Positions 1 to 57,673 of a stretch of DNA of 57,673 nt are shown piece after piece (the first letter of the stretch is position 1; each line of letters opens with the position of its first letter). The DNA comes from a virus: positions 1-57,673 of IMG/VR virus record IMGVR_UViG_3300050821_002527. The stretch is one strand, 5' to 3'. Under the pieces are notes generated by a model. It was not told the origin of the DNA. It ran no database searches and was given only the letters and a program-made list of their open reading frames with translations. Both the position numbers and the translations under genes were made by a program.

Positions 1-211
1 ACGCTGCGACGATATTAGCACCTGCGTCTATAGTGATACCCTGAGCCGTAGTCTGTCCAGATACCTGATAGTATACCTGCTTAGCCCCAACCATATTAGC
101 TGCTAAGAGAACAGTACCATTTAAGTTAGCCGAAGTAGAGCCGAACTGGGTCTGGGCTAGGACGTTACTAGCTGGGTAGAAATCATCACGATCAACACCA
201 AGAGTAGTCAT
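1..211 (-). CDS. Virion-type small protein, cut by window edge
   Basis: The frame opens at ATG 211 and runs off the left edge after 70 codons. The protein begins MTTL and has a Ser/Thr/Ala/Gly-rich beta-type composition like the head or fibre accessory proteins at 48.4-49.2 kb. It is preceded by an A/T leader and a hairpin that resemble those before the 48748-49197 gene. If base 57673 joins base 1, the next codon is TGA, giving a 70-aa product that overlaps the endonuclease VII start by GTGA. Its C-terminus looks short for a decoration protein, so truncation by the neighbouring endonuclease gene is possible. Function inferred only from composition and context. Confidence 0.6.
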   Translation of the reverse strand, partial: MTTLGVDRDDFYPASNVLAQTQFGSTSANLNGTVLLAANMVGAKQVYYQVSGQTTAQGITIDAGANIVAA

Positions 212-232
212 ATTTTACGATTCTTTATCTTT

Positions 233-262
233 AAAAGAGTAAAATTAGCAAGTTTAACTTGC
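233..262 (-). terminator. Hairpin with T-rich tail, leftward
   Basis: On the minus strand GCAAGT-TAA-ACTTGC forms a perfect 6-bp stem (plus positions 257-262 and 248-253) followed by a T-rich stretch. It sits between the HTH-like gene and the leftmost gene. It resembles the hairpin at 49238-49252 after the coat gene. Probably a leaky terminator or mRNA-processing/stability element. Confidence 0.45.
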
Positions 263-268
263 ATAGCT

Positions 269-469
269 CTAATTCACCTTTCTTTGTCGTTCTACCAATT
301 TCTTAATATAGGGTACTGAAGCCTGTATCTCGTCGGAGAACCAGAGAGGTTCGGAGCTAATCTGTACTGGGAGTGGTACTCTCTTCTCTCGTAGAAGTCT
401 CCCAAGATAGCCCTGGGAGACACCATAGATAGAAGCTAGAGCATCACGAGTAATGGTAGGTACTAGCAT
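269..469 (-). CDS. Small HTH-like DNA-binding protein (66 aa)
   Basis: A short protein with a predicted helix-turn-helix at residues 8-28 (RDALASIYGVSQGYLGRLLR) followed by a short wing-like hydrophobic segment. This resembles the AlpA/excisionase-size winged-helix proteins of phages. I prefer ATG 469; an in-frame TTG at 487 is possible and neither has a clear SD. It lies in the leftward unit upstream of the terminase genes if the window is circular, so a role as late regulator or packaging-site binder is conceivable. That role is inference only. Confidence 0.6.
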   Translation of the reverse strand: MLVPTITRDALASIYGVSQGYLGRLLREKRVPLPVQISSEPLWFSDEIQASVPYIKKLVERQRKVN

Positions 470-563
470 ATTTTGGTAAATTAGCAATTACAGTCGTTAC
501 AGGTGGTACAGTTTACGGATAACCAAGCCCAAAAAGTCGGGAAGTGCTTCTTTGCCCAACAGA

Positions 564-938
564 TTAGGCTACAATAAAACCCGTCGGAGCACTCGGAGCA
601 ACAACCTGAACCGGGAGAGAAAAGGGTACTTCAGCGGTCCACACGGAGGTGGCCGGAGATCCGTTCAGCATATCGGTCTGGTCTACTGCTGCCCAGTAGT
701 TGGCTCCTTGGGGAACCTTAGCTTGGATTACCTGGGAAAGGGTAACCGTAGAGACATTAGGACCTACTGTGATTAAGTACTGGTAGTTACCTGCACTATG
801 GGTAGTATCTCCATCTGCTCTAATGCCTACCGTAGAACCACTATTAGCTTCACCAGTAGGAAGAGGGTTACCACTCGAATCTGTGGTAGATAGAGTCCAA
901 GCAAAATCTTTAGTCAATGGGGTAAAGGAAGTAGCCAT
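564..938 (-). CDS. Beta-rich virion-type protein (124 aa)
   Basis: The protein is rich in Ser, Thr, Gly, Val and Pro, with no charged clusters, no Cys and a Pro/Ala C-terminal tail (VAPSAPTGFIVA). This looks like a small beta-sandwich decoration or fibre-associated protein rather than an enzyme. An SD-like AGGAAT lies about 12 nt upstream of ATG 938. Its neighbours are small leftward genes. No family recognised. Confidence 0.6.
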   Translation of the reverse strand: MATSFTPLTKDFAWTLSTTDSSGNPLPTGEANSGSTVGIRADGDTTHSAGNYQYLITVGPNVSTVTLSQVIQAKVPQGANYWAAVDQTDMLNGSPATSVWTAEVPFSLPVQVVAPSAPTGFIVA

Positions 939-963
939 ATGGGTATTTATTCCTGAATTGATG

Positions 964-1245
964 TTATAGTTTTTCTGTTAATTTAATAGTATCGAAAGCT
1001 CTATCGAAGTCACCAAGGATAGCTTCATTGCAATGATTGGTGCTGATTAAATTTAGTAATTTACCTAAGTATCGACAACCTACCACTTGCCATCTATGTA
1101 GCTTGAGAGAATCATAGTCATTATTAAGTACCAAGCCACAAATACTAGATATAGTGATATCATTACGATTGAAGAATAAGGCTGCTCCGAATTGATCAAG
1201 TCCAATAAGGACTGAGTGGAGGTAGGTATTACTAAAATTACTCAT
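964..1245 (-). CDS. Conserved-type small phage protein (93 aa)
   Basis: The core (SVLIGLDQFGAALFF, then a segment with Trp and Cys, ending HCNEAILGDF) resembles a widespread family of short phage proteins of unknown function that carry an LIGLDQ-type start followed by a conserved Cys/His end. ATG 1245 overlaps the last base of the upstream gene stop, so the two are translationally coupled. Function unknown. Confidence 0.55.
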   Translation of the reverse strand: MSNFSNTYLHSVLIGLDQFGAALFFNRNDITISSICGLVLNNDYDSLKLHRWQVVGCRYLGKLLNLISTNHCNEAILGDFDRAFDTIKLTEKL

Positions 1246-1442
1246 TAGAGTGGAAATGCTGTATCTTTATGAGAAGCCTCTAATCCTGCTTCATACCCAT
1301 CCTTAAATCCAGTATAGTATTTATCAAGATCCCTAGTATCCATAGCTGCATCAGCTACTCCGTGCATATCATTCCTATTGTGTTTAGCTAATAGATCAGC
1401 TTGGATAACATTTCTCTGGTGCAGATATTCATCTTTAGTCAT
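1245..1442 (-). CDS. Hypothetical hydrophilic protein (65 aa)
   Basis: A short, charged, soluble protein with an aromatic C-terminal part (KYYTGFKDGYEAGLEASH). It is the first gene to the left of the structured non-coding region, so its leader would start inside that region. It overlaps the next gene by one base. No recognised family. Confidence 0.55.
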   Translation of the reverse strand: MTKDEYLHQRNVIQADLLAKHNRNDMHGVADAAMDTRDLDKYYTGFKDGYEAGLEASHKDTAFPL

Positions 1443-2372
1443 ATTGGGTATATAAGTATTAGTATTGAAGGTAGGGGCTGCTAGGAGGGAAGTATTTATA
1501 GATATACTTTATGCAGCCCCAGATGGGGAAGAATACTGGGGTACTCTTATTTACATTATATCATTTACATTTACATATTTTATTATCTGTAAATTAAAGA
1601 CGGAGTACCCCTTAAATCTCTTTAAATCGTAATCACTTCACTATCGTTCGAATAGATTACTAAAACTTATTTAACCAAAATATGGTTAACTTATTATATA
1701 TCTAATTACTAAAACGTAATTATCTATCTAATAAGTACATAAGTTTTTTATAAAGAGATTTAGACAACTCAAAAGGCAAAAAGTTCCCCTAAAATTATAC
1801 TTATTTCATAAGTATATGATATTGTTCGTAATATAATTACTCACAATATCGGGTAACTTTTTCAATATAAGATAGCTACGTAGTCATTCTCCGCATGACT
1901 ACTCCGCCATATACCACCTACCAGTCACTACGTTCCTTGAGCATCCATGCTCCGGTGGTATTACTAAAGCCATATACCGTCCATCCCTGTCCGGTATAAT
2001 ATCTACTACTATTCTGTAATATTACGATAACTACCATTTCCCCCACATTTTACCCCCACATTTAGGCCCAAATGTAACCAGTTTTTACCCCTCGCAGGGT
2101 AGATCGTAGGGGTACTATAACCTACTGATTCCTAGGGGGTTTCAGGTCCTTATCGCAGGATTATGTCCAGTTCGTACCCCTAATTTTACATATTACATAC
2201 CCCTATGTAGAGTTACAATATAGGGTTATAGCACGATAAATGATAATTATTCTCATTTACACCTAAGAATATTAGTTACAGGAAGCAGCCAACCAATTAC
2301 ATGAGATTACACCGGTCACATAGGCTAAAGAGAAGGAGCCCATACTTATAAAGCATAGGCTCCTAAGTAGTA
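1443..2372. other. Gene-free region dense in perfect hairpins
   Basis: About 930 bp carry no plausible gene on either strand. The region holds consecutive perfect inverted repeats, given as arm/arm: 1517-1520/1525-1528; 1538-1546/1603-1611; 1671-1676/1684-1689; 1703-1709/1716-1722; 1797-1804/1808-1815; 1818-1824/1844-1850 with 1828-1832/1836-1840 nested inside; 1880-1887/1895-1902; 1912-1918/1954-1960 with 1939-1944/1947-1952 inside; 1973-1979/1992-1998; 2086-2092/2108-2114. It also holds a 10-bp direct repeat GCCATATACC (1906-1915 and 1969-1978) and repeated TACCCCT. Candidates are a replication origin, a packaging/regulatory locus or a structured leader RNA of the leftward unit. Confidence 0.75.
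1606..2204. repeat. Iterated TACCCCT heptamers, both orientations
   Basis: TACCCCT occurs at 1606-1612, 2086-2092, 2175-2181 and 2198-2204, and as its complement AGGGGTA at 2108-2114. A related GGGGTAC lies at 1538-1544. A further copy sits in the loop of the long inverted repeat in the divergent control region (4340-4346). The heptamer also occurs singly elsewhere in the genome, so local enrichment rather than uniqueness is the observation. Possible iterons or regulator sites. Confidence 0.4.
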
Positions 2373-2555
2373 CTATGGCTTGTCGCTAAAGACTAGATAG
2401 GCCACAAGGATAACGATGAGAAAGATAATAGTGCTTATCACGACTCCTACAATCCTCTGAGTACGTGTATCGACAAGATCCCCCACCAACCGGCGCTCAC
2501 AACGCTGAAAGGCTCTCACAAGCCACAATAGAAGCTCGAATAAACCCCAACCCAT
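2373..2555 (-). CDS. Small single-span membrane protein (60 aa)
   Basis: A basic N-terminal half is followed by one strongly hydrophobic span at residues 35-55 (IVGVVISTIIFLIVILVAYL) and a short polar tail, so one transmembrane helix is expected. An AAAGGAG SD lies about 11 nt upstream of ATG 2555. It is in a run of small leftward genes with good SD sequences and distinct composition. Function unknown; host-interaction or membrane-modifying roles are typical for such genes. Confidence 0.6.
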   Translation of the reverse strand: MGWGLFELLLWLVRAFQRCERRLVGDLVDTRTQRIVGVVISTIIFLIVILVAYLVFSDKP

Positions 2556-2577
2556 AATCGATAGACTCCTTTATGAA

Positions 2578-2820
2578 CTACGCGACTCCTACCTCATCCC
2601 AAACCATGATGTTCTCAACTCTTGGATTAGCCTTGAGCAAGCTAATCATATCCATAAGCTCCTTACCATTAGCTACCAGACGATGCTCAAGCCTTACCTC
2701 TTGTGAGATCGAGAGCCGATAGGTCCACTCGATTAGTTTAAGCCGATCCATATCCAAGGATGAGACGATAAATACAGGGCTGAATACCTTCTGCTCACTC
2801 TTCGAAGACTTAATAGCCAT
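2578..2820 (-). CDS. Hypothetical soluble protein (80 aa)
   Basis: An 80-residue protein with alternating hydrophobic strands and charged helices (FIVSSLDMDRLKLIEW, then RVENIMVWDEVGVA) that looks globular. A GAGG motif lies about 13 nt upstream of ATG 2820. The codon use and base composition look less A/T-rich than in the main operons. No recognised family. Confidence 0.55.
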   Translation of the reverse strand: MAIKSSKSEQKVFSPVFIVSSLDMDRLKLIEWTYRLSISQEVRLEHRLVANGKELMDMISLLKANPRVENIMVWDEVGVA

Positions 2821-2909
2821 AATCTTAGAACCCTCTATTGGACCGCTGAAGCGGTGTTGACGGACTAGACACTAGTAGGTGCCCCTAGTTGTTTAGAGGC
2901 TCTAGCAGC

Positions 2910-3080
2910 CTATTTAACGCTGTCCTGCGTGCATTCTGAGTGCTCGTTCCAAGCAAGAGTCATCTTACCCTGCAATTCCTGGCACTGAGCCTTAGTCTCG
3001 AAGTGCTGAACCACTACGAGACCATTCGGCTGACCGGGAAAGCATTGAGTAAGCCAGATAATTAAGATCCAAGTCTTCAT
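2910..3080 (-). CDS. Small exported-type protein (56 aa)
   Basis: The product starts MKTWILIIWLTQCFPGQPNG, a Lys followed by a hydrophobic core and a small-residue/Cys region, as in a signal peptide. The mature part has two more Cys (AQCQELQ and SECTQD) that could form a disulfide. SD GGAG lies about 10 nt upstream of ATG 3080. It overlaps the upstream gene stop by four bases (ATGA). It resembles in style the 83-aa exported-type protein at 34094-34345. Function unknown. Confidence 0.6.
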   Translation of the reverse strand: MKTWILIIWLTQCFPGQPNGLVVVQHFETKAQCQELQGKMTLAWNEHSECTQDSVK

Positions 3081-3307
3081 TTCACTAATCTCCTATCCGT
3101 GAGGTGTGCTCGGCAGCGAGAGTTAATTGAACAAACCAAGGGATCGTGCTGACACTCCCACATGCTTTTAGGCTCACGCCCTGCATTCTCCTCCCACATG
3201 TGCCAGATATACGAGCATTGCTTAGCTCCTCCTTCTATCTGGTGCCATCGGAACCAGGCGAAGTCTAGTCCGGAAATCTTGATGTATCTCTGGTCTAGTT
3301 CTGCCAT
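3077..3307 (-). CDS. Trp/Cys-rich small protein (76 aa)
   Basis: The start was set at ATG 3307 because GGGGGAA lies about 8 nt upstream; the longer frame to 3391 has no SD and would overlap the neighbouring gene extensively. The product has several Trp (FAWFRWHQIEGG, IWHMWEEN, MWECQHDP) and Cys residues that may bind zinc or form disulfides. Small phage proteins of this look are often found in early gene clusters. No function recognised. Confidence 0.6.
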   Translation of the reverse strand: MAELDQRYIKISGLDFAWFRWHQIEGGAKQCSYIWHMWEENAGREPKSMWECQHDPLVCSINSRCRAHLTDRRLVK

Positions 3308-3486
3308 AAAGTTCCCCCGAGCCTTGACTCGAACCCCCTGAGCCACTCCCGATGTGTGCCGATACGCGGTACTACGGGAGCCTTGCCCCAAGGACTCAGG
3401 TGCACAGGATCACTCCGCATGTAAGGCAGAGCATTGGTCCGGATACACACCATCGCCACAATCACATCCATCCTAATCTTTTCCAT
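3295..3486 (-). CDS. Hypothetical protein (63 aa)
   Basis: ATG 3486 has SD GGAG 9 nt upstream and the frame overlaps the next gene by 13 bp. The N-terminus is mildly hydrophobic (MDVIVAMVCIRTNALPYM) and the C-terminus basic and Gly-rich. No homologue recognised. The SD and the compact overlap are the main support. Confidence 0.45.
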   Translation of the reverse strand: MEKIRMDVIVAMVCIRTNALPYMRSDPVHLSPWGKAPVVPRIGTHREWLRGFESRLGGTLWQN

Positions 3487-3551
3487 ATTGGTGCTCCTAA
3501 TAAATTAATAAGAGGCACCTATTGGTACCTAGTCCAAGTAATCAGTAGTGC

Positions 3552-4054
3552 TATGCACTCCGGATAGGTTAGAGACTAGTTATACTTACTCAATTCCATA
3601 TAAGAGAATGCTGCATCCCAAGCTTTCTTGGCGATCTCCTTCATAGCTTCATTAAAAATTGGCGGCATACCGCTACGGTTTAGACCATTCGAATCCCAAT
3701 ATTGCTCGAATGCTCTATCTTTTTGCTCATCATCCATAAACTGCATACGCAACGTGCACAGCTTAATCTCGATCCAGCATTGCGCTGGATAGTACTGTTG
3801 TAACTCGTCTAACACGTCTCGCCACGTCTCGGGCGCGGCATCAGTGATATCGCTCTGCGTGTCGCGACGAATTTGGTTTGTGATGTCGGCCGCTTCTTTG
3901 TCGGCCAAGGCCTCACTAATATGCGTAGATGTAGTTATCTCTGGATACTTAGGATGCTGAGCCACGACTACATAGGCCGTGATCAGACCAGAGGCGTTAT
4001 CGTCTGCCATGTCAATCTCCTGTGCGTAGAATGAGGGTTGTTCCGGAGTGCATA
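3552..4054. repeat. 13-bp perfect inverted repeats flanking one gene
   Basis: TATGCACTCCGGA at 3552-3564 is repeated as its exact complement at 4042-4054. The pair brackets the single gene at 3576-4010 with 11 and 31 bp between gene and repeat. Nothing else in the pair looks like a transposon end and there is no transposase. It may mark a mobile or recombined cassette, or be two halves of regulatory hairpins. Confidence 0.6.
3576..4010 (-). CDS. Hypothetical acidic protein (144 aa)
   Basis: A soluble, acidic, helix-rich protein with a start supported by SD AGGAG about 6 nt before ATG 4010. The middle of the gene is noticeably richer in G+C than its neighbours (several CGC/GTC/GCG codons), and the gene lies between 13-bp perfect inverted repeats. 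It is the first gene of the leftward group next to the divergent control region, so it may be expressed early. No domain recognised. Its composition and flanks hint at acquisition from elsewhere (inference). Confidence 0.6.
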   Translation of the reverse strand: MADDNASGLITAYVVVAQHPKYPEITTSTHISEALADKEAADITNQIRRDTQSDITDAAPETWRDVLDELQQYYPAQCWIEIKLCTLRMQFMDDEQKDRAFEQYWDSNGLNRSGMPPIFNEAMKEIAKKAWDAAFSYMELSKYN

Positions 4055-4614
4055 AGACTACCGATTACTTAATCCCTCTTGCCTCGAACGAGGCTCTGGG
4101 ACACCTACTACCTTGCGCCAAGCTAGACATGGCTGGTTGCGAGTAGGGACAACGTCGAAGTATTCCAGCACACCTAGAGCTATATTGGTAGCTGTAATTT
4201 TATACATAGTAGCTTTGCTACTTTTAGCACTCCTGTGCTATGACGTATGTGATTGATCTTTATAAAAAGATCGAGCGCTAGCGTGATTATGACAAATGCG
4301 GTGTAATTCTCATGTGAATTTCTATCTATTTTCAAAAGATACCCCTATTCATATTTTGAAAATATAGATCGCCAGATATTTGAGATTTACACTGCACTGC
4401 CCGGAGGGTCGGAAGCTTTAGCTGAGATATGTTATTGATTATTTTATAGAAATTTGACAGATGACTTAGAAAAGAGGAAAATACTTGCACACTGAGAGCA
4501 GAGGAATTAGTCTCCTCAGCACGGTCACTCAAGCAGCGACCGATTCTTTAACAAACTAAATGCAGGAATAACTTGGCTCCGGGTGGAACTAGGTGAAACT
4601 GCTTAATTGGAGAG
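4011..4614. promoter_or_regulatory. Divergent control region with hairpins and long inverted repeat
   Basis: About 600 bp between the leftward and rightward units have no convincing gene. Tandem perfect hairpins are AGTAGC-TTT-GCTACT and TAGCAC-TCCT-GTGCTA (both within about 4208-4241) and GATCTTT-ATAA-AAAGATC (about 4255-4272). A longer imperfect inverted repeat pairs 4324-4337 with 4354-4369 and carries TACCCCT in its loop. A sigma70-like promoter at 4454-4482 reads right. I could not identify a consensus leftward promoter. Confidence 0.6.
4454..4482 (+). promoter_or_regulatory. Sigma70-like promoter, rightward
   Basis: Perfect -35 TTGACA at 4454-4459, a 17-bp spacer and -10 GAAAAT at 4477-4482 (4 of 6 consensus bases). 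It would give a leader of about 130 nt before the first rightward gene at 4621. Host sigma70 use fits the absence of a phage RNA polymerase. Confidence 0.6.
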
Positions 4615-4620
4615 ATGACA

Positions 4621-5661
4621 ATGAACGCAACAGTGAATGCGGTTAAAGCAACGATCGTTCCCGATTTCAAAGAGGCTGATCTGAATGCTGATCTGAAGAA
4701 GCATGCCTGTGAAGCTATCGAGAAAGCCTACGATATCCATTGGGGTAAGGGGGGCATCAACGATACCACGGAAAAGCTCAAGGGATTGCAAGGTAAGGTC
4801 GGAGAACAGGTATATGCCATTGCCAAGGATGCTATCAAATACGCAGGCAACAGCATGGCGATAGCAAAGAGTATGTTCCTGGCATTGTGTGCGTACGCTG
4901 AGAAACATCTCAAGGCGAAGTACGTTGAGGAGAAGGGCGAAGAAGCTACCGTTGGCAAGCTAGTTCCCCAGTGGTCTCAGTACAAGACTGATATCGCTAA
5001 GGGACTGGAGAAAGGAATCGATCCAGAGGCTAGGACTCCTGAAAAGGCTAAGGCTTACCCGACCGCTGCAAGCTATCGGGAAGCTGCCAGGAAAGCTAAT
5101 GGGGGCGCTACTGGATCCCAAGCCGGTCAACAGAGAGAGAATAGCTCGGGAAGTCTCGTGCTGCAGTTGCAGGGTAAACAGTGGGGTATGAACCCCGTGC
5201 TCGCTGCTGCAATCCACGTGATGGCTAGCAACCTCGCCCGGTTGGATCACCAGGAACAGGCGAGCTTCGCCGCACCGATCCTGAATATCGCTAAAGATGC
5301 CGAAAAGCTCTTTGCAGAGGCTTCCGGATTGGAGGAAAGTGCAGCCCGGACACCCGAGCAGGAGGTAGCTAATGAGGTTACGGAAGCTCTCGGCGGTGTC
5401 GGGCAGATGGATCAGGATGTGAGACTGGAATTGCAGGATATCCTGAATGCTGCAGGGATCGGACAGCCTACAGATCCAGTGGATGGTAAACCAATACCTC
5501 CGATGACTGGTACCTCTGAAGATGCCTTAAAGCGCGCCTTAGCAGCAGTTGAGGCTGGAAAGGAGCCTCTCCCAGAAACCGGTGTGACCGATACTGGAAC
5601 AATCTCGGAAGCTATCAAGACGGTGAGCCGCAAGCTTCGAGGTAAAGGTAAGGCTGCCTAA
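4621..5661 (+). CDS. First rightward gene, abundant-type protein (346 aa)
   Basis: ATG 4621 is preferred over ATG 4615 because GGAG at 4609-4612 has proper spacing only to 4621. The 346-aa product is Ala/Glu/Lys-rich and helical at the N-terminus, with a Gly/Ser/Gln hinge near residue 165 and a Thr/Pro/Asp-rich C-terminal third. The gene is richer in G+C than the rest of the right arm, has its own promoter and ends at a strong terminator. It thus forms a separate, probably highly expressed transcription unit. No enzyme motif seen. Possible early host-takeover or DNA-associated protein (inference). Confidence 0.75.
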   Translation: MNATVNAVKATIVPDFKEADLNADLKKHACEAIEKAYDIHWGKGGINDTTEKLKGLQGKVGEQVYAIAKDAIKYAGNSMAIAKSMFLALCAYAEKHLKAKYVEEKGEEATVGKLVPQWSQYKTDIAKGLEKGIDPEARTPEKAKAYPTAASYREAARKANGGATGSQAGQQRENSSGSLVLQLQGKQWGMNPVLAAAIHVMASNLARLDHQEQASFAAPILNIAKDAEKLFAEASGLEESAARTPEQEVANEVTEALGGVGQMDQDVRLELQDILNAAGIGQPTDPVDGKPIPPMTGTSEDALKRALAAVEAGKEPLPETGVTDTGTISEAIKTVSRKLRGKGKAA

Positions 5662-5705
5662 ACGATTGAGGCTGACAACCCCCGCTAGCTAAGGCTAGCT
5701 CTATA

Positions 5706-5736
5706 ACCCGACAGGACTAACACTGTCGGGTATTTT
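5706..5736 (+). terminator. Rho-independent terminator after first gene
   Basis: ACCCGACAG (5706-5714) pairs perfectly with CTGTCGGGT (5723-5731) across an 8-nt loop and is followed by ATTTT. It isolates the first gene from the downstream operon. Confidence 0.85.
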
Positions 5737-5768
5737 ACATAGTGATCCTATTACGAAGGTATTTAGTA

Positions 5769-5984
5769 ATGCTGATGAGCTGTGGTTGTAAAATTGAGGA
5801 AGCTGGAGTTGTTCCTAAGACTCTCTGTATGACCCATGGTCTCAAAGATAATGTCGAAGTGCCCGAGCTTCGCATGCACGGAGAATGGGGTGACGGATGC
5901 GCCGAGTTCAGACCGGAGAGGGTTCCCCAGAGTCCGACAGACCTCCCGATGTGTGTCTGTGGTAAGCTATGGTGGCAGCACTAA
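5769..5984 (+). CDS. Small Cys-rich protein (71 aa)
   Basis: The start is ATG 5769, with GAAGGT about 10 nt upstream; the in-frame GTG at 5742 lies too close to the preceding terminator. The product has CGC near its start, a Cys/His pair (LCMTHGL) and a CVCG motif at the end, suggesting a small zinc-binding protein. It lies between two strong terminators, so it is either a single-gene transcript or expressed by read-through. Function unknown. Confidence 0.55.
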   Translation: MLMSCGCKIEEAGVVPKTLCMTHGLKDNVEVPELRMHGEWGDGCAEFRPERVPQSPTDLPMCVCGKLWWQH

Positions 5985-6010
5985 TAGTCGATTCGGAAGC
6001 CTGAAAGACG

Positions 6011-6045
6011 AAAGGCCGGTAGGGGAAACCTTACCGGCCTTTTTA
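6011..6045 (+). terminator. Strong rho-independent terminator
   Basis: AAAGGCCGGTA (6011-6021) pairs with TACCGGCCTTT (6032-6042) around a 10-nt loop and runs into a T-tract. An 11-bp GC-rich stem is among the strongest termination signals here. Confidence 0.9.
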
Positions 6046-6059
6046 TTTGTCCTAATTAC

Positions 6060-6119
6060 AGCCTAGGCAGTTACGGCTTGAGCATTATTTGCCCAAGCTA
6101 CGATTGCCTAGGCTTTTTT
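6060..6119 (+). terminator. Nested two-stem terminator-like RNA element
   Basis: An outer 10-bp stem AGCCTAGGCA (6060-6069) / TGCCTAGGCT (6105-6114) is followed by TTTTT. It encloses an inner stem of about 9 bp with one mismatch (GCTTGAGCA / TGCCCAAGC). The two-stem form is longer than a normal intrinsic terminator and could act as a regulated terminator or a small structured RNA. Confidence 0.75.
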
Positions 6120-6168
6120 ATTTCCCTAAACCTTTAGGGGCTACTGCACCTAACCGAGGAAGTAAATT

Positions 6169-6873
6169 ATGTTAAAGCTAGAATATGGTACTGGTTGCTC
6201 GTCTTGTATTCGTAATAAGAAAGTAGAAGAAGTCTATAACAAACTATCGCAGCCCGAGATTTTGGAAATATTATCTTTTGGACCTGTGTGCCTTCAATGT
6301 ATTAGAAATAAAATCACTATTGAGGATATGCAGAAATTATCGCAGCCCAAAAATCCCTGCGAATATTGTTTAACATACTCAATGTCTCCTTGTAGTCCTT
6401 CTAATCCTAATTGTAGACGTAAACCATCACAGTCCAAAGGAAATCCTAACGGGTGTGCTAGCTGCAATATCCATCTAAATGGCGGATATATTTGTGTAAA
6501 TGTATCTTCTGATTGTCATAATAGACAGTCGCAGTCTGGACCTAAACTTTGTGATTGTGGAAAATGTACTAAACCTCCTGAAAAATCACAGGCTATTAGA
6601 ATAGGGTTAGCTATTCATAGTTACCACGATGTGAAAGATATGCATAGTAAGGGACAATATAACGCGTACTATTTAGTACGAGATGTGCATAATTGGTTGG
6701 ATTACCAGAAATCATTGGGAATATATTTGAATAAATCAAAGAAAAAAATATTTAGTAAGATGGCAACAAATACTTTGTTGCGTATTATTAATATATTTAT
6801 TGAGACTACCGAAGGTAGTTCTAAGAGAGAATATCAAGAATTAAGAAATTATATTAAAGAAGATCTATTATAA
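6169..6873 (+). CDS. Cys-pair repeat protein with SQ spacers (234 aa)
   Basis: The N-terminal 145 residues are built from successive Cys-pair modules: CSSC, CLQC, CEYC, CASC and CDCGKC, plus single Cys. They are separated by recurring spacers (KLSQPEI, KLSQPKN, KPSQSKG, RQSQSGP, KSQAI). The spacer DNA is a degenerate tcgcagcc-type repeat, which suggests internal duplication. Each CxxC pair could hold half of a zinc site, giving an array of small zinc modules. The C-terminal 90 residues are basic and helical without Cys. It follows three terminators and precedes the NAD cassette. No known family recognised; zinc or nucleic-acid binding is inference. Confidence 0.7.
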   Translation: MLKLEYGTGCSSCIRNKKVEEVYNKLSQPEILEILSFGPVCLQCIRNKITIEDMQKLSQPKNPCEYCLTYSMSPCSPSNPNCRRKPSQSKGNPNGCASCNIHLNGGYICVNVSSDCHNRQSQSGPKLCDCGKCTKPPEKSQAIRIGLAIHSYHDVKDMHSKGQYNAYYLVRDVHNWLDYQKSLGIYLNKSKKKIFSKMATNTLLRIINIFIETTEGSSKREYQELRNYIKEDLL

Positions 6874-7002
6874 ATAGATACACTTCCATTAAGCTAATAA
6901 TCTAATCTTAATTTTCTTTACTAGTAATCTTCAATAATCCTAATCAAAAGATTATTAGACAATCCAAATCGTGAATAGTTTCCCAAGATTCGGAGAATAT
7001 TT

Positions 7003-7824
7003 ATGTTAATAATTGATTCTGATAATTACAAATCTGCTAGTATTGAGACTCTATTCTTTCCAGGAGGAGAGCCTCACGCTAAGGTTCCACTTTTCAAGGA
7101 ACCAGTATTATTCTTCCTTAAACCTCGTACTTGGTATGATACTGGTCTAGGTATGTGTGTCTGGGATGCTCTACAGAGACAATACGCAGGGCATAGATTA
7201 TTTATTCCTTATTTTCCAGGAGCACGACAGGATAGGTCTAAAGGGGAAGCTCCGCTAACTGCGGAGCTTATGTATAGAGCTTTCGCTACTTTCTATAGTG
7301 ATATGAGTGTATTTGATCTTCATTCTATAAATACCATCTATGGACTAGATGTACGCAATTTAATGCCTGCTGAGCTAGATATACCTAAACTAGATAATGT
7401 CGCAGGTATTATAGCTCCTGATGAGGGAGCAGCTCAGCGAGCTAGTGAGTTCCAGGAAAAATTTTACCCTGGAACGTATTTCATCCAATGTTCCAAGAAA
7501 CGAGATCCTCATACTGGTAGACTATCTGGCTATCATTGTCCAGAACTTAACACGACTGGTCATTATGTTATCGTAGATGATATTTGTGATGGTGGAGGTA
7601 CGTTTAATCTTCTAGCTGAAGCTTTCTTCGCTTCTGAGGTAGGTAAGTCAAGTAAGCTATCTATGTTCGTATCTCATGGAATATTCTCTAAAGGATTAAG
7701 GAATATAGATTCAAGGATAGAAACTATTATTACTACAGACTCATGGTGCAAACCTGAGTATCATAGTAATAATCCTCGTCTTAAGGTCATTCCTCTCCTC
7801 CCTCAACTTATCTCTTACTTCTGA
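7003..7824 (+). CDS. PRPP-synthetase-like enzyme (Prs or ADPR-pyrophosphate synthetase)
   Basis: The 273-aa product has the fold signature of ribose-phosphate pyrophosphokinases: FPGARQDR (71-78), FDLHS (104-108), IIAPDEGA (136-143), KKRDPHTG (165-172) and the pyrophosphate/ribose-binding loop VIVDDICDGGGTF (189-201). Bacterial Prs is about 315 aa, so this is short. The next gene is a NAMPT homologue 10 bp downstream. Such pairs are known in phages either to supply PRPP for NAD salvage, or, in the NARP1 pathway, as Adps, which pyrophosphorylates ADP-ribose. No NMN adenylyltransferase is visible in the window, which favours the NARP1 reading. SD GGAG lies 9 nt before ATG 7003. Confidence 0.88.
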   Translation: MLIIDSDNYKSASIETLFFPGGEPHAKVPLFKEPVLFFLKPRTWYDTGLGMCVWDALQRQYAGHRLFIPYFPGARQDRSKGEAPLTAELMYRAFATFYSDMSVFDLHSINTIYGLDVRNLMPAELDIPKLDNVAGIIAPDEGAAQRASEFQEKFYPGTYFIQCSKKRDPHTGRLSGYHCPELNTTGHYVIVDDICDGGGTFNLLAEAFFASEVGKSSKLSMFVSHGIFSKGLRNIDSRIETIITTDSWCKPEYHSNNPRLKVIPLLPQLISYF

Positions 7825-7834
7825 TAGGTGATTT

Positions 7835-9328
7835 GTGACTCATTTCCTTAAATTCATCACAGCTACTGATGGCTACAAGATTGATCATCGACGACAATAC
7901 CCTCAAGGTACTAGCTATGTCTATTCCAATTTCACTCCTAGAGCTACTCGTATTCCTGGGGTAACTGAAATTCCTTGTGTAGGACGTAGGATTTTTACTA
8001 AGTATTTCTTGGAAGACCTTGCCAGGGATACCTTCTTCAATGTACCTAAGAGGCAAGTATTGGAGTATTACCAACGGCGTATCGACGGGTACTTTGGCCC
8101 TAACGATATTGGTACAGAGCATATTGGAGATCTTCATGATCTGGGCTACCTTCCATTAGAGATTTATGCCCTTCCAGAAGGCACTCTCTGTCCACTTAGA
8201 GTCCCAATGCTTACAGTTGAAAACACCCACCCTGACTTCTTTTGGTTAACAAATTATATCGAAACGCCGTTATCTTCTATGATCTGGCAGGCTAGTACTA
8301 ATGCTCAGATTGCTAGAATGTACCGGAAGAATTTTGATCAGTGGGCTGCTAAGACTAGCGATTACCTTGAGTTCGTGGATTATCAGGGACATGATTTTAG
8401 TTTCCGGGGCATGGGGTCTCCAGAAGCCGCGGCACGAGCTATTGGGCATTTACTCTATTTTAAAGGTACAGATACTCTTCCAGTACTTGATGTACTAGAA
8501 GAGTACTATGGAGTAAGTCAAATAGATTTGAATCCATACGGAGTCTCTGTACCGGCTACAGAACATGCCGTGATGTGCGCTGGTGGTAGTGAAACTGAAT
8601 TGGAAACATTCCAGAGATTACTAGACCTATATCCTATTGGAATTGTGTCAGTAGTCTCGGATACTTGGGATCTGTGGAAGGTTATTGGAGAACTACTCCC
8701 TAATCTTAAAGATAAGATTATAGCTAGGAATGGAAAACTAGTAATTCGTCCAGACAGTGGAGATCCAGTAAAGATTCTCTGTGGAGATATGAATCATAAG
8801 GGAAATAGTTATAGGGATGCTTATATTCGTAGAGGAGTAATTGAATGTTTATGGGATATATTTGGAGGTAAGATTAATACTAAAGGATTTAGGGAATTAG
8901 ACTCCCATATTGGAGCTATCTATGGGGACTCTATTACCAGAGAACGACAAGATCAGATTAATTATTGGCTAGCTGACAAAGGGTTCGCTTCAACTAATTG
9001 GGTAGCTGGCATTGGTTCTTATACCTACCAGTACAATACTCGGGATACTTTCGGGATGGCCATGAAGGCTACTTGGGCTATGATTAATGGAGAGGAGAAG
9101 TTTTTATTTAAACAACCAGCTACAGATGATGGCACTAAATTCTCTGCTAGAGGGAAACTAGTAGTGGTTAAAAATAAAGAAGGAGTTCTCGAACTTACAG
9201 ATGGAATGGGTATGGCTAAATGGAGTAATTGTGGTGCTACTGATGAACTTAAGCTTGCCTGGTTGGATGGAGTGGAGCAGGAGCACCCTCAATTTTCTCA
9301 TATGCAAAAGAGGGCTAAGGTATTATGA
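7835..9328 (+). CDS. nadV: Nicotinamide phosphoribosyltransferase family (NadV / Namat-like)
   Basis: The 497-aa product has full NAMPT-family length and active-site elements: HDFSFRG (186-192), catalytic-type His in ATEHAVM (His244), VSDTWD (274-279), the PRPP-binding IRPDSGDP (304-311) and YGDSI (363-367). The family joins nicotinamide to PRPP to give NMN; the NARP1 member Namat instead uses ADPR-pyrophosphate to give NAD+ directly. The start is GTG 7835 with AGGTGA 6 nt upstream. It is co-transcribed with the PRPP-synthetase-like gene and overlaps the next gene by 4 bp (ATGA). Substrate (PRPP or ADPR-PP) cannot be decided from sequence alone. Confidence 0.9.
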   Translation: MTHFLKFITATDGYKIDHRRQYPQGTSYVYSNFTPRATRIPGVTEIPCVGRRIFTKYFLEDLARDTFFNVPKRQVLEYYQRRIDGYFGPNDIGTEHIGDLHDLGYLPLEIYALPEGTLCPLRVPMLTVENTHPDFFWLTNYIETPLSSMIWQASTNAQIARMYRKNFDQWAAKTSDYLEFVDYQGHDFSFRGMGSPEAAARAIGHLLYFKGTDTLPVLDVLEEYYGVSQIDLNPYGVSVPATEHAVMCAGGSETELETFQRLLDLYPIGIVSVVSDTWDLWKVIGELLPNLKDKIIARNGKLVIRPDSGDPVKILCGDMNHKGNSYRDAYIRRGVIECLWDIFGGKINTKGFRELDSHIGAIYGDSITRERQDQINYWLADKGFASTNWVAGIGSYTYQYNTRDTFGMAMKATWAMINGEEKFLFKQPATDDGTKFSARGKLVVVKNKEGVLELTDGMGMAKWSNCGATDELKLAWLDGVEQEHPQFSHMQKRAKVL

Positions 9329-9666
9329 GATATCATAATAGATATGGATTTTATGAATTAAACCCTTTCCCAGGTTGTAATCAGCTAGTAGTTTCTAACC
9401 ATGCTTTTATATTCGATGTGCATAGGGGAGAGGGACGGGGAACTAAGGAGCACTATCGAAGATTATTGAAAGCTAGAAATCTTGGCTACGATGCTATTAT
9501 CTGTACGGTCAAATCAGATAATATAGCTCAGATTAAAATTCTTAAGAAACATGAGTGGACTAAATGTTTTGAGTTTGCTAATGAAGAAACTGGAAATACC
9601 ATTCAAGTTTGGATGAAAGATCTCAAGGATATGGATTATTCTACGAGACCAAAGAAGGTAATATAA
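9325..9666 (+). CDS. GNAT-fold acetyltransferase-like protein (113 aa)
   Basis: A compact protein carrying the acetyl-CoA loop pattern R-G-E-G-R-G (within VHRGEGRGTKEHY, near residue 50) and a following segment SDNIAQIKILKKHEW typical of the last GNAT helix. At 113 residues it is shorter than the usual 140-160, so the first strands may be reduced. ATG 9325 overlaps the NAMPT-like stop by 4 bp, implying coupled translation with the NAD cassette. The acetylated substrate is unknown. Confidence 0.65.
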   Translation: MRYHNRYGFYELNPFPGCNQLVVSNHAFIFDVHRGEGRGTKEHYRRLLKARNLGYDAIICTVKSDNIAQIKILKKHEWTKCFEFANEETGNTIQVWMKDLKDMDYSTRPKKVI

Positions 9667-9669
9667 CTT

Positions 9670-9861
9670 ATGCCTGGAAAACGTCACAAACCCCCTCAGA
9701 TCTCACTATTTGGAGAGTCAGAGGTAAAGACTTGGCATCGATGTGTTCGATGTAATCAATTCATAATGTTCACAGGATATGAATGGCAGCATAGAAATGG
9801 CCTTGTTCGTTGTAAAGGAGGTAATGCTAAACCTAAGGAGAATTATGATGTGGCTGCATAA
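9670..9861 (+). CDS. Small zinc-ribbon-like protein (63 aa)
   Basis: Contains CVRCNQF followed by a single Cys in LVRCKGG, an incomplete zinc-ribbon pattern, on a basic background with a short N-terminal LFG motif. It lies 3 bp after the GNAT-like gene and overlaps the next gene by 17 bp. Likely a small zinc-binding accessory of unknown role. Confidence 0.6.
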   Translation: MPGKRHKPPQISLFGESEVKTWHRCVRCNQFIMFTGYEWQHRNGLVRCKGGNAKPKENYDVAA

Positions 9862-10234
9862 CCTTCCTAAGAAGGATCGAGTAGGATTATGGAAGGATGT
9901 ATTTAAATGGAAGGGTGGGAGGCAGAGGTCGGGTTATAGAACTTTCTTATTATTCTTTAATCCATTCTTCATTCCGTTCCATGTCTTATTGCTCCATTAC
10001 CCTGCATGGTCGTATACTCCTTTCCATGTGGATCCTGTACCAGGAAAGAGGCACTATAGGTTCAATCTTAGTTTCTGGTTACCCAAGATAGGAGGAACTC
10101 CTCTAATCGTTAAACCTTATATAAATACTAGGAGGATTCAATTCTTCAGATCAGATTTATGCCCTCATAGCGTCAGTACAGTATACGAAGGTACCAGATG
10201 GGTGTTAAGTATTGGATGGGTATTAAAAGAATAA
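9845..10234 (+). CDS. Hypothetical beta-rich protein (129 aa)
   Basis: The start was placed at ATG 9845 (or 9848) because AAGGAG ends just upstream; the longer frame from 9779 lies inside the preceding gene. The middle is aromatic and hydrophobic (FLLFFNPFFIPFHVLLLHY). The C-terminal half alternates strands and ends with FFRSDLCPHSV, then RWVLSIGW, a pattern reminiscent of the end of double-stranded beta-helix (cupin or oxygenase-like) proteins. That resemblance is weak. It closes the NAD-cassette operon before a strong new promoter. Confidence 0.6.
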   Translation: MMWLHNLPKKDRVGLWKDVFKWKGGRQRSGYRTFLLFFNPFFIPFHVLLLHYPAWSYTPFHVDPVPGKRHYRFNLSFWLPKIGGTPLIVKPYINTRRIQFFRSDLCPHSVSTVYEGTRWVLSIGWVLKE

Positions 10235-10243
10235 TATAGATAT

Positions 10244-10273
10244 TTGACAAACCACCTTAAGCTATGCTATAAT
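10244..10273 (+). promoter_or_regulatory. Consensus sigma70 promoter
   Basis: Perfect -35 TTGACA (10244-10249), 18-bp spacer, perfect -10 TATAAT (10268-10273). It lies in the gap after 10234 and would drive the small ORF at 10306 and the operon through the SPFH lipoprotein to the terminator at 12528. Confidence 0.9.
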
Positions 10274-10305
10274 AGTATCGTAAAATGGAAATTTAGGTAC
10301 TGTAT

Positions 10306-10458
10306 ATGGAGTACGCTGAAGTGGCAGTTGTGATTACTAAATGGAGAAATCTTTTACTCGGTAAATCTGTCCGGGAGAAGATCCTCTTAACTAAGAGTCT
10401 CTTGCGAGAAGTAAGAACACAATTGGAGATTTTAGAATCAAATGGACAAGATCCTTAA
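10306..10458 (+). CDS. Small helical protein (50 aa)
   Basis: ATG 10306 opens a 50-codon frame about 25-30 nt downstream of the expected transcription start, with AGG about 11 nt before it. The product is amphipathic and charged (KSVREKILLTKSLLREVRTQ) and likely one or two helices. First gene behind the consensus promoter; small phage proteins in that position are often host-directed. Function unknown. Confidence 0.55.
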   Translation: MEYAEVAVVITKWRNLLLGKSVREKILLTKSLLREVRTQLEILESNGQDP

Positions 10459-10558
10459 TAGTTATAGGTGTAACTGTATTTTTTACTATTCCCTCTCTAG
10501 CAGAAAGGAGTTAAATAAAAAGACTGAACTAGGCTGATACTATGGGGGTGTTGGCATC
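10459..10558 (+). promoter_or_regulatory. Short leader with weak hairpin
   Basis: AGTTA-TAGGTG-TAACT followed by GTATTTTTT looks like a weak terminator or attenuator just after the 50-aa gene. The rest of the 100-bp gap holds an unused GAAAGGAG motif at about 10500-10507 with no start codon behind it. Confidence 0.35.
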
Positions 10559-11086
10559 ATGGCAAAGGTCCGTCGAGACCGGCTAGATGTTCCAGGATTC
10601 TCTCTAGGTCTAAAAACCGGAGAATTTATCGATGTCCCAAAAATATTTGGTGGTCGCCCGACTAAACGAAAAAGTACTACACCTCATTCATTTGCTGATC
10701 TCGTCAGTGCCGATTTTCCAAGTAGCAAACGACGACGTCTTTTAATAGAAACCGCGATTGCTAGAAAAGAATACGTACAAGAGCGAAGAGTTAAAGCTCG
10801 TTCTGAGCATAGAGGGGTTACTAAACCTATTCCTGGGTACTGCCTTAGGCGGTACCTAGAGTTTCGTGGTATGAAAATGGGTAGGGATCATTCCCGTTGC
10901 CCTCCGTATAAAGAAGTTCCAGAAGTAATTTCTCCTAACCCAAAGATAATCTATGAGGTAATAGAAGCTACAACTAATGGTTTTATTTCTATATTGAGTT
11001 TTACTAGTTCAAGAGAGGCGAAGCTAATGTGCAATACATTAGCTCGTTTTGGTGTTGCTGCGTATTTTAACCAAGTGAAGAGGTAG
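10559..11086 (+). CDS. Basic hypothetical protein (175 aa)
   Basis: A strongly basic protein with many Arg/Lys clusters (SSKRRRLLIETAIARKEYVQ, RRVKARSEH) in the first two thirds and a more globular C-terminus (FISILSFTSSREAKLMCNTL). Nucleic-acid or ribosome association is plausible from charge alone. It is followed after 2 bp by the next gene in an operon run. No domain recognised. Confidence 0.65.
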   Translation: MAKVRRDRLDVPGFSLGLKTGEFIDVPKIFGGRPTKRKSTTPHSFADLVSADFPSSKRRRLLIETAIARKEYVQERRVKARSEHRGVTKPIPGYCLRRYLEFRGMKMGRDHSRCPPYKEVPEVISPNPKIIYEVIEATTNGFISILSFTSSREAKLMCNTLARFGVAAYFNQVKR

Positions 11087-11088
11087 TT

Positions 11089-11499
11089 ATGGGTGAGTAT
11101 GTAAATTCCAAGCAAGTTCGTTTTGATCGTTCCACTTGTTCTTGTGGTGTGCTTAATGCCCACCATCTTCCACAGCAAAGTCCTAATAAGACTTTGTTCG
11201 CAATTCTCACAGCTCTTTACCATAAGAGTAATCCTCGCCCCTCGGCGTTCGTTATGTTCTCGGATGTGATTGAGGAGGAGAAAAGTCGCGGTCAAAGTTT
11301 GGCTATAGAGATTAAGAAGACCTTTGGTATTAAGTTTGTAGACGGTACCTACTCATACCCAGCCCTTATTGAATCTCCTATTGAAGTTAACCCCCGTACT
11401 GGCAATAGGATTAAGGTTTGGCTATGGACTCTTGAGCACGATGCCTTGCGTAAGTATTACCAAGAAGAGTTGGCCAATCGTATTGAAGCTGACGAATAA
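11089..11499 (+). CDS. Hypothetical protein (136 aa)
   Basis: A globular-looking protein with an N-terminal Cys-X-Cys (STCSCGVLNAHH) that could bind metal and a central alpha/beta region (PSAFVMFSDVIEEEKSRGQS). Tightly spaced in an operon with the basic protein before it and a membrane protein after it. No recognised family. Confidence 0.65.
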   Translation: MGEYVNSKQVRFDRSTCSCGVLNAHHLPQQSPNKTLFAILTALYHKSNPRPSAFVMFSDVIEEEKSRGQSLAIEIKKTFGIKFVDGTYSYPALIESPIEVNPRTGNRIKVWLWTLEHDALRKYYQEELANRIEADE

Positions 11500-11501
11500 C
11501 T

Positions 11502-11717
11502 ATGCGTGCTAGTTATTTTCTAACAGTATTTGCTTTGCGCATTTGGGTTTTAGTGGGGATTACTCTATTCCTGCTATCCCTTTCTGATTTCATGTTTAAG
11601 GATAAACACAGCTTTAAACAGTTTGCTAGTCGAGTATGGTTTACGTTGATCTGGCCAATCTCCCTTGTTAGTAAAAATGGGAGAAAAACGTTGTTTGGTA
11701 AATTCGAGGGTATTTGA
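11502..11717 (+). CDS. Small membrane protein (71 aa)
   Basis: One clear hydrophobic span at residues 5-30 (LTVFALRIWVLVGITLFLLS) and a possible second amphipathic span (RVWFTLIWPISLV). It directly precedes the SPFH lipoprotein by 3 bp, so the two may act together at the inner membrane. Function unknown. Confidence 0.65.
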   Translation: MRASYFLTVFALRIWVLVGITLFLLSLSDFMFKDKHSFKQFASRVWFTLIWPISLVSKNGRKTLFGKFEGI

Positions 11718-11720
11718 ACT

Positions 11721-12509
11721 ATGAACTCTATTAAGAGTATCTTTGCGTCCTTCACAGTACTGATTATGACTGTCTTTATGCTTTCAGGCTGCGGAGTCCA
11801 TACTGTGGATACTGGGCATAGGGGAGTGAAAGTCTCATTCGGGCAAGTAGAAGGAGAACCACTCACAGAGGGTCTATACTTTGTTAACCCTTTCTCTACC
11901 TCCATTGAACAAATGGATATTCGGACTCTACGATCTGATAGTAAAGAAGGGGCTAATACTAAGGATGTCCAGATTGCTTATATTAACTTCTCCTTGAACT
12001 ACTCCCTTCAACCGGAAAATGTGGGTACTACATTCAAGACTGTAGGAGTAGATTGGGCACGTATCCTTGTGCATCCAGTAGTTCAACAGGATCTTAAGGA
12101 TGAGATTGCTAAGTGGGATGCTGTAGATCTAGTTGCTAATCGCCAGCAAGCTAGTGATCACGTGCAGTTTGCTATTACCAAAGATCTGGGAGCAAAAGGT
12201 ATCAAAGTATCTGGATTCTTTATCACAAATATTACCTTCTCTAGCTCATTTGAAAGTTCAATTGAGAGGAAGGTAGTAGCTGCCCAGGATGCTCTCGCAG
12301 CCCAGAATAAGACTGAGCAGATTAAGCAGGAAGCTAACCAGAGGCTTATCCAAGCGACAGCCGAAGCTCAGTCTATGAAAATTAGAGCCGATGCTTTGTC
12401 ACAGAATCCCAAGCTAGTCGAATGGGAGGCAGTCCAAAAGTGGGATGGACACCTACCTCAATATTCCTTGGGAAGTTCTACTCCATTTATTCAGCTTCCA
12501 AGTAGATAA
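11721..12509 (+). CDS. SPFH/Band-7 (prohibitin-like) lipoprotein
   Basis: The N-terminus is a signal peptide ending in a lipobox LSGC (21-24), so Cys24 would be lipidated. An SPFH/Band-7 domain follows (HRGVKVSFGQV, then EGLYFVNPF, residues about 33-180). A helical Ala/Gln/Glu-rich segment (about 180-235) is typical of the oligomerising helix of prohibitins. SPFH proteins form ring-like membrane scaffolds and modulate membrane proteases. Phage copies are known but rare; a role in membrane protection or superinfection control is inference. It ends its operon at a terminator. Confidence 0.88.
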   Translation: MNSIKSIFASFTVLIMTVFMLSGCGVHTVDTGHRGVKVSFGQVEGEPLTEGLYFVNPFSTSIEQMDIRTLRSDSKEGANTKDVQIAYINFSLNYSLQPENVGTTFKTVGVDWARILVHPVVQQDLKDEIAKWDAVDLVANRQQASDHVQFAITKDLGAKGIKVSGFFITNITFSSSFESSIERKVVAAQDALAAQNKTEQIKQEANQRLIQATAEAQSMKIRADALSQNPKLVEWEAVQKWDGHLPQYSLGSSTPFIQLPSR

Positions 12510-12527
12510 TTAGTTTCCCTCTAGCTA

Positions 12528-12557
12528 ACCCCAGGTGCTCTCGGCCTGGGGTTTTTC
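12528..12557 (+). terminator. Rho-independent terminator after SPFH gene
   Basis: ACCCCAGG (12528-12535) pairs with CCTGGGGT (12545-12552) across a 9-nt loop, followed by TTTT. It closes the operon started by the consensus promoter at 10244. Confidence 0.88.
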
Positions 12558-12579
12558 TTTGCCTAAAATAAGGTGAAAT

Positions 12580-12786
12580 GTGGATACTAAAGAATGTATT
12601 ACTACTATAGTTAGTGTAGTATCTATACTAATAAGTGTTCTTAGTATGGAAAATTGCGCGTATAAAGAGGACCTATTAAGTCATGATAAACCCTGCCAAA
12701 GACCCGCAGCGACTGAAAGAAAAGGAGTTAGTGCAGAAAGCCAAGGAGGATTTACTTTGGGAAATGGTATCAAGTACTCAATGTAG
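12580..12786 (+). CDS. Small membrane-anchor-type protein (68 aa)
   Basis: GTG 12580 is preceded by AAGGTGAAAT. Residues 6-22 (CITTIVSVVSILISVLS) form a short hydrophobic span. The remainder is polar. The last 104 bp overlap, in another frame, the more convincing 50-codon gene at 12683, which reduces confidence that the full frame is used. Confidence 0.45.
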   Translation: MDTKECITTIVSVVSILISVLSMENCAYKEDLLSHDKPCQRPAATERKGVSAESQGGFTLGNGIKYSM

Positions 12787-12835
12787 CTATTATGACTTTA
12801 TTGATATAGAGGAAAATGACGATGATCAAGAATAA
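12683..12835 (+). CDS. Acidic-tailed small protein (50 aa)
   Basis: The frame from ATG 12683 gives a helical, charged protein (DPQRLKEKELVQKAKEDLLW) with a very acidic end (EENDDDQE). Its composition looks more protein-like than the overlapping frame. It overlaps the next gene by 20 bp. Acidic C-tails are common in proteins that contact basic nucleic-acid-binding partners. Function unknown. Confidence 0.5.
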   Translation: MINPAKDPQRLKEKELVQKAKEDLLWEMVSSTQCSYYDFIDIEENDDDQE

Positions 12836-13133
12836 GCGTAATGCTCGTCCAGCACGAGTTGTTGATGAGCATGATTTCCAGATTAAAAGTATTAGGATGA
12901 AGAAAGACGGTACAAATACCGAACATTCTTCAGTGGATATCAGGGACAGCACCCTTAAGGAGGCTATTGATAGAACTTGTGATCTTCAAGATGAGTTCGA
13001 TCAGGACTCAGATCCTGTACGGGTTTATCTGTACAAGAAAGAAGACCCTAATGTCCCTGTCTATGCCGCTTATGCTAGGTATTACGATTGGAGGCAATTT
13101 AATGAGCAGCACAGGAGTATTTCTAATGGATAA
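12816..13133 (+). CDS. Hypothetical protein (105 aa)
   Basis: GAGGAAA precedes both ATG 12816 (4 nt) and ATG 12822 (10 nt); the second may be used. The N-terminus is basic (KNKRNARPARVVDEHD), followed by mixed strands and helices. It overlaps the HTH gene by 8 bp. No family recognised. Confidence 0.6.
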   Translation: MTMIKNKRNARPARVVDEHDFQIKSIRMKKDGTNTEHSSVDIRDSTLKEAIDRTCDLQDEFDQDSDPVRVYLYKKEDPNVPVYAAYARYYDWRQFNEQHRSISNG

Positions 13134-13299
13134 GAAACATTTAGGAGGCCGCCCAGTAAAAGCTCCTCCTAATCCACTTGAGCTAATTGATAAGCTCAAT
13201 ACTCTCAAATACGCGGAGGTAGCTAAGTACTATAACGTGTCAGTAGGTGCCGTACAAAAGTGGTGTAAGCAGCTTGATATTTCTTTGAGGTGGGTATAA
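13126..13299 (+). CDS. Small HTH regulator-like protein (57 aa)
   Basis: The start is ATG 13126 with SD GGAG 10 nt upstream; the longer frame to 12967 overlaps the preceding gene. Residues 30-52 (YAEVAKYYNVSVGAVQKWCK) are a classical homeodomain-like helix-turn-helix, as in transposase or terminase small-subunit N-termini. It overlaps the first amidoligase gene by one base (TAATG) and may regulate that cluster (inference). Confidence 0.75.
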   Translation: MDKKHLGGRPVKAPPNPLELIDKLNTLKYAEVAKYYNVSVGAVQKWCKQLDISLRWV

Positions 13300-14243
13300 T
13301 GGATTACGGACCAAGAATTGGTGCAGACCCTGAGATTTTTGTTCATAACCCCGATAAGAAAGTTATCCCTATTTGTGGATTAGTAGGAGGTACAAAGGAG
13401 TATCCTACTATTATTACTGATATGGTGAAGAGTCTTTACGGGTATAGTCCTGAAGGAGTTAGGTCAGGTGGAGCAATAGTTAAAGATGGATCATCTTTGG
13501 CCGATATAGGGGATTTTGCTGTTCAAGAAGATAATGTGATGCTAGAGTTTAATATCCCAGCATCTCCTTCGGTAGTAGGTTTTAGAGATAATATCTCTAT
13601 TGCCCTTAATACTATTAAGACTATGTATCTTTCTGATAAGAAGGTAGATTATCGTTTTAATCGAGTTACTACGAAATTTTCTTCCACTACACTAGCTAGT
13701 CACGGCCGACAGGCTTTGGAGATAGGTTGTGAGCCCGATTACGATGCTTATTCTAATCCTGCAGTAGGATTTAAGAGAGCTCCATTTTGTGCTATGGATT
13801 TAGGTCCATTTAGGTTCTGTGGGGGGCACCTACATGTGCAGTACAATAAGAATAATTGTGAACCCCATATTTTTGCCCAGCTTATGGATTGCGTCATTGG
13901 CGTCCCAAGTATCTTCCATGATATCCAAGGTCGTCGCAGGCGCTTCTATGGTCAACCGGGGCTATATAGGGAGAAACCCTACGGAATTGAATATCGTACT
14001 TTATCAAATTTCTGGTTAACTCCTCATACTAGAGATACCTGGCTTCCTGCGGCTCTTAATGGAGTATTTTGGTTAGCAGAAAGTATCAATACTCAACCAG
14101 ATATTCTTAAGGAAGCGTACTCTAAGATAGATTTTGATATGGTAAGAGAGGCTATTTCTTCGGAAAACATGCCTATGGCCCGTAAGACAATAAATCAGCT
14201 AATAGCGTCTGGGATTTATTTTAGTAGTGGTTCTATAGGGTGA
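13299..14243 (+). CDS. COOH-NH2 ligase type 2 (phiEco32-type amidoligase)
   Basis: The product (314 aa from ATG 13299, GAGGTG 9 nt upstream) starts with RIGADPEIFV and contains GGHLHVQYN near residue 180. These are hallmarks of the phage phiEco32-like COOH-NH2 ligase type-2 family of the glutamine-synthetase/amidoligase superfamily, which use ATP to join a carboxylate to an amine. It opens a cluster with a second amidoligase, a glutamine amidotransferase, a GGCT-like protein and an ATP-grasp enzyme. The set was predicted by comparative genomics to make or attach a peptide-like modification. Substrate unknown. Confidence 0.85.
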   Translation: MDYGPRIGADPEIFVHNPDKKVIPICGLVGGTKEYPTIITDMVKSLYGYSPEGVRSGGAIVKDGSSLADIGDFAVQEDNVMLEFNIPASPSVVGFRDNISIALNTIKTMYLSDKKVDYRFNRVTTKFSSTTLASHGRQALEIGCEPDYDAYSNPAVGFKRAPFCAMDLGPFRFCGGHLHVQYNKNNCEPHIFAQLMDCVIGVPSIFHDIQGRRRRFYGQPGLYREKPYGIEYRTLSNFWLTPHTRDTWLPAALNGVFWLAESINTQPDILKEAYSKIDFDMVREAISSENMPMARKTINQLIASGIYFSSGSIG

Positions 14244-14246
14244 TAT

Positions 14247-14927
14247 ATGGCTCCTCAACGTACTTGCGATGTAGAGTCTATAGATGATTTTTATAGATAT
14301 TATCTTCACTCTTGGGTAGGACGCTCCGATAGGGATAAAGGCATTACACTCCCTTTTTATATTTCTGGTTTCCTAGACACCCCCTCTAGGGTGCGACTTC
14401 AAGGTCTTCGGAACGTAGACGGGAAGATCTCTATTGGAGAATCAGTAGATTTTTCTTTCGATGAGCTAAAAGCTCTCATTGATTTTGGTCGCCCAGATGT
14501 AGGCATGACCCCTAATGGTCCAAGTATATGTTATTTATCCCATTCTACCCCTCGGGAAGCTAAGAAGGGTTTTAGGGTTAAATCAGCTAAATCTCATGAC
14601 TTTAATGCGGAGGAGTATCGTAGTACACCAATTAGAGTCGCCTACGATAGCGATCCTTATGATTGGGTTTGGTGGGTATTTAATCCAGAGTACTCTTCGG
14701 TAGGAGTAGCTTACTCAGAGCTTGAGACAGGTAAGAAATTAGGAGTTCCTTTATCCAATATTATTGGGCTATATACTACTTCCAGATCTTCCTGTCCTTT
14801 GTTGGCATATAAACGATGGACTATAGGTTATATGCCGGATCCTAAATCAATAAGTATTTTTTCTCCTTTCGCTCTTTATGTCACTCCTGTGGCTAGATGC
14901 ACAGGTTTAGAAGTGGGAATTGTGTAG
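14247..14927 (+). CDS. Unknown protein of the amidoligase cluster (226 aa)
   Basis: A soluble alpha/beta protein with no recognised catalytic motif. It contains aromatic stretches (YDWVWWVFNPEYSSVGVAY) and a Cys near each end. It is set between the two amidoligase genes with 3- and 8-bp gaps, so co-expression is near certain. A substrate carrier, subunit or divergent enzyme are all possible. Confidence 0.75.
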   Translation: MAPQRTCDVESIDDFYRYYLHSWVGRSDRDKGITLPFYISGFLDTPSRVRLQGLRNVDGKISIGESVDFSFDELKALIDFGRPDVGMTPNGPSICYLSHSTPREAKKGFRVKSAKSHDFNAEEYRSTPIRVAYDSDPYDWVWWVFNPEYSSVGVAYSELETGKKLGVPLSNIIGLYTTSRSSCPLLAYKRWTIGYMPDPKSISIFSPFALYVTPVARCTGLEVGIV

Positions 14928-14935
14928 GTGATCTT

Positions 14936-16114
14936 ATGAGTATTGCTTCAATAATGGGTAAAGTGAAGAGTAGACCTTCCTTCACTCCAGATAAGAAGTG
15001 GGTATTACCAGACTGTTTATTAGGAGTAGAGTTTGAGTTTGAAGGAGTAGTGGATAAAAAGCTTCCTAAACATACTTTCGCTGATTTCTGGGTGTACCAT
15101 GAGGAAACTAGTCTAAAGAATGAGGGGGCTGAGTACGTATTTTCTACTCCTTTATTTGGGACTGATGCGTCTAATGCCCTTAAATGGCTAGTTGAGTACG
15201 CCATTGCCAGTAAATGGTTAGCTTCTGCTAGATGCGGTATTCATGTACACGTAGATGTGCGGGATTTGGAAGTGCCTCAATTGGCAGGTATGAGTATTAT
15301 CTATGCTATTATGGAGCCATTCCTCTATAAGTGGGTGGGGGATAGTAGAGAAAATTCTCATTTTTGTATCCCCTTATATAAAGCTGATGACGCCCTACAT
15401 CGTACTTGTAATTTAATTAAGTGCGCCCACAATGATAGTGTATATGGAGGTACTAGGGCCTTTAGCCAAGCAGATGCTTATTTGCGATATTGTGGATATA
15501 ATCTACAAGCTCTAGCTAAATTTGGGACGGTTGAATTCCGTCACCTAAGAACTACTACCAATCTTCAAAGGATAGAAGATTGGATTAATATGCTATTATC
15601 CGTTAAAGCTTCGGCGTATAAGTTACCCGAGAGTGATGGTAGTGTAATTACTTTGATTGAAGATATGGATGTCATTTCCGCTTTACGATACATATTCCCA
15701 ATTAATCTGGCGGATCAACTTTACTCTTCGGTAGGAACTGTGGAAGAAGCTAGATATCTATTCCACGATATCGGGCTTAATAGCGCTAGAGATATTGCTA
15801 TTCATGGATGCCATGATAGAGGTTGGTTCAAAGCTAGCTACCCCAAGGGACAGCATTCTGGATATAGTACTTGGTTTAAGGCTAATGCCCTCACACTGGA
15901 AGAAAATTCAGTTATTAAGAAAACTACTCTATCTAAATATAAAGACTTTAATGCGGAGGAGCTTAATAGGGTAATTATACCAATGCCTAGACCTGAAGAA
16001 TTAAACCCTATTAACTGGGAGGCACCTAATATTAATTTACAGAATTTTCATATAGATATTCAAGAAGTGCTACAGCAACGAGTAGACGCACTTGAGCCTG
16101 CGGAGGATCGATAA
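14936..16114 (+). CDS. Amidoligase, second type (Amidoligase_2-like)
   Basis: The start was set at ATG 14936 by the AGGTGAT SD; an upstream in-frame ATG (14897) lies inside the previous gene. The 392-aa product has the family signatures GVEFEFEG near residue 32 (metal-binding Glu pair), CGIHVHVDV near residue 100 and VEFRHLR near residue 200. They are arranged as in amidoligases related to glutamate-cysteine ligase and glutamine synthetase. It would form an amide or isopeptide bond with ATP. Together with the type-2 ligase and the ATP-grasp enzyme, the cluster has three independent ligase folds. Confidence 0.85.
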   Translation: MSIASIMGKVKSRPSFTPDKKWVLPDCLLGVEFEFEGVVDKKLPKHTFADFWVYHEETSLKNEGAEYVFSTPLFGTDASNALKWLVEYAIASKWLASARCGIHVHVDVRDLEVPQLAGMSIIYAIMEPFLYKWVGDSRENSHFCIPLYKADDALHRTCNLIKCAHNDSVYGGTRAFSQADAYLRYCGYNLQALAKFGTVEFRHLRTTTNLQRIEDWINMLLSVKASAYKLPESDGSVITLIEDMDVISALRYIFPINLADQLYSSVGTVEEARYLFHDIGLNSARDIAIHGCHDRGWFKASYPKGQHSGYSTWFKANALTLEENSVIKKTTLSKYKDFNAEELNRVIIPMPRPEELNPINWEAPNINLQNFHIDIQEVLQQRVDALEPAEDR

Positions 16115-16116
16115 GT

Positions 16117-17598
16117 ATGTGCGGTTTGTTTGGATTTGCATCTACGGAAAATTTTAAGGGTCAAAATATCCGGAAGTCTTTCTTTACTTCTGGATTTCCA
16201 TTAGTAGCATTTGATAGGGGAATGGAATCATCTGGTATGGCGTTAATTAAACCAGATGTAGTACCGATAGTGCATAAGAAAGCTCTCTGGGGAGGAGATT
16301 TTATTCAGCAGTATAGAACTCAGAAACTTCTTCAAGATATCGATAAGTTTGCTGTCGCTATTGGGCATGTGCGGGCTGCTACTAGAGGGGATATCACTGA
16401 TGATAATGCGCATCCTTTTCAGTACGGTCATATTACTCTTGTGCATAATGGCCATATCCGTAACGCGTATCAGCTCCCGGATTCCGATAAGTCTCTATCT
16501 TCTGTCGACAGCGCTCGTGTGGCTTATTCTATGTCTGTTAATGGGGTAAAAGAGACTCTTGAGGAAGTAGATGGTCCTTTCTGTTTTATCTGGTGGGATA
16601 GTACGGATAGAACCCTGAACATTGCTCGTAATACTGATCGACCTCTATGGTTGACGTACTTGAAGCAAGAGAATTCAATGTTCTGGGCTTCAGAGTTTAC
16701 CCAGTTACTGCATCTACTTCGTAATGCTATTTTGGATGAAGATGTTGGTGTCGTGTATCCAGAATCTATGTTCTGGTACAAATATGACTTGAGGAACCTA
16801 CGGGAGCCAGTAAAATCCCCTTTTGTCAAAAGCCAGGGACGGCTTATCAAGGTAACTACGGTGGTAACTGGTGGCAGCGATATTGGAGCAACGACGTTTA
16901 AGAATAGTACTATTGATAGTTCTCCTGCTATGGATGCTCTGAAGGAAGAAATAAAAAGAACCAGGCTTAAGGAGAGTAAGCAAGCAGGTATTCCTACTTC
17001 TAATAAGAAGATTGAGCAAGCTAAGACTAAGCTAAAATTACTAGGCTTAAAGTTTCAAGAAGTCATCATGTGTAGGCCTAAGCTGTGGACTCCATACAAG
17101 AATCAGGAGAGTCGTAGGGGGTCAGCAATAGCCTACAGTATTCAGGGGAACCATATAGTAGAAATACTTAATGTCACTCCACATGATTTCTCTAAATTCT
17201 TAGAAGCTAGGACCATCAACGTGCATTGCCAAACTGTACGTCAAACAGACTCTGGACAGAGAATCATTGGAGTAGTATCTACTAAGCTAATGGAGTATCT
17301 TAATAGGGTAGAAGAAAGGAATAAAGATACTACTACGGAAGATATCCCTAAGGAACATAAAGGTCCGGGGGGAGTATTTGTATCTCTACGCAAATTCAAA
17401 GAGCTCTGTGTTCAAGGGTGCGCTAATTGTTGTGAAATTCTTGACCCTTCTGACCATGAGAAGATTATCTGGGTTAATCAGACGCAACCTATTTGCCCTA
17501 ATTGTCAAACACCAGGACTACTTCAGAGCCTAGGATTAACGGAAGATATTACGTCATCAGTAGATATTTCCGAAGATGCTTCTTTACTTGTACATTAA
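16117..17598 (+). CDS. Class II glutamine amidotransferase with C-terminal zinc ribbon
   Basis: MCGLFGF gives the N-terminal nucleophile Cys2 of Ntn-type glutaminases. Further glutaminase motifs follow as in GlmS/PurF: GHVRAATRGD, NAHPF, LVHNGHI and a later VDGPFCF. Residues beyond about 230 are not a synthase I recognise. The C-terminus has CANCCEILD followed by CPNC, a zinc ribbon. It probably releases ammonia from glutamine for a ligase in the cluster. The extension may be a partner-binding or acceptor module (inference). Confidence 0.85.
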   Translation: MCGLFGFASTENFKGQNIRKSFFTSGFPLVAFDRGMESSGMALIKPDVVPIVHKKALWGGDFIQQYRTQKLLQDIDKFAVAIGHVRAATRGDITDDNAHPFQYGHITLVHNGHIRNAYQLPDSDKSLSSVDSARVAYSMSVNGVKETLEEVDGPFCFIWWDSTDRTLNIARNTDRPLWLTYLKQENSMFWASEFTQLLHLLRNAILDEDVGVVYPESMFWYKYDLRNLREPVKSPFVKSQGRLIKVTTVVTGGSDIGATTFKNSTIDSSPAMDALKEEIKRTRLKESKQAGIPTSNKKIEQAKTKLKLLGLKFQEVIMCRPKLWTPYKNQESRRGSAIAYSIQGNHIVEILNVTPHDFSKFLEARTINVHCQTVRQTDSGQRIIGVVSTKLMEYLNRVEERNKDTTTEDIPKEHKGPGGVFVSLRKFKELCVQGCANCCEILDPSDHEKIIWVNQTQPICPNCQTPGLLQSLGLTEDITSSVDISEDASLLVH

Positions 17599-17608
17599 GG
17601 AGTGATTT

Positions 17609-18448
17609 ATGGTAAGTCAAGTTAATAATTCTATTGTTAATTATCCTAGTAGTTTGACGCCCCATAAAGTATTCGTGTACGGGACTCTAAAGAAGGGATA
17701 TGGGAATCATGAGAGGCACCTCAGGAACGCTAAGTTCCTTGGGGTGGGGGTAATTAATGGAATAATGTTCCATCTTGGAGGCTACCCTGCTATTAATATT
17801 TCCGATAACTTCTGCCAAATAAAAGGAGAAGTATATCAATGTAGTTGGGAAGATATTCTTGAAATGGACAAACTGGAGGGGCATCCAAGCTTCTATACTC
17901 GTATAGAAGTAGCTATGGTAGGGTATCCCAAAGTTTGGACTTATATCATGGAGCGGAATAGACTTAGTGGTAGGAATAGAATTGTTCCTACTGGAGTATG
18001 GGAAGGATCTAATACCCCTACAATAGAGTGGAAAGGATTTGGGCAAGGAGCCTTAATTGGAAGTTTTCAAACTGAAGGGAACTTTACCGATATTAAAGTA
18101 GGAGAGGGTACTTCTTTCTCTCTTCGAATGAATCCAGTTACTAATAAGTACTCACTTTTCGACATAGCTTCCGGGAATATTATTGGAGGAGAATATTCTC
18201 GAGTAACCGATGTAATAGCTAGAAACAAGATCAATAATATTATAGCTCTTCCTCATAAATCGGCCAACACTCTTCCCATAATGGTAGGAGAAGAGATAAA
18301 GACTAGATCTACTAGTCTTGCTGCTACGGGAACTCATGTGCATGGCCCTATCTATAATACCTATGGAGGATATCTACCTCCTCCTAAGAAGGAAATTGAA
18401 ATCCCACTTACCGCAAAGATCCTAGATATTAAGGTAGGTCCAGCATAA
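17609..18448 (+). CDS. Gamma-glutamylcyclotransferase-like (AIG2/GGCT) protein with extension
   Basis: Residues about 17-110 match the GGCT/AIG2 fold: VFVYGTLKKGYGNH, then LGGYPAI, and the acidic motif MDKLEGHPSFYTR that carries the catalytic-type Glu. This family cleaves gamma-glutamyl amines with formation of 5-oxoproline. The C-terminal 160 residues are unlike the family and rich in Gly/Thr/Pro with a GTHVHGPIYN stretch. In the cluster it could trim, recycle or proof-read a gamma-glutamyl product made by the ligases. Confidence 0.8.
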   Translation: MVSQVNNSIVNYPSSLTPHKVFVYGTLKKGYGNHERHLRNAKFLGVGVINGIMFHLGGYPAINISDNFCQIKGEVYQCSWEDILEMDKLEGHPSFYTRIEVAMVGYPKVWTYIMERNRLSGRNRIVPTGVWEGSNTPTIEWKGFGQGALIGSFQTEGNFTDIKVGEGTSFSLRMNPVTNKYSLFDIASGNIIGGEYSRVTDVIARNKINNIIALPHKSANTLPIMVGEEIKTRSTSLAATGTHVHGPIYNTYGGYLPPPKKEIEIPLTAKILDIKVGPA

Positions 18449-18459
18449 GAAGAGAATAG

Positions 18460-19347
18460 ATGTTTAAACATTACGATCTAATAATCTATGCAGCACGAAA
18501 TTCTTCTTCCGCCCGACGACTCGCTACCAATCTTGGTAGTCGTAGGTGGCGAGACGATTTGCCTACGAGGTATAACCGGAGGCGTCCTTACTTCAGAGGG
18601 AATCCCAGTCCTCTGGTTATTAACTGGGGATCATCTATACATCCGCATTGGCTTGAGGACTCTCGACTTGGTATTAAGCCTATTGTCCTCAACCACGGCG
18701 ATAATGTTAAAAAAGCAATTAATAAGCTTGCGTTCTTTCAAGCTATATCCAAAACTGATGCGAGAAGTCACTTACTTAAATGGACGACCGACCTCAGTGT
18801 GGCAAAAAGATGGCTTGGAAAGGGCTTTAGGGTCGTTTGTAGACAGAGTGTCACAGGGTCAGGAGGTGACGGAATCCATCTAGCTTCTATAGAGACTGAG
18901 CTAATGGAAGCTCCATTATATACTCGTTATTTCCCTAAGACCCATGAATTTAGGGTCCATATATTCGATGGAAAGGTGATAGATCTTACTCAGAAGAAAT
19001 TACGAGGAGGAGTAGGTACACGAGATATGCACGATACTTTCATTAGGAGTCTTGATAATGGCTGGATCCATGCTCATAATGAGATCAATCTCACTGAGCC
19101 TGACCGTGAACAAATGGCTTTTGCGTGTGGGCTATGTATTAGTAACCTCAATCTTAATTTTGGAGCTATTGATGTTCTTGCTAAATTAGCTACTCCGGAT
19201 CTAGAGGGTAACAGAAAATTGGAAAAGTTCGTTATCTGTGAAGTGAATACCGGCCCCGGATTAGAAAATACACAAACTATTGAAGCGTACTCAAACGCTA
19301 TTTTGAGTGCTAAAGAAAATCTAAGTGGAGCTATTAAGCATGCTTAG
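18460..19347 (+). CDS. ATP-grasp ligase of the amidoligase cluster
   Basis: A 295-aa protein with ATP-grasp elements: a Gly-rich loop QSVTGSGGDG near residue 128, HEFRVHIFDGKVID near residue 166, a metal-binding Asp in FGAIDVL, and the closing motif CEVNTGPGLENT near residue 270 (Glu and Asn ligate magnesium). It probably activates a carboxylate as acyl phosphate for amide formation. It overlaps the next gene by 8 bp. Confidence 0.83.
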   Translation: MFKHYDLIIYAARNSSSARRLATNLGSRRWRDDLPTRYNRRRPYFRGNPSPLVINWGSSIHPHWLEDSRLGIKPIVLNHGDNVKKAINKLAFFQAISKTDARSHLLKWTTDLSVAKRWLGKGFRVVCRQSVTGSGGDGIHLASIETELMEAPLYTRYFPKTHEFRVHIFDGKVIDLTQKKLRGGVGTRDMHDTFIRSLDNGWIHAHNEINLTEPDREQMAFACGLCISNLNLNFGAIDVLAKLATPDLEGNRKLEKFVICEVNTGPGLENTQTIEAYSNAILSAKENLSGAIKHA

Positions 19348-20206
19348 TTTAGAAGAAACTGCCAAAGAATTATTTACTATCACTCCTCCTACGAGTGCTA
19401 AAAAAGAAGCATTTATTGAGTTTCCTGAGATTAATAGGAAATTAAGAGTTCAGTGCTCCTATGTATCTGGAAGTAGTTCCTTGGGGTGTCATTCGGGGAC
19501 TATTACAGGTGTAAGTATTCACTTAAATATGGGGGCAACTAGTACTCCAAGTGGCTTCTCTATTACTACTATTGATCCTTCTGGGGAGCAAATAAAATAT
19601 ACGAAGGATTCTTTTAACTACTATAGAATCACAAATACTGAGTGGGAAAATATTTTTGACTACATAAAAAAGTCCGGGTTAACCTTTGATCACTTTGCTC
19701 CTAGTATATTTGCTTCTATTGTAACGCAAACAAGTCGTGTCCCTATTTACGCCATAAGTGATGTAATTAATTATAATACTCCTGCTAGAAACGGCGGGAT
19801 TTTTGATATTGTAAAGGAACCACATAAAACTATTTTTGACCTGTTTGTCTGTAACACATCAGATTTTGTTCGTTATCTCATCAAGGATAAAGTTGGAGTA
19901 GTAGTAGAATCCCCTGTAGTTCAGAATCCTAATCATAGATATTGGGGAGGATATTCTCTCAATCAGATGTGGATTTGGGTTCATCCAAATCATCTTAGTA
20001 GAACTATAAATTGTTCGGCTTTGCATAATATAGAGGCTCTACCTACTAGAGAAGATTGGTTTAATACTATAAAGAGTGATTTTTCCGGTATAGGTACAAT
20101 TTATTCTGGAAATAAGAACGGAAAAGACTTATTATCCAATATAATTCCTACAGAAGTCTTTATGAAAGATAATAGATTTGTCGATGGGAGAGATCAAAGT
20201 AAGTGA
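19340..20206 (+). CDS. Unknown protein at end of amidoligase cluster (288 aa)
   Basis: The start was set at ATG 19340 with GGAG 10 nt upstream and an 8-bp overlap with the ATP-grasp gene. The product has no clear catalytic motif. It contains a Ser/Gly-rich segment with a lone Cys (SGSSSLGCHSGTITG) and a Trp/Tyr-rich segment (HRYWGGYSLNQMWIWVHPNH). Membership of the cluster by overlap suggests a role in the same pathway, perhaps substrate recognition. Confidence 0.75.
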   Translation: MLSLEETAKELFTITPPTSAKKEAFIEFPEINRKLRVQCSYVSGSSSLGCHSGTITGVSIHLNMGATSTPSGFSITTIDPSGEQIKYTKDSFNYYRITNTEWENIFDYIKKSGLTFDHFAPSIFASIVTQTSRVPIYAISDVINYNTPARNGGIFDIVKEPHKTIFDLFVCNTSDFVRYLIKDKVGVVVESPVVQNPNHRYWGGYSLNQMWIWVHPNHLSRTINCSALHNIEALPTREDWFNTIKSDFSGIGTIYSGNKNGKDLLSNIIPTEVFMKDNRFVDGRDQSK

Positions 20207-20370
20207 AAGTTAAATTTGTAGGAGAGATAAGTATCCCTAATGAGGAAGCTTTTGATAATACAGCAGTTATAGATAGATGGATTTTAGACGTACTATATTT
20301 TAATTGCTCTCGACCTACAAATGTAGCTTTCTCCGCTCTTAAATTAACTTGGAGTCCTGTTAGTGAGTAA
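20203..20370 (+). CDS. Hypothetical protein (55 aa)
   Basis: GTG 20203 overlaps the previous stop (GTGA) and the frame runs 55 codons with a sensible composition (FVGEISIPNEEAFDNTAV). It overlaps the next gene by 8 bp. Function unknown; support is from coupling and codon content. Confidence 0.5.
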   Translation: MKVKFVGEISIPNEEAFDNTAVIDRWILDVLYFNCSRPTNVAFSALKLTWSPVSE

Positions 20371-20536
20371 ATCTCCAAAATATAAAATAGCTAAATGTCA
20401 TTGTAAATGTCCGTCTCAGGATACTATTTATGGGTATGGTCTTAGATTACATAACCCTAGGATTATACCTAAAGGGTTAAAATTTGTAGGGTGGACTTGT
20501 ACGGGGTGCGGTACTAAAGTTACCGAGTATATTTAA
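20363..20536 (+). CDS. Small zinc-ribbon protein (57 aa)
   Basis: The GTG start 20363 has GGAG 10 nt upstream. The N-terminal CHCKC and the C-terminal CTGCGTK give a four-Cys zinc site around a short loop. The next gene begins immediately at the following base. Probably a structural zinc protein. Confidence 0.6.
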   Translation: MSKSPKYKIAKCHCKCPSQDTIYGYGLRLHNPRIIPKGLKFVGWTCTGCGTKVTEYI

Positions 20537-20770
20537 ATGCCTAAATTCGACCATAGATTTGATAACACTATTCAGAAGAAGGAAGATCTACGATTTACTG
20601 AATTAAACTCGGCAATAGATTATGCTAATGCTCAATGTAGTATGTATGGTTACGCTCAATCAGTAGTTCCTGTAGAGGATGAGCCAGGAGTCCTTAAGGT
20701 AGTAGAACATCTTATTACTATCCGACAGGCACCTCTTGAGGCTGTGTATTTCGTTAACGACGTAATCTAA
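20537..20770 (+). CDS. Hypothetical protein (77 aa)
   Basis: Begins at the base after the preceding TAA. Acidic, with one helix (ELNSAIDYANAQCSMYGYAQ) and strands. It lies just before the tRNA gene. No recognised family. Confidence 0.6.
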   Translation: MPKFDHRFDNTIQKKEDLRFTELNSAIDYANAQCSMYGYAQSVVPVEDEPGVLKVVEHLITIRQAPLEAVYFVNDVI

Positions 20771-20776
20771 TTAATT

Positions 20777-20861
20777 GGGGGTGTGGCGGAATTGGTAGAC
20801 GCAGCGGACTTAAAATCCGCTTCCGAAAGGAGTGGGGGTTCGAGTCCCCCCGTCCCCACCA
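20777..20861 (+). tRNA. tRNA-Leu (anticodon UAA)
   Basis: The cloverleaf is complete: acceptor 20777-20783 pairs with 20851-20857 (two wobble pairs), and the D-arm carries GGTAGACGC. The anticodon stem GCGGA/TCCGC holds loop CTTAAAA with anticodon TAA. A long class-II variable arm follows, then T-arm GGGGG-TTCGAGT-CCCCC, with CCA encoded at 20859-20861. It decodes TTA (and TTG by wobble), codons that are frequent in this A/T-rich genome. It is inside an operon, so maturation needs host RNases. Confidence 0.96.
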
Positions 20862-20872
20862 TTTGGAGATTT

Positions 20873-21112
20873 ATGAAAGTACTTATTCCTAGTTGTCTTA
20901 AATTAGATGAGAAACAAATAGAAGCTCTCCAAAATTGGTTCTCTCAGTTTGAATATGATGAAGATAAAATAGAAGATTGTTGTGGAACTGGACATACTTT
21001 CCATGTTTCAGGGTCTGGAATAGGAGATTCTATTTTGGTGGAGCATGGGGGCAGAAAGTTCGATGTAGGTTACGATGATGGTGGAGAGATAGTAGGAGAG
21101 ATAAATTTTTAA
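20873..21112 (+). CDS. Hypothetical acidic protein (79 aa)
   Basis: ATG 20873 has GGAG (20865-20868) between the tRNA CCA end and the start. The longer open frame reads through the tRNA and is spurious. The product is acidic with a Cys-Cys in KIEDCCGTGHTFH. No family recognised. Confidence 0.6.
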   Translation: MKVLIPSCLKLDEKQIEALQNWFSQFEYDEDKIEDCCGTGHTFHVSGSGIGDSILVEHGGRKFDVGYDDGGEIVGEINF

Positions 21113-21113
21113 T

Positions 21114-21314
21114 ATGAGAGAGAAATATATTGATGAAGCTGTAGGAGTGTGGATTGAGTTTGGTATTCATAAAAGTGGTAATGTAGATGTATCGTCTGAA
21201 CAAGGAGATATTTTCACTAATGTACCTCCTTTAGTTGCAGCTAAGTTAATTAAAGCTCAGGCTGAGTTTAGAGAAAATCTCTATCGTATTCTTCGGGATG
21301 TGACGGTAGGTTAA
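21114..21314 (+). CDS. Hypothetical protein (66 aa)
   Basis: Small soluble protein, spaced by one base from the previous stop. An N-terminal strand-rich part and a C-terminal helix (LVAAKLIKAQAEFRENLYRI) suggest a compact fold. Function unknown; part of the small-gene run before the primase. Confidence 0.6.
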   Translation: MREKYIDEAVGVWIEFGIHKSGNVDVSSEQGDIFTNVPPLVAAKLIKAQAEFRENLYRILRDVTVG

Positions 21315-21315
21315 T

Positions 21316-21513
21316 ATGTATACACCAAGTGATCGATATGGAGATTTGGATATTGAAGACATCACGGAACTTGAGGAACTTCCAGCGGATGATGGTAAGG
21401 AACTGAATTTTAATTCCGACAAGCTTTTCTATCGTAGTGAAGCTAGATCGTTCGAACGAGATTTGATGCGAGAATTCGAAGAGATTTATGGGGAGGATTT
21501 CATAAATGAGTGA
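21316..21513 (+). CDS. Very acidic small protein (65 aa)
   Basis: Rich in Asp and Glu throughout (DLDIEDITELEELPADDGKE; EFEEIYGEDFINE), a DNA-mimic-like charge profile. It overlaps the next gene by 8 bp. A DNA-mimic inhibitor of host DNA-binding proteins is a possibility from charge only. Confidence 0.55.
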   Translation: MYTPSDRYGDLDIEDITELEELPADDGKELNFNSDKLFYRSEARSFERDLMREFEEIYGEDFINE

Positions 21514-21868
21514 TAAAGTACAGGCGACTGTTGAAGAGCAAATTTCTAGTACTGATACGGTAGATCCTGAGCCTCTCTCAGTAATCTCTCTGGAAAGTCG
21601 TCTTAAGCTCTGCCCAAGTGATTATAAGGTATTTGTAGTTTCAGAGGATGGATTCTCATTTCCAGTAACTTCTCTAGTTACCTCTGTAAACAGTAAAGAG
21701 GTATGGCTTATTGTAGGGGATATAGAAGAAGAGGAGGAGAATTACATTGGAGATGGGGATATTCCTTTTGATACTCCTATTTGTGAAGTATCCTCTTCGG
21801 TAGCTCCTAAAGTAGTACCAGAAGATGTGTGTGAGGTAAGTAAACGTGGGGCTCTCCGTAAAGCATAG
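21506..21868 (+). CDS. Acidic hypothetical protein (120 aa)
   Basis: An acidic protein with a beta-strand core (YKVFVVSEDGFSFPVTSL) and a poly-Glu patch (DIEEEEENY). It lies between the small acidic gene and the primase, overlapping the latter by 23 bp. Function unknown. Confidence 0.6.
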   Translation: MSDKVQATVEEQISSTDTVDPEPLSVISLESRLKLCPSDYKVFVVSEDGFSFPVTSLVTSVNSKEVWLIVGDIEEEEENYIGDGDIPFDTPICEVSSSVAPKVVPEDVCEVSKRGALRKA

Positions 21869-22694
21869 GGATAGTCCTTACGTTCATCTACGGCATCTTG
21901 CCGCTGATATACTAGTAGGTACTACTGAGAATAAGTTTTCCTGCCCTTTCTGTATTGGAGGAGCTAATGGGGATCGAGGGTTTGTCATTACTAGGCTTAC
22001 AGAGTCTGAAGCCGTCTACTGCTGTCACCGAGCCACTTGTGGTAAGGCTGGACGAATTGCTTGTTGGGGCTTCCGCCTCGAACAAATATTATGTGATCCT
22101 ACCTCACAGCCGAAAAGTGAATTCACTCCGAGAGTGTATACTGGTAGAACGGGGGAATTGGGTCAGGAGTGGAGTACCGAGATATTGGGTTTATACGGAC
22201 TTACCGTGGAGGAGTCGTATTGGGCTAATTGGCGCCGAGATATTGGCTCAGGTCGTCTTGTTTGTCCGATCCTCGGACCCACTGGTAAGTGTAGAGGTCA
22301 AGAACTACGTAAATCTAAAATATCCTCGGGCGACTACGGACCAAAAACGATACATTATCGGCAATCTGAAGAAGTATGGATGGGGTGGTACCGAAGATCT
22401 AAGACCAATCCGATTATCTTGGTGGAGGATATTGTTTCAGCTCTTAAAGGAAGTAGGCACTTCCAAGCAGGCTGTCTCCTTGGGTCTCATGTAAGTTTAG
22501 ACCATATTCTTGAAGCTACAGAAGTAGCTAAAGACCAAAAGATATACTTAGCTCTCGATAAAGATGCTACGGATAAGGCAGCCCACTTCATAAAGAAGTG
22601 GAAATTTGTAGCAGCGAACTTAGTTCTACAACCTCTGTCTAAAGACCTCAAGCTCATGACAGACGAAGAGATTAAACATATTAAGGAAGGGTGA
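21846..22694 (+). CDS. DNA primase (zinc finger plus Toprim)
   Basis: A 282-aa protein with an N-terminal zinc motif (CPFC at 33-36, then CCHRATC at 59-65) and a Toprim domain: ILVEDIVSAL supplies the catalytic Glu near residue 200, and YLALDKDATDK the DxD pair near residue 244. It lies upstream of the helicase, as expected for phages that encode primase and helicase separately rather than as one T7 gp4 chain. The start is GTG 21846 with GAGG about 12 nt upstream. Confidence 0.85.
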   Translation: MGLSVKHRDSPYVHLRHLAADILVGTTENKFSCPFCIGGANGDRGFVITRLTESEAVYCCHRATCGKAGRIACWGFRLEQILCDPTSQPKSEFTPRVYTGRTGELGQEWSTEILGLYGLTVEESYWANWRRDIGSGRLVCPILGPTGKCRGQELRKSKISSGDYGPKTIHYRQSEEVWMGWYRRSKTNPIILVEDIVSALKGSRHFQAGCLLGSHVSLDHILEATEVAKDQKIYLALDKDATDKAAHFIKKWKFVAANLVLQPLSKDLKLMTDEEIKHIKEG

Positions 22695-22697
22695 TAT

Positions 22698-23120
22698 ATG
22701 CGTGAATTTCATCTAGATAATTTGGATAGTGTTAATACCTGTTGTGGTATTTATGAACTTTACGGATTTAGCTTTGCTGCATACGAATATAGTAAGGAAA
22801 AAGAACCATTGACAGATGAAGAGTGGTTCTATGCTTTAAGTACTGTTTGGGATTATAGGACTATTAATCTACCCCCTATAGTCTTATTTAGTGGTACTAG
22901 ACGACAAGAAAAAGGAGTATTTGGGCCACAGCAATTCGCTAATTGGCTTCATGATCGTAATGAGTGCGTGGACTGGACTGCACAGGTACCCAATACAAAT
23001 ACAAGAAATAAAATTAGAGCTTATCTTTGGACTCCATCGAAAGAATTTAATAAGAAGTATAAGAGGTTTCTAAAGACCTTAGATGAATCAACCGCAGATA
23101 AGAAAAATAACGACGACTAG
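22698..23120 (+). CDS. Hypothetical protein (140 aa)
   Basis: A soluble protein between primase and helicase, rich in aromatic residues with CCGIYELYGFSFAAYEY near the start and a basic C-terminus. No recognised family; a replication accessory role is inferred from position. Confidence 0.65.
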   Translation: MREFHLDNLDSVNTCCGIYELYGFSFAAYEYSKEKEPLTDEEWFYALSTVWDYRTINLPPIVLFSGTRRQEKGVFGPQQFANWLHDRNECVDWTAQVPNTNTRNKIRAYLWTPSKEFNKKYKRFLKTLDESTADKKNNDD

Positions 23121-23349
23121 GGATTATTCGGAATATTGGGAAGTACACTATTTACTTATTCGAGTACTGCGGAGGCTGGGTGTAGTACTCAATAGTAAAG
23201 GGAGACTTCCCTTATTTCGTTTATGGATAAAAATAAGTACTAGGATGCAGGGGGATAGACAGAAGTTTATACTAAAGATAATTCAAGCCTTAGTGAGCCT
23301 TCGGATTCAGGGTAAGGAACCTCCACATAATGATAGGGTTTATCTTTGA
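23083..23349 (+). CDS. Basic hypothetical protein (88 aa)
   Basis: An Arg/Lys-rich protein (VLRRLGVVLNSKGRLPLFRL) overlapping the preceding gene by 38 bp and the helicase start by 4 bp (TTGA). Short basic proteins at this position may load or regulate helicase, but that is inference. There is no strong SD. Confidence 0.5.
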   Translation: MNQPQIRKITTTRDYSEYWEVHYLLIRVLRRLGVVLNSKGRLPLFRLWIKISTRMQGDRQKFILKIIQALVSLRIQGKEPPHNDRVYL

Positions 23350-24554
23350 ACGAACGAAAAGTCATTAGCGCATTTATTAGAAACCGTCAGAGCTATGAGG
23401 AAGCTAAGGAGCTTCTTGATCGCTCTGACTTTGACTCCATTACCTTACATTTAATTGATCTTATTGGTGACTACTATGATACCGATCCGAACGCTTCAAC
23501 TGTTGATGTGGAAATCCTTACCGACCGCTTCGCAAGACAGCAACCATCTCAGAAACTTACGGATACTATTAAAGGAATCCTCACCACTCTTCCGGAAGTA
23601 TCTGACGGGAATGTTCGTAGGGAACTCCGGGAAATCAAAGCTTACAATCTCGGTCTTAAACTGTCGGCAGCTTTTACTCGAGGTCAAACCGGACCCGAGG
23701 TTCAAAAGCTACTACAAGAGTATCTTCACGTTACTGAAGATTCCGGAGGCGAAAGATCGAGTGGATATTCTGAATGGCCCGAAGAGTTCACCGTTGAATC
23801 ACTACTTTCGAAATCATTTCAGCAAGAGGGTTTAATTCAACTATATCCTAAAGCCCTTACCGAGCACTTAGATGGGGGGTGTCGCCCCGGTCACCAAATC
23901 TTGGTATTTGCCCCTACCGAAATGGGCAAAACGCTGGTTGTCCTTAACTTTGTTGCTGGATTCACATTACAAGGGCTTCGCACGCTTTATGTTGGAAATG
24001 AAGATCCTGTGGCTGATCTTCAGATTAGGTATTGTACGAACCTCATTGGAAGGCCTAAGTCAGATATACTTAAGTTTCCAGATAGGGCTCAAGCAGCTTT
24101 AGATAAAAGGAACTACAAGAATGCTATTTTTGCTCCCTTGGCTCCAGGTACCTTTAAGAAGATACGGGAATTGGTGTCTAAATTCAGACCTCACGTGGTG
24201 GTATTGGATCAATTGCGAAATATGGATGTTCATATTGAAGGTCGCACTCAAGCCCTGGAGGCAGCAGCTACACAAGCGCGTAATCTCGCGAAGTCAATGG
24301 AGGTCCTTGTCGTCTCTGTATCGCAAGCTGCTGATTCAGCTACAGGGAAGAGAATCTTGGCAAGAGGAGATGTGGACTCTTCTAACGTGGGGATTCCGGG
24401 CCAGATGGACGTAATGATTGGTATTGGGGCTACCCAGGAAGATGAGGAACAGAATCGTAGGTGGTTTTCATTCCCAAAGAATAAGGTGAGTGGTAGGAAA
24501 GATCCTATTCCTTTTGTTATTAATCCGACTACTTCGACCGTAATAGAGGATTGA
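23346..24554 (+). CDS. DnaB-type replicative helicase
   Basis: The 402-aa protein has a helical N-terminal part resembling the DnaB N-terminal domain and a RecA-like core with Walker A APTEMGKT (189-196) and Walker B VVVLDQL (284-290), ending with FPKNKVSGRKDPI. The start is TTG 23346, overlapping the previous stop as TTGA with AGGG about 10 nt upstream. It would unwind DNA at the fork together with the separate primase upstream. Confidence 0.87.
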   Translation: MNERKVISAFIRNRQSYEEAKELLDRSDFDSITLHLIDLIGDYYDTDPNASTVDVEILTDRFARQQPSQKLTDTIKGILTTLPEVSDGNVRRELREIKAYNLGLKLSAAFTRGQTGPEVQKLLQEYLHVTEDSGGERSSGYSEWPEEFTVESLLSKSFQQEGLIQLYPKALTEHLDGGCRPGHQILVFAPTEMGKTLVVLNFVAGFTLQGLRTLYVGNEDPVADLQIRYCTNLIGRPKSDILKFPDRAQAALDKRNYKNAIFAPLAPGTFKKIRELVSKFRPHVVVLDQLRNMDVHIEGRTQALEAAATQARNLAKSMEVLVVSVSQAADSATGKRILARGDVDSSNVGIPGQMDVMIGIGATQEDEEQNRRWFSFPKNKVSGRKDPIPFVINPTTSTVIED

Positions 24555-24555
24555 G

Positions 24556-24726
24556 ATGGATAATTTGACTATTCTTTCCGATAAAGAACTTATTAATAGG
24601 TACGGTACCCTTACTCCTTTGGAGAAAGAACTACTTCGTAGATATGATAATATGAAACAGAAGTACTGGGAATTAGAGCAAGAACTTCTTATGGTTAGAC
24701 TAGAGGATCATTTAGCAAATGGATAA
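24556..24726 (+). CDS. Small helical protein (56 aa)
   Basis: ATG 24556 follows the helicase stop directly. The product (DKELINRYGTLTPLEKELLR, then RYDNM) is almost wholly helical and acidic/basic amphipathic. It resembles a stretch of the coiled-coil protein at 24930, which has DELIRRYDNIKG, suggesting a shared short motif or duplication. Function unknown. Confidence 0.6.
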   Translation: MDNLTILSDKELINRYGTLTPLEKELLRRYDNMKQKYWELEQELLMVRLEDHLANG

Positions 24727-24937
24727 TATTCTCCATATAGATAACAATCTTCACGATGATGCTTTCCTAGAAGAACTGGAGCAGACGCGCTTAGTTAATG
24801 TAGATGATTATACATTAAAATATATTTGTGAGCGCCTTGGAGGTATAGGTGGGCACCAAGATGAAATGGGGTATTGTTTTAATGAATTATGGCGAAGATA
24901 TATACTAGTTAAATCTAGGAATTTACCAATTGGATAA
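24719..24937 (+). CDS. Hypothetical protein (72 aa)
   Basis: Overlaps the preceding gene by 8 bp (ATGGATAA). Acidic N-terminus, then a helical segment with Cys (YTLKYICERLGG). Coupled translation with the two neighbours. No family recognised. Confidence 0.55.
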   Translation: MDNILHIDNNLHDDAFLEELEQTRLVNVDDYTLKYICERLGGIGGHQDEMGYCFNELWRRYILVKSRNLPIG

Positions 24938-25292
24938 AGAAAGAGAATTAAGATATTTTGGCTACGTATTAGTTGAAATATTAGATGAGAAACTCTTCGA
25001 GAGACTTAGAGACGCGGATAGTGTAGATACGGTTGCTATAGATGAGTTAATTAGAAGATATGACAATATTAAAGGAGAATGGGCAGCTCTATCTCAGGAT
25101 GATGGGAAAAAAGATAGGGAAATAGAAAGACTTAATAAGCTTTTAATAGATACTCAAACTGAATTACTAATGGAGACACAAGCTAAGGAAAATGCTTTTA
25201 GAAATAGAGATAGTGTTATAGAAGAAAATGAAAAGCTGAAGAACGAATGCAAAAATTTGAAAAGGAAATGGATTCGAGATCGAAACTATTAA
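24930..25292 (+). CDS. Coiled-coil protein (120 aa)
   Basis: The start is TTG 24930, overlapping the previous stop, with AGGA about 9-10 nt upstream. Residues 55-120 are continuous heptad-like helix (KDREIEKRLNK-type spacing, then VIEENEKLKNECKNLKRK), so a dimeric coiled coil is expected. It overlaps the polymerase start by 46 bp and may be a structural replication partner (inference). Confidence 0.65.
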   Translation: MDKERELRYFGYVLVEILDEKLFERLRDADSVDTVAIDELIRRYDNIKGEWAALSQDDGKKDREIERLNKLLIDTQTELLMETQAKENAFRNRDSVIEENEKLKNECKNLKRKWIRDRNY

Positions 25293-27187
25293 ATATAAAG
25301 TTTCCTAGTTTTCTTACTAACTTAGATCCGAGGATTTATGAGTCTAACAATTACGTTTGCCTTGATTGGGAAACAACGAATCTCGACAAGGGCTTTGCTG
25401 GGAATACAAGTAATAGAATTGTTCTCGCAACTTGGCTTTACGGAAGTGGACACAGAGGCTCCCATAACCCCAGGGCAAAAAGTCGGAGAATCGGTTCACA
25501 AAGTGTCTATTACAAATACGGGAACGAGTTTGAACAGGGAGAGCTGGTCGAGGCTATTCAGTCTGCTGACTTCATTGTTGCCCACTTCGCTAAATTTGAA
25601 CTTCAGTGGCTTACAAGAGCAGGAGTGGATATCTCCCGTATCCTCCCTTGGGACACTGTTCTTGGCGAATACGTACTTGCAGGAAATAGAAGAAGGGCTT
25701 TCGATCTCAACTCAACCGCCATACGCCGCGGAATCGGCACAGGAAAGGAAAGTCTTGTCGCGGCTCTTATCTCTTCAGGAGTCTGCCCGAGCGAGATCCC
25801 AGAACAATGGCTAATAGAGTACGGTACGCGAGATACCTCGCTATGCCATGATATCTTTTTACAGCAGAAAAAAGAGCTTATAGAAGGCAATCTATTGCCA
25901 GTAATGTACACGAGGTGCATTACAACCCCCGTACTGGCCGATATAGAATTGAATGGACTGACCCTAGACCCAGAGAGAGTTCAGGAACAGTTTGAAGTAA
26001 TAGGAAAAGAACGTGCAGAAATTAATAATGAATTACTCCATCTTACTGGCGGAATTAACCTCAATTCTTCAAAGCAAGTTGCAGAATATCTTTACGATAA
26101 GCTCGGATTCGAAGAGCTGCGAAGAAATGGTAAACCAGATAGAAACCCTGGTGGTGGACGCCGAACGGATGGCGACTCAATTGCTAAGCTCCGTGCAACG
26201 ACTCAAGAGCAGAATAGGTTCTCTGAAATATTCCGGAAATTCTCAAAGCTAGATTATAAGCTAGATATTCTTACTAAGTTCAATCAATGCTGTAAAGAAG
26301 ATAATGGAATACTGTTCGCGTCTATTAATCAAGCTGTTGTCCAAACTCACCGATTGGCAAGTTCAGGAAAGAAATATAAAGTCCAGATCCACAATATTGA
26401 GAGATCATTTAAGAAGCTTTTTAAGGCACGCAATCCGGGATGGAAAGTGGGCGAAGCTGATGGGAGCCAGCTTGAGTTTAGAGTGGCAGCTCATCTTGGT
26501 AATGATCCAGTGGCTTTGGCTGATATTCGAAATCCACAGTTTGATGCTCATTATCAGACTGCAGAGAATATATACGGAAAACCAAGATCGGAAATTAGTA
26601 AGGATGAGAGAACAGAAGTAAAGCCAGACACATTTGGTCCATTATATGGAAAGATGAGAGGCTCCCCAGCCCAGACTAAATACTTTGATTTCTTTAGGAA
26701 GAAATATAGTACTATTTATAAAGTCCAGGAAGGATGGTCCCACGTAGTTCTTAGAACTAAGAAACTAGTAACAGATTGGGGCTTGATATTCTATTGGCCA
26801 GATACGAGATTAGAGAATGGTAACTATATTCGTAATCGTACTAATATATTTAATTACCCTGTTCAGTCTTTGGCTACTGCTGAAATTATTCCAGTGGCTT
26901 TATGCTATGTGTGGCACTACTTCAAAGCCTTTCGACTTCGAGGATTTTTGGTAAATACTGTTCATGATTCCGTAATAGCTGAACTTCCACCTGAGGAAGA
27001 GGAGATCTTTCGTGACATCTGCGAATACTGTTTCACTGGTCTTGTTTTTAATTATCTGGCTCGTGTTTATAGGATACGTTTTCGTTCTCCTCTGGGTACT
27101 GAAACCAAAGTCGGAGAACATTGGAGCGAAGGCACGGAAAGGAAGTACGACCTCGATCCAGAAGACTACTTTAAAGAGTGCCCCTAG
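25247..27187 (+). CDS. DNA polymerase, family A, with 3'-5' exonuclease
   Basis: A 646-aa protein. The exonuclease domain has DWE (Asp40, Glu42), motif II as AHFAKFEL (112-119; Glu in place of the usual Asp and Phe in place of Asn) and YGTRD near residue 200. The polymerase domain has motif A GEADGSQLEF, motif B with RTEVKPDTFGPLYG and motif C NTVHDSV. Start uncertain: ATG 25247, or ATG 25268 with AAGGAA just upstream. It is the replicative enzyme of the T7-like set. The motif II change may alter proofreading metal binding. Confidence 0.92.
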   Translation: MQKFEKEMDSRSKLLNIKFPSFLTNLDPRIYESNNYVCLDWETTNLDKGFAGNTSNRIVLATWLYGSGHRGSHNPRAKSRRIGSQSVYYKYGNEFEQGELVEAIQSADFIVAHFAKFELQWLTRAGVDISRILPWDTVLGEYVLAGNRRRAFDLNSTAIRRGIGTGKESLVAALISSGVCPSEIPEQWLIEYGTRDTSLCHDIFLQQKKELIEGNLLPVMYTRCITTPVLADIELNGLTLDPERVQEQFEVIGKERAEINNELLHLTGGINLNSSKQVAEYLYDKLGFEELRRNGKPDRNPGGGRRTDGDSIAKLRATTQEQNRFSEIFRKFSKLDYKLDILTKFNQCCKEDNGILFASINQAVVQTHRLASSGKKYKVQIHNIERSFKKLFKARNPGWKVGEADGSQLEFRVAAHLGNDPVALADIRNPQFDAHYQTAENIYGKPRSEISKDERTEVKPDTFGPLYGKMRGSPAQTKYFDFFRKKYSTIYKVQEGWSHVVLRTKKLVTDWGLIFYWPDTRLENGNYIRNRTNIFNYPVQSLATAEIIPVALCYVWHYFKAFRLRGFLVNTVHDSVIAELPPEEEEIFRDICEYCFTGLVFNYLARVYRIRFRSPLGTETKVGEHWSEGTERKYDLDPEDYFKECP

Positions 27188-27206
27188 TTATTTTGAATAT
27201 TATGGA

Positions 27207-27305
27207 ATGAAAGATTGGCGTCTAGCTAAATGTGTACACTGCGGTAGTAGAAGTATTGATTCTGAATTTTGTGATAAATGTTATCCACCATCGGAAAGAC
27301 CATAA
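27207..27305 (+). CDS. Zinc-ribbon micro-protein (32 aa)
   Basis: The frame from ATG 27207 encodes CVHCGSRSIDSEFCDKC, a complete four-Cys zinc ribbon. Its stop overlaps the next ATG (TAATG). The start lacks a clear SD; initiation further upstream inside the polymerase gene is possible. Confidence 0.5.
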   Translation: MKDWRLAKCVHCGSRSIDSEFCDKCYPPSERP

Positions 27306-27658
27306 TGAATGAACACAAGCCGGATAGATGGGTACTCTTAAAGATTACCAAGGAAGGTGAATCAGAGCCTATTTATAAGATATTTGGTACTTGGTTTGGT
27401 AGTTATTTACAAGGAGATAGTTGGAGAGCTAATTCTGGTATTGCTGAAGTAATTAAAGCTAATGGGGGCTACTGTATTATAGGTCCTTCGGGCAGCTCTT
27501 ATAGGTGTCTTAAAGGTAATTACGGTACTAGTGGTTATACAGGAAGTGTAATAAGAGATTGGGAAGAACAGAATACAGTTAAGATCACTATAGAAGTGCT
27601 GGAGGAGAGAGAAGCTCTAAAATATCTTGAAGATATGTCAATGAAAGCTGGAACTTGA
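27305..27658 (+). CDS. Hypothetical protein (117 aa)
   Basis: Start set at ATG 27305 with GGAAAG about 10 nt upstream and TAATG coupling to the zinc micro-protein. Strand-rich and Gly/Tyr-rich (WFGSYLQGDSWRANSG; RCLKGNYGTSGYTGS), ending in a helix. This could be a small beta-barrel of the regulatory or DNA-binding type. Function unknown. Confidence 0.65.
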   Translation: MNEHKPDRWVLLKITKEGESEPIYKIFGTWFGSYLQGDSWRANSGIAEVIKANGGYCIIGPSGSSYRCLKGNYGTSGYTGSVIRDWEEQNTVKITIEVLEEREALKYLEDMSMKAGT

Positions 27659-27669
27659 TAGGCACAAGT

Positions 27670-27927
27670 ATGTCTAAAGTAAAAGATAAGAAAGTTCCAC
27701 TGGTGATTGTAGAGTGGGGGGATGCTCATGGAGGATCCAGATGGGTGCAGTATAGTGACTTAGATCGACTACATGCTCCTATCAAAGTGCGTAATGTAGG
27801 ATATTTAGTTAAAGAAGATAATATAGGAGTTACTCTTACCCATGGATTTGATGAAAATAATAATTTAGTTGGGACGTTCTTCATTCCTAAGAATGGTGTT
27901 ATAAAAATAACAAAGGTTAAATATTAA
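27670..27927 (+). CDS. Hypothetical protein (85 aa)
   Basis: ATG 27670 with ATAGGC about 10 nt upstream. Contains VPLVIVEWGDAHGGSRWVQY and a C-terminal beta-rich part. Phage proteins with this W-x-DAH pattern are common but uncharacterised. One-base overlap with the next gene. Confidence 0.65.
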   Translation: MSKVKDKKVPLVIVEWGDAHGGSRWVQYSDLDRLHAPIKVRNVGYLVKEDNIGVTLTHGFDENNNLVGTFFIPKNGVIKITKVKY

Positions 27928-28499
27928 TGCAAGGTGTAGTTCAGCGAATCTCTGGTAAGCAAATCAATGGTACCACTCTTTACTCTTTCACTTTAAGTGG
28001 ACAGGATGGATGGATCGGCACAGGTAGTAAGAAGCCTCCCAAAGAAGGTACTTCAATTAAGTTCGACGTTAAGATTAATAAGCGGGGATATACGGAGGTA
28101 GATGGTGGAATCGAAATTATCACAGATGGAGAACCTGGACCAGCTCCTTCTACATCTGAAATGGGCAAGGCGTCAGGGGCAGTTACTAGGGCAAACGGTT
28201 CTGGAGGAGGTAGTCAAGGAGCTTATTGGGATCGCAAAGAAGCAAGAGACATCCATAACGATGCTATGCGAGAGCTTGGCGCGACTCGCAACACAGCACT
28301 CACTATTATTGATCTCGGACTCAAATACGAAGTGTTTAAATTGCCCGCAGCGGCCAAGAGGGAAGAGTTTCTCTGGAATCTGATCGATAAGTATACTAGT
28401 AAGTTAATGGGTAAAGGGGCTGAATCTGATAACGGAGATTCTCCGGTAGAAAATAGTTCAAAGCAAGAAGAACCTCATTTAGATAGTAATTGGGAGTAA
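27927..28499 (+). CDS. Putative single-stranded DNA-binding protein
   Basis: The N-terminal 65 residues are strand-rich (QGVVQRISGKQINGTTLYSF; GWIGTGSKKPPKEGTSIKFD), resembling an OB-fold. A Gly/Ser linker (RANGSGGGSQG, about 88-98), a helical domain and an acidic tail ending in an aromatic (HLDSNWE) follow. Acidic/aromatic tails are typical of phage SSBs, which recruit polymerase and helicase. Position after the polymerase agrees. No direct family match can be proved by eye. Confidence 0.6.
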   Translation: MQGVVQRISGKQINGTTLYSFTLSGQDGWIGTGSKKPPKEGTSIKFDVKINKRGYTEVDGGIEIITDGEPGPAPSTSEMGKASGAVTRANGSGGGSQGAYWDRKEARDIHNDAMRELGATRNTALTIIDLGLKYEVFKLPAAAKREEFLWNLIDKYTSKLMGKGAESDNGDSPVENSSKQEEPHLDSNWE

Positions 28500-28699
28500 A
28501 TATATTTAAGATTAAAGATACTATCGATTCAGTACTTGCAGATATTAATCTAAAGATTAGTAAGCTTCGTGATCTTGCGGAGCATCACGACCATACTGCG
28601 GCATCTCACCTTTCATGGGTTCAATTCCACAGTGAACAGCACTTTATACATTCTAGTCTAAGGGATAAAGCTACTCGTATTGCTATTAAGTTCGAATAA
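28490..28699 (+). CDS. Small His-rich protein with irregular start (69 or 65 aa)
   Basis: The frame has no ATG or GTG. TTG 28490 has no SD, while ATA 28502 lies 5 nt after GGGAG. The product is helical with a His cluster (AEHHDHTAASHLSWVQFHSE) that could bind metal. It overlaps or follows the SSB-like gene directly. Start codon therefore unresolved. Confidence 0.5.
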   Translation: MGVNIFKIKDTIDSVLADINLKISKLRDLAEHHDHTAASHLSWVQFHSEQHFIHSSLRDKATRIAIKFE

Positions 28700-28731
28700 T
28701 TGTTGAAGTAAGTAATAAAGAGAATAAATAA

Positions 28732-29007
28732 TTGAAGACACCAGTTGTATATAATGCTGAGCCTTTTAAGACTGACGTCATCCCTCTTATTGTTCGTGGC
28801 CCGTATGATGTATATGTAGGTGATTTGGAAGGATATAAATTACCTACCTATCTTATCATTAACCGTACTACTAGCGTGGTAGAGTTTACTTCCGAGGTAC
28901 TTCCTATTATTGAGAATTGGTTGAGTCAAGCAGTACCTTTGCCTGGATTACTGGATAATATGGCTAGCGCCCAGCAGCTTTCTCTTAACCTTAAGAATAC
29001 TAACTAG
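28732..29007 (+). CDS. Hypothetical protein (91 aa)
   Basis: TTG 28732 with AAAGAGA about 10 nt upstream. Strand-rich first half (DVIPLIVRGPYDVYVGDLEG) and a helical C-terminus. No recognised family. A near-perfect SD (AGGGGGTGA) follows its stop but has no standard start behind it. Confidence 0.55.
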   Translation: MKTPVVYNAEPFKTDVIPLIVRGPYDVYVGDLEGYKLPTYLIINRTTSVVEFTSEVLPIIENWLSQAVPLPGLLDNMASAQQLSLNLKNTN

Positions 29008-29136
29008 GGGGTGATGTATAACTGAAACCGTACCCTACGCCTAAGGATCCTTATCCTATAGATCCGTATCCGGTAATTCCGTAGAGATGGTGGGGTGCGC
29101 ATACCATCAAACGATAATCACGCACCGAAGAGGTTT

Positions 29137-29427
29137 ATGAGTAAGATAAAAGTACAGGGTTATAGCGATATAGACTTAGAGTATCGTAAGTTATCTGATG
29201 TTAAACAGGAAATAGAGAGAGCAATACAGGAGTACGGGGAAAATGCTCATTTAGAGCTATACCCAAAGTATGGAGACACTTATATTAGAATTGCATTTGA
29301 GAGGCTAGAAACAGATCACGAATATCAAGATCGCATAACTAAAGAGGAAAATGATAAGGTAGCTTTTGAGCAACGAGAGAAAAAGCAATTTGCACGTCTA
29401 TTAAAGAAATACGGAAATGCTGGATAG
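29137..29427 (+). CDS. Hypothetical charged protein (96 aa)
   Basis: ATG 29137 has GAGG about 6 nt upstream; the in-frame GTG 29095 lacks an SD. Helical and very charged (KQEIERAIQEYGENAHLELY; RITKEENDKVAFEQREKKQF). Resembles small phage coiled-coil proteins. Function unknown. Confidence 0.6.
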   Translation: MSKIKVQGYSDIDLEYRKLSDVKQEIERAIQEYGENAHLELYPKYGDTYIRIAFERLETDHEYQDRITKEENDKVAFEQREKKQFARLLKKYGNAG

Positions 29428-29663
29428 GATCCAGATTTATATTTAATCTGCTCCAACTGTAAGACCTATCATCTTAAAGATGAATTTGCGAAAAATAAAA
29501 ATCATCCTAGAGGATACGCACAATCTTGTAAAAATCTTTTAATATCTTAAGAAAAGAGAAAGGTTGGAATAGAGGTAAATGGAACGAGAGAACTAAATTG
29601 TTACAACAAATTCGTAGAGCAAAGGCTAAAGCTGAGTTAGCCGAGCAGGGCCGTAGTCCATGA
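29428..29663 (+). pseudogene. Zinc-motif ORF without start and with a frame break
   Basis: Directly after a TAG, in the same frame, comes LYLICSNCKTYHLKDEFAKN and a later SC, the Cys pattern of small HNH/endonuclease-VII-associated zinc ribbons. No ATG, GTG or TTG precedes it. The frame ends at TAA 29548-29550. The expected continuation is one frame back from about 29530 and runs to the TGA at 29661-29663 (ILRKEKGWNRGKWNERTKLL). It looks like a decayed gene, or a sequencing/assembly frameshift. Confidence 0.45.
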
Positions 29664-30537
29664 GTATAATTGAAAAGATTAAAGGTAAGCATCTACTCGT
29701 GGACGCCTAGTTGACATCCTGAAATATAGATGTGCAGCTAGTGCGGAGAAGACTAAGTATTTAGTAGTAGATCCTGTGGATCAGAATACAGAGTATCCTT
29801 CTTATAAGGAGGCTATTAATCAATATAATTCTAAGGATGGTAAATTATTTGAGGGGTACACTCTTTGGTCTAGGAAGGAGGTCAAACCACTTGATTCCGC
29901 AATTGAAGCAACGAAAGCAGCTATCGAAGGAATTATATCTAGACTTAATCCACAAACAATATCGTTCTTTCTTAGTCCACCAACGACATTTAGAGATAGG
30001 ATTGGGGTTACCGCACCGTATAAGGGAAATAGAAATCAACCTAAACCGAAGTACCTAAAAGATGTCGAAAGCTACCTCGTCACTGAATACGGAGCTATCC
30101 ACGGAGTTGATGTGGAAGCTGACGATGCGATTGGAATCGCTCTTTCCAAAGATCAAGGAGGCTCAGTTTCGTGCTCTATCGATAAAGACCTCTTGCAAGT
30201 ACCAGGATGGCATTACAATTGGGTTAACGATACTGTACGATGGGTCTCCAATAGGGATGGGGACTTTGCCTTCTATTCTCAAATGCTCCAAGGAGATGTT
30301 ACAGACAATATTCAAGGATTGGCTGGAATTGGTCCAGTTACAGCAGCCAAAATACTCTCTGGAGCACGTTCGAGAGTTGAGCTTGCAACACGAGTCTGGG
30401 GTGAATATAGGCGTGAGTTTGGGGATGCCGATAAAGCTCGCGAACGATATCTTGAGAATGCTGACCTCCTCTGGATCCTCCGAGAATCAGAACAATGTCC
30501 AGGATACCAAATACCCGAAGGATTCAGCTTTAGTTAA
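29660..30537 (+). CDS. 5'-3' exonuclease (FEN/T7 gp6-like), frameshifted
   Basis: ATG 29660 encodes an exonuclease-like N-terminus (MSIIEKIKGKHLLVDA) that stops at TAG 29708-29710. The sequel DILKYRCAASAEKTKYLVVD continues one frame back and runs to 30537. The canonical N-terminal VDADI motif would be restored by removing five bases (TAGTT). Later motifs are AYKGNRNQPKPKYL, VDVEADDAIGIAL, CSIDKDLLQVPGWHYNW and GDVTDNIQGLAGIGPVTAAK (helix-hairpin-helix). The enzyme removes RNA primers and degrades host DNA. GTG 29776 could restart translation but would lose the N-terminal metal-binding Asp. Confidence 0.75.
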
Positions 30538-30643
30538 GTATTGTATTGACGAAGGATGCCCCCATTATGGTACTAAGCATGTCTGTTTTACTACTGTAGA
30601 TAAATTAAGTAAATATAAAAGACATACTGTAGATTTTAATTAG
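30458..30643 (+). CDS. Small Cys/His protein (61 aa)
   Basis: Frame from ATG 30458 inside the exonuclease end. The part after the exonuclease stop holds CIDEGCPHYGTKHVCF, a plausible zinc site. The true start could be later and non-standard (ATT 30548). It ends 13 bp before the RNA ligase gene. Confidence 0.45.
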   Translation: MLTSSGSSENQNNVQDTKYPKDSALVKYCIDEGCPHYGTKHVCFTTVDKLSKYKRHTVDFN

Positions 30644-30656
30644 AGGTAGTATAAAT

Positions 30657-31292
30657 ATGAATAAAATGGATCTAGTTAAAGATATTGAGGTTAGGTATTC
30701 CGATACTTTAGCTATACTTGCTGATGAATTTAAGAAAACTCCTGAATTTAAAGAGTTTCCTAAGATTCCTCGGTTAAATAAAGAAGTAGTAGTTACGGAG
30801 AAGATTGATGGTACAAACGCCTGTGTAGTAGTGGTAGAGAAAGAACATGGCCAATCGTTTGCTGACCGACAAGTATTTGCACAATCTCGTAATAGAATCA
30901 TTACGCCGACATCAGACAACTACGGATTTGCTAAGTGGGTTGAAGAGAATAAAGAGACCCTTAAACAGCTCGGACCAGGACACCATTACGGAGAGTGGTG
31001 GGGGAAAGGAATCCAAAGAGGATACGGAATAGGTGAGAAACTATTTAGTCTTTTTAATGTATCTAGGTGGGGCGATGCTCGTCCAGCTTGCTGCTCTGTG
31101 GTTCCTATTCTCGGTCGTGGTATGGGATTTAATATTGTCGAAGTAGCTCTTAATAAGCTTAAATTAGAAGGAAGTGTAGCTTCTCCGGGGTTTATGAAAC
31201 CTGAAGGAGTGATGGTATTTCATGCTGGCGCTAATCAGTACTTTAAGGCATTCGTAGAAAATGATGACCTCCACAAATATCAGATCGCCTAA
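30657..31292 (+). CDS. RNA ligase (Rnl2-like nucleotidyltransferase)
   Basis: A 211-aa protein with the ligase nucleotidyl-Lys motif EKIDGTN (Lys near residue 49), a middle motif GEWWGKGIQRG, LFNVSRW, motif IV EGVMVFH and motif V KAFVE. Length fits a bare nucleotidyltransferase domain without a C-terminal module. It would seal nicks in RNA, for example tRNA cut by host anticodon nucleases, which suits a genome that carries its own tRNA. Substrate RNA vs DNA not provable by eye. Confidence 0.8.
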   Translation: MNKMDLVKDIEVRYSDTLAILADEFKKTPEFKEFPKIPRLNKEVVVTEKIDGTNACVVVVEKEHGQSFADRQVFAQSRNRIITPTSDNYGFAKWVEENKETLKQLGPGHHYGEWWGKGIQRGYGIGEKLFSLFNVSRWGDARPACCSVVPILGRGMGFNIVEVALNKLKLEGSVASPGFMKPEGVMVFHAGANQYFKAFVENDDLHKYQIA

Positions 31293-31695
31293 GTATTACC
31301 TCGCAGGACCAATGAGTGGGTATGCAGATTTTAATGTGCCTGTTTTTAAGGAAGCTAAAACTATCCTGGAACAACAAGGTCTAAGTATCCAATTACCGTA
31401 TGATATTGAGAGTACTGTACAAGAAGGGTGGGAGTGGGAGGATTACTTAGGAGAAGATATTAAGCTTATTGGTAGATGTAAAGGAATAATAGTTCTTCCG
31501 GAATGGCAACGAAGTAGAGGAGCTAAACTAGAGATTGCTGCAGGCTTAATGAAAAGCTTGAAGGAGCCCGATTTTAGATTTGCTGAGCTAGTTAGAGGAA
31601 ACTATCTAAATTGGTTAGAATCTTTTGAAATAGCTAATTGGTGGCATGACGTATGGGATGAGTATAGTAAAGTACCCTACAATAAAGGAGAATAA
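31261..31695 (+). CDS. DUF4406 / nucleoside deoxyribosyltransferase-like protein
   Basis: YYLAGPMSGYADFNVPVF is the typical opening of DUF4406 proteins (nucleoside 2-deoxyribosyltransferase-like Rossmann fold). It is followed by an EDYLGEDIKLIGRCKGIIVL segment and a helix containing SRGAKLEIAAGL with the characteristic Glu. Such phage enzymes are thought to act on nucleotides or N-glycosidic bonds. It overlaps the RNA ligase by 32 bp. Start ATG 31261 or 31264. Confidence 0.75.
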   Translation: MMTSTNIRSPKYYLAGPMSGYADFNVPVFKEAKTILEQQGLSIQLPYDIESTVQEGWEWEDYLGEDIKLIGRCKGIIVLPEWQRSRGAKLEIAAGLMKSLKEPDFRFAELVRGNYLNWLESFEIANWWHDVWDEYSKVPYNKGE

Positions 31696-31698
31696 TTT

Positions 31699-32139
31699 AT
31701 TCCTAGGAATTGGGCTTGGGGAAAGAAGAGAGCATCGGGGTATCGTAGTGGAGAAGAAGAAAGGATTGCTGAATGGCTTACTACTCACGACGTACCGTTT
31801 AAATACGAAGCAATAAAACTGGAGTATGATAAACCATTACGCAAAGGCTTATGCGTCTCATGCGGGAAATCCAAGATAGTGCAGCGGCTTACGTATACTC
31901 CAGATTTCATTTTGGAGAATGGAATTGTAATAGAGTACAAAGGCCGTTTAACATCAAAGGACCGGACAAAGCTTCTAGCAGTAAAGAAAGCTAATCCAGA
32001 AATAAAACTAGTTCTGCTACTATCTGCTGATAATAAATTGGAAAAGAAGAATGAAAAACGATATAGCTCTTGGTGCACAGACAATGGATTCGATTTCGCC
32101 ATTCGCACACCTCCAACAAGGTGGCTCAGGGGAACTTAG
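31699..32139 (+). CDS. T7 gp3-like endonuclease I (Holliday-junction resolvase), ATT start
   Basis: The conserved parts are YRSGEEERIAEWL (near 15-27, catalytic Glu), LTYTPDFILENGIVIEYKGR (Asp, Glu and Lys of the nuclease site) and SSWCTDNGFDFA, as in phage T7 endonuclease I. The inserted CVSCGK lacks a second pair. The N-terminal half has no ATG, GTG or TTG. AAAGGAG at 31684-31690 is followed after 8 nt by ATT 31699, giving a 146-aa protein of T7 length. The enzyme resolves branched DNA before packaging. Confidence 0.8.
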   Translation: MPRNWAWGKKRASGYRSGEEERIAEWLTTHDVPFKYEAIKLEYDKPLRKGLCVSCGKSKIVQRLTYTPDFILENGIVIEYKGRLTSKDRTKLLAVKKANPEIKLVLLLSADNKLEKKNEKRYSSWCTDNGFDFAIRTPPTRWLRGT

Positions 32140-32635
32140 GACTCGATGGTGGAAGTGGCCAAGTAAAGACAATACACACTGCGAAGGCTGCGGAGCGGGT
32201 ATCTACGATCTTTGTAAGTGCGCAGATGATGAGAAACCTAAGAAAGAGAACCAAGGTTATCCTCCAAACTATTTAGATAATAATCCTAAGACTGTCTTTG
32301 GTACTAAGAAGCTTCCGCTAGAACTAGTACCGCCAAGTGCGATAGCAGCTCTAGCAGAGGCTTTTGCAGATGGAGCTAAGAAGTATGGTCCTTACAATTG
32401 GAGAGAAAAGACTATCTCCTCTAGTGTGTATTATGGCGCAGAACAAAGACATATGACTGACTGGTGGGACGGAGAAGATATAGCTGAGGATAGTGGTATA
32501 GGGCACCTTAAACATGCTATGGCTTGTATAGCAATGCTTATAGATGCAGCTTCGGTAGGTAAACTGAACGATAATAGGCCCCCTAAAGGGGCTATGCCTA
32601 AGTTGCAGAAAGAATGGTTAGAGAAACATGGATAA
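32051..32635 (+). CDS. dATP/dGTP diphosphohydrolase-like protein (DUF5664)
   Basis: The C-terminal 130 residues carry the conserved pattern LELVPPSAIAALAEAFADGA, KKYGPYNWRE, YYGAEQRHMTDWWDGED and HLKHAMACIAMLIDA, known in phage DUF5664 proteins (MazG-type all-alpha NTP pyrophosphohydrolase relatives). A short N-terminal zinc-like CEGCGAGIYDLCKC precedes it. It overlaps the endonuclease gene by 89 bp, so initiation at ATG 32084 is also possible. A dNTP-pool role is inferred from the family. Confidence 0.78.
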   Translation: MKNDIALGAQTMDSISPFAHLQQGGSGELRTRWWKWPSKDNTHCEGCGAGIYDLCKCADDEKPKKENQGYPPNYLDNNPKTVFGTKKLPLELVPPSAIAALAEAFADGAKKYGPYNWREKTISSSVYYGAEQRHMTDWWDGEDIAEDSGIGHLKHAMACIAMLIDAASVGKLNDNRPPKGAMPKLQKEWLEKHG

Positions 32636-33002
32636 AATTCCTGAGTGGATCGGTGTAGATCTAGATAAGACTTTAGCTAAATACGAGCAAGGGGATATAG
32701 ACAGGTGTGGTCCTTATTTTATAGGTTCACCTATAATGCCTATGGTAGCTAGAGTTAAACACATGCTAGCTATGGGGAAGACTGTAAAGATATTCACAGC
32801 TAGAGTATCTATTGGAACTCCTTCTGAAATTGCTTGTATAGAAGCAGTAATTCAGGAGTGGTGTAGGGAATTCATTGGAAAAATATTAGAAGTAACTTGT
32901 GTTAAAGATATAGGTTGTATGCAAATCTGGGATGATAGAGCGATATCGGTAGAACCAAATACAGGTAAGATTTTAACGGAAATGAAAGATGAGGCAAGTT
33001 AA
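32628..33002 (+). CDS. HAD-like phosphatase (124 aa)
   Basis: GVDLDKTLA gives the DxD catalytic pair near residue 9, KIFTARVS the motif II Thr near residue 56, and IWDDRA the motif IV acidic pair near residue 105. A compact HAD phosphatase of the polynucleotide/nucleotide phosphatase type common in phages. It overlaps both neighbours by 8-14 bp in the nucleotide-metabolism run. Confidence 0.8.
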   Translation: MDKIPEWIGVDLDKTLAKYEQGDIDRCGPYFIGSPIMPMVARVKHMLAMGKTVKIFTARVSIGTPSEIACIEAVIQEWCREFIGKILEVTCVKDIGCMQIWDDRAISVEPNTGKILTEMKDEAS

Positions 33003-33159
33003 GAAATTAATCGAGGAGGTTCTCACAGTCTGTAGATGGGATGATACTGGAGTAACCTTTGATCTATATGACCAGGCCCGTAGAGCTGGAGAGGAAATAG
33101 GGATGACGGAGAAGGAATTAGATAGTCTTACCGGAGTAGAAGATATTGACGGAGATTAA
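32989..33159 (+). CDS. Small helical protein (56 aa)
   Basis: ATG 32989 overlaps the HAD gene end by 14 bp. Charged helical product (VKKLIEEVLTVCRWDDTGVT) with an acidic tail. Overlaps the next TTG start by 14 bp. Function unknown. Confidence 0.55.
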   Translation: MRQVKKLIEEVLTVCRWDDTGVTFDLYDQARRAGEEIGMTEKELDSLTGVEDIDGD

Positions 33160-33376
33160 TCCTCTTATTGAGGAAGTACAGATTCTTCGGAAAGCTCTTG
33201 AACAACTACATAATTGTACTTTACGTATGTGTTGTCATATTCGTGAAGGAGTAGGGGATAATCCTAGTAGTACCAAAGAAGTAGTGCACGTACTACGAAA
33301 AGATTGGAACAGAGCTTTTGATGAAATTATAGTTCCACCTTATAATAGACTATATTGGGAGACTGATTTACCTTGA
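33146..33376 (+). CDS. Hypothetical helical protein (76 aa)
   Basis: TTG 33146 with GGAG 9 nt upstream. Helical with a Cys cluster (LHNCTLRMCCHIREG) and a Trp-rich end. It ends in TTGA overlap with the phosphoesterase start. Function unknown. Confidence 0.55.
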   Translation: MTEINPLIEEVQILRKALEQLHNCTLRMCCHIREGVGDNPSSTKEVVHVLRKDWNRAFDEIIVPPYNRLYWETDLP

Positions 33377-34092
33377 AATTGAGATTAGGCAAGAATCGTG
33401 TGCTTGTGGTTAGTGATCTCCAATGCCCATTTGAACATGAAGATGCATTGGAGTTCGTTAACGCAGTAAAGGTAAAATATGCAACCGATCGTGCAGTCTT
33501 TATCGGAGATGAAGTCGATTTTCACGCTTTCGCCGGAAAATTTCCTCACGATCCAGATGGTAAGAGTGCTGGGGACGAATTGTCCGACGCTGAGCTTCAC
33601 CTTAAGCCGTGGTACGAATCCTTTCCATTGGCGGAAGTTTGTCTTTCCAATCACTTGGAGCGAATATATAAAAAGGCTTACAATGCCGGTTTTCCAAAAA
33701 GAGCTATCTTGGCTCCAAGAGAACTTCTCCGTGCTCCTGAAACCTGGAGATGGGAAAGAAGCTTTACAATTGATAGTGTCAAATATGAACATGGAGATAG
33801 TCAAGGGGGATTGGATGCAGCAAGATTACTAGCTATCGCAAATAGACAATCTACCGTCATAGGACACCATCACGCCCACGGAGGAGTAAGATTCCTAGCT
33901 AATGATAATGAGATGATCTTTGGAATGAATGTAGGATGCCTTATTAATCGTCATGCTTATGCTTTTGCTTATGGATTAAATAATAAGTTTAAGCCTACAT
34001 TAGGGTGTGGAGTAGTTATCTACGGAGCCCCTTATTTCGTTCCGATGATTGTTTCTGGTAAGAATGAGCGATGGATTAAGGAGATCATATAG
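33373..34092 (+). CDS. Calcineurin-like metallophosphoesterase
   Basis: Motif I is VVSDLQCPFEH (Gln where most members have His), motif II FIGDEVDFH, motif III LSNHLER, then YEHGDSQ and GHHHAHGG. Together these form a di-metal phosphoesterase site in a 239-aa chain. The start is TTG 33373, overlapping the previous stop. Phage members act on nucleotides or nucleic-acid ends; substrate unknown. Confidence 0.85.
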   Translation: MKLRLGKNRVLVVSDLQCPFEHEDALEFVNAVKVKYATDRAVFIGDEVDFHAFAGKFPHDPDGKSAGDELSDAELHLKPWYESFPLAEVCLSNHLERIYKKAYNAGFPKRAILAPRELLRAPETWRWERSFTIDSVKYEHGDSQGGLDAARLLAIANRQSTVIGHHHAHGGVRFLANDNEMIFGMNVGCLINRHAYAFAYGLNNKFKPTLGCGVVIYGAPYFVPMIVSGKNERWIKEII

Positions 34093-34093
34093 T

Positions 34094-34345
34094 ATGTTTA
34101 AGTGGATCATTATCACAGCTATTTTCAATATCCATTCAGGTGCTCTTACTCACGTTACTCCTGAGGTAAATGATCAAGGAAAGGTGATTGAGTATATTGC
34201 CGATACTCCCCAGGAATCCTATGCAGCCTGTTCTCATAAGCTCATGGAAGAAGGAGTGCAGAAGCCAGACGCCAATGGGGATATTAAGCTCTTCCAATGC
34301 CTCCCAGAGACTATTAAAGACGATAATACCGATAATGAAGTATGA
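34094..34345 (+). CDS. Small exported-type protein (83 aa)
   Basis: ATG 34094 with AAGGAG about 10 nt upstream. MFKWIIITAIFNIHSGALTH reads as a signal peptide. The mature part has two Cys (YAACSHKLM and FQCLPE) and an acidic end. Compare the 56-aa exported-type protein at 2910-3080, which has similar organisation. Possible periplasmic protein. Confidence 0.6.
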   Translation: MFKWIIITAIFNIHSGALTHVTPEVNDQGKVIEYIADTPQESYAACSHKLMEEGVQKPDANGDIKLFQCLPETIKDDNTDNEV

Positions 34346-34374
34346 AGATTCCTCTATAGTTAAACCATAATAAT

Positions 34375-34713
34375 ATGAATACACCTTACGACTTGTTTGC
34401 AGATGAAGGGATTCTTAAATCTGGTTGGGCTTCCTTTGTTCAGCCTCTAGTAGATGAGTGTAAAGAAAAAGGGTATCAGATCTCTCAGATTAAGGAGAAA
34501 TATGGTACCCTTAGATTTTATGGTGATTTTCCCAATGACTTTTATCTTAAAGTAGAGAGAGCTGAAAAACTATCAGGAACTACTTGTATTCAATGCGGGC
34601 AACCTGGAAAAACCTATTATATAGGTTGGTTTTTAACTCTCTGTCCAGAGCACGCAGAAAAACATTATGGTGACTCTTTACTTGGTTATGTAGATCCTAG
34701 GGAGATAGAATGA
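34375..34713 (+). CDS. Zinc-binding hypothetical protein (112 aa)
   Basis: The C-terminal half holds CIQCGQPGKTYYIGWFLTLC followed by EH, a C2-CH zinc knuckle seen in a recurrent phage/prophage family. The first half is helical with GTLRFYGD. Overlaps the next gene by 4 bp. Function unknown. Confidence 0.65.
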   Translation: MNTPYDLFADEGILKSGWASFVQPLVDECKEKGYQISQIKEKYGTLRFYGDFPNDFYLKVERAEKLSGTTCIQCGQPGKTYYIGWFLTLCPEHAEKHYGDSLLGYVDPREIE

Positions 34714-35165
34714 GAATTGGTATCGTAGGAAGTGAAGCTTCTAAGTTCACTCCTGAAACAGAGATATTAGCACGACACGCTATTTTATCTAGAATTAGAA
34801 AAGATGGAGGAGATGTAATAATCTCAGGAGAATGCCATCTAGGAGGAGTAGATATTTATGCAAAAGAAATAGCCCAGCACTGGGGCCTGGGCTATATTGG
34901 GTATCCGCCTAAACATCACTCCTGGACTTATGGATATAGGCCCAGAAATGTTAAAATAGCTAAGGAGTCAGATAAAGTAGTCTGTATAACCATTAAGGAT
35001 TATCCAGCAACTTACGATGGTATGAAGTTTATTAGATTAATTGATGGTAAGGAAACTCCTTATTGCTATCATTGCGACAGTTATAGTCACGTAAAGTCTG
35101 GTGGTTGCTGGACAATGCACTATGCACATAAATTAGGTAAGAATATTGAATTAATTATTATTTAA
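34710..35165 (+). CDS. SLOG/DprA-like Rossmann nucleotide-binding protein (151 aa)
   Basis: GIVGSEASKF opens a Rossmann fold, followed by DVIISGECHLGGVDIYAKEI (Gly-rich SG loop typical of the SMF/DprA/LOG (SLOG) superfamily and YspA-like phage proteins), then RPRNVKIAKESDKVV. SLOG domains bind nucleotides or NAD-derived ligands. A C-terminal Cys/His set (CYHCDSYSHVKSGGCW) may bind zinc. Last gene of the rightward unit; its stop shares bases with the opposite late operon. Confidence 0.72.
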   Translation: MRIGIVGSEASKFTPETEILARHAILSRIRKDGGDVIISGECHLGGVDIYAKEIAQHWGLGYIGYPPKHHSWTYGYRPRNVKIAKESDKVVCITIKDYPATYDGMKFIRLIDGKETPYCYHCDSYSHVKSGGCWTMHYAHKLGKNIELIII

Positions 35166-35884
35166 ACGTGATATGTCCCTTCAATTAATAACTGACCATT
35201 TGCAGAAAAAGCTGAACCTTGTAATGCACTATTAGTTCCTGAAGAGCCTATAACAAACATAAATCCAGTAGTAGTACCCGGAGGGAGTACAAAACTTAAT
35301 ACTCCTCCGGAGAAATTTATCATATTTGGGAAAGCAATATTAGTAGCTAGACCTGCCCCAGCTGCAGGCATAGCCGGCATACCAGATATGGTTACTCCTC
35401 CAGTAGGAGAAGAAATAGTTGTCCAAGTAATACTGAAATTGAAGTATACTACATGTCCTATTTGACTGTAGACTGCACTACTAATAGTTTGATTAATAGA
35501 CCCAGAGGTGCCAAAATTAATAACTGGGAAAAAAGCTACCTTATCTACAGATAGTACAGCATAATTAGCAGACGCTGGTGCGGGAATATATGGATCTACA
35601 TCCTCTAGTAATATACCTCCTGCACTATATAATTGGTATCTATATATTACAGTGGGATTCAAATATATAGGTACTAATCTACCATCGCCAGCCGCTGTAG
35701 TACCACCAGTACCTGGAGTTTGACTTAACGGAGTAGTTAAAGCTCCATCCGCATAGACATTAGCTAAAGTAGTGGTACCAGTGGTATAAAACTGATAGTA
35801 TGCTCCGGGCTGAATTGCCCCAGTAGTTGATAAAGGTTTAGCTCGCGCATCGTAAAATAAAGCACCAGTAGGTGGTGAAGACAT
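35162..35884 (-). CDS. Appendage/tail-fibre-like virion protein (240 aa)
   Basis: The first 90 residues (YYQFYTTGTTTLANVYADGA, LVPIYLNPTVIYRYQLYSAG) match the common adhesin-type module in which a GTTT...A-Y-D stretch is followed by a strand-rich body, as at the N-terminus of phage tail fibres and spikes. The rest is Gly/Ser/Thr beta structure with no enzyme motif. It is the last gene of the leftward operon and may be a short receptor-contact or decoration fibre. Confidence 0.65.
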   Translation of the reverse strand: MSSPPTGALFYDARAKPLSTTGAIQPGAYYQFYTTGTTTLANVYADGALTTPLSQTPGTGGTTAAGDGRLVPIYLNPTVIYRYQLYSAGGILLEDVDPYIPAPASANYAVLSVDKVAFFPVINFGTSGSINQTISSAVYSQIGHVVYFNFSITWTTISSPTGGVTISGMPAMPAAGAGLATNIAFPNMINFSGGVLSFVLPPGTTTGFMFVIGSSGTNSALQGSAFSANGQLLIEGTYHV

Positions 35885-35885
35885 A

Positions 35886-38387
35886 TTATTGGTGTCCTTG
35901 AGAGATTAAGTCATTTAAATCCCTAGCATCTGGGTCGTTTTGACTCATTTTAGTTAATTGAGCGGTCAGTGCCGGCATAGCTCCAGTAGGGGCTTTAGTA
36001 GCCTGAGCTAACCACGATACTGTACGGGGATTAGTTAAAACCCTGGACATTATAGGGTTAATAGCTGATGCAGCTAAAGCAGTACCAGCAACACCTGCGG
36101 CTGCTAGATGATTACCTGCCACTATGTGGCCTCCTGCCTCGAGAACTTTCTCTCCTAAGAGAGCTATAGTTCCCCCCCATACCCCTCCATGACCAGTAGC
36201 TTGTTCAAGCTTATTAACTGGTTTCAAATACCCCTGTTTCTTTAGTAGATCTAAAGTATCACTTAGAGAGTCTAGTCCACTCCTTAATTGACCAGGACTA
36301 CCCCAACCTGATTTAGTATTAAATAAGGCATCCTTAGCTTCCGGGGACATATTCTTCCAGCCATTAAAGAATCTATCCGCATCGAAGGTCTGATCAGGTG
36401 CTCCTGATTTTCTACCCAGTTTATAGAGTACGGAAGCTCTAAATTGATTCTGACCGTTATCATCCATAGCCCCCATTACTTGAGATAACTTTCCAGCATC
36501 ATCTTTAGTTCCTCGTAGAGCAGCTTTAAATACCTGACCAGGATCACTGGAAAAGTTCTTCCCTACTACTTTCATTAATACTTTCTGTTGAGCAATATTA
36601 TTCTTGGCAGTAGTATTGTACATATCCCAGGCATCTTGAGCTTGCTGACCTTTGGTAGCTATATGATTATTGAGATCGTCATTAACAGCGCCATAGATCT
36701 GCTTTAATTGGCCAGCTTGTCCGGCATCTCTAGTAGCTCCAATAGCTCTACCGGTAACTGTTCTGATCTTCATTAATTCATCTACAGACCAAGGAGTAGG
36801 TTTAAGTACTGGATTAGTTTGTGATGGAGTATCTATAGGTTGAGGAGTCTGAACAGGCCCAGGAGTAGATTGTCCTGTTTTAGTATTATAAGAAAAGCTA
36901 GTCCCAGGAGTATTGGGGTTTTTAGGATTAACTACTGCCGGAGTAGTGGTAGTTTGTGGAGCTTTAACTGTATAGACTGGATTCTTAGGACTATCACTAA
37001 TAGTATTTCCAGTAGCCGCCGTAACGGCGTTAGGGTTCTTATCTACCTGCCAACCTTTTCTAGCTAATCCCTCGAAAGTCTTAGCTTCATTAGGGCTAAC
37101 ACTAAAATCACTAACTAAAGTCTTCCCTTGAGAAGTAGCTATTCTAGCTAAAGTATCTAATCGAGCTGATCCCTCTCCTTTTCCTTGGGCTTCGGGAAGA
37201 GTATCATCTCGATATACTCGTAAATTTCCTTGAGCATCTTCAATAGCATGACTTTCTCCATTAGGAGAGGTTACCGTGTGGTAACCTTCATCTACATTGT
37301 AGGAAGTAGGAATAGGAGGCTCTTGCTTACTCTGAACAGCTTTAGCTATCCCTCGAGTCTTAGCTCCAGTGAGAAGTTTATCTACTTCTGGATCTCCAGT
37401 TTGAGTAGTAACATTCTGTACTGTCTTCTCTAAATTAGGTGCTGCTAAAGTAGAGTCTTTAGGTACTTCTTTATGAAATGCTTGTCTAGCATCACTTATC
37501 TCATCATTCAAAGAAGTTACTTTAGCTTGTATACCAGTCTTAGCAGCTTGTCCCCCGGTAGCTGCCGTCGGAGGAGTAGTATTACCAGTAATCTTACTGG
37601 TAATATCATCAATAGAGGCTTCTACTTGAGAATTAATCCCTCTTCTAGTATTAGCTAAAGGACCCCCACCAGGACCATAGCTACCTACAGTCTCGAGTCT
37701 CCTAAGAATAGGAGAATTAGCTGCCTGCCCCGCGGAAATAGCTATCCCTGCATTATTGGCGTTAGCTATATTAGCTTGCATATTGGCAGCACCCTCAGAG
37801 CCACCCCGTATTAGGCCGCGTGCTCCTGCCTGTGCTATAGATGGTCCCATGGGAGCCACCATACCAGCTAAGAATTGCCCAGTAGGTCCTGCTCCTGCCT
37901 CAGCAGCTCCTTGAGAGGCTGCTCCTGATAGCATAGTAGGCGCTATAGCTTCCGGACCAAATAAGGCTGCACTAGGAGCTGCTTCTACTCCAGCTCCTAC
38001 AATACGAGCAAGTCTACTATTTGTATTTGTCTTAGGTAGGCCTAACCTATCCGCTGCTTCCTTAGCGATAGCTTGATATACGGGGTGATCTATATCTTGA
38101 GGAATACCTTGCTCTTCTTGAGTCTGATGAGGAAGCATACTTTCAATACCAGAACCTACAGTATCCAGTAATCTACTAGTACCTGTAATTAGTTGTCTTG
38201 GAACAGCTTTAAGTATATCTCCAACAGTACTGGAAGACTCTGGCTTAACTTGAGAGGTTTGAGTAGGCGTTTTTGTATTAGATTGTGCTTTAACCCCTAG
38301 ATCAGCAAAGAGAGGATTAGTCTTTACAGGGGCAACATCCTGATTAGGAGTTACTCCTAGATCGTCCATTAATGGATTAGTAGCCAT
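35886..38387 (-). CDS. Large ejection/internal virion protein with GNAT-like insert (833 aa)
   Basis: An Ala/Gly/Gln-rich protein with hydrophobic Gly-rich segments (near 110-200) like DNA-ejection proteins that line the ejectosome. The N-terminus repeats NPLMDDLGV and NPLFADLGV. Near residue 395 EAQGKGEGSARLDTLARIA fits the GNAT acetyl-CoA loop Q-x-x-G-x-G, followed by SVSPNEAKTFEGLARKGWQV, the usual end of that fold. Residues after about 520 are helical. One base separates it from the next gene, and it ends the ejection-protein set. Confidence 0.75.
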   Translation of the reverse strand: MATNPLMDDLGVTPNQDVAPVKTNPLFADLGVKAQSNTKTPTQTSQVKPESSSTVGDILKAVPRQLITGTSRLLDTVGSGIESMLPHQTQEEQGIPQDIDHPVYQAIAKEAADRLGLPKTNTNSRLARIVGAGVEAAPSAALFGPEAIAPTMLSGAASQGAAEAGAGPTGQFLAGMVAPMGPSIAQAGARGLIRGGSEGAANMQANIANANNAGIAISAGQAANSPILRRLETVGSYGPGGGPLANTRRGINSQVEASIDDITSKITGNTTPPTAATGGQAAKTGIQAKVTSLNDEISDARQAFHKEVPKDSTLAAPNLEKTVQNVTTQTGDPEVDKLLTGAKTRGIAKAVQSKQEPPIPTSYNVDEGYHTVTSPNGESHAIEDAQGNLRVYRDDTLPEAQGKGEGSARLDTLARIATSQGKTLVSDFSVSPNEAKTFEGLARKGWQVDKNPNAVTAATGNTISDSPKNPVYTVKAPQTTTTPAVVNPKNPNTPGTSFSYNTKTGQSTPGPVQTPQPIDTPSQTNPVLKPTPWSVDELMKIRTVTGRAIGATRDAGQAGQLKQIYGAVNDDLNNHIATKGQQAQDAWDMYNTTAKNNIAQQKVLMKVVGKNFSSDPGQVFKAALRGTKDDAGKLSQVMGAMDDNGQNQFRASVLYKLGRKSGAPDQTFDADRFFNGWKNMSPEAKDALFNTKSGWGSPGQLRSGLDSLSDTLDLLKKQGYLKPVNKLEQATGHGGVWGGTIALLGEKVLEAGGHIVAGNHLAAAGVAGTALAASAINPIMSRVLTNPRTVSWLAQATKAPTGAMPALTAQLTKMSQNDPDARDLNDLISQGHQ

Positions 38388-38390
38388 AAA

Positions 38391-40139
38391 TTATTGCACC
38401 ACTGCGCCGGCTTTATTTAATCTGTCCAATACAAGTTCTTTAGGTAATCCGGCAGCACTAGCTACTTCGGTAACTTGAGCATCGGTGTAAGTTTTACCTT
38501 TAGTCTTAGAAAAATCTAAAGCTGATTTAGGATTAATAGCTTTTAGAGTACTATCAACGATATCCTGTTTAGGAAATTTAGCACTATAATCTGCATCCAG
38601 ATTAGCTACGTTCTTACCAGTCATAAGAGCAGCTTTAGTTACTGTACCTTTCTGTAATTCATATTGAGCATCGGAAGCTTGCCACTGCAACATCTGTTGA
38701 ATAGCTTGTTTAGTTAAAGTAGGATTAGCTGCTAACTTCTCCATAATAAGCCTAGACTCATAAGCACCAAGGCGTACTTGAGCTCCCTCCTTATGGAATT
38801 GTTGCAGAAGATCATTCATCTCGGAAGCATTTAGTACTTTACTAAGAACCTGAAATGCAGCTGCCTGACCAGACGGCGCTCCTGTCCAGTTCTCTACTGC
38901 AGTACGGAATTGAGAATATTGCTGTGAACCTGGCCCCAAAGTTAAGTCTGGAGTAGATTCTAGGATCCCGTTAATTCGTTTAATTTGAGTCAAACTATCA
39001 GCTGCTCGAGCCATATTAGTATTATTAGCATCTGCAACTTTCTTAGCTTGGTCTCTATAGATTGAACGTTCCTTTATATCATCTTCATTTAGTTGCTGAT
39101 TGCCTGTTACAGATCTAAAGGCTGGTGGGAGGTTCTTTACGAAATCTGATTGGTCTTGATTAAGCCCAGGAATAGGACTGCCTCCTTGCGTAGAAGGAGT
39201 AGATCTTACTTGAGCGGGACTCATAGGTCCTTGTCCCTGAGAAACAGGTTGTCCGGGAGCAGGTACTGAGAATTTTACTGATTTATTATTAATTAAATCC
39301 TGATAGCTACTAATACCTAAGTCCTTAGGTTTAATAGTAGCTTCTCTATTATCTATCGTAACTTTCTGTGGAGTATTAGACCACTTACCGATATCTATCT
39401 GTTCCCCTGCTGTAGGACCTATCCTAGGGGCTAGTACAGGAAAACCACTATCTTTATCTACGAATTGATCTCCAGCTTTATCTAAAGCCCTACCGGTATA
39501 TTGGTGAGAGTACTTAGCTGCAGCTTGAATAGCATTACTAGCCATTGCATCTTTTTCTTCTTGAGTCTTATCTTCCATTTTATTAATAGCTTGGCCTAGA
39601 TTATTAAGATAAGTACCTGGACGAAGACTAAGAAGAGATTGAAGAGGAGCTTTAGAATCTAGTAATTGAGATGAAGTCTGAAAAATATCATTAGCTTCAT
39701 TCTGATTCTTAGCTACCTGAGCTTGTACCATCAGCTTCCGTTGTTCATCAACTCGAGTAGCTTCGTTCGGGTTAACCCAAGCTACACCATTAATATATTG
39801 CTGAAGCCCAGGAGGTCCCATGGGATCTACAAAGAATTTACTATTAAGAGAAGAGGCTACTCCGGTACTAGTAGGATCGTTAGAAGCATCTCCGGATTTC
39901 TCATCTTTAGTATTAGAAAGATTATCCATTGAAGCCATAGCTTTTTGGATCATTCCAATCTCAAAAGCAGCTTTTTGAGTCTGCATACCCACTAACCCAG
40001 TTTGCGCTTTAGCTAGACCAGTATTAGCTCCAGCAAGACCTGCCTGGGCTTGAGTTAATCCAATATTTGCCTGTCCTTGCCCATAGCTGGACATAAGGTT
40101 ACCAAAATCCGGAATAGGATTTGAACTCACATCTGCCAT
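38391..40139 (-). CDS. Internal virion/ejection protein (582 aa)
   Basis: Ala/Gln-rich, with an N-terminal tandem of LTQAQAGLAGANTGLAKAQT-type 7- to 9-residue repeats forming a helical stalk. A Pro/Gly/Gln linker lies near 290-330 and a helical C-terminal half follows. This matches P22-like/T7-like ejection proteins that are co-packaged and form a conduit through the envelope. It is flanked by two other such proteins with a one-base overlap. No catalytic motif seen. Confidence 0.7.
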   Translation of the reverse strand: MADVSSNPIPDFGNLMSSYGQGQANIGLTQAQAGLAGANTGLAKAQTGLVGMQTQKAAFEIGMIQKAMASMDNLSNTKDEKSGDASNDPTSTGVASSLNSKFFVDPMGPPGLQQYINGVAWVNPNEATRVDEQRKLMVQAQVAKNQNEANDIFQTSSQLLDSKAPLQSLLSLRPGTYLNNLGQAINKMEDKTQEEKDAMASNAIQAAAKYSHQYTGRALDKAGDQFVDKDSGFPVLAPRIGPTAGEQIDIGKWSNTPQKVTIDNREATIKPKDLGISSYQDLINNKSVKFSVPAPGQPVSQGQGPMSPAQVRSTPSTQGGSPIPGLNQDQSDFVKNLPPAFRSVTGNQQLNEDDIKERSIYRDQAKKVADANNTNMARAADSLTQIKRINGILESTPDLTLGPGSQQYSQFRTAVENWTGAPSGQAAAFQVLSKVLNASEMNDLLQQFHKEGAQVRLGAYESRLIMEKLAANPTLTKQAIQQMLQWQASDAQYELQKGTVTKAALMTGKNVANLDADYSAKFPKQDIVDSTLKAINPKSALDFSKTKGKTYTDAQVTEVASAAGLPKELVLDRLNKAGAVVQ

Positions 40140-41296
40140 TACATATTCCCCATTGCTGAACGCATCTTATTGGTATTCGCGAAAAGTGATGATTGAGTTA
40201 AAGAGTTAGCTGAAGACGGTGATTGGGTACCTTGGATAGGACTACCTTGATAAATATTTTGGAAAGGAGAATCTCCCCCCACTGCTTGCCAATTTTGAGC
40301 AGCAGTACCATTAAGATACTGGGTTACCATTCCTTGCAATAAACCTTGAGTAGTAGCAGTATAAGTGCTACCTACATTACTCCACCCAGAACCCATGCTA
40401 TTAACCCACGGAGCTACTACTTGCTGATACATAGCTTGAGGATTCTGAGCTAATGAAGGATTAGATTGAAGAGCACTATTCATTAACTTAGTCATATCAG
40501 TAGTAAAAGCTTGTTCACCTTGTCTACCGTATTTCTGGTACATAGGTAGAGTACTAGATCTTTCATCAAATAATCCTGCTAATTGTAGATATGGATTCTG
40601 CACATTAGCAGCAATAGCTGGATTATTTCCGTTAGAACTAGTAGCGTTAATTACATTTTGTACTGAGGAGGTTTCTGGGTCTTTAGCTCCAGGACCAAAG
40701 GCCGACGAGATGGCACCTACAGCACCTCCTACTATGCCCCCAACAACAGTACCTACTCCTGGGATAATAGAACCAATAGCTGCGCCAGCTTCTGCTCCAT
40801 TTAGAGTATCACTTCCTGTAGCACCCGACTTATAATTACTTACTGCGTTATATACTGCTAATGGGGCTGCTACATAACCCGCAGCAGTACCTATAGCGCC
40901 AGAGTAGCTGCCAAATGCTCCTAATTTAGAACCTAATTGTGCAGCATTAGTAGCAGCTGAAGCATCTCCAGCTACACCACCTTGCTTCAACCCACTATAG
41001 ATTCCAAGAGCATTAGCTCCATACCCTGCAGCTGTATTTACAGTATTAGCATTATTGCCTAATAATCCAGATGTATTGGAATTACCAGAAATAAGTTTTG
41101 TTCCCTGTAGAGCTGCCGAGGCGTAACCTGTAGGTTTACCAGAAGATAAAGCTCCCGCAATACCTAATGCTCCTGCACCAAGGGCTAAATCAGACCCTAA
41201 ATTAGAAGAACTGGAAGGATTAGAGTTATATGTATTATACGATAATCCACTACTATTAGCGCCGCCGAGGTTACCATACCCCGCCGGCGGCGCCAC
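40139..41296 (-). CDS. Internal virion/ejection protein (385 aa)
   Basis: Ser/Gly/Asn/Ala-rich with a central glycine-zipper membrane-type stretch (AGAAIGSIIPGVGTVVGGIV, near 175) that could insert in the host inner membrane during ejection. The C-terminal half is Gln/Asn rich. It overlaps each neighbour by one base. Part of a three- or four-gene ejection set. Confidence 0.7.
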   Translation of the reverse strand: MAPPAGYGNLGGANSSGLSYNTYNSNPSSSSNLGSDLALGAGALGIAGALSSGKPTGYASAALQGTKLISGNSNTSGLLGNNANTVNTAAGYGANALGIYSGLKQGGVAGDASAATNAAQLGSKLGAFGSYSGAIGTAAGYVAAPLAVYNAVSNYKSGATGSDTLNGAEAGAAIGSIIPGVGTVVGGIVGGAVGAISSAFGPGAKDPETSSVQNVINATSSNGNNPAIAANVQNPYLQLAGLFDERSSTLPMYQKYGRQGEQAFTTDMTKLMNSALQSNPSLAQNPQAMYQQVVAPWVNSMGSGWSNVGSTYTATTQGLLQGMVTQYLNGTAAQNWQAVGGDSPFQNIYQGSPIQGTQSPSSANSLTQSSLFANTNKMRSAMGNM

Positions 41297-42276
41297 TAAG
41301 GGTTTGAGGTATCGAACCCCGTCGTATCTGTATTACTAAAGGTACCTGAAGTAGGGTCATAGCCGCTATTAGTGCTAAATTGACTAAAAGACGGATTAGA
41401 TATTCCACTATATTGACCAGTAGCAGGATCATATCCACTTGTATTCGCGTAATTATTAAAAATACTATTAGTACTGAAATTACCAGTACCTGTAGACGAA
41501 TCGTACGTACTATAAGGGGTTGTACCATTAGTACCTCCTCCTAAAATACTCCCAGCACCATTAAGTAAACTACTCCCCCCACCAAGAAGGCTTCCTAAAC
41601 CACTTCCAATAGAACTCCAAGGAAGTTTGCCGAGTAAATTAGATACAATACCTGATTGATTAGCTGCCCCGCCCGCTTGGGCATTACCTACATTCTGCTG
41701 TAACTGGCTAATATTACCACTAGTACCTAGTAATCCACTTGCTAAACCCTGATTACCTTGGGCACCTAAACCTGCAGTACTCATTAATTGACTAATGTAG
41801 TTATTGTAATTCTGAGAAGCATAGCCAGTATTATACTGACTTAACATAGCTAACTCATTAGGAGTATATACACTGCCATTAGCATCTGTTTGTCTTTGAA
41901 TAGCTTGGTTGCCTTGGGAAAGGGCGAATTGATATCCAGGAGAACTATAAAAGGGAGTATAGTTAGCATTCCCGAACATACCTAGTTGTGCGCCTAGACT
42001 AGAGAATGCAGCATTACCAGTTCCTGTCTGTCCACCATAGAGATTAGTAAGTTGTTGTTGAGTACCTAGCTGGGTATTAATACCAGCATTTTCCCCGGAT
42101 ACAAGAGAATTAGTTGCTGATTGATTTCCCAAATAACCAGCTAATCCAGTAGCCCCAGCGCCTAATAAACTACCTAAATCTGTAGAACCATTGCTACTAT
42201 TACCCACCGGAAGTAGATTATAATTAATAGAAGAATTAGGTGAAACCCCTACATTAGTAGCGCCATTAAATGCCAT
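41296..42276 (-). CDS. DNA transfer/ejection protein (326 aa)
   Basis: The centre (SSPGYQFALSQGNQAIQRQT and NELAMLSQYNTGYASQNYNN) resembles the conserved segment of podophage DNA-transfer proteins. The flanks are Gly/Ser/Asn-rich low complexity with repeated SGYDP(A/T)(T/S)G motifs near the C-terminus. SD AAGGGAT lies about 9 nt before ATG 42276. First of the ejection set after the lysis genes. Confidence 0.72.
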   Translation of the reverse strand: MAFNGATNVGVSPNSSINYNLLPVGNSSNGSTDLGSLLGAGATGLAGYLGNQSATNSLVSGENAGINTQLGTQQQLTNLYGGQTGTGNAAFSSLGAQLGMFGNANYTPFYSSPGYQFALSQGNQAIQRQTDANGSVYTPNELAMLSQYNTGYASQNYNNYISQLMSTAGLGAQGNQGLASGLLGTSGNISQLQQNVGNAQAGGAANQSGIVSNLLGKLPWSSIGSGLGSLLGGGSSLLNGAGSILGGGTNGTTPYSTYDSSTGTGNFSTNSIFNNYANTSGYDPATGQYSGISNPSFSQFSTNSGYDPTSGTFSNTDTTGFDTSNP

Positions 42277-42289
42277 ATTTTAACATCCC

Positions 42290-42718
42290 TTAAGTAGAGG
42301 CTACGCCCTTAACTTTCTCGATAGTTCGTAAACCACTACCAAGCCCTAACATACCAAATAATAGGGTCCACAGAGTAGTATCTATTTGTGGTAAACCTTG
42401 GAAAGGGCCGTGTGCCATAATAATTAAAGGTTGTATAATATATTGTTCAGCTAGTACAGAACCACAAACCCACCCAATAAGAGGTCGCCAGCCAGATACC
42501 CAAATACTTTTATTCGTAGCTTCTGCTGTATCTACTGCACTCTGATCAGAAGTAACAGCCTTGAGCTGCTGAAGTTCCTCTGCTAATTGTCCCTGTGCAT
42601 TTAACTGATTTAGAGCAGCTACCGCCGCTGCTGCGGCAGACTTATCGGGAATAACTTTATTGATTATACTTTCAATAGGAGTTAAAACCTGATCTACGAT
42701 ACCGTCTACTATTCCCAT
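42290..42718 (-). CDS. 3-TM holin-like protein (142 aa)
   Basis: The N-terminal helix has KVIPDKSAAAAAVAALN. WVSGWRPLIGWVCGSVLAEQ follows and then further spans (IIQPLIIMAHG; TLWTLLFGMLGLGSGL). This matches the GTA_holin_3TM-type family in which a conserved W..GWRP.IGWVC core precedes three membrane segments. It lies 4 bp downstream of the muramidase. Holins make the inner-membrane lesion that lets endolysin reach the wall. Confidence 0.8.
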   Translation of the reverse strand: MGIVDGIVDQVLTPIESIINKVIPDKSAAAAAVAALNQLNAQGQLAEELQQLKAVTSDQSAVDTAEATNKSIWVSGWRPLIGWVCGSVLAEQYIIQPLIIMAHGPFQGLPQIDTTLWTLLFGMLGLGSGLRTIEKVKGVAST

Positions 42719-42722
42719 TTGC

Positions 42723-43157
42723 TTAATACTCCCCTTTCAATAAATAGGTAGCCAGTCGTTCTGATCTAGTCTTACCTACCTCTTTAGCCCACTCACTATC
42801 TAATAATTGATCGTGAGCTTCTTGCCAATTTTGTGCTTCTATGGCCCTCCTAGTGTGAGTAAAGTCCTCCCATTTTTCTTTACCCATATTAAATACAAGT
42901 TCTATGACAGCATTCTGGCGGCAGGGAGTATCTAAATACCTCCACTCCGATAACTCCGCACATAAAGTAGCTGCTTCACTAAGATCACTTTCTAAATACC
43001 AATTAGCTTTAATTTGGGTTATAGTATAGCTAGTCCAATCCTTTGATTGATCTAAGAAGTGCCCATAGCCCACTGTCCAAAATCCTTTAGTATCTTTGTA
43101 AGCGGTAAGTTTTACACCTTCAGCTAGTTTTACATCCACAAGTAAATGATTATCCAT
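42723..43157 (-). CDS. Endolysin, T4-type lysozyme (GH24 muramidase)
   Basis: A 144-aa protein with the GH24 catalytic set: Glu13 in LAEGVKLTAY, Asp22 in YKDTKG and Thr28 in WTVGYGH. The spacing is the same as the E-D-T triad of T4 lysozyme. No signal peptide, so release depends on a holin. It sits between two holin-type genes. Cleaves the glycan strands of peptidoglycan. Confidence 0.92.
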   Translation of the reverse strand: MDNHLLVDVKLAEGVKLTAYKDTKGFWTVGYGHFLDQSKDWTSYTITQIKANWYLESDLSEAATLCAELSEWRYLDTPCRQNAVIELVFNMGKEKWEDFTHTRRAIEAQNWQEAHDQLLDSEWAKEVGKTRSERLATYLLKGEY

Positions 43158-43159
43158 AT

Positions 43160-43333
43160 TTATTGTTTACGTTTAATCTTATAATATATAGTTGTGATAC
43201 CTGCAACCATTGCAATAATATAGGACAATGATGCTAGCATAGGCTCCGCCTTTACAAGTAATTCCATAAATTTGCCGACACCCATAGCTACTGTAAGGGT
43301 AGCTAAACTGAATTCCGACGTATGATTTTGCAT
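43160..43333 (-). CDS. Small holin-like membrane protein (57 aa)
   Basis: The frame from ATG 43333 gives a 57-aa product with two hydrophobic spans (LATLTVAMGVGKFMELLV and PMLASLSYIIAMVAGITTIY) and a basic tail KIKRKQ. This is the layout of class II holins such as the T7 gp17.5 family. It ends 3 bp before the muramidase gene. Very likely the primary holin. Confidence 0.78.
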   Translation of the reverse strand: MQNHTSEFSLATLTVAMGVGKFMELLVKAEPMLASLSYIIAMVAGITTIYYKIKRKQ

Positions 43334-43341
43334 AATAACCT

Positions 43342-43908
43342 TTAACTTATAGTAACAGTATAAGTAGTTACACTATTAAATAGACCAGTACCAGTAGCTC
43401 CACTTCCCCAAAACCAAGTAGCTACCCCACTAGTATAACCATATGTAGCAGTTACTGAGGTCCTAGTCTGACCTCCTGATACAGCTATAGAAGTAAATAA
43501 ATTAGCTCCCGGATTAGACGCAGCGGAGAGTGTAAAAGTATCATTAGCAGCTACGCCAGTATCTTGAGTATATAATTGAGTAATAGTTAATCCGACAAAG
43601 GTATTTGGACTTATAGATCCCCCTACCCCGTTAACATAACCTATATCAAATCCGGAAAAATTAGCCGCTGTTAGAGTATATATAGTAGGAGATATTGCTA
43701 TTCTTGCAAATAGAGTTCCTATATCTACTCCAGCACTCTTAATATTGGTTGTACCAAAAGGAGTACCGAAAGCTACCCCGGCAAATCGTTGAGATAAATC
43801 TACTCCGCCATTAGATTGAATATTTACATTACTAATAGCAGTATGGGCCCCTCTAGGCATTAGTAGTGTATCTAAATCGGAACCTCCTACTAATATATTA
43901 GTTGTCAC
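43342..43908 (-). CDS. Beta-rich virion protein (188 aa)
   Basis: GTG 43908 overlaps the S74 fibre gene end by 11 bp. The product is Gly/Thr/Ser/Ala-rich with almost no Lys, ending in strand repeats (TSVTATYGYTSGVATWFWGS). It looks like a small fibre-tip or decoration protein. It is between the fibre and the holin. Function inferred from composition and position. Confidence 0.6.
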   Translation of the reverse strand: MTTNILVGGSDLDTLLMPRGAHTAISNVNIQSNGGVDLSQRFAGVAFGTPFGTTNIKSAGVDIGTLFARIAISPTIYTLTAANFSGFDIGYVNGVGGSISPNTFVGLTITQLYTQDTGVAANDTFTLSAASNPGANLFTSIAVSGGQTRTSVTATYGYTSGVATWFWGSGATGTGLFNSVTTYTVTIS

Positions 43909-44638
43909 TATTTTTAACTTCTAATTCTAGTACTCTACGGCGAAGAGATTTTACTTCTTCAACTAATATAGCAATTATTCCATTATAATTAATAGCGTCA
44001 TGTTCTCCTACTTTGATTACTAATTCTGGAGCTACTCTTTTTACTTCAGTAGACATTAGTCCCATAGAAGCTTGTCCATTTTTCTTCCAGGTAAATCTAT
44101 AGCCATTTAAGTTAGCTATAATAGAACTATAATTATCTATAATTGCTATATTATCTTTTAATTTTGGATCTGAAGTAGAATTAAGAATGGTAGCATTAAT
44201 AGTACCGCCTATAGTAAGAGTAGTACTTGCATTGTTCCATACAAAATTACTAGAACCAGCAAATGTTCCGCTATTATTATACTGTACTTGAGTATTAGCT
44301 CCGCCAGGAGTGCCACCACCAGATCCTGCTGGTACTGCCCATTGACCAGCTGCATTAATAAAATTAGTAGCCGCTACTCCTCCAGTAGCAGGTACTGTAC
44401 CGGGGGTAGTTGCAGTAAAGAGAGGTACACTTACTGCTGGAATATTAGTCTCCCCTGTAGTAGTATTGCCACTCACATTTGTAGTAACTAAAAACTCTTC
44501 ACCTAGTTTTATATTCCGCAAATCCATATTTACCATGAAATTGGTAATGAAGTTACGGAACCATTGTCTATCCCAAGTACTAGGTATACTAGTAACAGCT
44601 GGAGCAGATATACCTTGTTGTACAGTAAGTCTAGGCAT
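43898..44638 (-). CDS. Tail fibre with C-terminal S74 intramolecular chaperone
   Basis: The middle contains GGANTQVQYNNSGTFAGSSN, a common fibre motif. The C-terminal 95 residues are a Peptidase_S74 chaperone: STSDPKLKDNI (Ser-Lys self-cleavage site near 155-165), YRFTWKKNG, MGLMSTEVKRVAPELV and a terminal coiled coil EEVKSLRRRVLELEV. S74 domains fold trimeric fibres and then cut themselves off. The fibre part is only about 150 residues, so this is a short fibre. Confidence 0.85.
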   Translation of the reverse strand: MPRLTVQQGISAPAVTSIPSTWDRQWFRNFITNFMVNMDLRNIKLGEEFLVTTNVSGNTTTGETNIPAVSVPLFTATTPGTVPATGGVAATNFINAAGQWAVPAGSGGGTPGGANTQVQYNNSGTFAGSSNFVWNNASTTLTIGGTINATILNSTSDPKLKDNIAIIDNYSSIIANLNGYRFTWKKNGQASMGLMSTEVKRVAPELVIKVGEHDAINYNGIIAILVEEVKSLRRRVLELEVKNSDN

Positions 44639-44650
44639 ATATTTTATTTT

Positions 44651-46390
44651 TTACCACTTACATAACTCTAATTCAGTAGTAATTTGTACCGTAAATAGTT
44701 GAGTAGGGTCACTAGTGGTAAACTTATAAACTCTACTTCTCGATTGACCTAAATTAAACCAGATAGCTCTAGTGAAGAACGCTCCAGTAGGTCCTAAATT
44801 TCTAAGAGGAAATCCTCGGAAAGTATTCGCCGAATCATCTGATACATATAGTGATAACTCAGATCCAGAAAAACCACCTTCTCCAGTAGTACAAATAATT
44901 TCTAGACGTCTATGGACAATTCTATTATGGTCTTTATAGACAGGTTGGGTAGTAAAACTGCAGATTTGCTGAATACCGAACTCTTGAGAAGAATTTGTAT
45001 CTAAAAACCCAACCCCATTGCCGGCACTATCTCCTACGAATTGTCTACCATAGGTATTAATATACGATAAAGCTCTCCAATATCCTAAACCAAAGGATTC
45101 TAATTCGAACCATTCTCCGGTTAAACAATCGTATACTATAGTTCTAAATGCTGCGGGTATAACTAGTATCCATAAAGAATGCCCAGCTATACTAGGAGTT
45201 AAAGCATAGCAACCAGTAAGATTAGCATGCTCAAGAATAGCTTCTATACCACTATTGGATACTCTTTGCGGGGTTTGTCCATTCTTACGTCTAATAGTTA
45301 AATCACTAGCAACCCAGAATAATGTTTGGTCTTGTAACGCTACCGAATACGCCGCTAAGGGGTGGCATCCTATTTCCATAAAACTCTGAGGAGCTGTAGA
45401 GAAAGGACTTCCAATAGGATTACCTACGTTTACGTATCCTTCGGAAGTCCAAGTACCAAATAATGTAATTTCCCTATGATCCACACCCATGCCCACGTAC
45501 TTATCAGTACCAAACTCTCTAGGAAATATAGCATTAGTATTGAAGGATATTTGATTAGGCCCGGAGATAAAATTACCATCATCATTATAGAATTCCTTTC
45601 CATTCATAGCTAGAAATACAATATAGCCATCCAGAAAATGAATATCTATAGCTCCTAGAGTAACCACAGGAGTTACGGTTATCTGAGAAAAAGGCGGACC
45701 TGCTAAAGTACCTGTAGTAAAAGTAGCACCAGTAGTTGTACCTGCTACAGTAGTTAAATTAGAACCACCTAAGGTAGTTAAAGTAAATGAAGTAGAGCCA
45801 TTAGTTTCACTTATCTGGTATATAGTAGGATTAGAGTACCCAGCAATTGAACCAGATCCAGAAAAAGTCCCCGATACAGTTACTTGCATCCCTACTGTTA
45901 AAGTAGTAGCACTACAAGTAAAATCACCTATAGTATCGGCAATTTGTACACTACTAAAAGTAACTAAAGTAGAAATAGTATTAGGACAGTAGGTATAACA
46001 CAAAGCAGTATTTGGTACCAAGATTACTAAGCACTGAGTATTATCCGTCATCCGTACAAAACTAGTACCAGCAATTCCTGTACCTACTTGAGTAGCTGTA
46101 CCAGAAGGGGTAATACTATAAAGAGATTGACCTACTACAGCGTATAGTGTACCTTGCATCATCCATAAACCTCTGACAGGTTGTCCGGGAGCAGGATTTG
46201 TAAAAGAGGTAATACCAGCCCACCTACGAAGAATAGAAGGAGCTGATTCTTGGTAAGGATTACCTCCTTTAAGTTCTTGGAGAACAGAATCTGCAGGTAC
46301 AGGTTCACTAAAGCAATTAACTAATCTCTTACATGATACTTCAGAATCATTAGTAACATAGGAACCTATAGGCAGTGGAATACTAGCCAT
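44651..46390 (-). CDS. P22 gp10-like tail hub / DNA stabilisation protein
   Basis: A 579-aa protein starting with GSYVTNDSEVSCKRLVNCFS, RWAGITSFTNPAPGQPVRGL and GTLYAVVGQSLYSI, the opening pattern of P22 gp10-type packaged-DNA stabilisation proteins (R.PG...RG followed by WMMQGTLY.V.G..LY.I). The body is beta-rich and ends with an SLYVSDDSANTFRGFPLRNL module. It closes the head-to-tail channel. TAATG overlap with the small gene upstream. Confidence 0.82.
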   Translation of the reverse strand: MASIPLPIGSYVTNDSEVSCKRLVNCFSEPVPADSVLQELKGGNPYQESAPSILRRWAGITSFTNPAPGQPVRGLWMMQGTLYAVVGQSLYSITPSGTATQVGTGIAGTSFVRMTDNTQCLVILVPNTALCYTYCPNTISTLVTFSSVQIADTIGDFTCSATTLTVGMQVTVSGTFSGSGSIAGYSNPTIYQISETNGSTSFTLTTLGGSNLTTVAGTTTGATFTTGTLAGPPFSQITVTPVVTLGAIDIHFLDGYIVFLAMNGKEFYNDDGNFISGPNQISFNTNAIFPREFGTDKYVGMGVDHREITLFGTWTSEGYVNVGNPIGSPFSTAPQSFMEIGCHPLAAYSVALQDQTLFWVASDLTIRRKNGQTPQRVSNSGIEAILEHANLTGCYALTPSIAGHSLWILVIPAAFRTIVYDCLTGEWFELESFGLGYWRALSYINTYGRQFVGDSAGNGVGFLDTNSSQEFGIQQICSFTTQPVYKDHNRIVHRRLEIICTTGEGGFSGSELSLYVSDDSANTFRGFPLRNLGPTGAFFTRAIWFNLGQSRSRVYKFTTSDPTQLFTVQITTELELCKW

Positions 46391-46569
46391 TATCGTGCTA
46401 AATCGTTATGAACTCGAGTAGCTTTAGCTGAACTTGTCTCCTGATTAATAGATGCAGCTAAAATATTCTGTTTTAATTCATAGATTATATCTAAGCCTTT
46501 ACCAGGAATTGTTGCTGAATTAATTAATTCTAAAAGTAGATTGCGTTGTAATTCTGTATCGAGTACCAT
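46390..46569 (-). CDS. Small helical tail-region protein (59 aa)
   Basis: Frame from ATG 46569, with TAATG overlaps at both ends. The product (ELQRNLLLELINSATIPGKG, then DIIYELKQNILAASI) is helical and resembles a short conserved phage protein seen near P22-type tail genes. Translational coupling to both neighbours supports reality. Possible assembly accessory. Confidence 0.65.
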   Translation of the reverse strand: MVLDTELQRNLLLELINSATIPGKGLDIIYELKQNILAASINQETSSAKATRVHNDLAR

Positions 46570-47891
46570 TATGCACCTAAAAGTCCGTGAGTTTTAAGAT
46601 CAATAATTAACTGAGATATTTGCTGGCCACATTGAGCTAAAGTAGCCGAACTACCAGGAAAATTACTTATTCTACCTGCATTCGTAGGAGTACCGTATCC
46701 GGTAATTTGAGAAGCTAATACTTGTACGCTATTAATTTTTATTACACCACCATTAGGCATATTAAGGCCACCTAAATGATCAAAGGTAAATCTCTGGGTA
46801 CCACCTCCATCGAGAAACTCTACAAACCCCCCCGAGCCCATTGCGACTATAAAATCTCCTAGAGAATCTCCGTAAATATATGGGCTAGTACCAAAAACAG
46901 ATCCACCAAAATTAATTCCCTGGGAAGCGGTAGTACCTAGTTTAATAGCTGCCGAAGAGAACGTACCTTGAGTGGTATCTATAAATGATACAGAAGTAGT
47001 AGGATTACCAGCTTGAACTCCGAAATGTGTACCAGTAATAAAAGCAGTAATAAAACCATTAGCCCAAGTACCATTAGATACTGACCCTACTTGGCACACT
47101 GTAGCTGGAGAAGCTATACTAAACATATTAAATATCAAACCAATAGATTGATTAGATATAGTAGTACCAGCAGCAGGCTCAACGTCAATCTCTATACCTC
47201 TAAGGGTACAGCCATTTACCGACTCGTTTCTAGCAATAAAATTAGCGCCAAAAACACTTGTATTAGCCGTCTTAGCTACTGCATCCCCAATTACAGCGAC
47301 TACATTAGCAGTAGCAGCATTATTACTAGCGAAAGCAAATAAAGTAGTAAGAGGACCAGAAGCTCCTTGACCAGGTACCGTTGTATTAGTAAATTCTTTA
47401 TTAATACCGAAGAAACTATAACTATTTGTGCCCCAGGCAGCCCCCTCATTCTGTAACCTAAAATTACTTGGAGTAGCTTCAAATAAATTATCTACTCTCA
47501 TTAAGGGGTACGAGACAGGATTATTAGCCCCTAAAGTCATTACTGTAACTGGAGTAGGAACTGTAGGATTACTAGTTTCTGGGAAATTACCAGGAGGAAT
47601 AGTAACTAAATTATTAGAAGCTGCTGCTGTAGTTACAAAAGGAGCTATATTTACGCCACTAGATGCACCGTATCTACGCACATCTCCATATTGATATAGG
47701 AAATTAATATTCTGTTGTTGTATTCCAGCAGTGAACTCTGTTGGTGAGTAGGGATACAAGAGGCTACCTACAGTAGTTCCATCAGCAGAATACACCATTA
47801 ATTGCCCAGATATAGTGGCATTAGAAAGAAGAGGTAAAAGTTGTCCTACTAATGACATATTAGATCCAATTTGGGCCGCCCCACGGACCAC
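46569..47891 (-). CDS. Tailspike-like protein (pectate-lyase-type beta helix)
   Basis: After a short head-binding-like N-terminus, YGDVRRYGASSGVNIAPFVT and VTIPPGNF match the start of pectate-lyase-superfamily tailspikes (DVRxYGA ... A ... IPPG). The rest is long beta-solenoid-like repeats rich in Gly/Asn/Thr/Ser. The C-terminus SSATLAQCGQQISQLIIDLK is a terminal trimerisation-type helix. It sits next to the tail hub and gp4-like genes. Substrate (host polysaccharide) unknown; 440 aa is shorter than P22 tailspike. Confidence 0.75.
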   Translation of the reverse strand: MVRGAAQIGSNMSLVGQLLPLLSNATISGQLMVYSADGTTVGSLLYPYSPTEFTAGIQQQNINFLYQYGDVRRYGASSGVNIAPFVTTAAASNNLVTIPPGNFPETSNPTVPTPVTVMTLGANNPVSYPLMRVDNLFEATPSNFRLQNEGAAWGTNSYSFFGINKEFTNTTVPGQGASGPLTTLFAFASNNAATANVVAVIGDAVAKTANTSVFGANFIARNESVNGCTLRGIEIDVEPAAGTTISNQSIGLIFNMFSIASPATVCQVGSVSNGTWANGFITAFITGTHFGVQAGNPTTSVSFIDTTQGTFSSAAIKLGTTASQGINFGGSVFGTSPYIYGDSLGDFIVAMGSGGFVEFLDGGGTQRFTFDHLGGLNMPNGGVIKINSVQVLASQITGYGTPTNAGRISNFPGSSATLAQCGQQISQLIIDLKTHGLLGA

Positions 47892-48264
47892 CCTGTGGCC
47901 GAGATAGTTCGGAGAAATCTGCTTCGAAATACTGAATAGAGCGTTTAACTAATTGTCGTACTGCTTCTTGTATTTCGTTAAGTAATACGGGATTCTGAAT
48001 AGTAATACCATAATGAGCTGATAGGCGTTCACAAAGCCAAAGCTTAACGCCGTATATATCAGCATCTCTAATAGGAGCAGTAGCTGCTACATTGGTTTGA
48101 GTGTACCACCCAAGACGTAGTCCGTCTGCACCTTCGTTATTCAAACCATCATTAAGAATGGTAAATGCCTGGGCGGTCTGTTCCGCACTGGGGGCTGAGT
48201 TCTCATCAATTACTCCTATCTTCTGGAAAGCTTCGGTAATAATTGCTAAATTAGTTGTAGGCAT
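47860..48264 (-). CDS. P22 gp4-like tail accessory factor
   Basis: The product begins LAIITEAFQKIGVIDENSAP and AFTILNDGLNNEGADGLRLG, matching the start of P22 gp4-type head-tail joining proteins (long helix followed by ..L..A....GV.....P). It ends with a polar tail SRPQGGPWGGPNW. It adds below the portal ring. Overlaps the next gene by 32 bp. SD GGAGGGG lies just upstream of ATG 48264. Confidence 0.82.
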   Translation of the reverse strand: MPTTNLAIITEAFQKIGVIDENSAPSAEQTAQAFTILNDGLNNEGADGLRLGWYTQTNVAATAPIRDADIYGVKLWLCERLSAHYGITIQNPVLLNEIQEAVRQLVKRSIQYFEADFSELSRPQGGPWGGPNWI

Positions 48265-48370
48265 AGCCCCTCCACTAAGAGCCGGTTACTCTCCACCAGC
48301 AAAGTCTCGGTCCTATGATAAGGTATAGATCCCGTTACCTAAATTAATAATATAAAATAGTTAATATTTA

Positions 48371-48748
48371 TTATTGAGGTTGGTCTACTATAAATATCTC
48401 CCAATTTGAGGAAAATAATTTCTTAGCCATAAAAGGCCCAGCACTAAGTCCCCAAGAAGTTCCATTATTTATAGTATCTCCAGATGAGGGATAAATATGA
48501 GTTCCATTAGTCCCTACTCCAGAAGGAAAAAATAACCACACTTCTGATCCTATGGGGGAAGATGCGGGTAAAATAACTCCAGAGCCCGCAGTATTGCTAG
48601 GAGTAACCTCTAATACGGTCTTCTTAGCATACTGCGTTATCTGCGTTGCAGTACTAGCATCTGTACCTCCAGCTGTAATTATATCGAGGGTTTCTCCGTC
48701 TTGATAAATCATAGCTGTAGGAGATGCTGGTGATACAACTGTAGTCAT
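48371..48748 (-). CDS. Head decoration-like protein (125 aa)
   Basis: Ser/Thr/Gly-rich beta protein; strands LDIITAGGTDASTATQITQY, TVLEVTPSNTAGSGVILPAS and a C-terminal SSNWEIFIVDQPQ. It overlaps the preceding gene by one base and shows the same strand-rich layout as the 149-aa protein, so the two may be paralogous capsid-surface proteins. A 106-bp gap with no gene follows before the gp4-like gene. Confidence 0.6.
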   Translation of the reverse strand: MTTVVSPASPTAMIYQDGETLDIITAGGTDASTATQITQYAKKTVLEVTPSNTAGSGVILPASSPIGSEVWLFFPSGVGTNGTHIYPSSGDTINNGTSWGLSAGPFMAKKLFSSNWEIFIVDQPQ

Positions 48749-49197
48749 TAAGCCACTCTAATCCATGTGCGGGGACCAGCACCTTTGGTATTATCTCCGT
48801 TAAGAGTATATTCATAACGAAGAGTAACACCAGCATTGAGACCTGAACCCCCAGATAGGGCCGTACCTATGATATTATCGCTTACAGTAGATCCGCTTGT
48901 ACTAGTTGAGGCAGAACCTGGATAACTAGTAGCAGGATTAACAGTAATAGCAGTGATATTAAAAGTATTTACCGAATTTGAAATCTCCGCAACAGCCCCA
49001 TCGGGAGGATTCTGTGGAAGAGTTACCGTAGCAGCAGCCAGAGTAGCTCCAATATGAAAAACAATTTTGTTGTTATTCATCTGGAAAGTGGAGCCCGTTA
49101 CCAAACCTCCCGTGACGCCCTGAAGCGCCACGTTGGTGTAGAAATCGAACGGAGAGCCAATAACGTCTGACTTGCCATAGCCAATTAGAGTCGTCAT
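48748..49197 (-). CDS. Head decoration-like protein (149 aa)
   Basis: Directly downstream of the coat gene. A beta-rich, Asn/Thr/Gly-rich sequence with TVTLPQNPPDGAVAEISNSV and a later Gly/Ser loop, as found in capsid stabilisation proteins. SD AAGGAT about 10 nt before ATG 49197. Starts MTTL like the gene at the left edge and shares its hairpin leader design. High expression expected from its position. Confidence 0.65.
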   Translation of the reverse strand: MTTLIGYGKSDVIGSPFDFYTNVALQGVTGGLVTGSTFQMNNNKIVFHIGATLAAATVTLPQNPPDGAVAEISNSVNTFNITAITVNPATSYPGSASTSTSGSTVSDNIIGTALSGGSGLNAGVTLRYEYTLNGDNTKGAGPRTWIRVA

Positions 49198-49229
49198 ATT
49201 TTATATATCCTTTGATATAGTTAAGGTAT

Positions 49230-49252
49230 AAAATTTAACAAGCTTTGCTTGT
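49230..49252 (-). terminator. Leaky terminator-like hairpin after coat gene
   Basis: On the minus strand ACAAGC-AAA-GCTTGT (plus 49247-49252 with 49238-49243) is followed by TAAATTTT. A 6-bp stem is weak for full termination, so it may set the coat to tail-gene expression ratio or protect the coat mRNA 3' end. Confidence 0.55.
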
Positions 49253-49274
49253 ATATCTTATATATCCTTAGTTA

Positions 49275-50537
49275 TTAGGCAGGAAGGTGAATCAATCGTA
49301 CAGCCAGTTCCGGGTAGGCAAGGGTCTCACCAGAGATGGTATCGATACGAGCTGGCAGCAAGTCGTTATTCGGATCCCACTGCTGGGCGAAACGAATATT
49401 GTAGCCTTCGAAAGATTCTTGGGCCGTGAACTTGACCAACTGAGACAGATCCAGCATCGGCGGATTAGCGAATACGATCGCATCTCGGTACCAGGCAAGC
49501 GATTGCTTAATGAGAGCACCGGAAACACCAGCCACAGGACCACCCATTACGGTGATAACGGCGTTAGCTGCCGGCTGAGAATCTACGTTCTGATAAGCAC
49601 CGCCGTAGATGATGCCCGGACTAATACTTACAGTAATAGCACCCGAAGTATCCGAAACAGTCGTATTAACTACAAACTGCTTCAAGCGACCAAGAGATAC
49701 CTTTGACTCCGGATCTACGTCGTTAACGCTAGCGATAGTAATCACATCCCCAGCATTAAGAGTCGTAGCACCCGAGTTCCATCCCGAAGTAACCAGATTG
49801 GTAGACGAGATAAAGACGTTCTGAGAACCGCTATTACCCTGACCACCGCCAGAAACTACTGGAGTACTCGAAGCCACCGTACCGATCGTGTGAGCCGGAA
49901 GCTTGGTATTGCGGAAAGCCACAAAGCCTGCTACCTTATCAGCAATCACACCCTCCAACCATTCATCGGAAATGCTAGCTTGAGGATTAAAGAGGCCCTT
50001 ATTATCCAATACGAACTCGTACGAAGCCTGTGGGTTTGCAGTCAAAGTCCGACGATCGTCCTCCGGAGCCAGAGTTTCCGTCAGGAAGCGTTCCGCCTGC
50101 AAGACAGTCTGGAAGCTTACTGGAGTATTGTAAGCTCCGACGAACTTGGGTACCGAGTTGGTAACGTTTGCCACGTCAACCTCAATGAGAGCTGCCACCT
50201 TAGCCATTGCGGGCTCAAGCACCTGCTCCTCGAAGTTATTCAACTGCATCGCTCGCTCAACCGAGGTGAAGTTAATATCCACACCACGCTGGTTAACCAC
50301 GCTCAGAGTAGCGAATCGCTGCACCGAGTTCTCAGCATTCATCGCCGCTCCCTTACGACCTACGTACTGATACGGAAGCCTAATGGAGAGCTGCTGACCA
50401 AGGATCACACCCTGGATAGGACCAGGAAGCAAACTCTGGTAATCCCGGTTCGTTCGACCGGTCATATTGGCCTTAGCGTGCAGGATGATCAGAGCCTTCC
50501 TTGCAACCCACTGGGCCGTTAAAAGGGAATTAGCCAT
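49275..50537 (-). CDS. Major capsid protein (P22 coat-like, HK97 fold)
   Basis: A 420-aa protein following the scaffold gene. The N-arm TAQWVARKALIILHAKANMT and RLPYQYVGRKGAA, the segment EVDVANVTNSVPKFVGAYNT (near 125-145) and later YRDAIVFANPPM agree with P22_CoatProtein-type HK97-fold shells. A beta-rich Gly/Ser insert (near 215-290) corresponds to the P22 I-domain. The gene is richer in G+C than neighbours, as for a heavily translated protein. SD AGAGG about 12 nt upstream. Confidence 0.88.
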   Translation of the reverse strand: MANSLLTAQWVARKALIILHAKANMTGRTNRDYQSLLPGPIQGVILGQQLSIRLPYQYVGRKGAAMNAENSVQRFATLSVVNQRGVDINFTSVERAMQLNNFEEQVLEPAMAKVAALIEVDVANVTNSVPKFVGAYNTPVSFQTVLQAERFLTETLAPEDDRRTLTANPQASYEFVLDNKGLFNPQASISDEWLEGVIADKVAGFVAFRNTKLPAHTIGTVASSTPVVSGGGQGNSGSQNVFISSTNLVTSGWNSGATTLNAGDVITIASVNDVDPESKVSLGRLKQFVVNTTVSDTSGAITVSISPGIIYGGAYQNVDSQPAANAVITVMGGPVAGVSGALIKQSLAWYRDAIVFANPPMLDLSQLVKFTAQESFEGYNIRFAQQWDPNNDLLPARIDTISGETLAYPELAVRLIHLPA

Positions 50538-50557
50538 ATTATTTTAAACCTCTATTG

Positions 50558-51619
50558 TTATCGGAAAGCAGTACGCATCTTCATACGTTCCTGCTTAGAT
50601 TGAAGTTTCCGCGACCGTTCATGTTGCACGAACTCTTCCATGGACATAATTCCCAGATCTTTCGATATTGGGGCTGATCCACCAGAGACGGGTTTCGGGG
50701 GAGGCGGAGCCTTAGTACCACTTACCTGCTTAGGGGCTACCTTAACGGGGGCGGTTTCTTTCGACGGTTCTTTAGTTACTGTCATATCTTTCGTTTCAGT
50801 TTTAGTACGTGCTAGTTGTTCCTCTAATCTCCCAATAGCTACTGCTTGTGCGTACGGATCCATACGAGCAATACGGGTAGCTTGGTCAGGATTCTTAGCC
50901 AGATGATAGGCAATTGCTGGGCCATTTTCGGATCTAAATACAGCCGCCACAGTTACTTCGTGTAGACGAGGTAGCTCTGGATTAGATAATACAAGATCGA
51001 AATCTTTATTATCTTTACGAAACTCAGCCGCCCTACTTTCGAAGGATTGCTGAATAGCAGTTGCACTTTGCTGTACCTTAAGTCCATTAACAGCTTCTTC
51101 AATCCCTTTCTTAATCTGCTTCTTCATGAACTCAGATTGCATCTGAGATAGTTTAACTGGATCATACCCAGCGTCTTCTAAAGTAGGAGCTACTTCTTCC
51201 TTAGGTTCCTCTTTAACAGGCTGCGATTCCTGTTCTACTTTCGTAGTGGTACTACGCGTACCTTCGACTTGCTTTAGGAGATATTCACCATACTTTCTAA
51301 GTGCATTACGTTCTGCAACTAATTCTTCGATACGCTCCTGCGCCCTACTTCGAGATTTACCGTCATTAGTATTAGTAGTCTCAAGTTCCGGGGTATTCTC
51401 GTCTTCAGGACTGACGTCTGTGGTAGTAACCGACTCTACCGTTGTTTCGGTTATAGAACCGTCGTTATTGCCATTATCGGAAGGCTCCGTACTAGATTCA
51501 GCCACGACGGGTTCTGTCTCTAGTTCCACTTTAACCGGTGGAGAGGTATCAATTGGATCGGCTACTACTTCTGGAGTAGCGGCCTCATAAGTCTTAATTT
51601 CATCACGTGTAAAAGCCAT
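50558..51619 (-). CDS. Scaffolding protein
   Basis: A 353-aa protein between portal and coat. The first 100 residues are acidic, disordered and Thr/Glu/Pro rich; a long helical region (about 95-215, RAQERIEELVAERNALRKY) follows. A Lys/Pro-rich linker is followed by a basic C-terminal helix (RKLQSKQERMKMRTAFR). A basic C-terminal helix binds the coat protein in P22. Expected to leave the procapsid before packaging. Confidence 0.82.
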   Translation of the reverse strand: MAFTRDEIKTYEAATPEVVADPIDTSPPVKVELETEPVVAESSTEPSDNGNNDGSITETTVESVTTTDVSPEDENTPELETTNTNDGKSRSRAQERIEELVAERNALRKYGEYLLKQVEGTRSTTTKVEQESQPVKEEPKEEVAPTLEDAGYDPVKLSQMQSEFMKKQIKKGIEEAVNGLKVQQSATAIQQSFESRAAEFRKDNKDFDLVLSNPELPRLHEVTVAAVFRSENGPAIAYHLAKNPDQATRIARMDPYAQAVAIGRLEEQLARTKTETKDMTVTKEPSKETAPVKVAPKQVSGTKAPPPPKPVSGGSAPISKDLGIMSMEEFVQHERSRKLQSKQERMKMRTAFR

Positions 51620-51662
51620 TATTTTCCTCTTTTATACACAGTTTTACGTACTGCGAAACGAC

Positions 51663-54062
51663 TTAAGGAAGGGAGGTATCATTACGATCTGACTTTTTCG
51701 GCCTTCCACGAGTAGCTTTAATCTTTACTTGAGTGAGTTTTTCCGCATGTTGTATCTTCTGAGTATTAGCTACCTTAGTGTGCTCGATACTCTGTTTATG
51801 TTTCTCATCGTTCATCCTCAACTCAGCTTCGTGAGCTTCTTTCTGTTTCTGCAATTCAAGTTGATGAGATTGATGTTGCTGGATGAGATTCATCTGGTGT
51901 TGCTTATTCTGCTGATGAAGATCTTGCATTCCTTGTACAGCATTCTGTGCTAATTCCTGATGTGCTTGCTGAGCATCTGCCTGGGCTGCTTGCGCTTCAG
52001 CTTGTGCAGTAGCTTGGGTACTACCTAATTCAGCTCCCACTTTAAGATTAGAGAGGTGCTTTCCTGCAGTCTCGTAAGTCATCTTCTGAGTTTCCAGAGG
52101 GAGCATCTGCGCCTTATGCTGCTGGATAATGGCTGAAGCTGCATCTCGTTGAGCTAAGGCAGATTCTCTCTGCAACTGTACTTGCTGTAATTGCTGCTCA
52201 GGGTTAGGCTTAGGGGGAGGTAGATTCTGCTGCTCTTCCGGTGTAGGTTTGATAATCCCAGCCTGGATTAGAGGGATACGAAGTCGGCGAGTAAGCTCGT
52301 CTGCATCCGGGAAGTCCATGTTCTTCGCTAATAGATCCGGAGCAACCTGGGCCAAAGAGGGAATCGCACCAGCCGCATCTATCATAGTAGCTAGAGCTTC
52401 CTGGCGAGCAGTCTGGTAATTCGGGCCAATAGTTACTCGACAAGTGTATTTACCTTTCTTAAGATCATGGATAATATCTCCACTTTCAGGATCAGGAGAA
52501 TTAATAGTTACCATACGCTCTATTTCATCGTTACCTACAGTTCGGATGATACGAGCCGAATCATATACAGTAAGAGCCATATCGATACCAATTTCCCAGG
52601 TAAGCTGGAGAGCATCATTGAAGCCATCAATGAATTCAAAGCTACCTAAATCGGATCTACGAGTATGTTGTATTAGAGCTTTGCCAGATACTCTATTCAT
52701 ATCCTCGGCATTACCGATAGCAGGATCGAAATATCCTGTAGTGGCTTGGATATCCTGAGCAGCTTGCTGCGCAAGAGCTAAGGCTCCCTCCGGCATGTCA
52801 ATAGGAGGATTCCGATGAGGCATAGCCTCGGGAGAATTCTTATCAATATTGTAAGGAAGGAACGGTCGAGAAACTACGTTACTCTGTGCCCACTGCTGTT
52901 CGTACCCCTTAATCATATTTTCCGTAACCAGATATGGGGCTTTAGGGATTAACGCGGAGCGTTCAATCATATCACAGACACGACTATTGTAGGTGCGCTG
53001 GGCGTCCTTAGCGTGACGGATAAGACTCTGGAGTTTCTTACGTCCCTCGATATTAATATATCTACCTGGACAACGAACTACAGGAATACGAGCCCAGTCG
53101 TAATAAATAGGTCCTTCAAGTATCTGCCCACCATCACACTTACACCACATCACTCGCCATTTTAATACTTTACGAGTACGAACTACTCGGCGAGCTTTAG
53201 GGTGCTTCCAACCTAATTCATCAAATTGTTTCTCGGTAGCCTTGAGATCTGGAGTATAGTCCTCTATAATACCATCCGAGAATTGAGCGATTTCCTTCTC
53301 GAAAGGTACTCTCTCCATATACTCTACAACGCGTACTTCTTTATCGGTAAACCACCCATAAGAGTCTCGGGAAATATGGAAAGGAGTTTCACTATCTGCG
53401 TCGGGGAAAAGAGAACGATATTTCTCTTTCGACATACGTTCGCCGATAAGACACCACATAGCGTCTCCGGCACAGGCATCGGAGCACTCTGGATCCCAAA
53501 TTACTGTCTGAGGATTGGGGATATCTTTAATACGAAGTACTTGATCGAAGGAGTCCTCCGAAGCGTACTCAGGCATAAGACGCCAAGCACCAAATCCTCC
53601 AGCTACAGCAAATTTGTACTGGTTCTTATAGATAGGATCAGCTCTGGACTCATCCTCGATAGCTCGCATCAATCCGGCAAGAACTTCCGCGGTAGCTTCA
53701 GTGGCCTGATCATTAGCTGGGCGAACTTTACCTGCGGGACGGGTCTGCCGCATATCGGCGACCACAATATTAACAGGACCAATAACTCGGTTAAACGTGT
53801 AGTTAGGCTTACCTCGTCTAGCTTCAAGAACTACTGGATCCCATTGGCCCATAGCTTCAGAGTTATAGACAAAGTTAAGATCCTCGGAATGCATTCGACG
53901 ATTCTCTTCAAATGCCCCTACCCCATCGTCGTAACGAATGCGTACCCTGGAAAGGAGTTCATCCATATCCACCGAATCGTAGTCGTCGGTATTGACCATC
54001 CTCTCCCCAGGTTGAGTGGGGGAAGTATTCGGAGGAGTATAATCTGGTCCTATTTGATCCAT
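51663..54062 (-). CDS. Portal protein (P22-type)
   Basis: 799 aa. Residues 30-560 are P22-portal-like (YNSEAMGQWDPVVLEARRGK, IVVADMRQTRPAGKVRPAND, MWCLIGERMSKEKYRSLFPD). The C-terminal third is a Gln/Ala/Glu-rich coiled coil (about 615-790) like the long barrel of the P22 portal, with a basic end RGRPKKSDR. It forms the dodecameric DNA channel, the terminase dock and the tail attachment. Confidence 0.9.
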   Translation of the reverse strand: MDQIGPDYTPPNTSPTQPGERMVNTDDYDSVDMDELLSRVRIRYDDGVGAFEENRRMHSEDLNFVYNSEAMGQWDPVVLEARRGKPNYTFNRVIGPVNIVVADMRQTRPAGKVRPANDQATEATAEVLAGLMRAIEDESRADPIYKNQYKFAVAGGFGAWRLMPEYASEDSFDQVLRIKDIPNPQTVIWDPECSDACAGDAMWCLIGERMSKEKYRSLFPDADSETPFHISRDSYGWFTDKEVRVVEYMERVPFEKEIAQFSDGIIEDYTPDLKATEKQFDELGWKHPKARRVVRTRKVLKWRVMWCKCDGGQILEGPIYYDWARIPVVRCPGRYINIEGRKKLQSLIRHAKDAQRTYNSRVCDMIERSALIPKAPYLVTENMIKGYEQQWAQSNVVSRPFLPYNIDKNSPEAMPHRNPPIDMPEGALALAQQAAQDIQATTGYFDPAIGNAEDMNRVSGKALIQHTRRSDLGSFEFIDGFNDALQLTWEIGIDMALTVYDSARIIRTVGNDEIERMVTINSPDPESGDIIHDLKKGKYTCRVTIGPNYQTARQEALATMIDAAGAIPSLAQVAPDLLAKNMDFPDADELTRRLRIPLIQAGIIKPTPEEQQNLPPPKPNPEQQLQQVQLQRESALAQRDAASAIIQQHKAQMLPLETQKMTYETAGKHLSNLKVGAELGSTQATAQAEAQAAQADAQQAHQELAQNAVQGMQDLHQQNKQHQMNLIQQHQSHQLELQKQKEAHEAELRMNDEKHKQSIEHTKVANTQKIQHAEKLTQVKIKATRGRPKKSDRNDTSLP

Positions 54063-54065
54063 ATT

Positions 54066-54359
54066 TTAACCTAAAACTAAACCCCATCTAGCTTTATAGC
54101 CATGGAAAAATTTATGCCAAGCTAACATGTAAACTACATAATGCTCTACGATATTGTCTACAGTTAAATCCCATATACGACGTTTCCACGGTAGAGTAAG
54201 ATAAACCCTAGTCTCTCCATCGGCAGTTGTAATTACCCTAATAGGTTTCCAAGGGTTTCTATCGAAACGATAATATTCTCTTTCTGGATAACCTAACGGT
54301 AGCCCCAGCTTTAACCCATCATTAGCCCAAGCTTCTGCTTGCTCTTTCGCCGTAGACAT
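54066..54359 (-). CDS. Hypothetical protein (97 aa)
   Basis: An aromatic, charged protein (YPEREYYRFDRNPWKPIRVI; WHKFFHGYKARWGLVLG) three bases upstream of the portal gene. It overlaps its upstream neighbour by one base. Small proteins between terminase and portal are often unassigned head-assembly factors. Confidence 0.65.
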   Translation of the reverse strand: MSTAKEQAEAWANDGLKLGLPLGYPEREYYRFDRNPWKPIRVITTADGETRVYLTLPWKRRIWDLTVDNIVEHYVVYMLAWHKFFHGYKARWGLVLG

Positions 54360-54556
54360 TACGTCGGCATCTCTTGGATGGTAACTTTACGAGTCTCAGC
54401 TACCCACACATCAGTACCCTCTCCGGGCTTAAGATAGGTAGTAACACCTTGGTTCCAAATAATTATCTTACTCTTAGGATCTACAGTAGAATTATCTACT
54501 CTAATCTTAATCTGGTTGCGCTGATTAGTGTTCTTAATCTGGATGTTTGTCGGCAT
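54359..54556 (-). CDS. Hypothetical protein (65 aa)
   Basis: A short beta-rich protein (DPKSKIIIWNQGVTTYLKPG; DVWVAETRKVTIQEMPT), possibly a small barrel or decoration. Overlaps the upstream gene by 23 bp and the downstream one by one base. Function unknown. Confidence 0.6.
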   Translation of the reverse strand: MPTNIQIKNTNQRNQIKIRVDNSTVDPKSKIIIWNQGVTTYLKPGEGTDVWVAETRKVTIQEMPT

Positions 54557-54737
54557 TCTTTTTCTCTAGGTATTTACGGAAACTTTCTGCTTGATTAGGA
54601 TTAGAAGTCATAGCTTGGCAATCTCTAGCCTGACGGAGTAAGGCAGTTAAACCTTCATTAGATAATTTAGGGCAATCACACTCACTTCCACCGTACATCA
54701 TTTTACAAGGAGGGATATTTCTACATAATGCGTACAT
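54534..54737 (-). CDS. Small Cys-rich protein (67 aa)
   Basis: Four or five Cys (LCRNIPPCKMMYGGSECDCP, then RDCQAM) on a polar background; could bind zinc. The start overlaps the terminase nuclease stop (TAATG-type), so it is translated with it. Function unknown. Confidence 0.55.
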   Translation of the reverse strand: MYALCRNIPPCKMMYGGSECDCPKLSNEGLTALLRQARDCQAMTSNPNQAESFRKYLEKKNADKHPD

Positions 54738-55465
54738 TAATTACTCCAAACTAGAGGTGGTGCCCAATGAAACCACTGTTTACCATTAAAAGAAGGTTCC
54801 ACTTTACCTCTCTCAATACCACTCATTACGAGGTATCTAAGAGCATCCATTAAGTGATCGTTCTTCTTAACTATCTGTCCTTTTTCATCTCTACGATAAA
54901 GACGATACTCACTAAGGGTATTTGAACAACCTTTAAATATCTTCAATCTACCCTGACTAAGCTTTTCCCAGACTGCATAGATACCTGCCTCACGAGCGTT
55001 ATCTGCTACATCGATATCAAGACCTAATCCTTGATAGAGAGTTAAGAGCTGGGCTCCGTCAGTTTGCATTCTTCCTCGGGAAGCTGGATCAATAACTCCA
55101 GGTATCCATTTTCCCCGGTTAAGGATAGCGGTAGCGTGAACGGAGGGTTCTGCCTGTCCACGATAATACTCATCGTAGATGTAGAGGGTACTAATTTCCC
55201 TGTCATACGCACCCCAGATAGCTGCTGTTCTATTCCAACCTACATCCATACCAAAACACTTAGTGAAATGCTTCGGAAGCTCAAAACCATTAACCGTAAT
55301 ATCCGATTCAGGTACTTGGTATATAGCTCCTGCCCCTAATTGAGGAATACCTTTAGTACGAGAATCTCTTTGCCAAGGAGGAATAGATTTAATTAATTCC
55401 GCTTTAGCTTCTGTATCTAAATGCGGGATATCATCCCACTCAACGAATATGCAGGATCGGCTCAC
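54737..55465 (-). CDS. Large terminase, nuclease half
   Basis: 242 aa. It opens with FVEWDDIPHLD and RTKGIPQLGAGAIYQV, the linker seen between ATPase and nuclease in full-length terminases. It carries the RNase H-type nuclease residues Asp74 (FGMDVG), Asp126 (VIDPAS) and Asp203/Asp207 (DHLMDALRY). The start is GTG 55465 with AGAGG 7 nt upstream, inside the end of the small gene that separates it from the ATPase. It cuts the concatemer. Same frame as the ATPase half but not continuous with it. Confidence 0.88.
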   Translation of the reverse strand: MSRSCIFVEWDDIPHLDTEAKAELIKSIPPWQRDSRTKGIPQLGAGAIYQVPESDITVNGFELPKHFTKCFGMDVGWNRTAAIWGAYDREISTLYIYDEYYRGQAEPSVHATAILNRGKWIPGVIDPASRGRMQTDGAQLLTLYQGLGLDIDVADNAREAGIYAVWEKLSQGRLKIFKGCSNTLSEYRLYRRDEKGQIVKKNDHLMDALRYLVMSGIERGKVEPSFNGKQWFHWAPPLVWSN

Positions 55466-55640
55466 CTTCTACCTCTGGATCATTGTGAACTAATATCAAT
55501 CTAGTTGAAGTATCGGGATCAGGGAGAGGCTTACAGGAACAACTTACGTGTACTATATGAGGTCTCTCTATTACTCCAGCTTTAGTACAAGGAATAATGT
55601 GCGCAACTCCAGTTTCAGATTCAAATACACCCCAATGCAT
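55440..55640 (-). CDS. Small protein inserted between terminase halves (66 aa)
   Basis: MHWGVFESETGVAHIIPCTK, then a CSCKP segment and a closing LILVH stretch resemble a short phage protein family with MHWG...H..P...C.C...H pattern. ATG 55640 overlaps the ATPase-half stop as TGATG, and its end overlaps the nuclease-half start by 26 bp. It therefore links the two terminase halves in one coupled translation unit. Function unknown. Confidence 0.65.
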   Translation of the reverse strand: MHWGVFESETGVAHIIPCTKAGVIERPHIVHVSCSCKPLPDPDTSTRLILVHNDPEVEGEPILHIR

Positions 55641-56440
55641 CAATTCACCTTATTTAGATTATCTTCAGGTTCTGGCATAAACTCTGGCATGAAAGCCAGC
55701 ATGAGATCGGTAAGACCTTGCAACGGAGTAGCTGTTACGTAGATAATTCCTTTAACAGTAAGAGTACGAAGAAGGCACTCGGTATAGATTTCCATTGGGC
55801 ACTCTTCATCCAAGTGGATAACTTGTTGACTAGTACCTTGGAATACTTGCCTACCTTGATCGTAGGACTTAAATTGGAGGATACTAGTGCCCCCAGAGAT
55901 GTGCTTTACGTATACTGACTCAAATGCATTCGAGAGACCGTGTTTAGGAGTAGTACCTTTAATTAATTCTCCTGGAATTAGACCTGTACCTTGCTCATCG
56001 GGTACTCCCGGAGGCCCCATAAGCAATAATTGCATAATATCTCGGACAGTTTTAGCAGTATCTCCAGCAGTCCAGGCGTTTACAGGCTCCTCGAAGGTCC
56101 TACCTTCCCACCAATCTGGGTATAGTCCCGTAAGATGGTGAGTCATCTCATATCCACCTGCTAGGCTTTTCCCAGATCGGTTTCCCCCAGCTAAAAGTCT
56201 CTCATTATCTACTTTGCCGTTCCTAAAGAACAGCATTTGTTTCTTATATTGGGCTCTAACCTGAGGTGAGTTGAAGTACTGGTTGATCTTCCTTCGACTG
56301 TGCCTTTTTTCTAGCTCTTCCAGCAACTCTAGGAACTGGATCTGCTCGTGATGCGCCAAGGTCGGTAACTTCTGCCTCAATAAAACTAGGTCGGAGCTTT
56401 TCAAGGAGTCTATTGAGCTTAGAATTGAGTTCTCGGTCAT
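55640..56440 (-). CDS. Large terminase, ATPase half
   Basis: 266 aa with Walker A GGNRSGKS (85-92), Walker B VIHLDEE (207-213), the coupling motif TAT (236-238) and GLTDLMLAF, after which full-length terminases continue into the nuclease. Here the frame ends 12-14 residues later. Powers DNA translocation. The N-terminus (LAHHEQIQFLELLEELEKRH) overlaps the small-terminase gene by 185 bp in another frame. Confidence 0.9.
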   Translation of the reverse strand: MTENSILSSIDSLKSSDLVLLRQKLPTLAHHEQIQFLELLEELEKRHSRRKINQYFNSPQVRAQYKKQMLFFRNGKVDNERLLAGGNRSGKSLAGGYEMTHHLTGLYPDWWEGRTFEEPVNAWTAGDTAKTVRDIMQLLLMGPPGVPDEQGTGLIPGELIKGTTPKHGLSNAFESVYVKHISGGTSILQFKSYDQGRQVFQGTSQQVIHLDEECPMEIYTECLLRTLTVKGIIYVTATPLQGLTDLMLAFMPEFMPEPEDNLNKVN

Positions 56441-57311
56441 CTAATTTCTCAGTTACATTCATGTCGACCTTTATATTTTCACGATATTCAGGTTTCTTGA
56501 CACTAAGTACCTTGGTTAAGAGCTTATCATTACCTGCAAGGGCCAATTGTATGGCTCTTTCTTCTAAAGCTAAGTGGGCTAAGGGGTCTGCTTCCTTAAT
56601 TCGAGCAGCAAATATGATATTGCGAGCAATTTCTTGGAAATATTCGAAGGGAGTGACATCTATAGCGTCTCTAGCTGTTGCCATGTCTCCAGTATTGATG
56701 TAGACTTCAATAAGTCGATTATACTTTTCGGTAGTCCAGATGAAGCCACTTGAATCTTTAACCTTCTTTATCCCTAATCTCTCTTCGAGAGAATCATAAG
56801 CCTTTTTAAATACTTCTGAATAAGCTAATCTGGCATCAATTTGAGCTTCAGCTACTTGAGTAGATGCGCAGGCTGCTTTAAAGTCTTTATGGTAAGCGTA
56901 CGCTTCAAGGAATTTTTTCTCCCAAGAATCTACTTGTTGAGGTTTTTCTACCTTAACAACAATTTGCTTATTATTCTTTCGAGAAAAATGCCGAGTATCG
57001 AGGCCAGTTTTCTCTCCAATAGGAGGTTTACTAGTTTTAGCTCTATGACAGTCTACGCAAATACGGGCGTTAGACGTGTATCTCGGGGCCACATGTCCGT
57101 ATCTACAGGGGGTGCCGATATAGAAGTAGGGCCACTTTCTAAATTGAGCTTCCTCCAAAGATATATACCGGGTAGGCATATGATTAAAGAGATCAGGAAC
57201 ACCTTTCCTATTAGTTGGAGCAATTTGACTAATTTCATTAAGGGTCAGTACCGGGAAGGTAGTTAGTGGCTTCGAGGTATTTAATGGCTCTTCTAAGGTT
57301 ATTTGGGTCAT
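56256..57311 (-). CDS. Small terminase-like protein with N-terminal zinc ribbon (351 aa)
   Basis: Residues about 65-95 form a zinc-ribbon (PCRYGHVAPRYTSNARICVD, CHRAK). A helix-turn-helix-like region (AACASTQVAEAQIDARLAYS) and a C-terminal part (AIQLALAGNDKLLTKVLSVK, KPEYRENIKV) typical of terminase small subunits follow. It would bind the packaging site. Start ATG 57311 overlaps endonuclease VII by 74 bp; a shorter start at 57179 is possible. At 351 aa it is about twice the usual size of a small terminase. Confidence 0.72.
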   Translation of the reverse strand: MTQITLEEPLNTSKPLTTFPVLTLNEISQIAPTNRKGVPDLFNHMPTRYISLEEAQFRKWPYFYIGTPCRYGHVAPRYTSNARICVDCHRAKTSKPPIGEKTGLDTRHFSRKNNKQIVVKVEKPQQVDSWEKKFLEAYAYHKDFKAACASTQVAEAQIDARLAYSEVFKKAYDSLEERLGIKKVKDSSGFIWTTEKYNRLIEVYINTGDMATARDAIDVTPFEYFQEIARNIIFAARIKEADPLAHLALEERAIQLALAGNDKLLTKVLSVKKPEYRENIKVDMNVTEKLDDRELNSKLNRLLEKLRPSFIEAEVTDLGASRADPVPRVAGRARKKAQSKEDQPVLQLTSG

Positions 57312-57673
57312 CTCTAAAATTACCTAGACCTATATTACAATTTGAACATACCCAACCTCTAAATATATTAGTCTTATGACAATGATCTAAACATAAACGT
57401 TTATTTATTTTGGACTCAATGCCACAAATTTCACAATTAGGAGGTTCTGGACGAGTAGGAATAGGATAGTTTTTTCTTTTAAACCTTAACCTATTAGCAA
57501 TAACTTTATCTGGATTATCTTTAGCCCATTGAGTTACATAAGCTCTTTTAGCGTCTCTATATTTATAATACTGTTCCCTAGCTTTAGCTTGTCGCTTAGC
57601 TCTATACTCTGGATCAGTTTTATATCGTAAAGCTCTCTTTGCGTCCCAGCGTTTCTGGTCTTCTTTACTGTTC
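57238..57673 (-). CDS. Recombination endonuclease VII (HNH), N-terminus at window edge
   Basis: 144 residues are visible. CEICGIESK, then LCLDHCHKTNIFRGWVCSNC, GLGNFRDDPNNLRRAIKYLE match the endonuclease VII/His-Me finger fold (zinc Cys pairs plus the DHCH catalytic centre). It resolves branched DNA before packaging, or acts as a homing-type nuclease. If base 57673 joins base 1, GTG at 2-1-57673 starts a full-length 145-aa protein overlapping the 70-aa gene as GTGA. Confidence 0.9.
   Translation of the reverse strand, partial: NSKEDQKRWDAKRALRYKTDPEYRAKRQAKAREQYYKYRDAKRAYVTQWAKDNPDKVIANRLRFKRKNYPIPTRPEPPNCEICGIESKINKRLCLDHCHKTNIFRGWVCSNCNIGLGNFRDDPNNLRRAIKYLEATNYLPGTDP

Follow-up and report, generated by a model that had tools for sequence, protein, structure and literature searches.

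Our results showed that a phage record from IMG/VR (IMGVR_UViG_3300050821_002527), analyzed over its whole stretch of 57,673 bases (hereafter the window), carries an amidoligase cassette at 13,126–20,206. The locus is almost certainly a diverged member of the cassette type found in phiEco32, LUZ24, and PA11. Judged from its sequence, the cassette is real, complete but strongly diverged, and probably functional. We define here a six-part core made up of two amidoligases, a family named after its 226-aa member in the window, a class II glutamine amidotransferase (GATase), an ATP-grasp ligase, and a gamma-glutamyl-cleaving enzyme.

Gene content and relatives of the cassette

The features of the locus are listed in Table 1. 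The ORF check confirmed the place and strand of the eight ORFs described by a previous sequence-only reading; all are on the + strand, and neighbors overlap or lie 2–11 bp apart. The last ORF is also present, with 293 aa from a GTG start; the 288 aa given before count from an ATG five codons later. The HTH-like ORF had been included in the cluster, but its Pfam matches were all under every curated cut-off and it had no relative among the loci compared. It was rejected as a member of the module for this lack of conservation. Pfam gave no match for the 226-aa or the 293-aa ORF. The terminator-like hairpin comes after the upstream SPFH lipoprotein gene and, as a consensus match, fits a separate transcription unit for the cassette.

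Table 1. Features of the amidoligase cassette and its surroundings in the window
Feature	Position	Strand	Basis
Terminator-like hairpin, upstream side of cassette	12527..12553	+	Consensus scan only
136-aa paralogue of the 293-aa family, outside operon	11089..11499	+	Iterated profile
HTH-like ORF, 57 aa, probably outside module	13126..13299	+	Sub-threshold HTH matches
COOH-NH2 ligase type 2 (PF14395), GCS-like carboxylate-amine ligase	13290..14243	+	Pfam, PHROG, conserved residues
226-aa core cassette protein	14247..14927	+	Profile matches to inter-amidoligase gene of other phages
Amidoligase_2 (PF12224)	14897..16114	+	Pfam, PHROG, conserved residues
Class II glutamine amidotransferase with C-terminal CxxC...CxxC (zinc-ribbon-like) region	16117..17598	+	Pfam, PHROG, conserved residues
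GGCT/GGACT-like gamma-glutamyl cyclotransferase with ~140-aa C-terminal extension	17609..18448	+	Pfam, conserved residues
ATP-grasp ligase related to RimK and cyanophycin synthetase	18460..19347	+	PHROG 8e-55, invariant residues
293-aa member of fast-evolving cassette-linked family	19325..20206	+	Profiles; poor model
140-aa paralogue of the 293-aa family, outside operon	22698..23120	+	Iterated profile

The Pfam and PHROG scores of the five enzymes were far beyond chance level: COOH-NH2_lig (Pfam 1.9e-8, PHROG 1.1e-47), Amidoligase_2 (Pfam 1.7e-10, PHROG 3.9e-42), GATase_6 (Pfam 1.4e-18, PHROG 1.1e-63), GGACT (Pfam 7.9e-21), and a RimK-like ATP-grasp (PHROG 8e-55). The active sites were checked in alignments of 17–26 sequences per enzyme. 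The COOH-NH2 ligase keeps D13 and E15, D81 and E86, H180 and H182, and E234 and R236; Amidoligase_2 keeps E45, E47, and E49, H116 and H118, and E213 and R215. The GATase retains the N-terminal Cys2, N111, G112, D131, and the CxxC pairs, with C435, C438, and C460 conserved in the C-terminal region. Y24, G25, and E90 are kept in the GGCT, and E163, R165, K179, D238, E261, and N263 of the ATP-grasp are invariant. Loss of active-site residues, named beforehand as an outcome that would speak against the cluster, was looked for and was absent; the tested motifs are intact in all five enzymes.

Three ligase families are present; the earlier count of three ligase folds was too high. COOH-NH2 ligase and Amidoligase_2 were reportedly placed in one COOH-NH2 ligase superfamily by Iyer et al. 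in 2009. Neither amidoligase had a solved relative by sequence. The solved relatives of the glutaminase are GlmS, PurF, and AsnB, and those of the GGCT are YtfP/AIG2-like proteins; the C-terminal region of ~140 aa in the GGCT had no Pfam match and matched nothing. The ATP-grasp profile had RimK and cyanophycin synthetase as its nearest solved relatives, ahead of the graspetide ligases AMdnB and CdnC; the gene context of RimK and cyanophycin synthetase differs. In contrast to the lipoprotein encoded upstream, the proteins of the cassette are without a strong hydrophobic segment, and thus cytosolic action is expected.

Relatives of the first ligase are encoded in 308 of the 50,697 named phage records and in at least 518 IMG/VR stretches, and the cassette occurs in hundreds of phages, including those of Pseudomonas and E. 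coli. The same set, in an order shared as far as the GATase, was found in phiEco32, PaP4, BUCT695, Rembedalsseter, and UFV-P2, which bears out the description of the cluster as phiEco32-type. PA11, phiM6, a Zobellviridae phage, and a crAss-like phage have the set in other orders. The window forms a separate clade with L002, L003, L004, L047, and L048 (first-ligase identity 40–47%), in which the GGCT is longer than elsewhere and precedes the ATP-grasp, and a 293-aa-type gene follows the ATP-grasp.

Like the window, phiEco32 (phi32_77 to phi32_88) and other Gordonclarkvirinae encode the five enzyme families and a 226-family gene between the amidoligases. The phiEco32 cassette shares the order up to the GATase and lies beside primase/helicase genes, but the window proteins are very divergent from it. 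It also differs in having the ATP-grasp before a GGCT that lacks the extension, small ORFs between, two unrelated-looking genes of ~320–400 aa upstream of the ligase, and no detected 293-type gene. LUZ24-like phages (Bruynoghevirus; PaP4, UFV-P2, tf) share with the window the order COOH-NH2 ligase, ~190-aa gene, amidoligase, GATase, as well as an upstream SPFH lipoprotein gene. Unlike the window, they have the ATP-grasp and then a GGCT that is not extended, and two genes of ~300 aa with no assigned function upstream; no 293-type gene was detected in them. PA11/RIO-1-like phages (Zobellviridae), phiM6, and crAss-like phages have the same ligase families and GATase in a different order. The PA11 and crAss types, in contrast to the window, use or add a Peptidase_C26 gamma-glutamyl hydrolase, and crAss-type cassettes have no separate 226 gene, the amidoligase being N-terminally extended in many of them.

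The 226-aa and 293-aa families

Single-sequence searches of the named phages and IMG/VR gave no match for the 226-aa or the 293-aa protein. For both proteins, profiles were required. The best matches of the window-clade profile outside the clade were inter-amidoligase genes of other phages (L020 at 5e-8, L007 at 1.5e-5, and phi32_85 at 4e-5), and profiles built from other lineages only, with three seeds, recovered the window protein in turn (3e-6 to 3e-7). A further 61 distinct loci, compared as a second set, had the family in 40 cases and lacked it in 17; the other four were contigs that ended too early. The gene sits between the COOH-NH2 ligase and Amidoligase_2 in all 40 loci having one, and it has the same place in the window. 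Together, profiles and position place the 226-aa gene in a family that is part of the cassette core. In 16 of the 17 loci without the family, the amidoligase core is recognizable only from residue 156–286. It is possible that the family is fused into these N-terminally extended, "class B" amidoligases; profiles found no similarity between the extension and the 226 family.

Structure prediction, which had been suggested for both proteins, gave a confident AlphaFold2 model of the 226-aa protein (pLDDT 89, pTM 0.82) and a poor one of the 293-aa protein (pLDDT 52). The 226-aa model had no significant match in the PDB; partial matches, some of them to small SH3-like barrels, were insignificant. Since the model resembles no known fold, the role of the protein is a guess: it might be a non-catalytic scaffold or an acceptor-binding subunit. 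In phage SU10, the ATP-grasp, GATase, and GGCT were detected by mass spectrometry as early products, beside a "hypothetical" early protein of 23.3 kDa (PMC4281155). By its size, the latter would be the 226-family protein SU10_087 (205 aa), although the gene number in the table is one off the record.

Orthologues of the 293-aa protein were at first confined to the window clade. An iterated profile from the window protein at 11,089–11,499 collected 26 proteins, the 293-aa family among them, with Cys-Cys/Gly/His-Gly-type (Cys-x-Gly-type), SD, and N...WxW motifs in common. The gene is directly 3′ of the ATP-grasp in L009, L014, L015, and L106, between the GATase and the ATP-grasp in L020, and just before the ligase in L010. 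Tandem copies occur in L048 (three) and L017 (two), and the window holds three copies, starting at 11,089, 19,325, and 22,698. Profiles were restarted with seeds from outside the window clade and with clade members excluded. The L010 seed matched the window protein at 11,089–11,499 at 2.4e-15 and the L014 seed matched an L048 member at 1.9e-5; the L017 seed gave window-clade matches that were marginal only (0.001). The link that these profiles give to the longest members, including the 293-aa protein, is therefore less certain than the one for the 226 family.

Relatives of the 136-aa protein at 11,089–11,499 are all in cassette-bearing contigs. The five IMG/VR contigs recovered through the 293-type family all had the cassette, three of them being close relatives of the window; two members searched against the named phages gave no match. 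We detected no homology between the 293-aa protein and the products of the ~300-aa genes that precede the ligase in phiEco32 and LUZ24. A Cys-x-Gly-like motif is present in both.

The two unassigned genes had been regarded as special to this copy. This did not hold: the 226-aa protein belongs to a general core family, and the 293-aa family recurs beside many cassettes. Both may have a part in substrate recognition. Several rapidly changing 293-type copies next to the ligases would be in keeping with a role as acceptors or specificity factors. The family was assembled from very divergent sequences by iterating profiles, however, and its members may have a function unrelated to the cassette.

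Gamma-glutamyl chemistry and the possible acceptor

The gamma-glutamyl-cleaving enzymes were counted in 53 cassettes having both Amidoligase_2 and ATP-grasp. GGCT and/or Peptidase_C26, of the gamma-glutamyl hydrolase family, was present in 51 (GGCT alone in 23, Peptidase_C26 alone in 14, both in 14), and two had neither. Because two unrelated gamma-glutamyl-cleaving families partner the same ligases, gamma-glutamyl bonds would be both made and cut, pointing to a gamma-glutamyl chemistry of the cassette. The window has no Peptidase_C26 gene, which is consistent with the GGCT filling this role.

From the gene content, gene order, motif conservation, and family membership observed, we infer the following catalytic steps, complex, and acceptor. 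Glutamine would be split by the class II glutaminase, yielding ammonia (and glutamate). Amide or gamma-glutamyl/isopeptide bonds would be formed at the cost of ATP by each of three enzymes, the two GCS-like ligases and the RimK-like ATP-grasp, so that an acceptor may come to carry a short modification derived from glutamate. For trimming, deprotection, or editing, the GGCT would take gamma-glutamyl units off as 5-oxoproline. The likely scaffold or acceptor-binding subunit is the 226-aa protein, whose gene lies between those of the amidoligases. The acceptor would most likely be a peptide or protein; members of the fast-evolving 293-aa-type family are candidates for this part or for that of a targeting factor.

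We tentatively favor this cytosolic enzyme set acting on a protein or peptide acceptor, at somewhat less than even chances for the statement as a whole. Among solved proteins, the ATP-grasp is closest to alpha-L-glutamate ligases, which lengthen the tails of peptides or proteins, and this counts for such an acceptor. A conserved small substrate gene was not found in the window operon. A protein of host or phage is the leading candidate, at about one chance in three; a peptidoglycan precursor comes after it, then a soluble metabolite, and DNA is the least probable of the four.

The cassette has been called a peptidoglycan modification cassette on the basis of comparative genomics (PMC5498523, PMC6256558, PMC10580990). 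According to this published proposal, which we consider unlikely though the best placed of the alternatives, the cassette enzymes act on wall precursors in the cytoplasm, whose stem peptide they amidate or lengthen, and the altered wall blocks superinfection or tunes lysis. The named cassette phages listed all have Gram-negative hosts. Lysozyme-type endolysins, which cut glycan and not peptide, are found in phiEco32, PA11, phiM6, and the window, and are annotated so in PaP4; however, such endolysins are common anyway, and the point is weak. Our literature search found no experiment on this proposal. Moreover, the cassette lies beside replication genes and its proteins look cytosolic, so that only new precursors could be altered in a short infection.

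The product could also be a soluble gamma-glutamyl or amide metabolite, with gamma-glutamyl serving for protection or activation, by analogy with the putrescine-utilisation (Puu) or butirosin (Btr) pathways. Nearly every cassette includes a gamma-glutamyl-cleaving enzyme, from one or both of two unrelated families, which agrees with this. On the other hand, no exporter or carrier-protein gene was recognized in the operon, and a metabolite has no obvious need for a dedicated non-catalytic 226-aa subunit. We regard this route as rather improbable.

An anti-defense function is less probable still. The ligases, positioned by the 226-aa protein, would modify DNA or a defense protein and explain the restriction resistance of phiEco32-like phages, while the Cys-Gly/WxW family would vary acceptors or specificity. 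We give a lower chance yet to its narrower form, in which phage DNA (or a restriction protein) receives glutamate-derived groups as an anti-restriction measure. The Gordonclarkvirinae (phiEco32-like) are reported to be remarkably resistant to restriction-modification in vivo, and neither a genome modification nor a modification pathway is known for them (PMC11990801). The 70 kb of phiEco32 contain 36 EcoRV, 12 EcoRI, 9 EcoKI, and 111 EcoP1 sites, so the resistance cannot come from missing sites. PTXU04, which has a restriction-sensitive relative (HelliStehle), is without the first ligase, and cassettes adjoin primase/helicase genes in unrelated phages. Against this, DNA of the cassette phage tf is cut in vitro by RsaI, HpaI, EcoRV, SmaI, and HaeIII (PMC3517423), which argues against dense modification. 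The correlation of resistance with the cassette comes from one phage group and one comparator, and the BASEL authors point instead to the dCTP deaminase. The window had no thymidylate synthase match or other recognized base-modifying enzyme, and none of the 10 Pfam families of its other early genes is base-modifying. Classical DNA hypermodification was rejected on this defining feature.

Finally, graspetides are made by ATP-grasp ligases, and AMdnB and CdnC are weak matches of our profile. A RiPP/graspetide-like system, with a ribosomal precursor peptide as the substrate of the ATP-grasp, is nevertheless very improbable. It failed on its defining feature: the window operon has no conserved short precursor gene with the ATP-grasp. 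In addition, the multi-copy 121–293-aa family is far larger than known precursors, and RimK and cyanophycin synthetase score much better against the profile than the graspetide ligases.

The product of these cassettes has been guessed at since 2009, and our literature search found no demonstration of it, in agreement with the sequence-only reading. The restriction resistance of phiEco32-like phages is a measured, unexplained phenotype, and it gives a newly testable link to the cassette.

Cassette layouts and upstream genes

A second cassette layout, consisting of ATP-grasp, C26 (Peptidase_C26, gamma-glutamyl hydrolase family), COOH-NH2 ligase, a GATase of ~600 aa and an amidoligase of ~570 aa, occurred in phage loci L052, L062, L074, L086, L090, L091, L093, L097, L099, L105, L107, and L120. 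It lacked a separate 226 gene, and its amidoligase was N-terminally extended.

In phiEco32-, BUCT695-, and LUZ24-like phages, paired proteins of ~270-400 aa were encoded immediately 5' of the COOH-NH2 ligase (Table). Their sequences were hardly alignable and carried an early Cys-Phe/Tyr-Gly motif reminiscent of the Cys-Gly motif in 293-type proteins, but comparison of these pairs with the 293-type family gave no significant match.

Coordinates of the features described
Locus	Feature	Positions	Strand
L029 (phiEco32)	upstream pair	9230-11411	
L023	upstream pair	6049-7989	
L024	upstream pair	7216-8966	
L025	upstream pair	6208-7970	
Window	phrog_619 and phrog_448 genes	7003-9328	
Window	SPFH/Band-7 lipoprotein gene	11721-12509	
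Window	tRNA-Leu (TAA) gene	20777-20861	
Window	ORF overlapping tRNA-Leu	20783-21112	
Window	terminase region	54737-56440	-
Window	terminase ORFs	54737-55465, 55640-56440	-

Other genes of the window

The cassette of the window was preceded by an SPFH/Band-7 lipoprotein gene, as in L004 and the LUZ24-like phages PaP4 and Rembedalsseter. Just 3' of the cassette lay the tRNA-Leu gene, and the ORF overlapping it is in part a translation of that tRNA gene. The terminase large subunit was apparently encoded in two ORFs separated by a short ORF, possibly through an intron, an intein, or a frameshift.

A gene for a ribose-phosphate pyrophosphokinase-like protein (phrog_619) adjoined one for a NAMPT-like protein (phrog_448), and the two together resemble the phage NAD+ reconstitution pathway NARP1. 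NAMPT-like genes were likewise present in L003 and L004.

Restriction sites in phiEco32

Against counts expected from base composition, CCWGG was strongly depleted in phiEco32 (L028/L029, 70 kb; 3 found, about 81 expected) and CAGCAG (EcoP15I) was enriched (104 found, about 23 expected).
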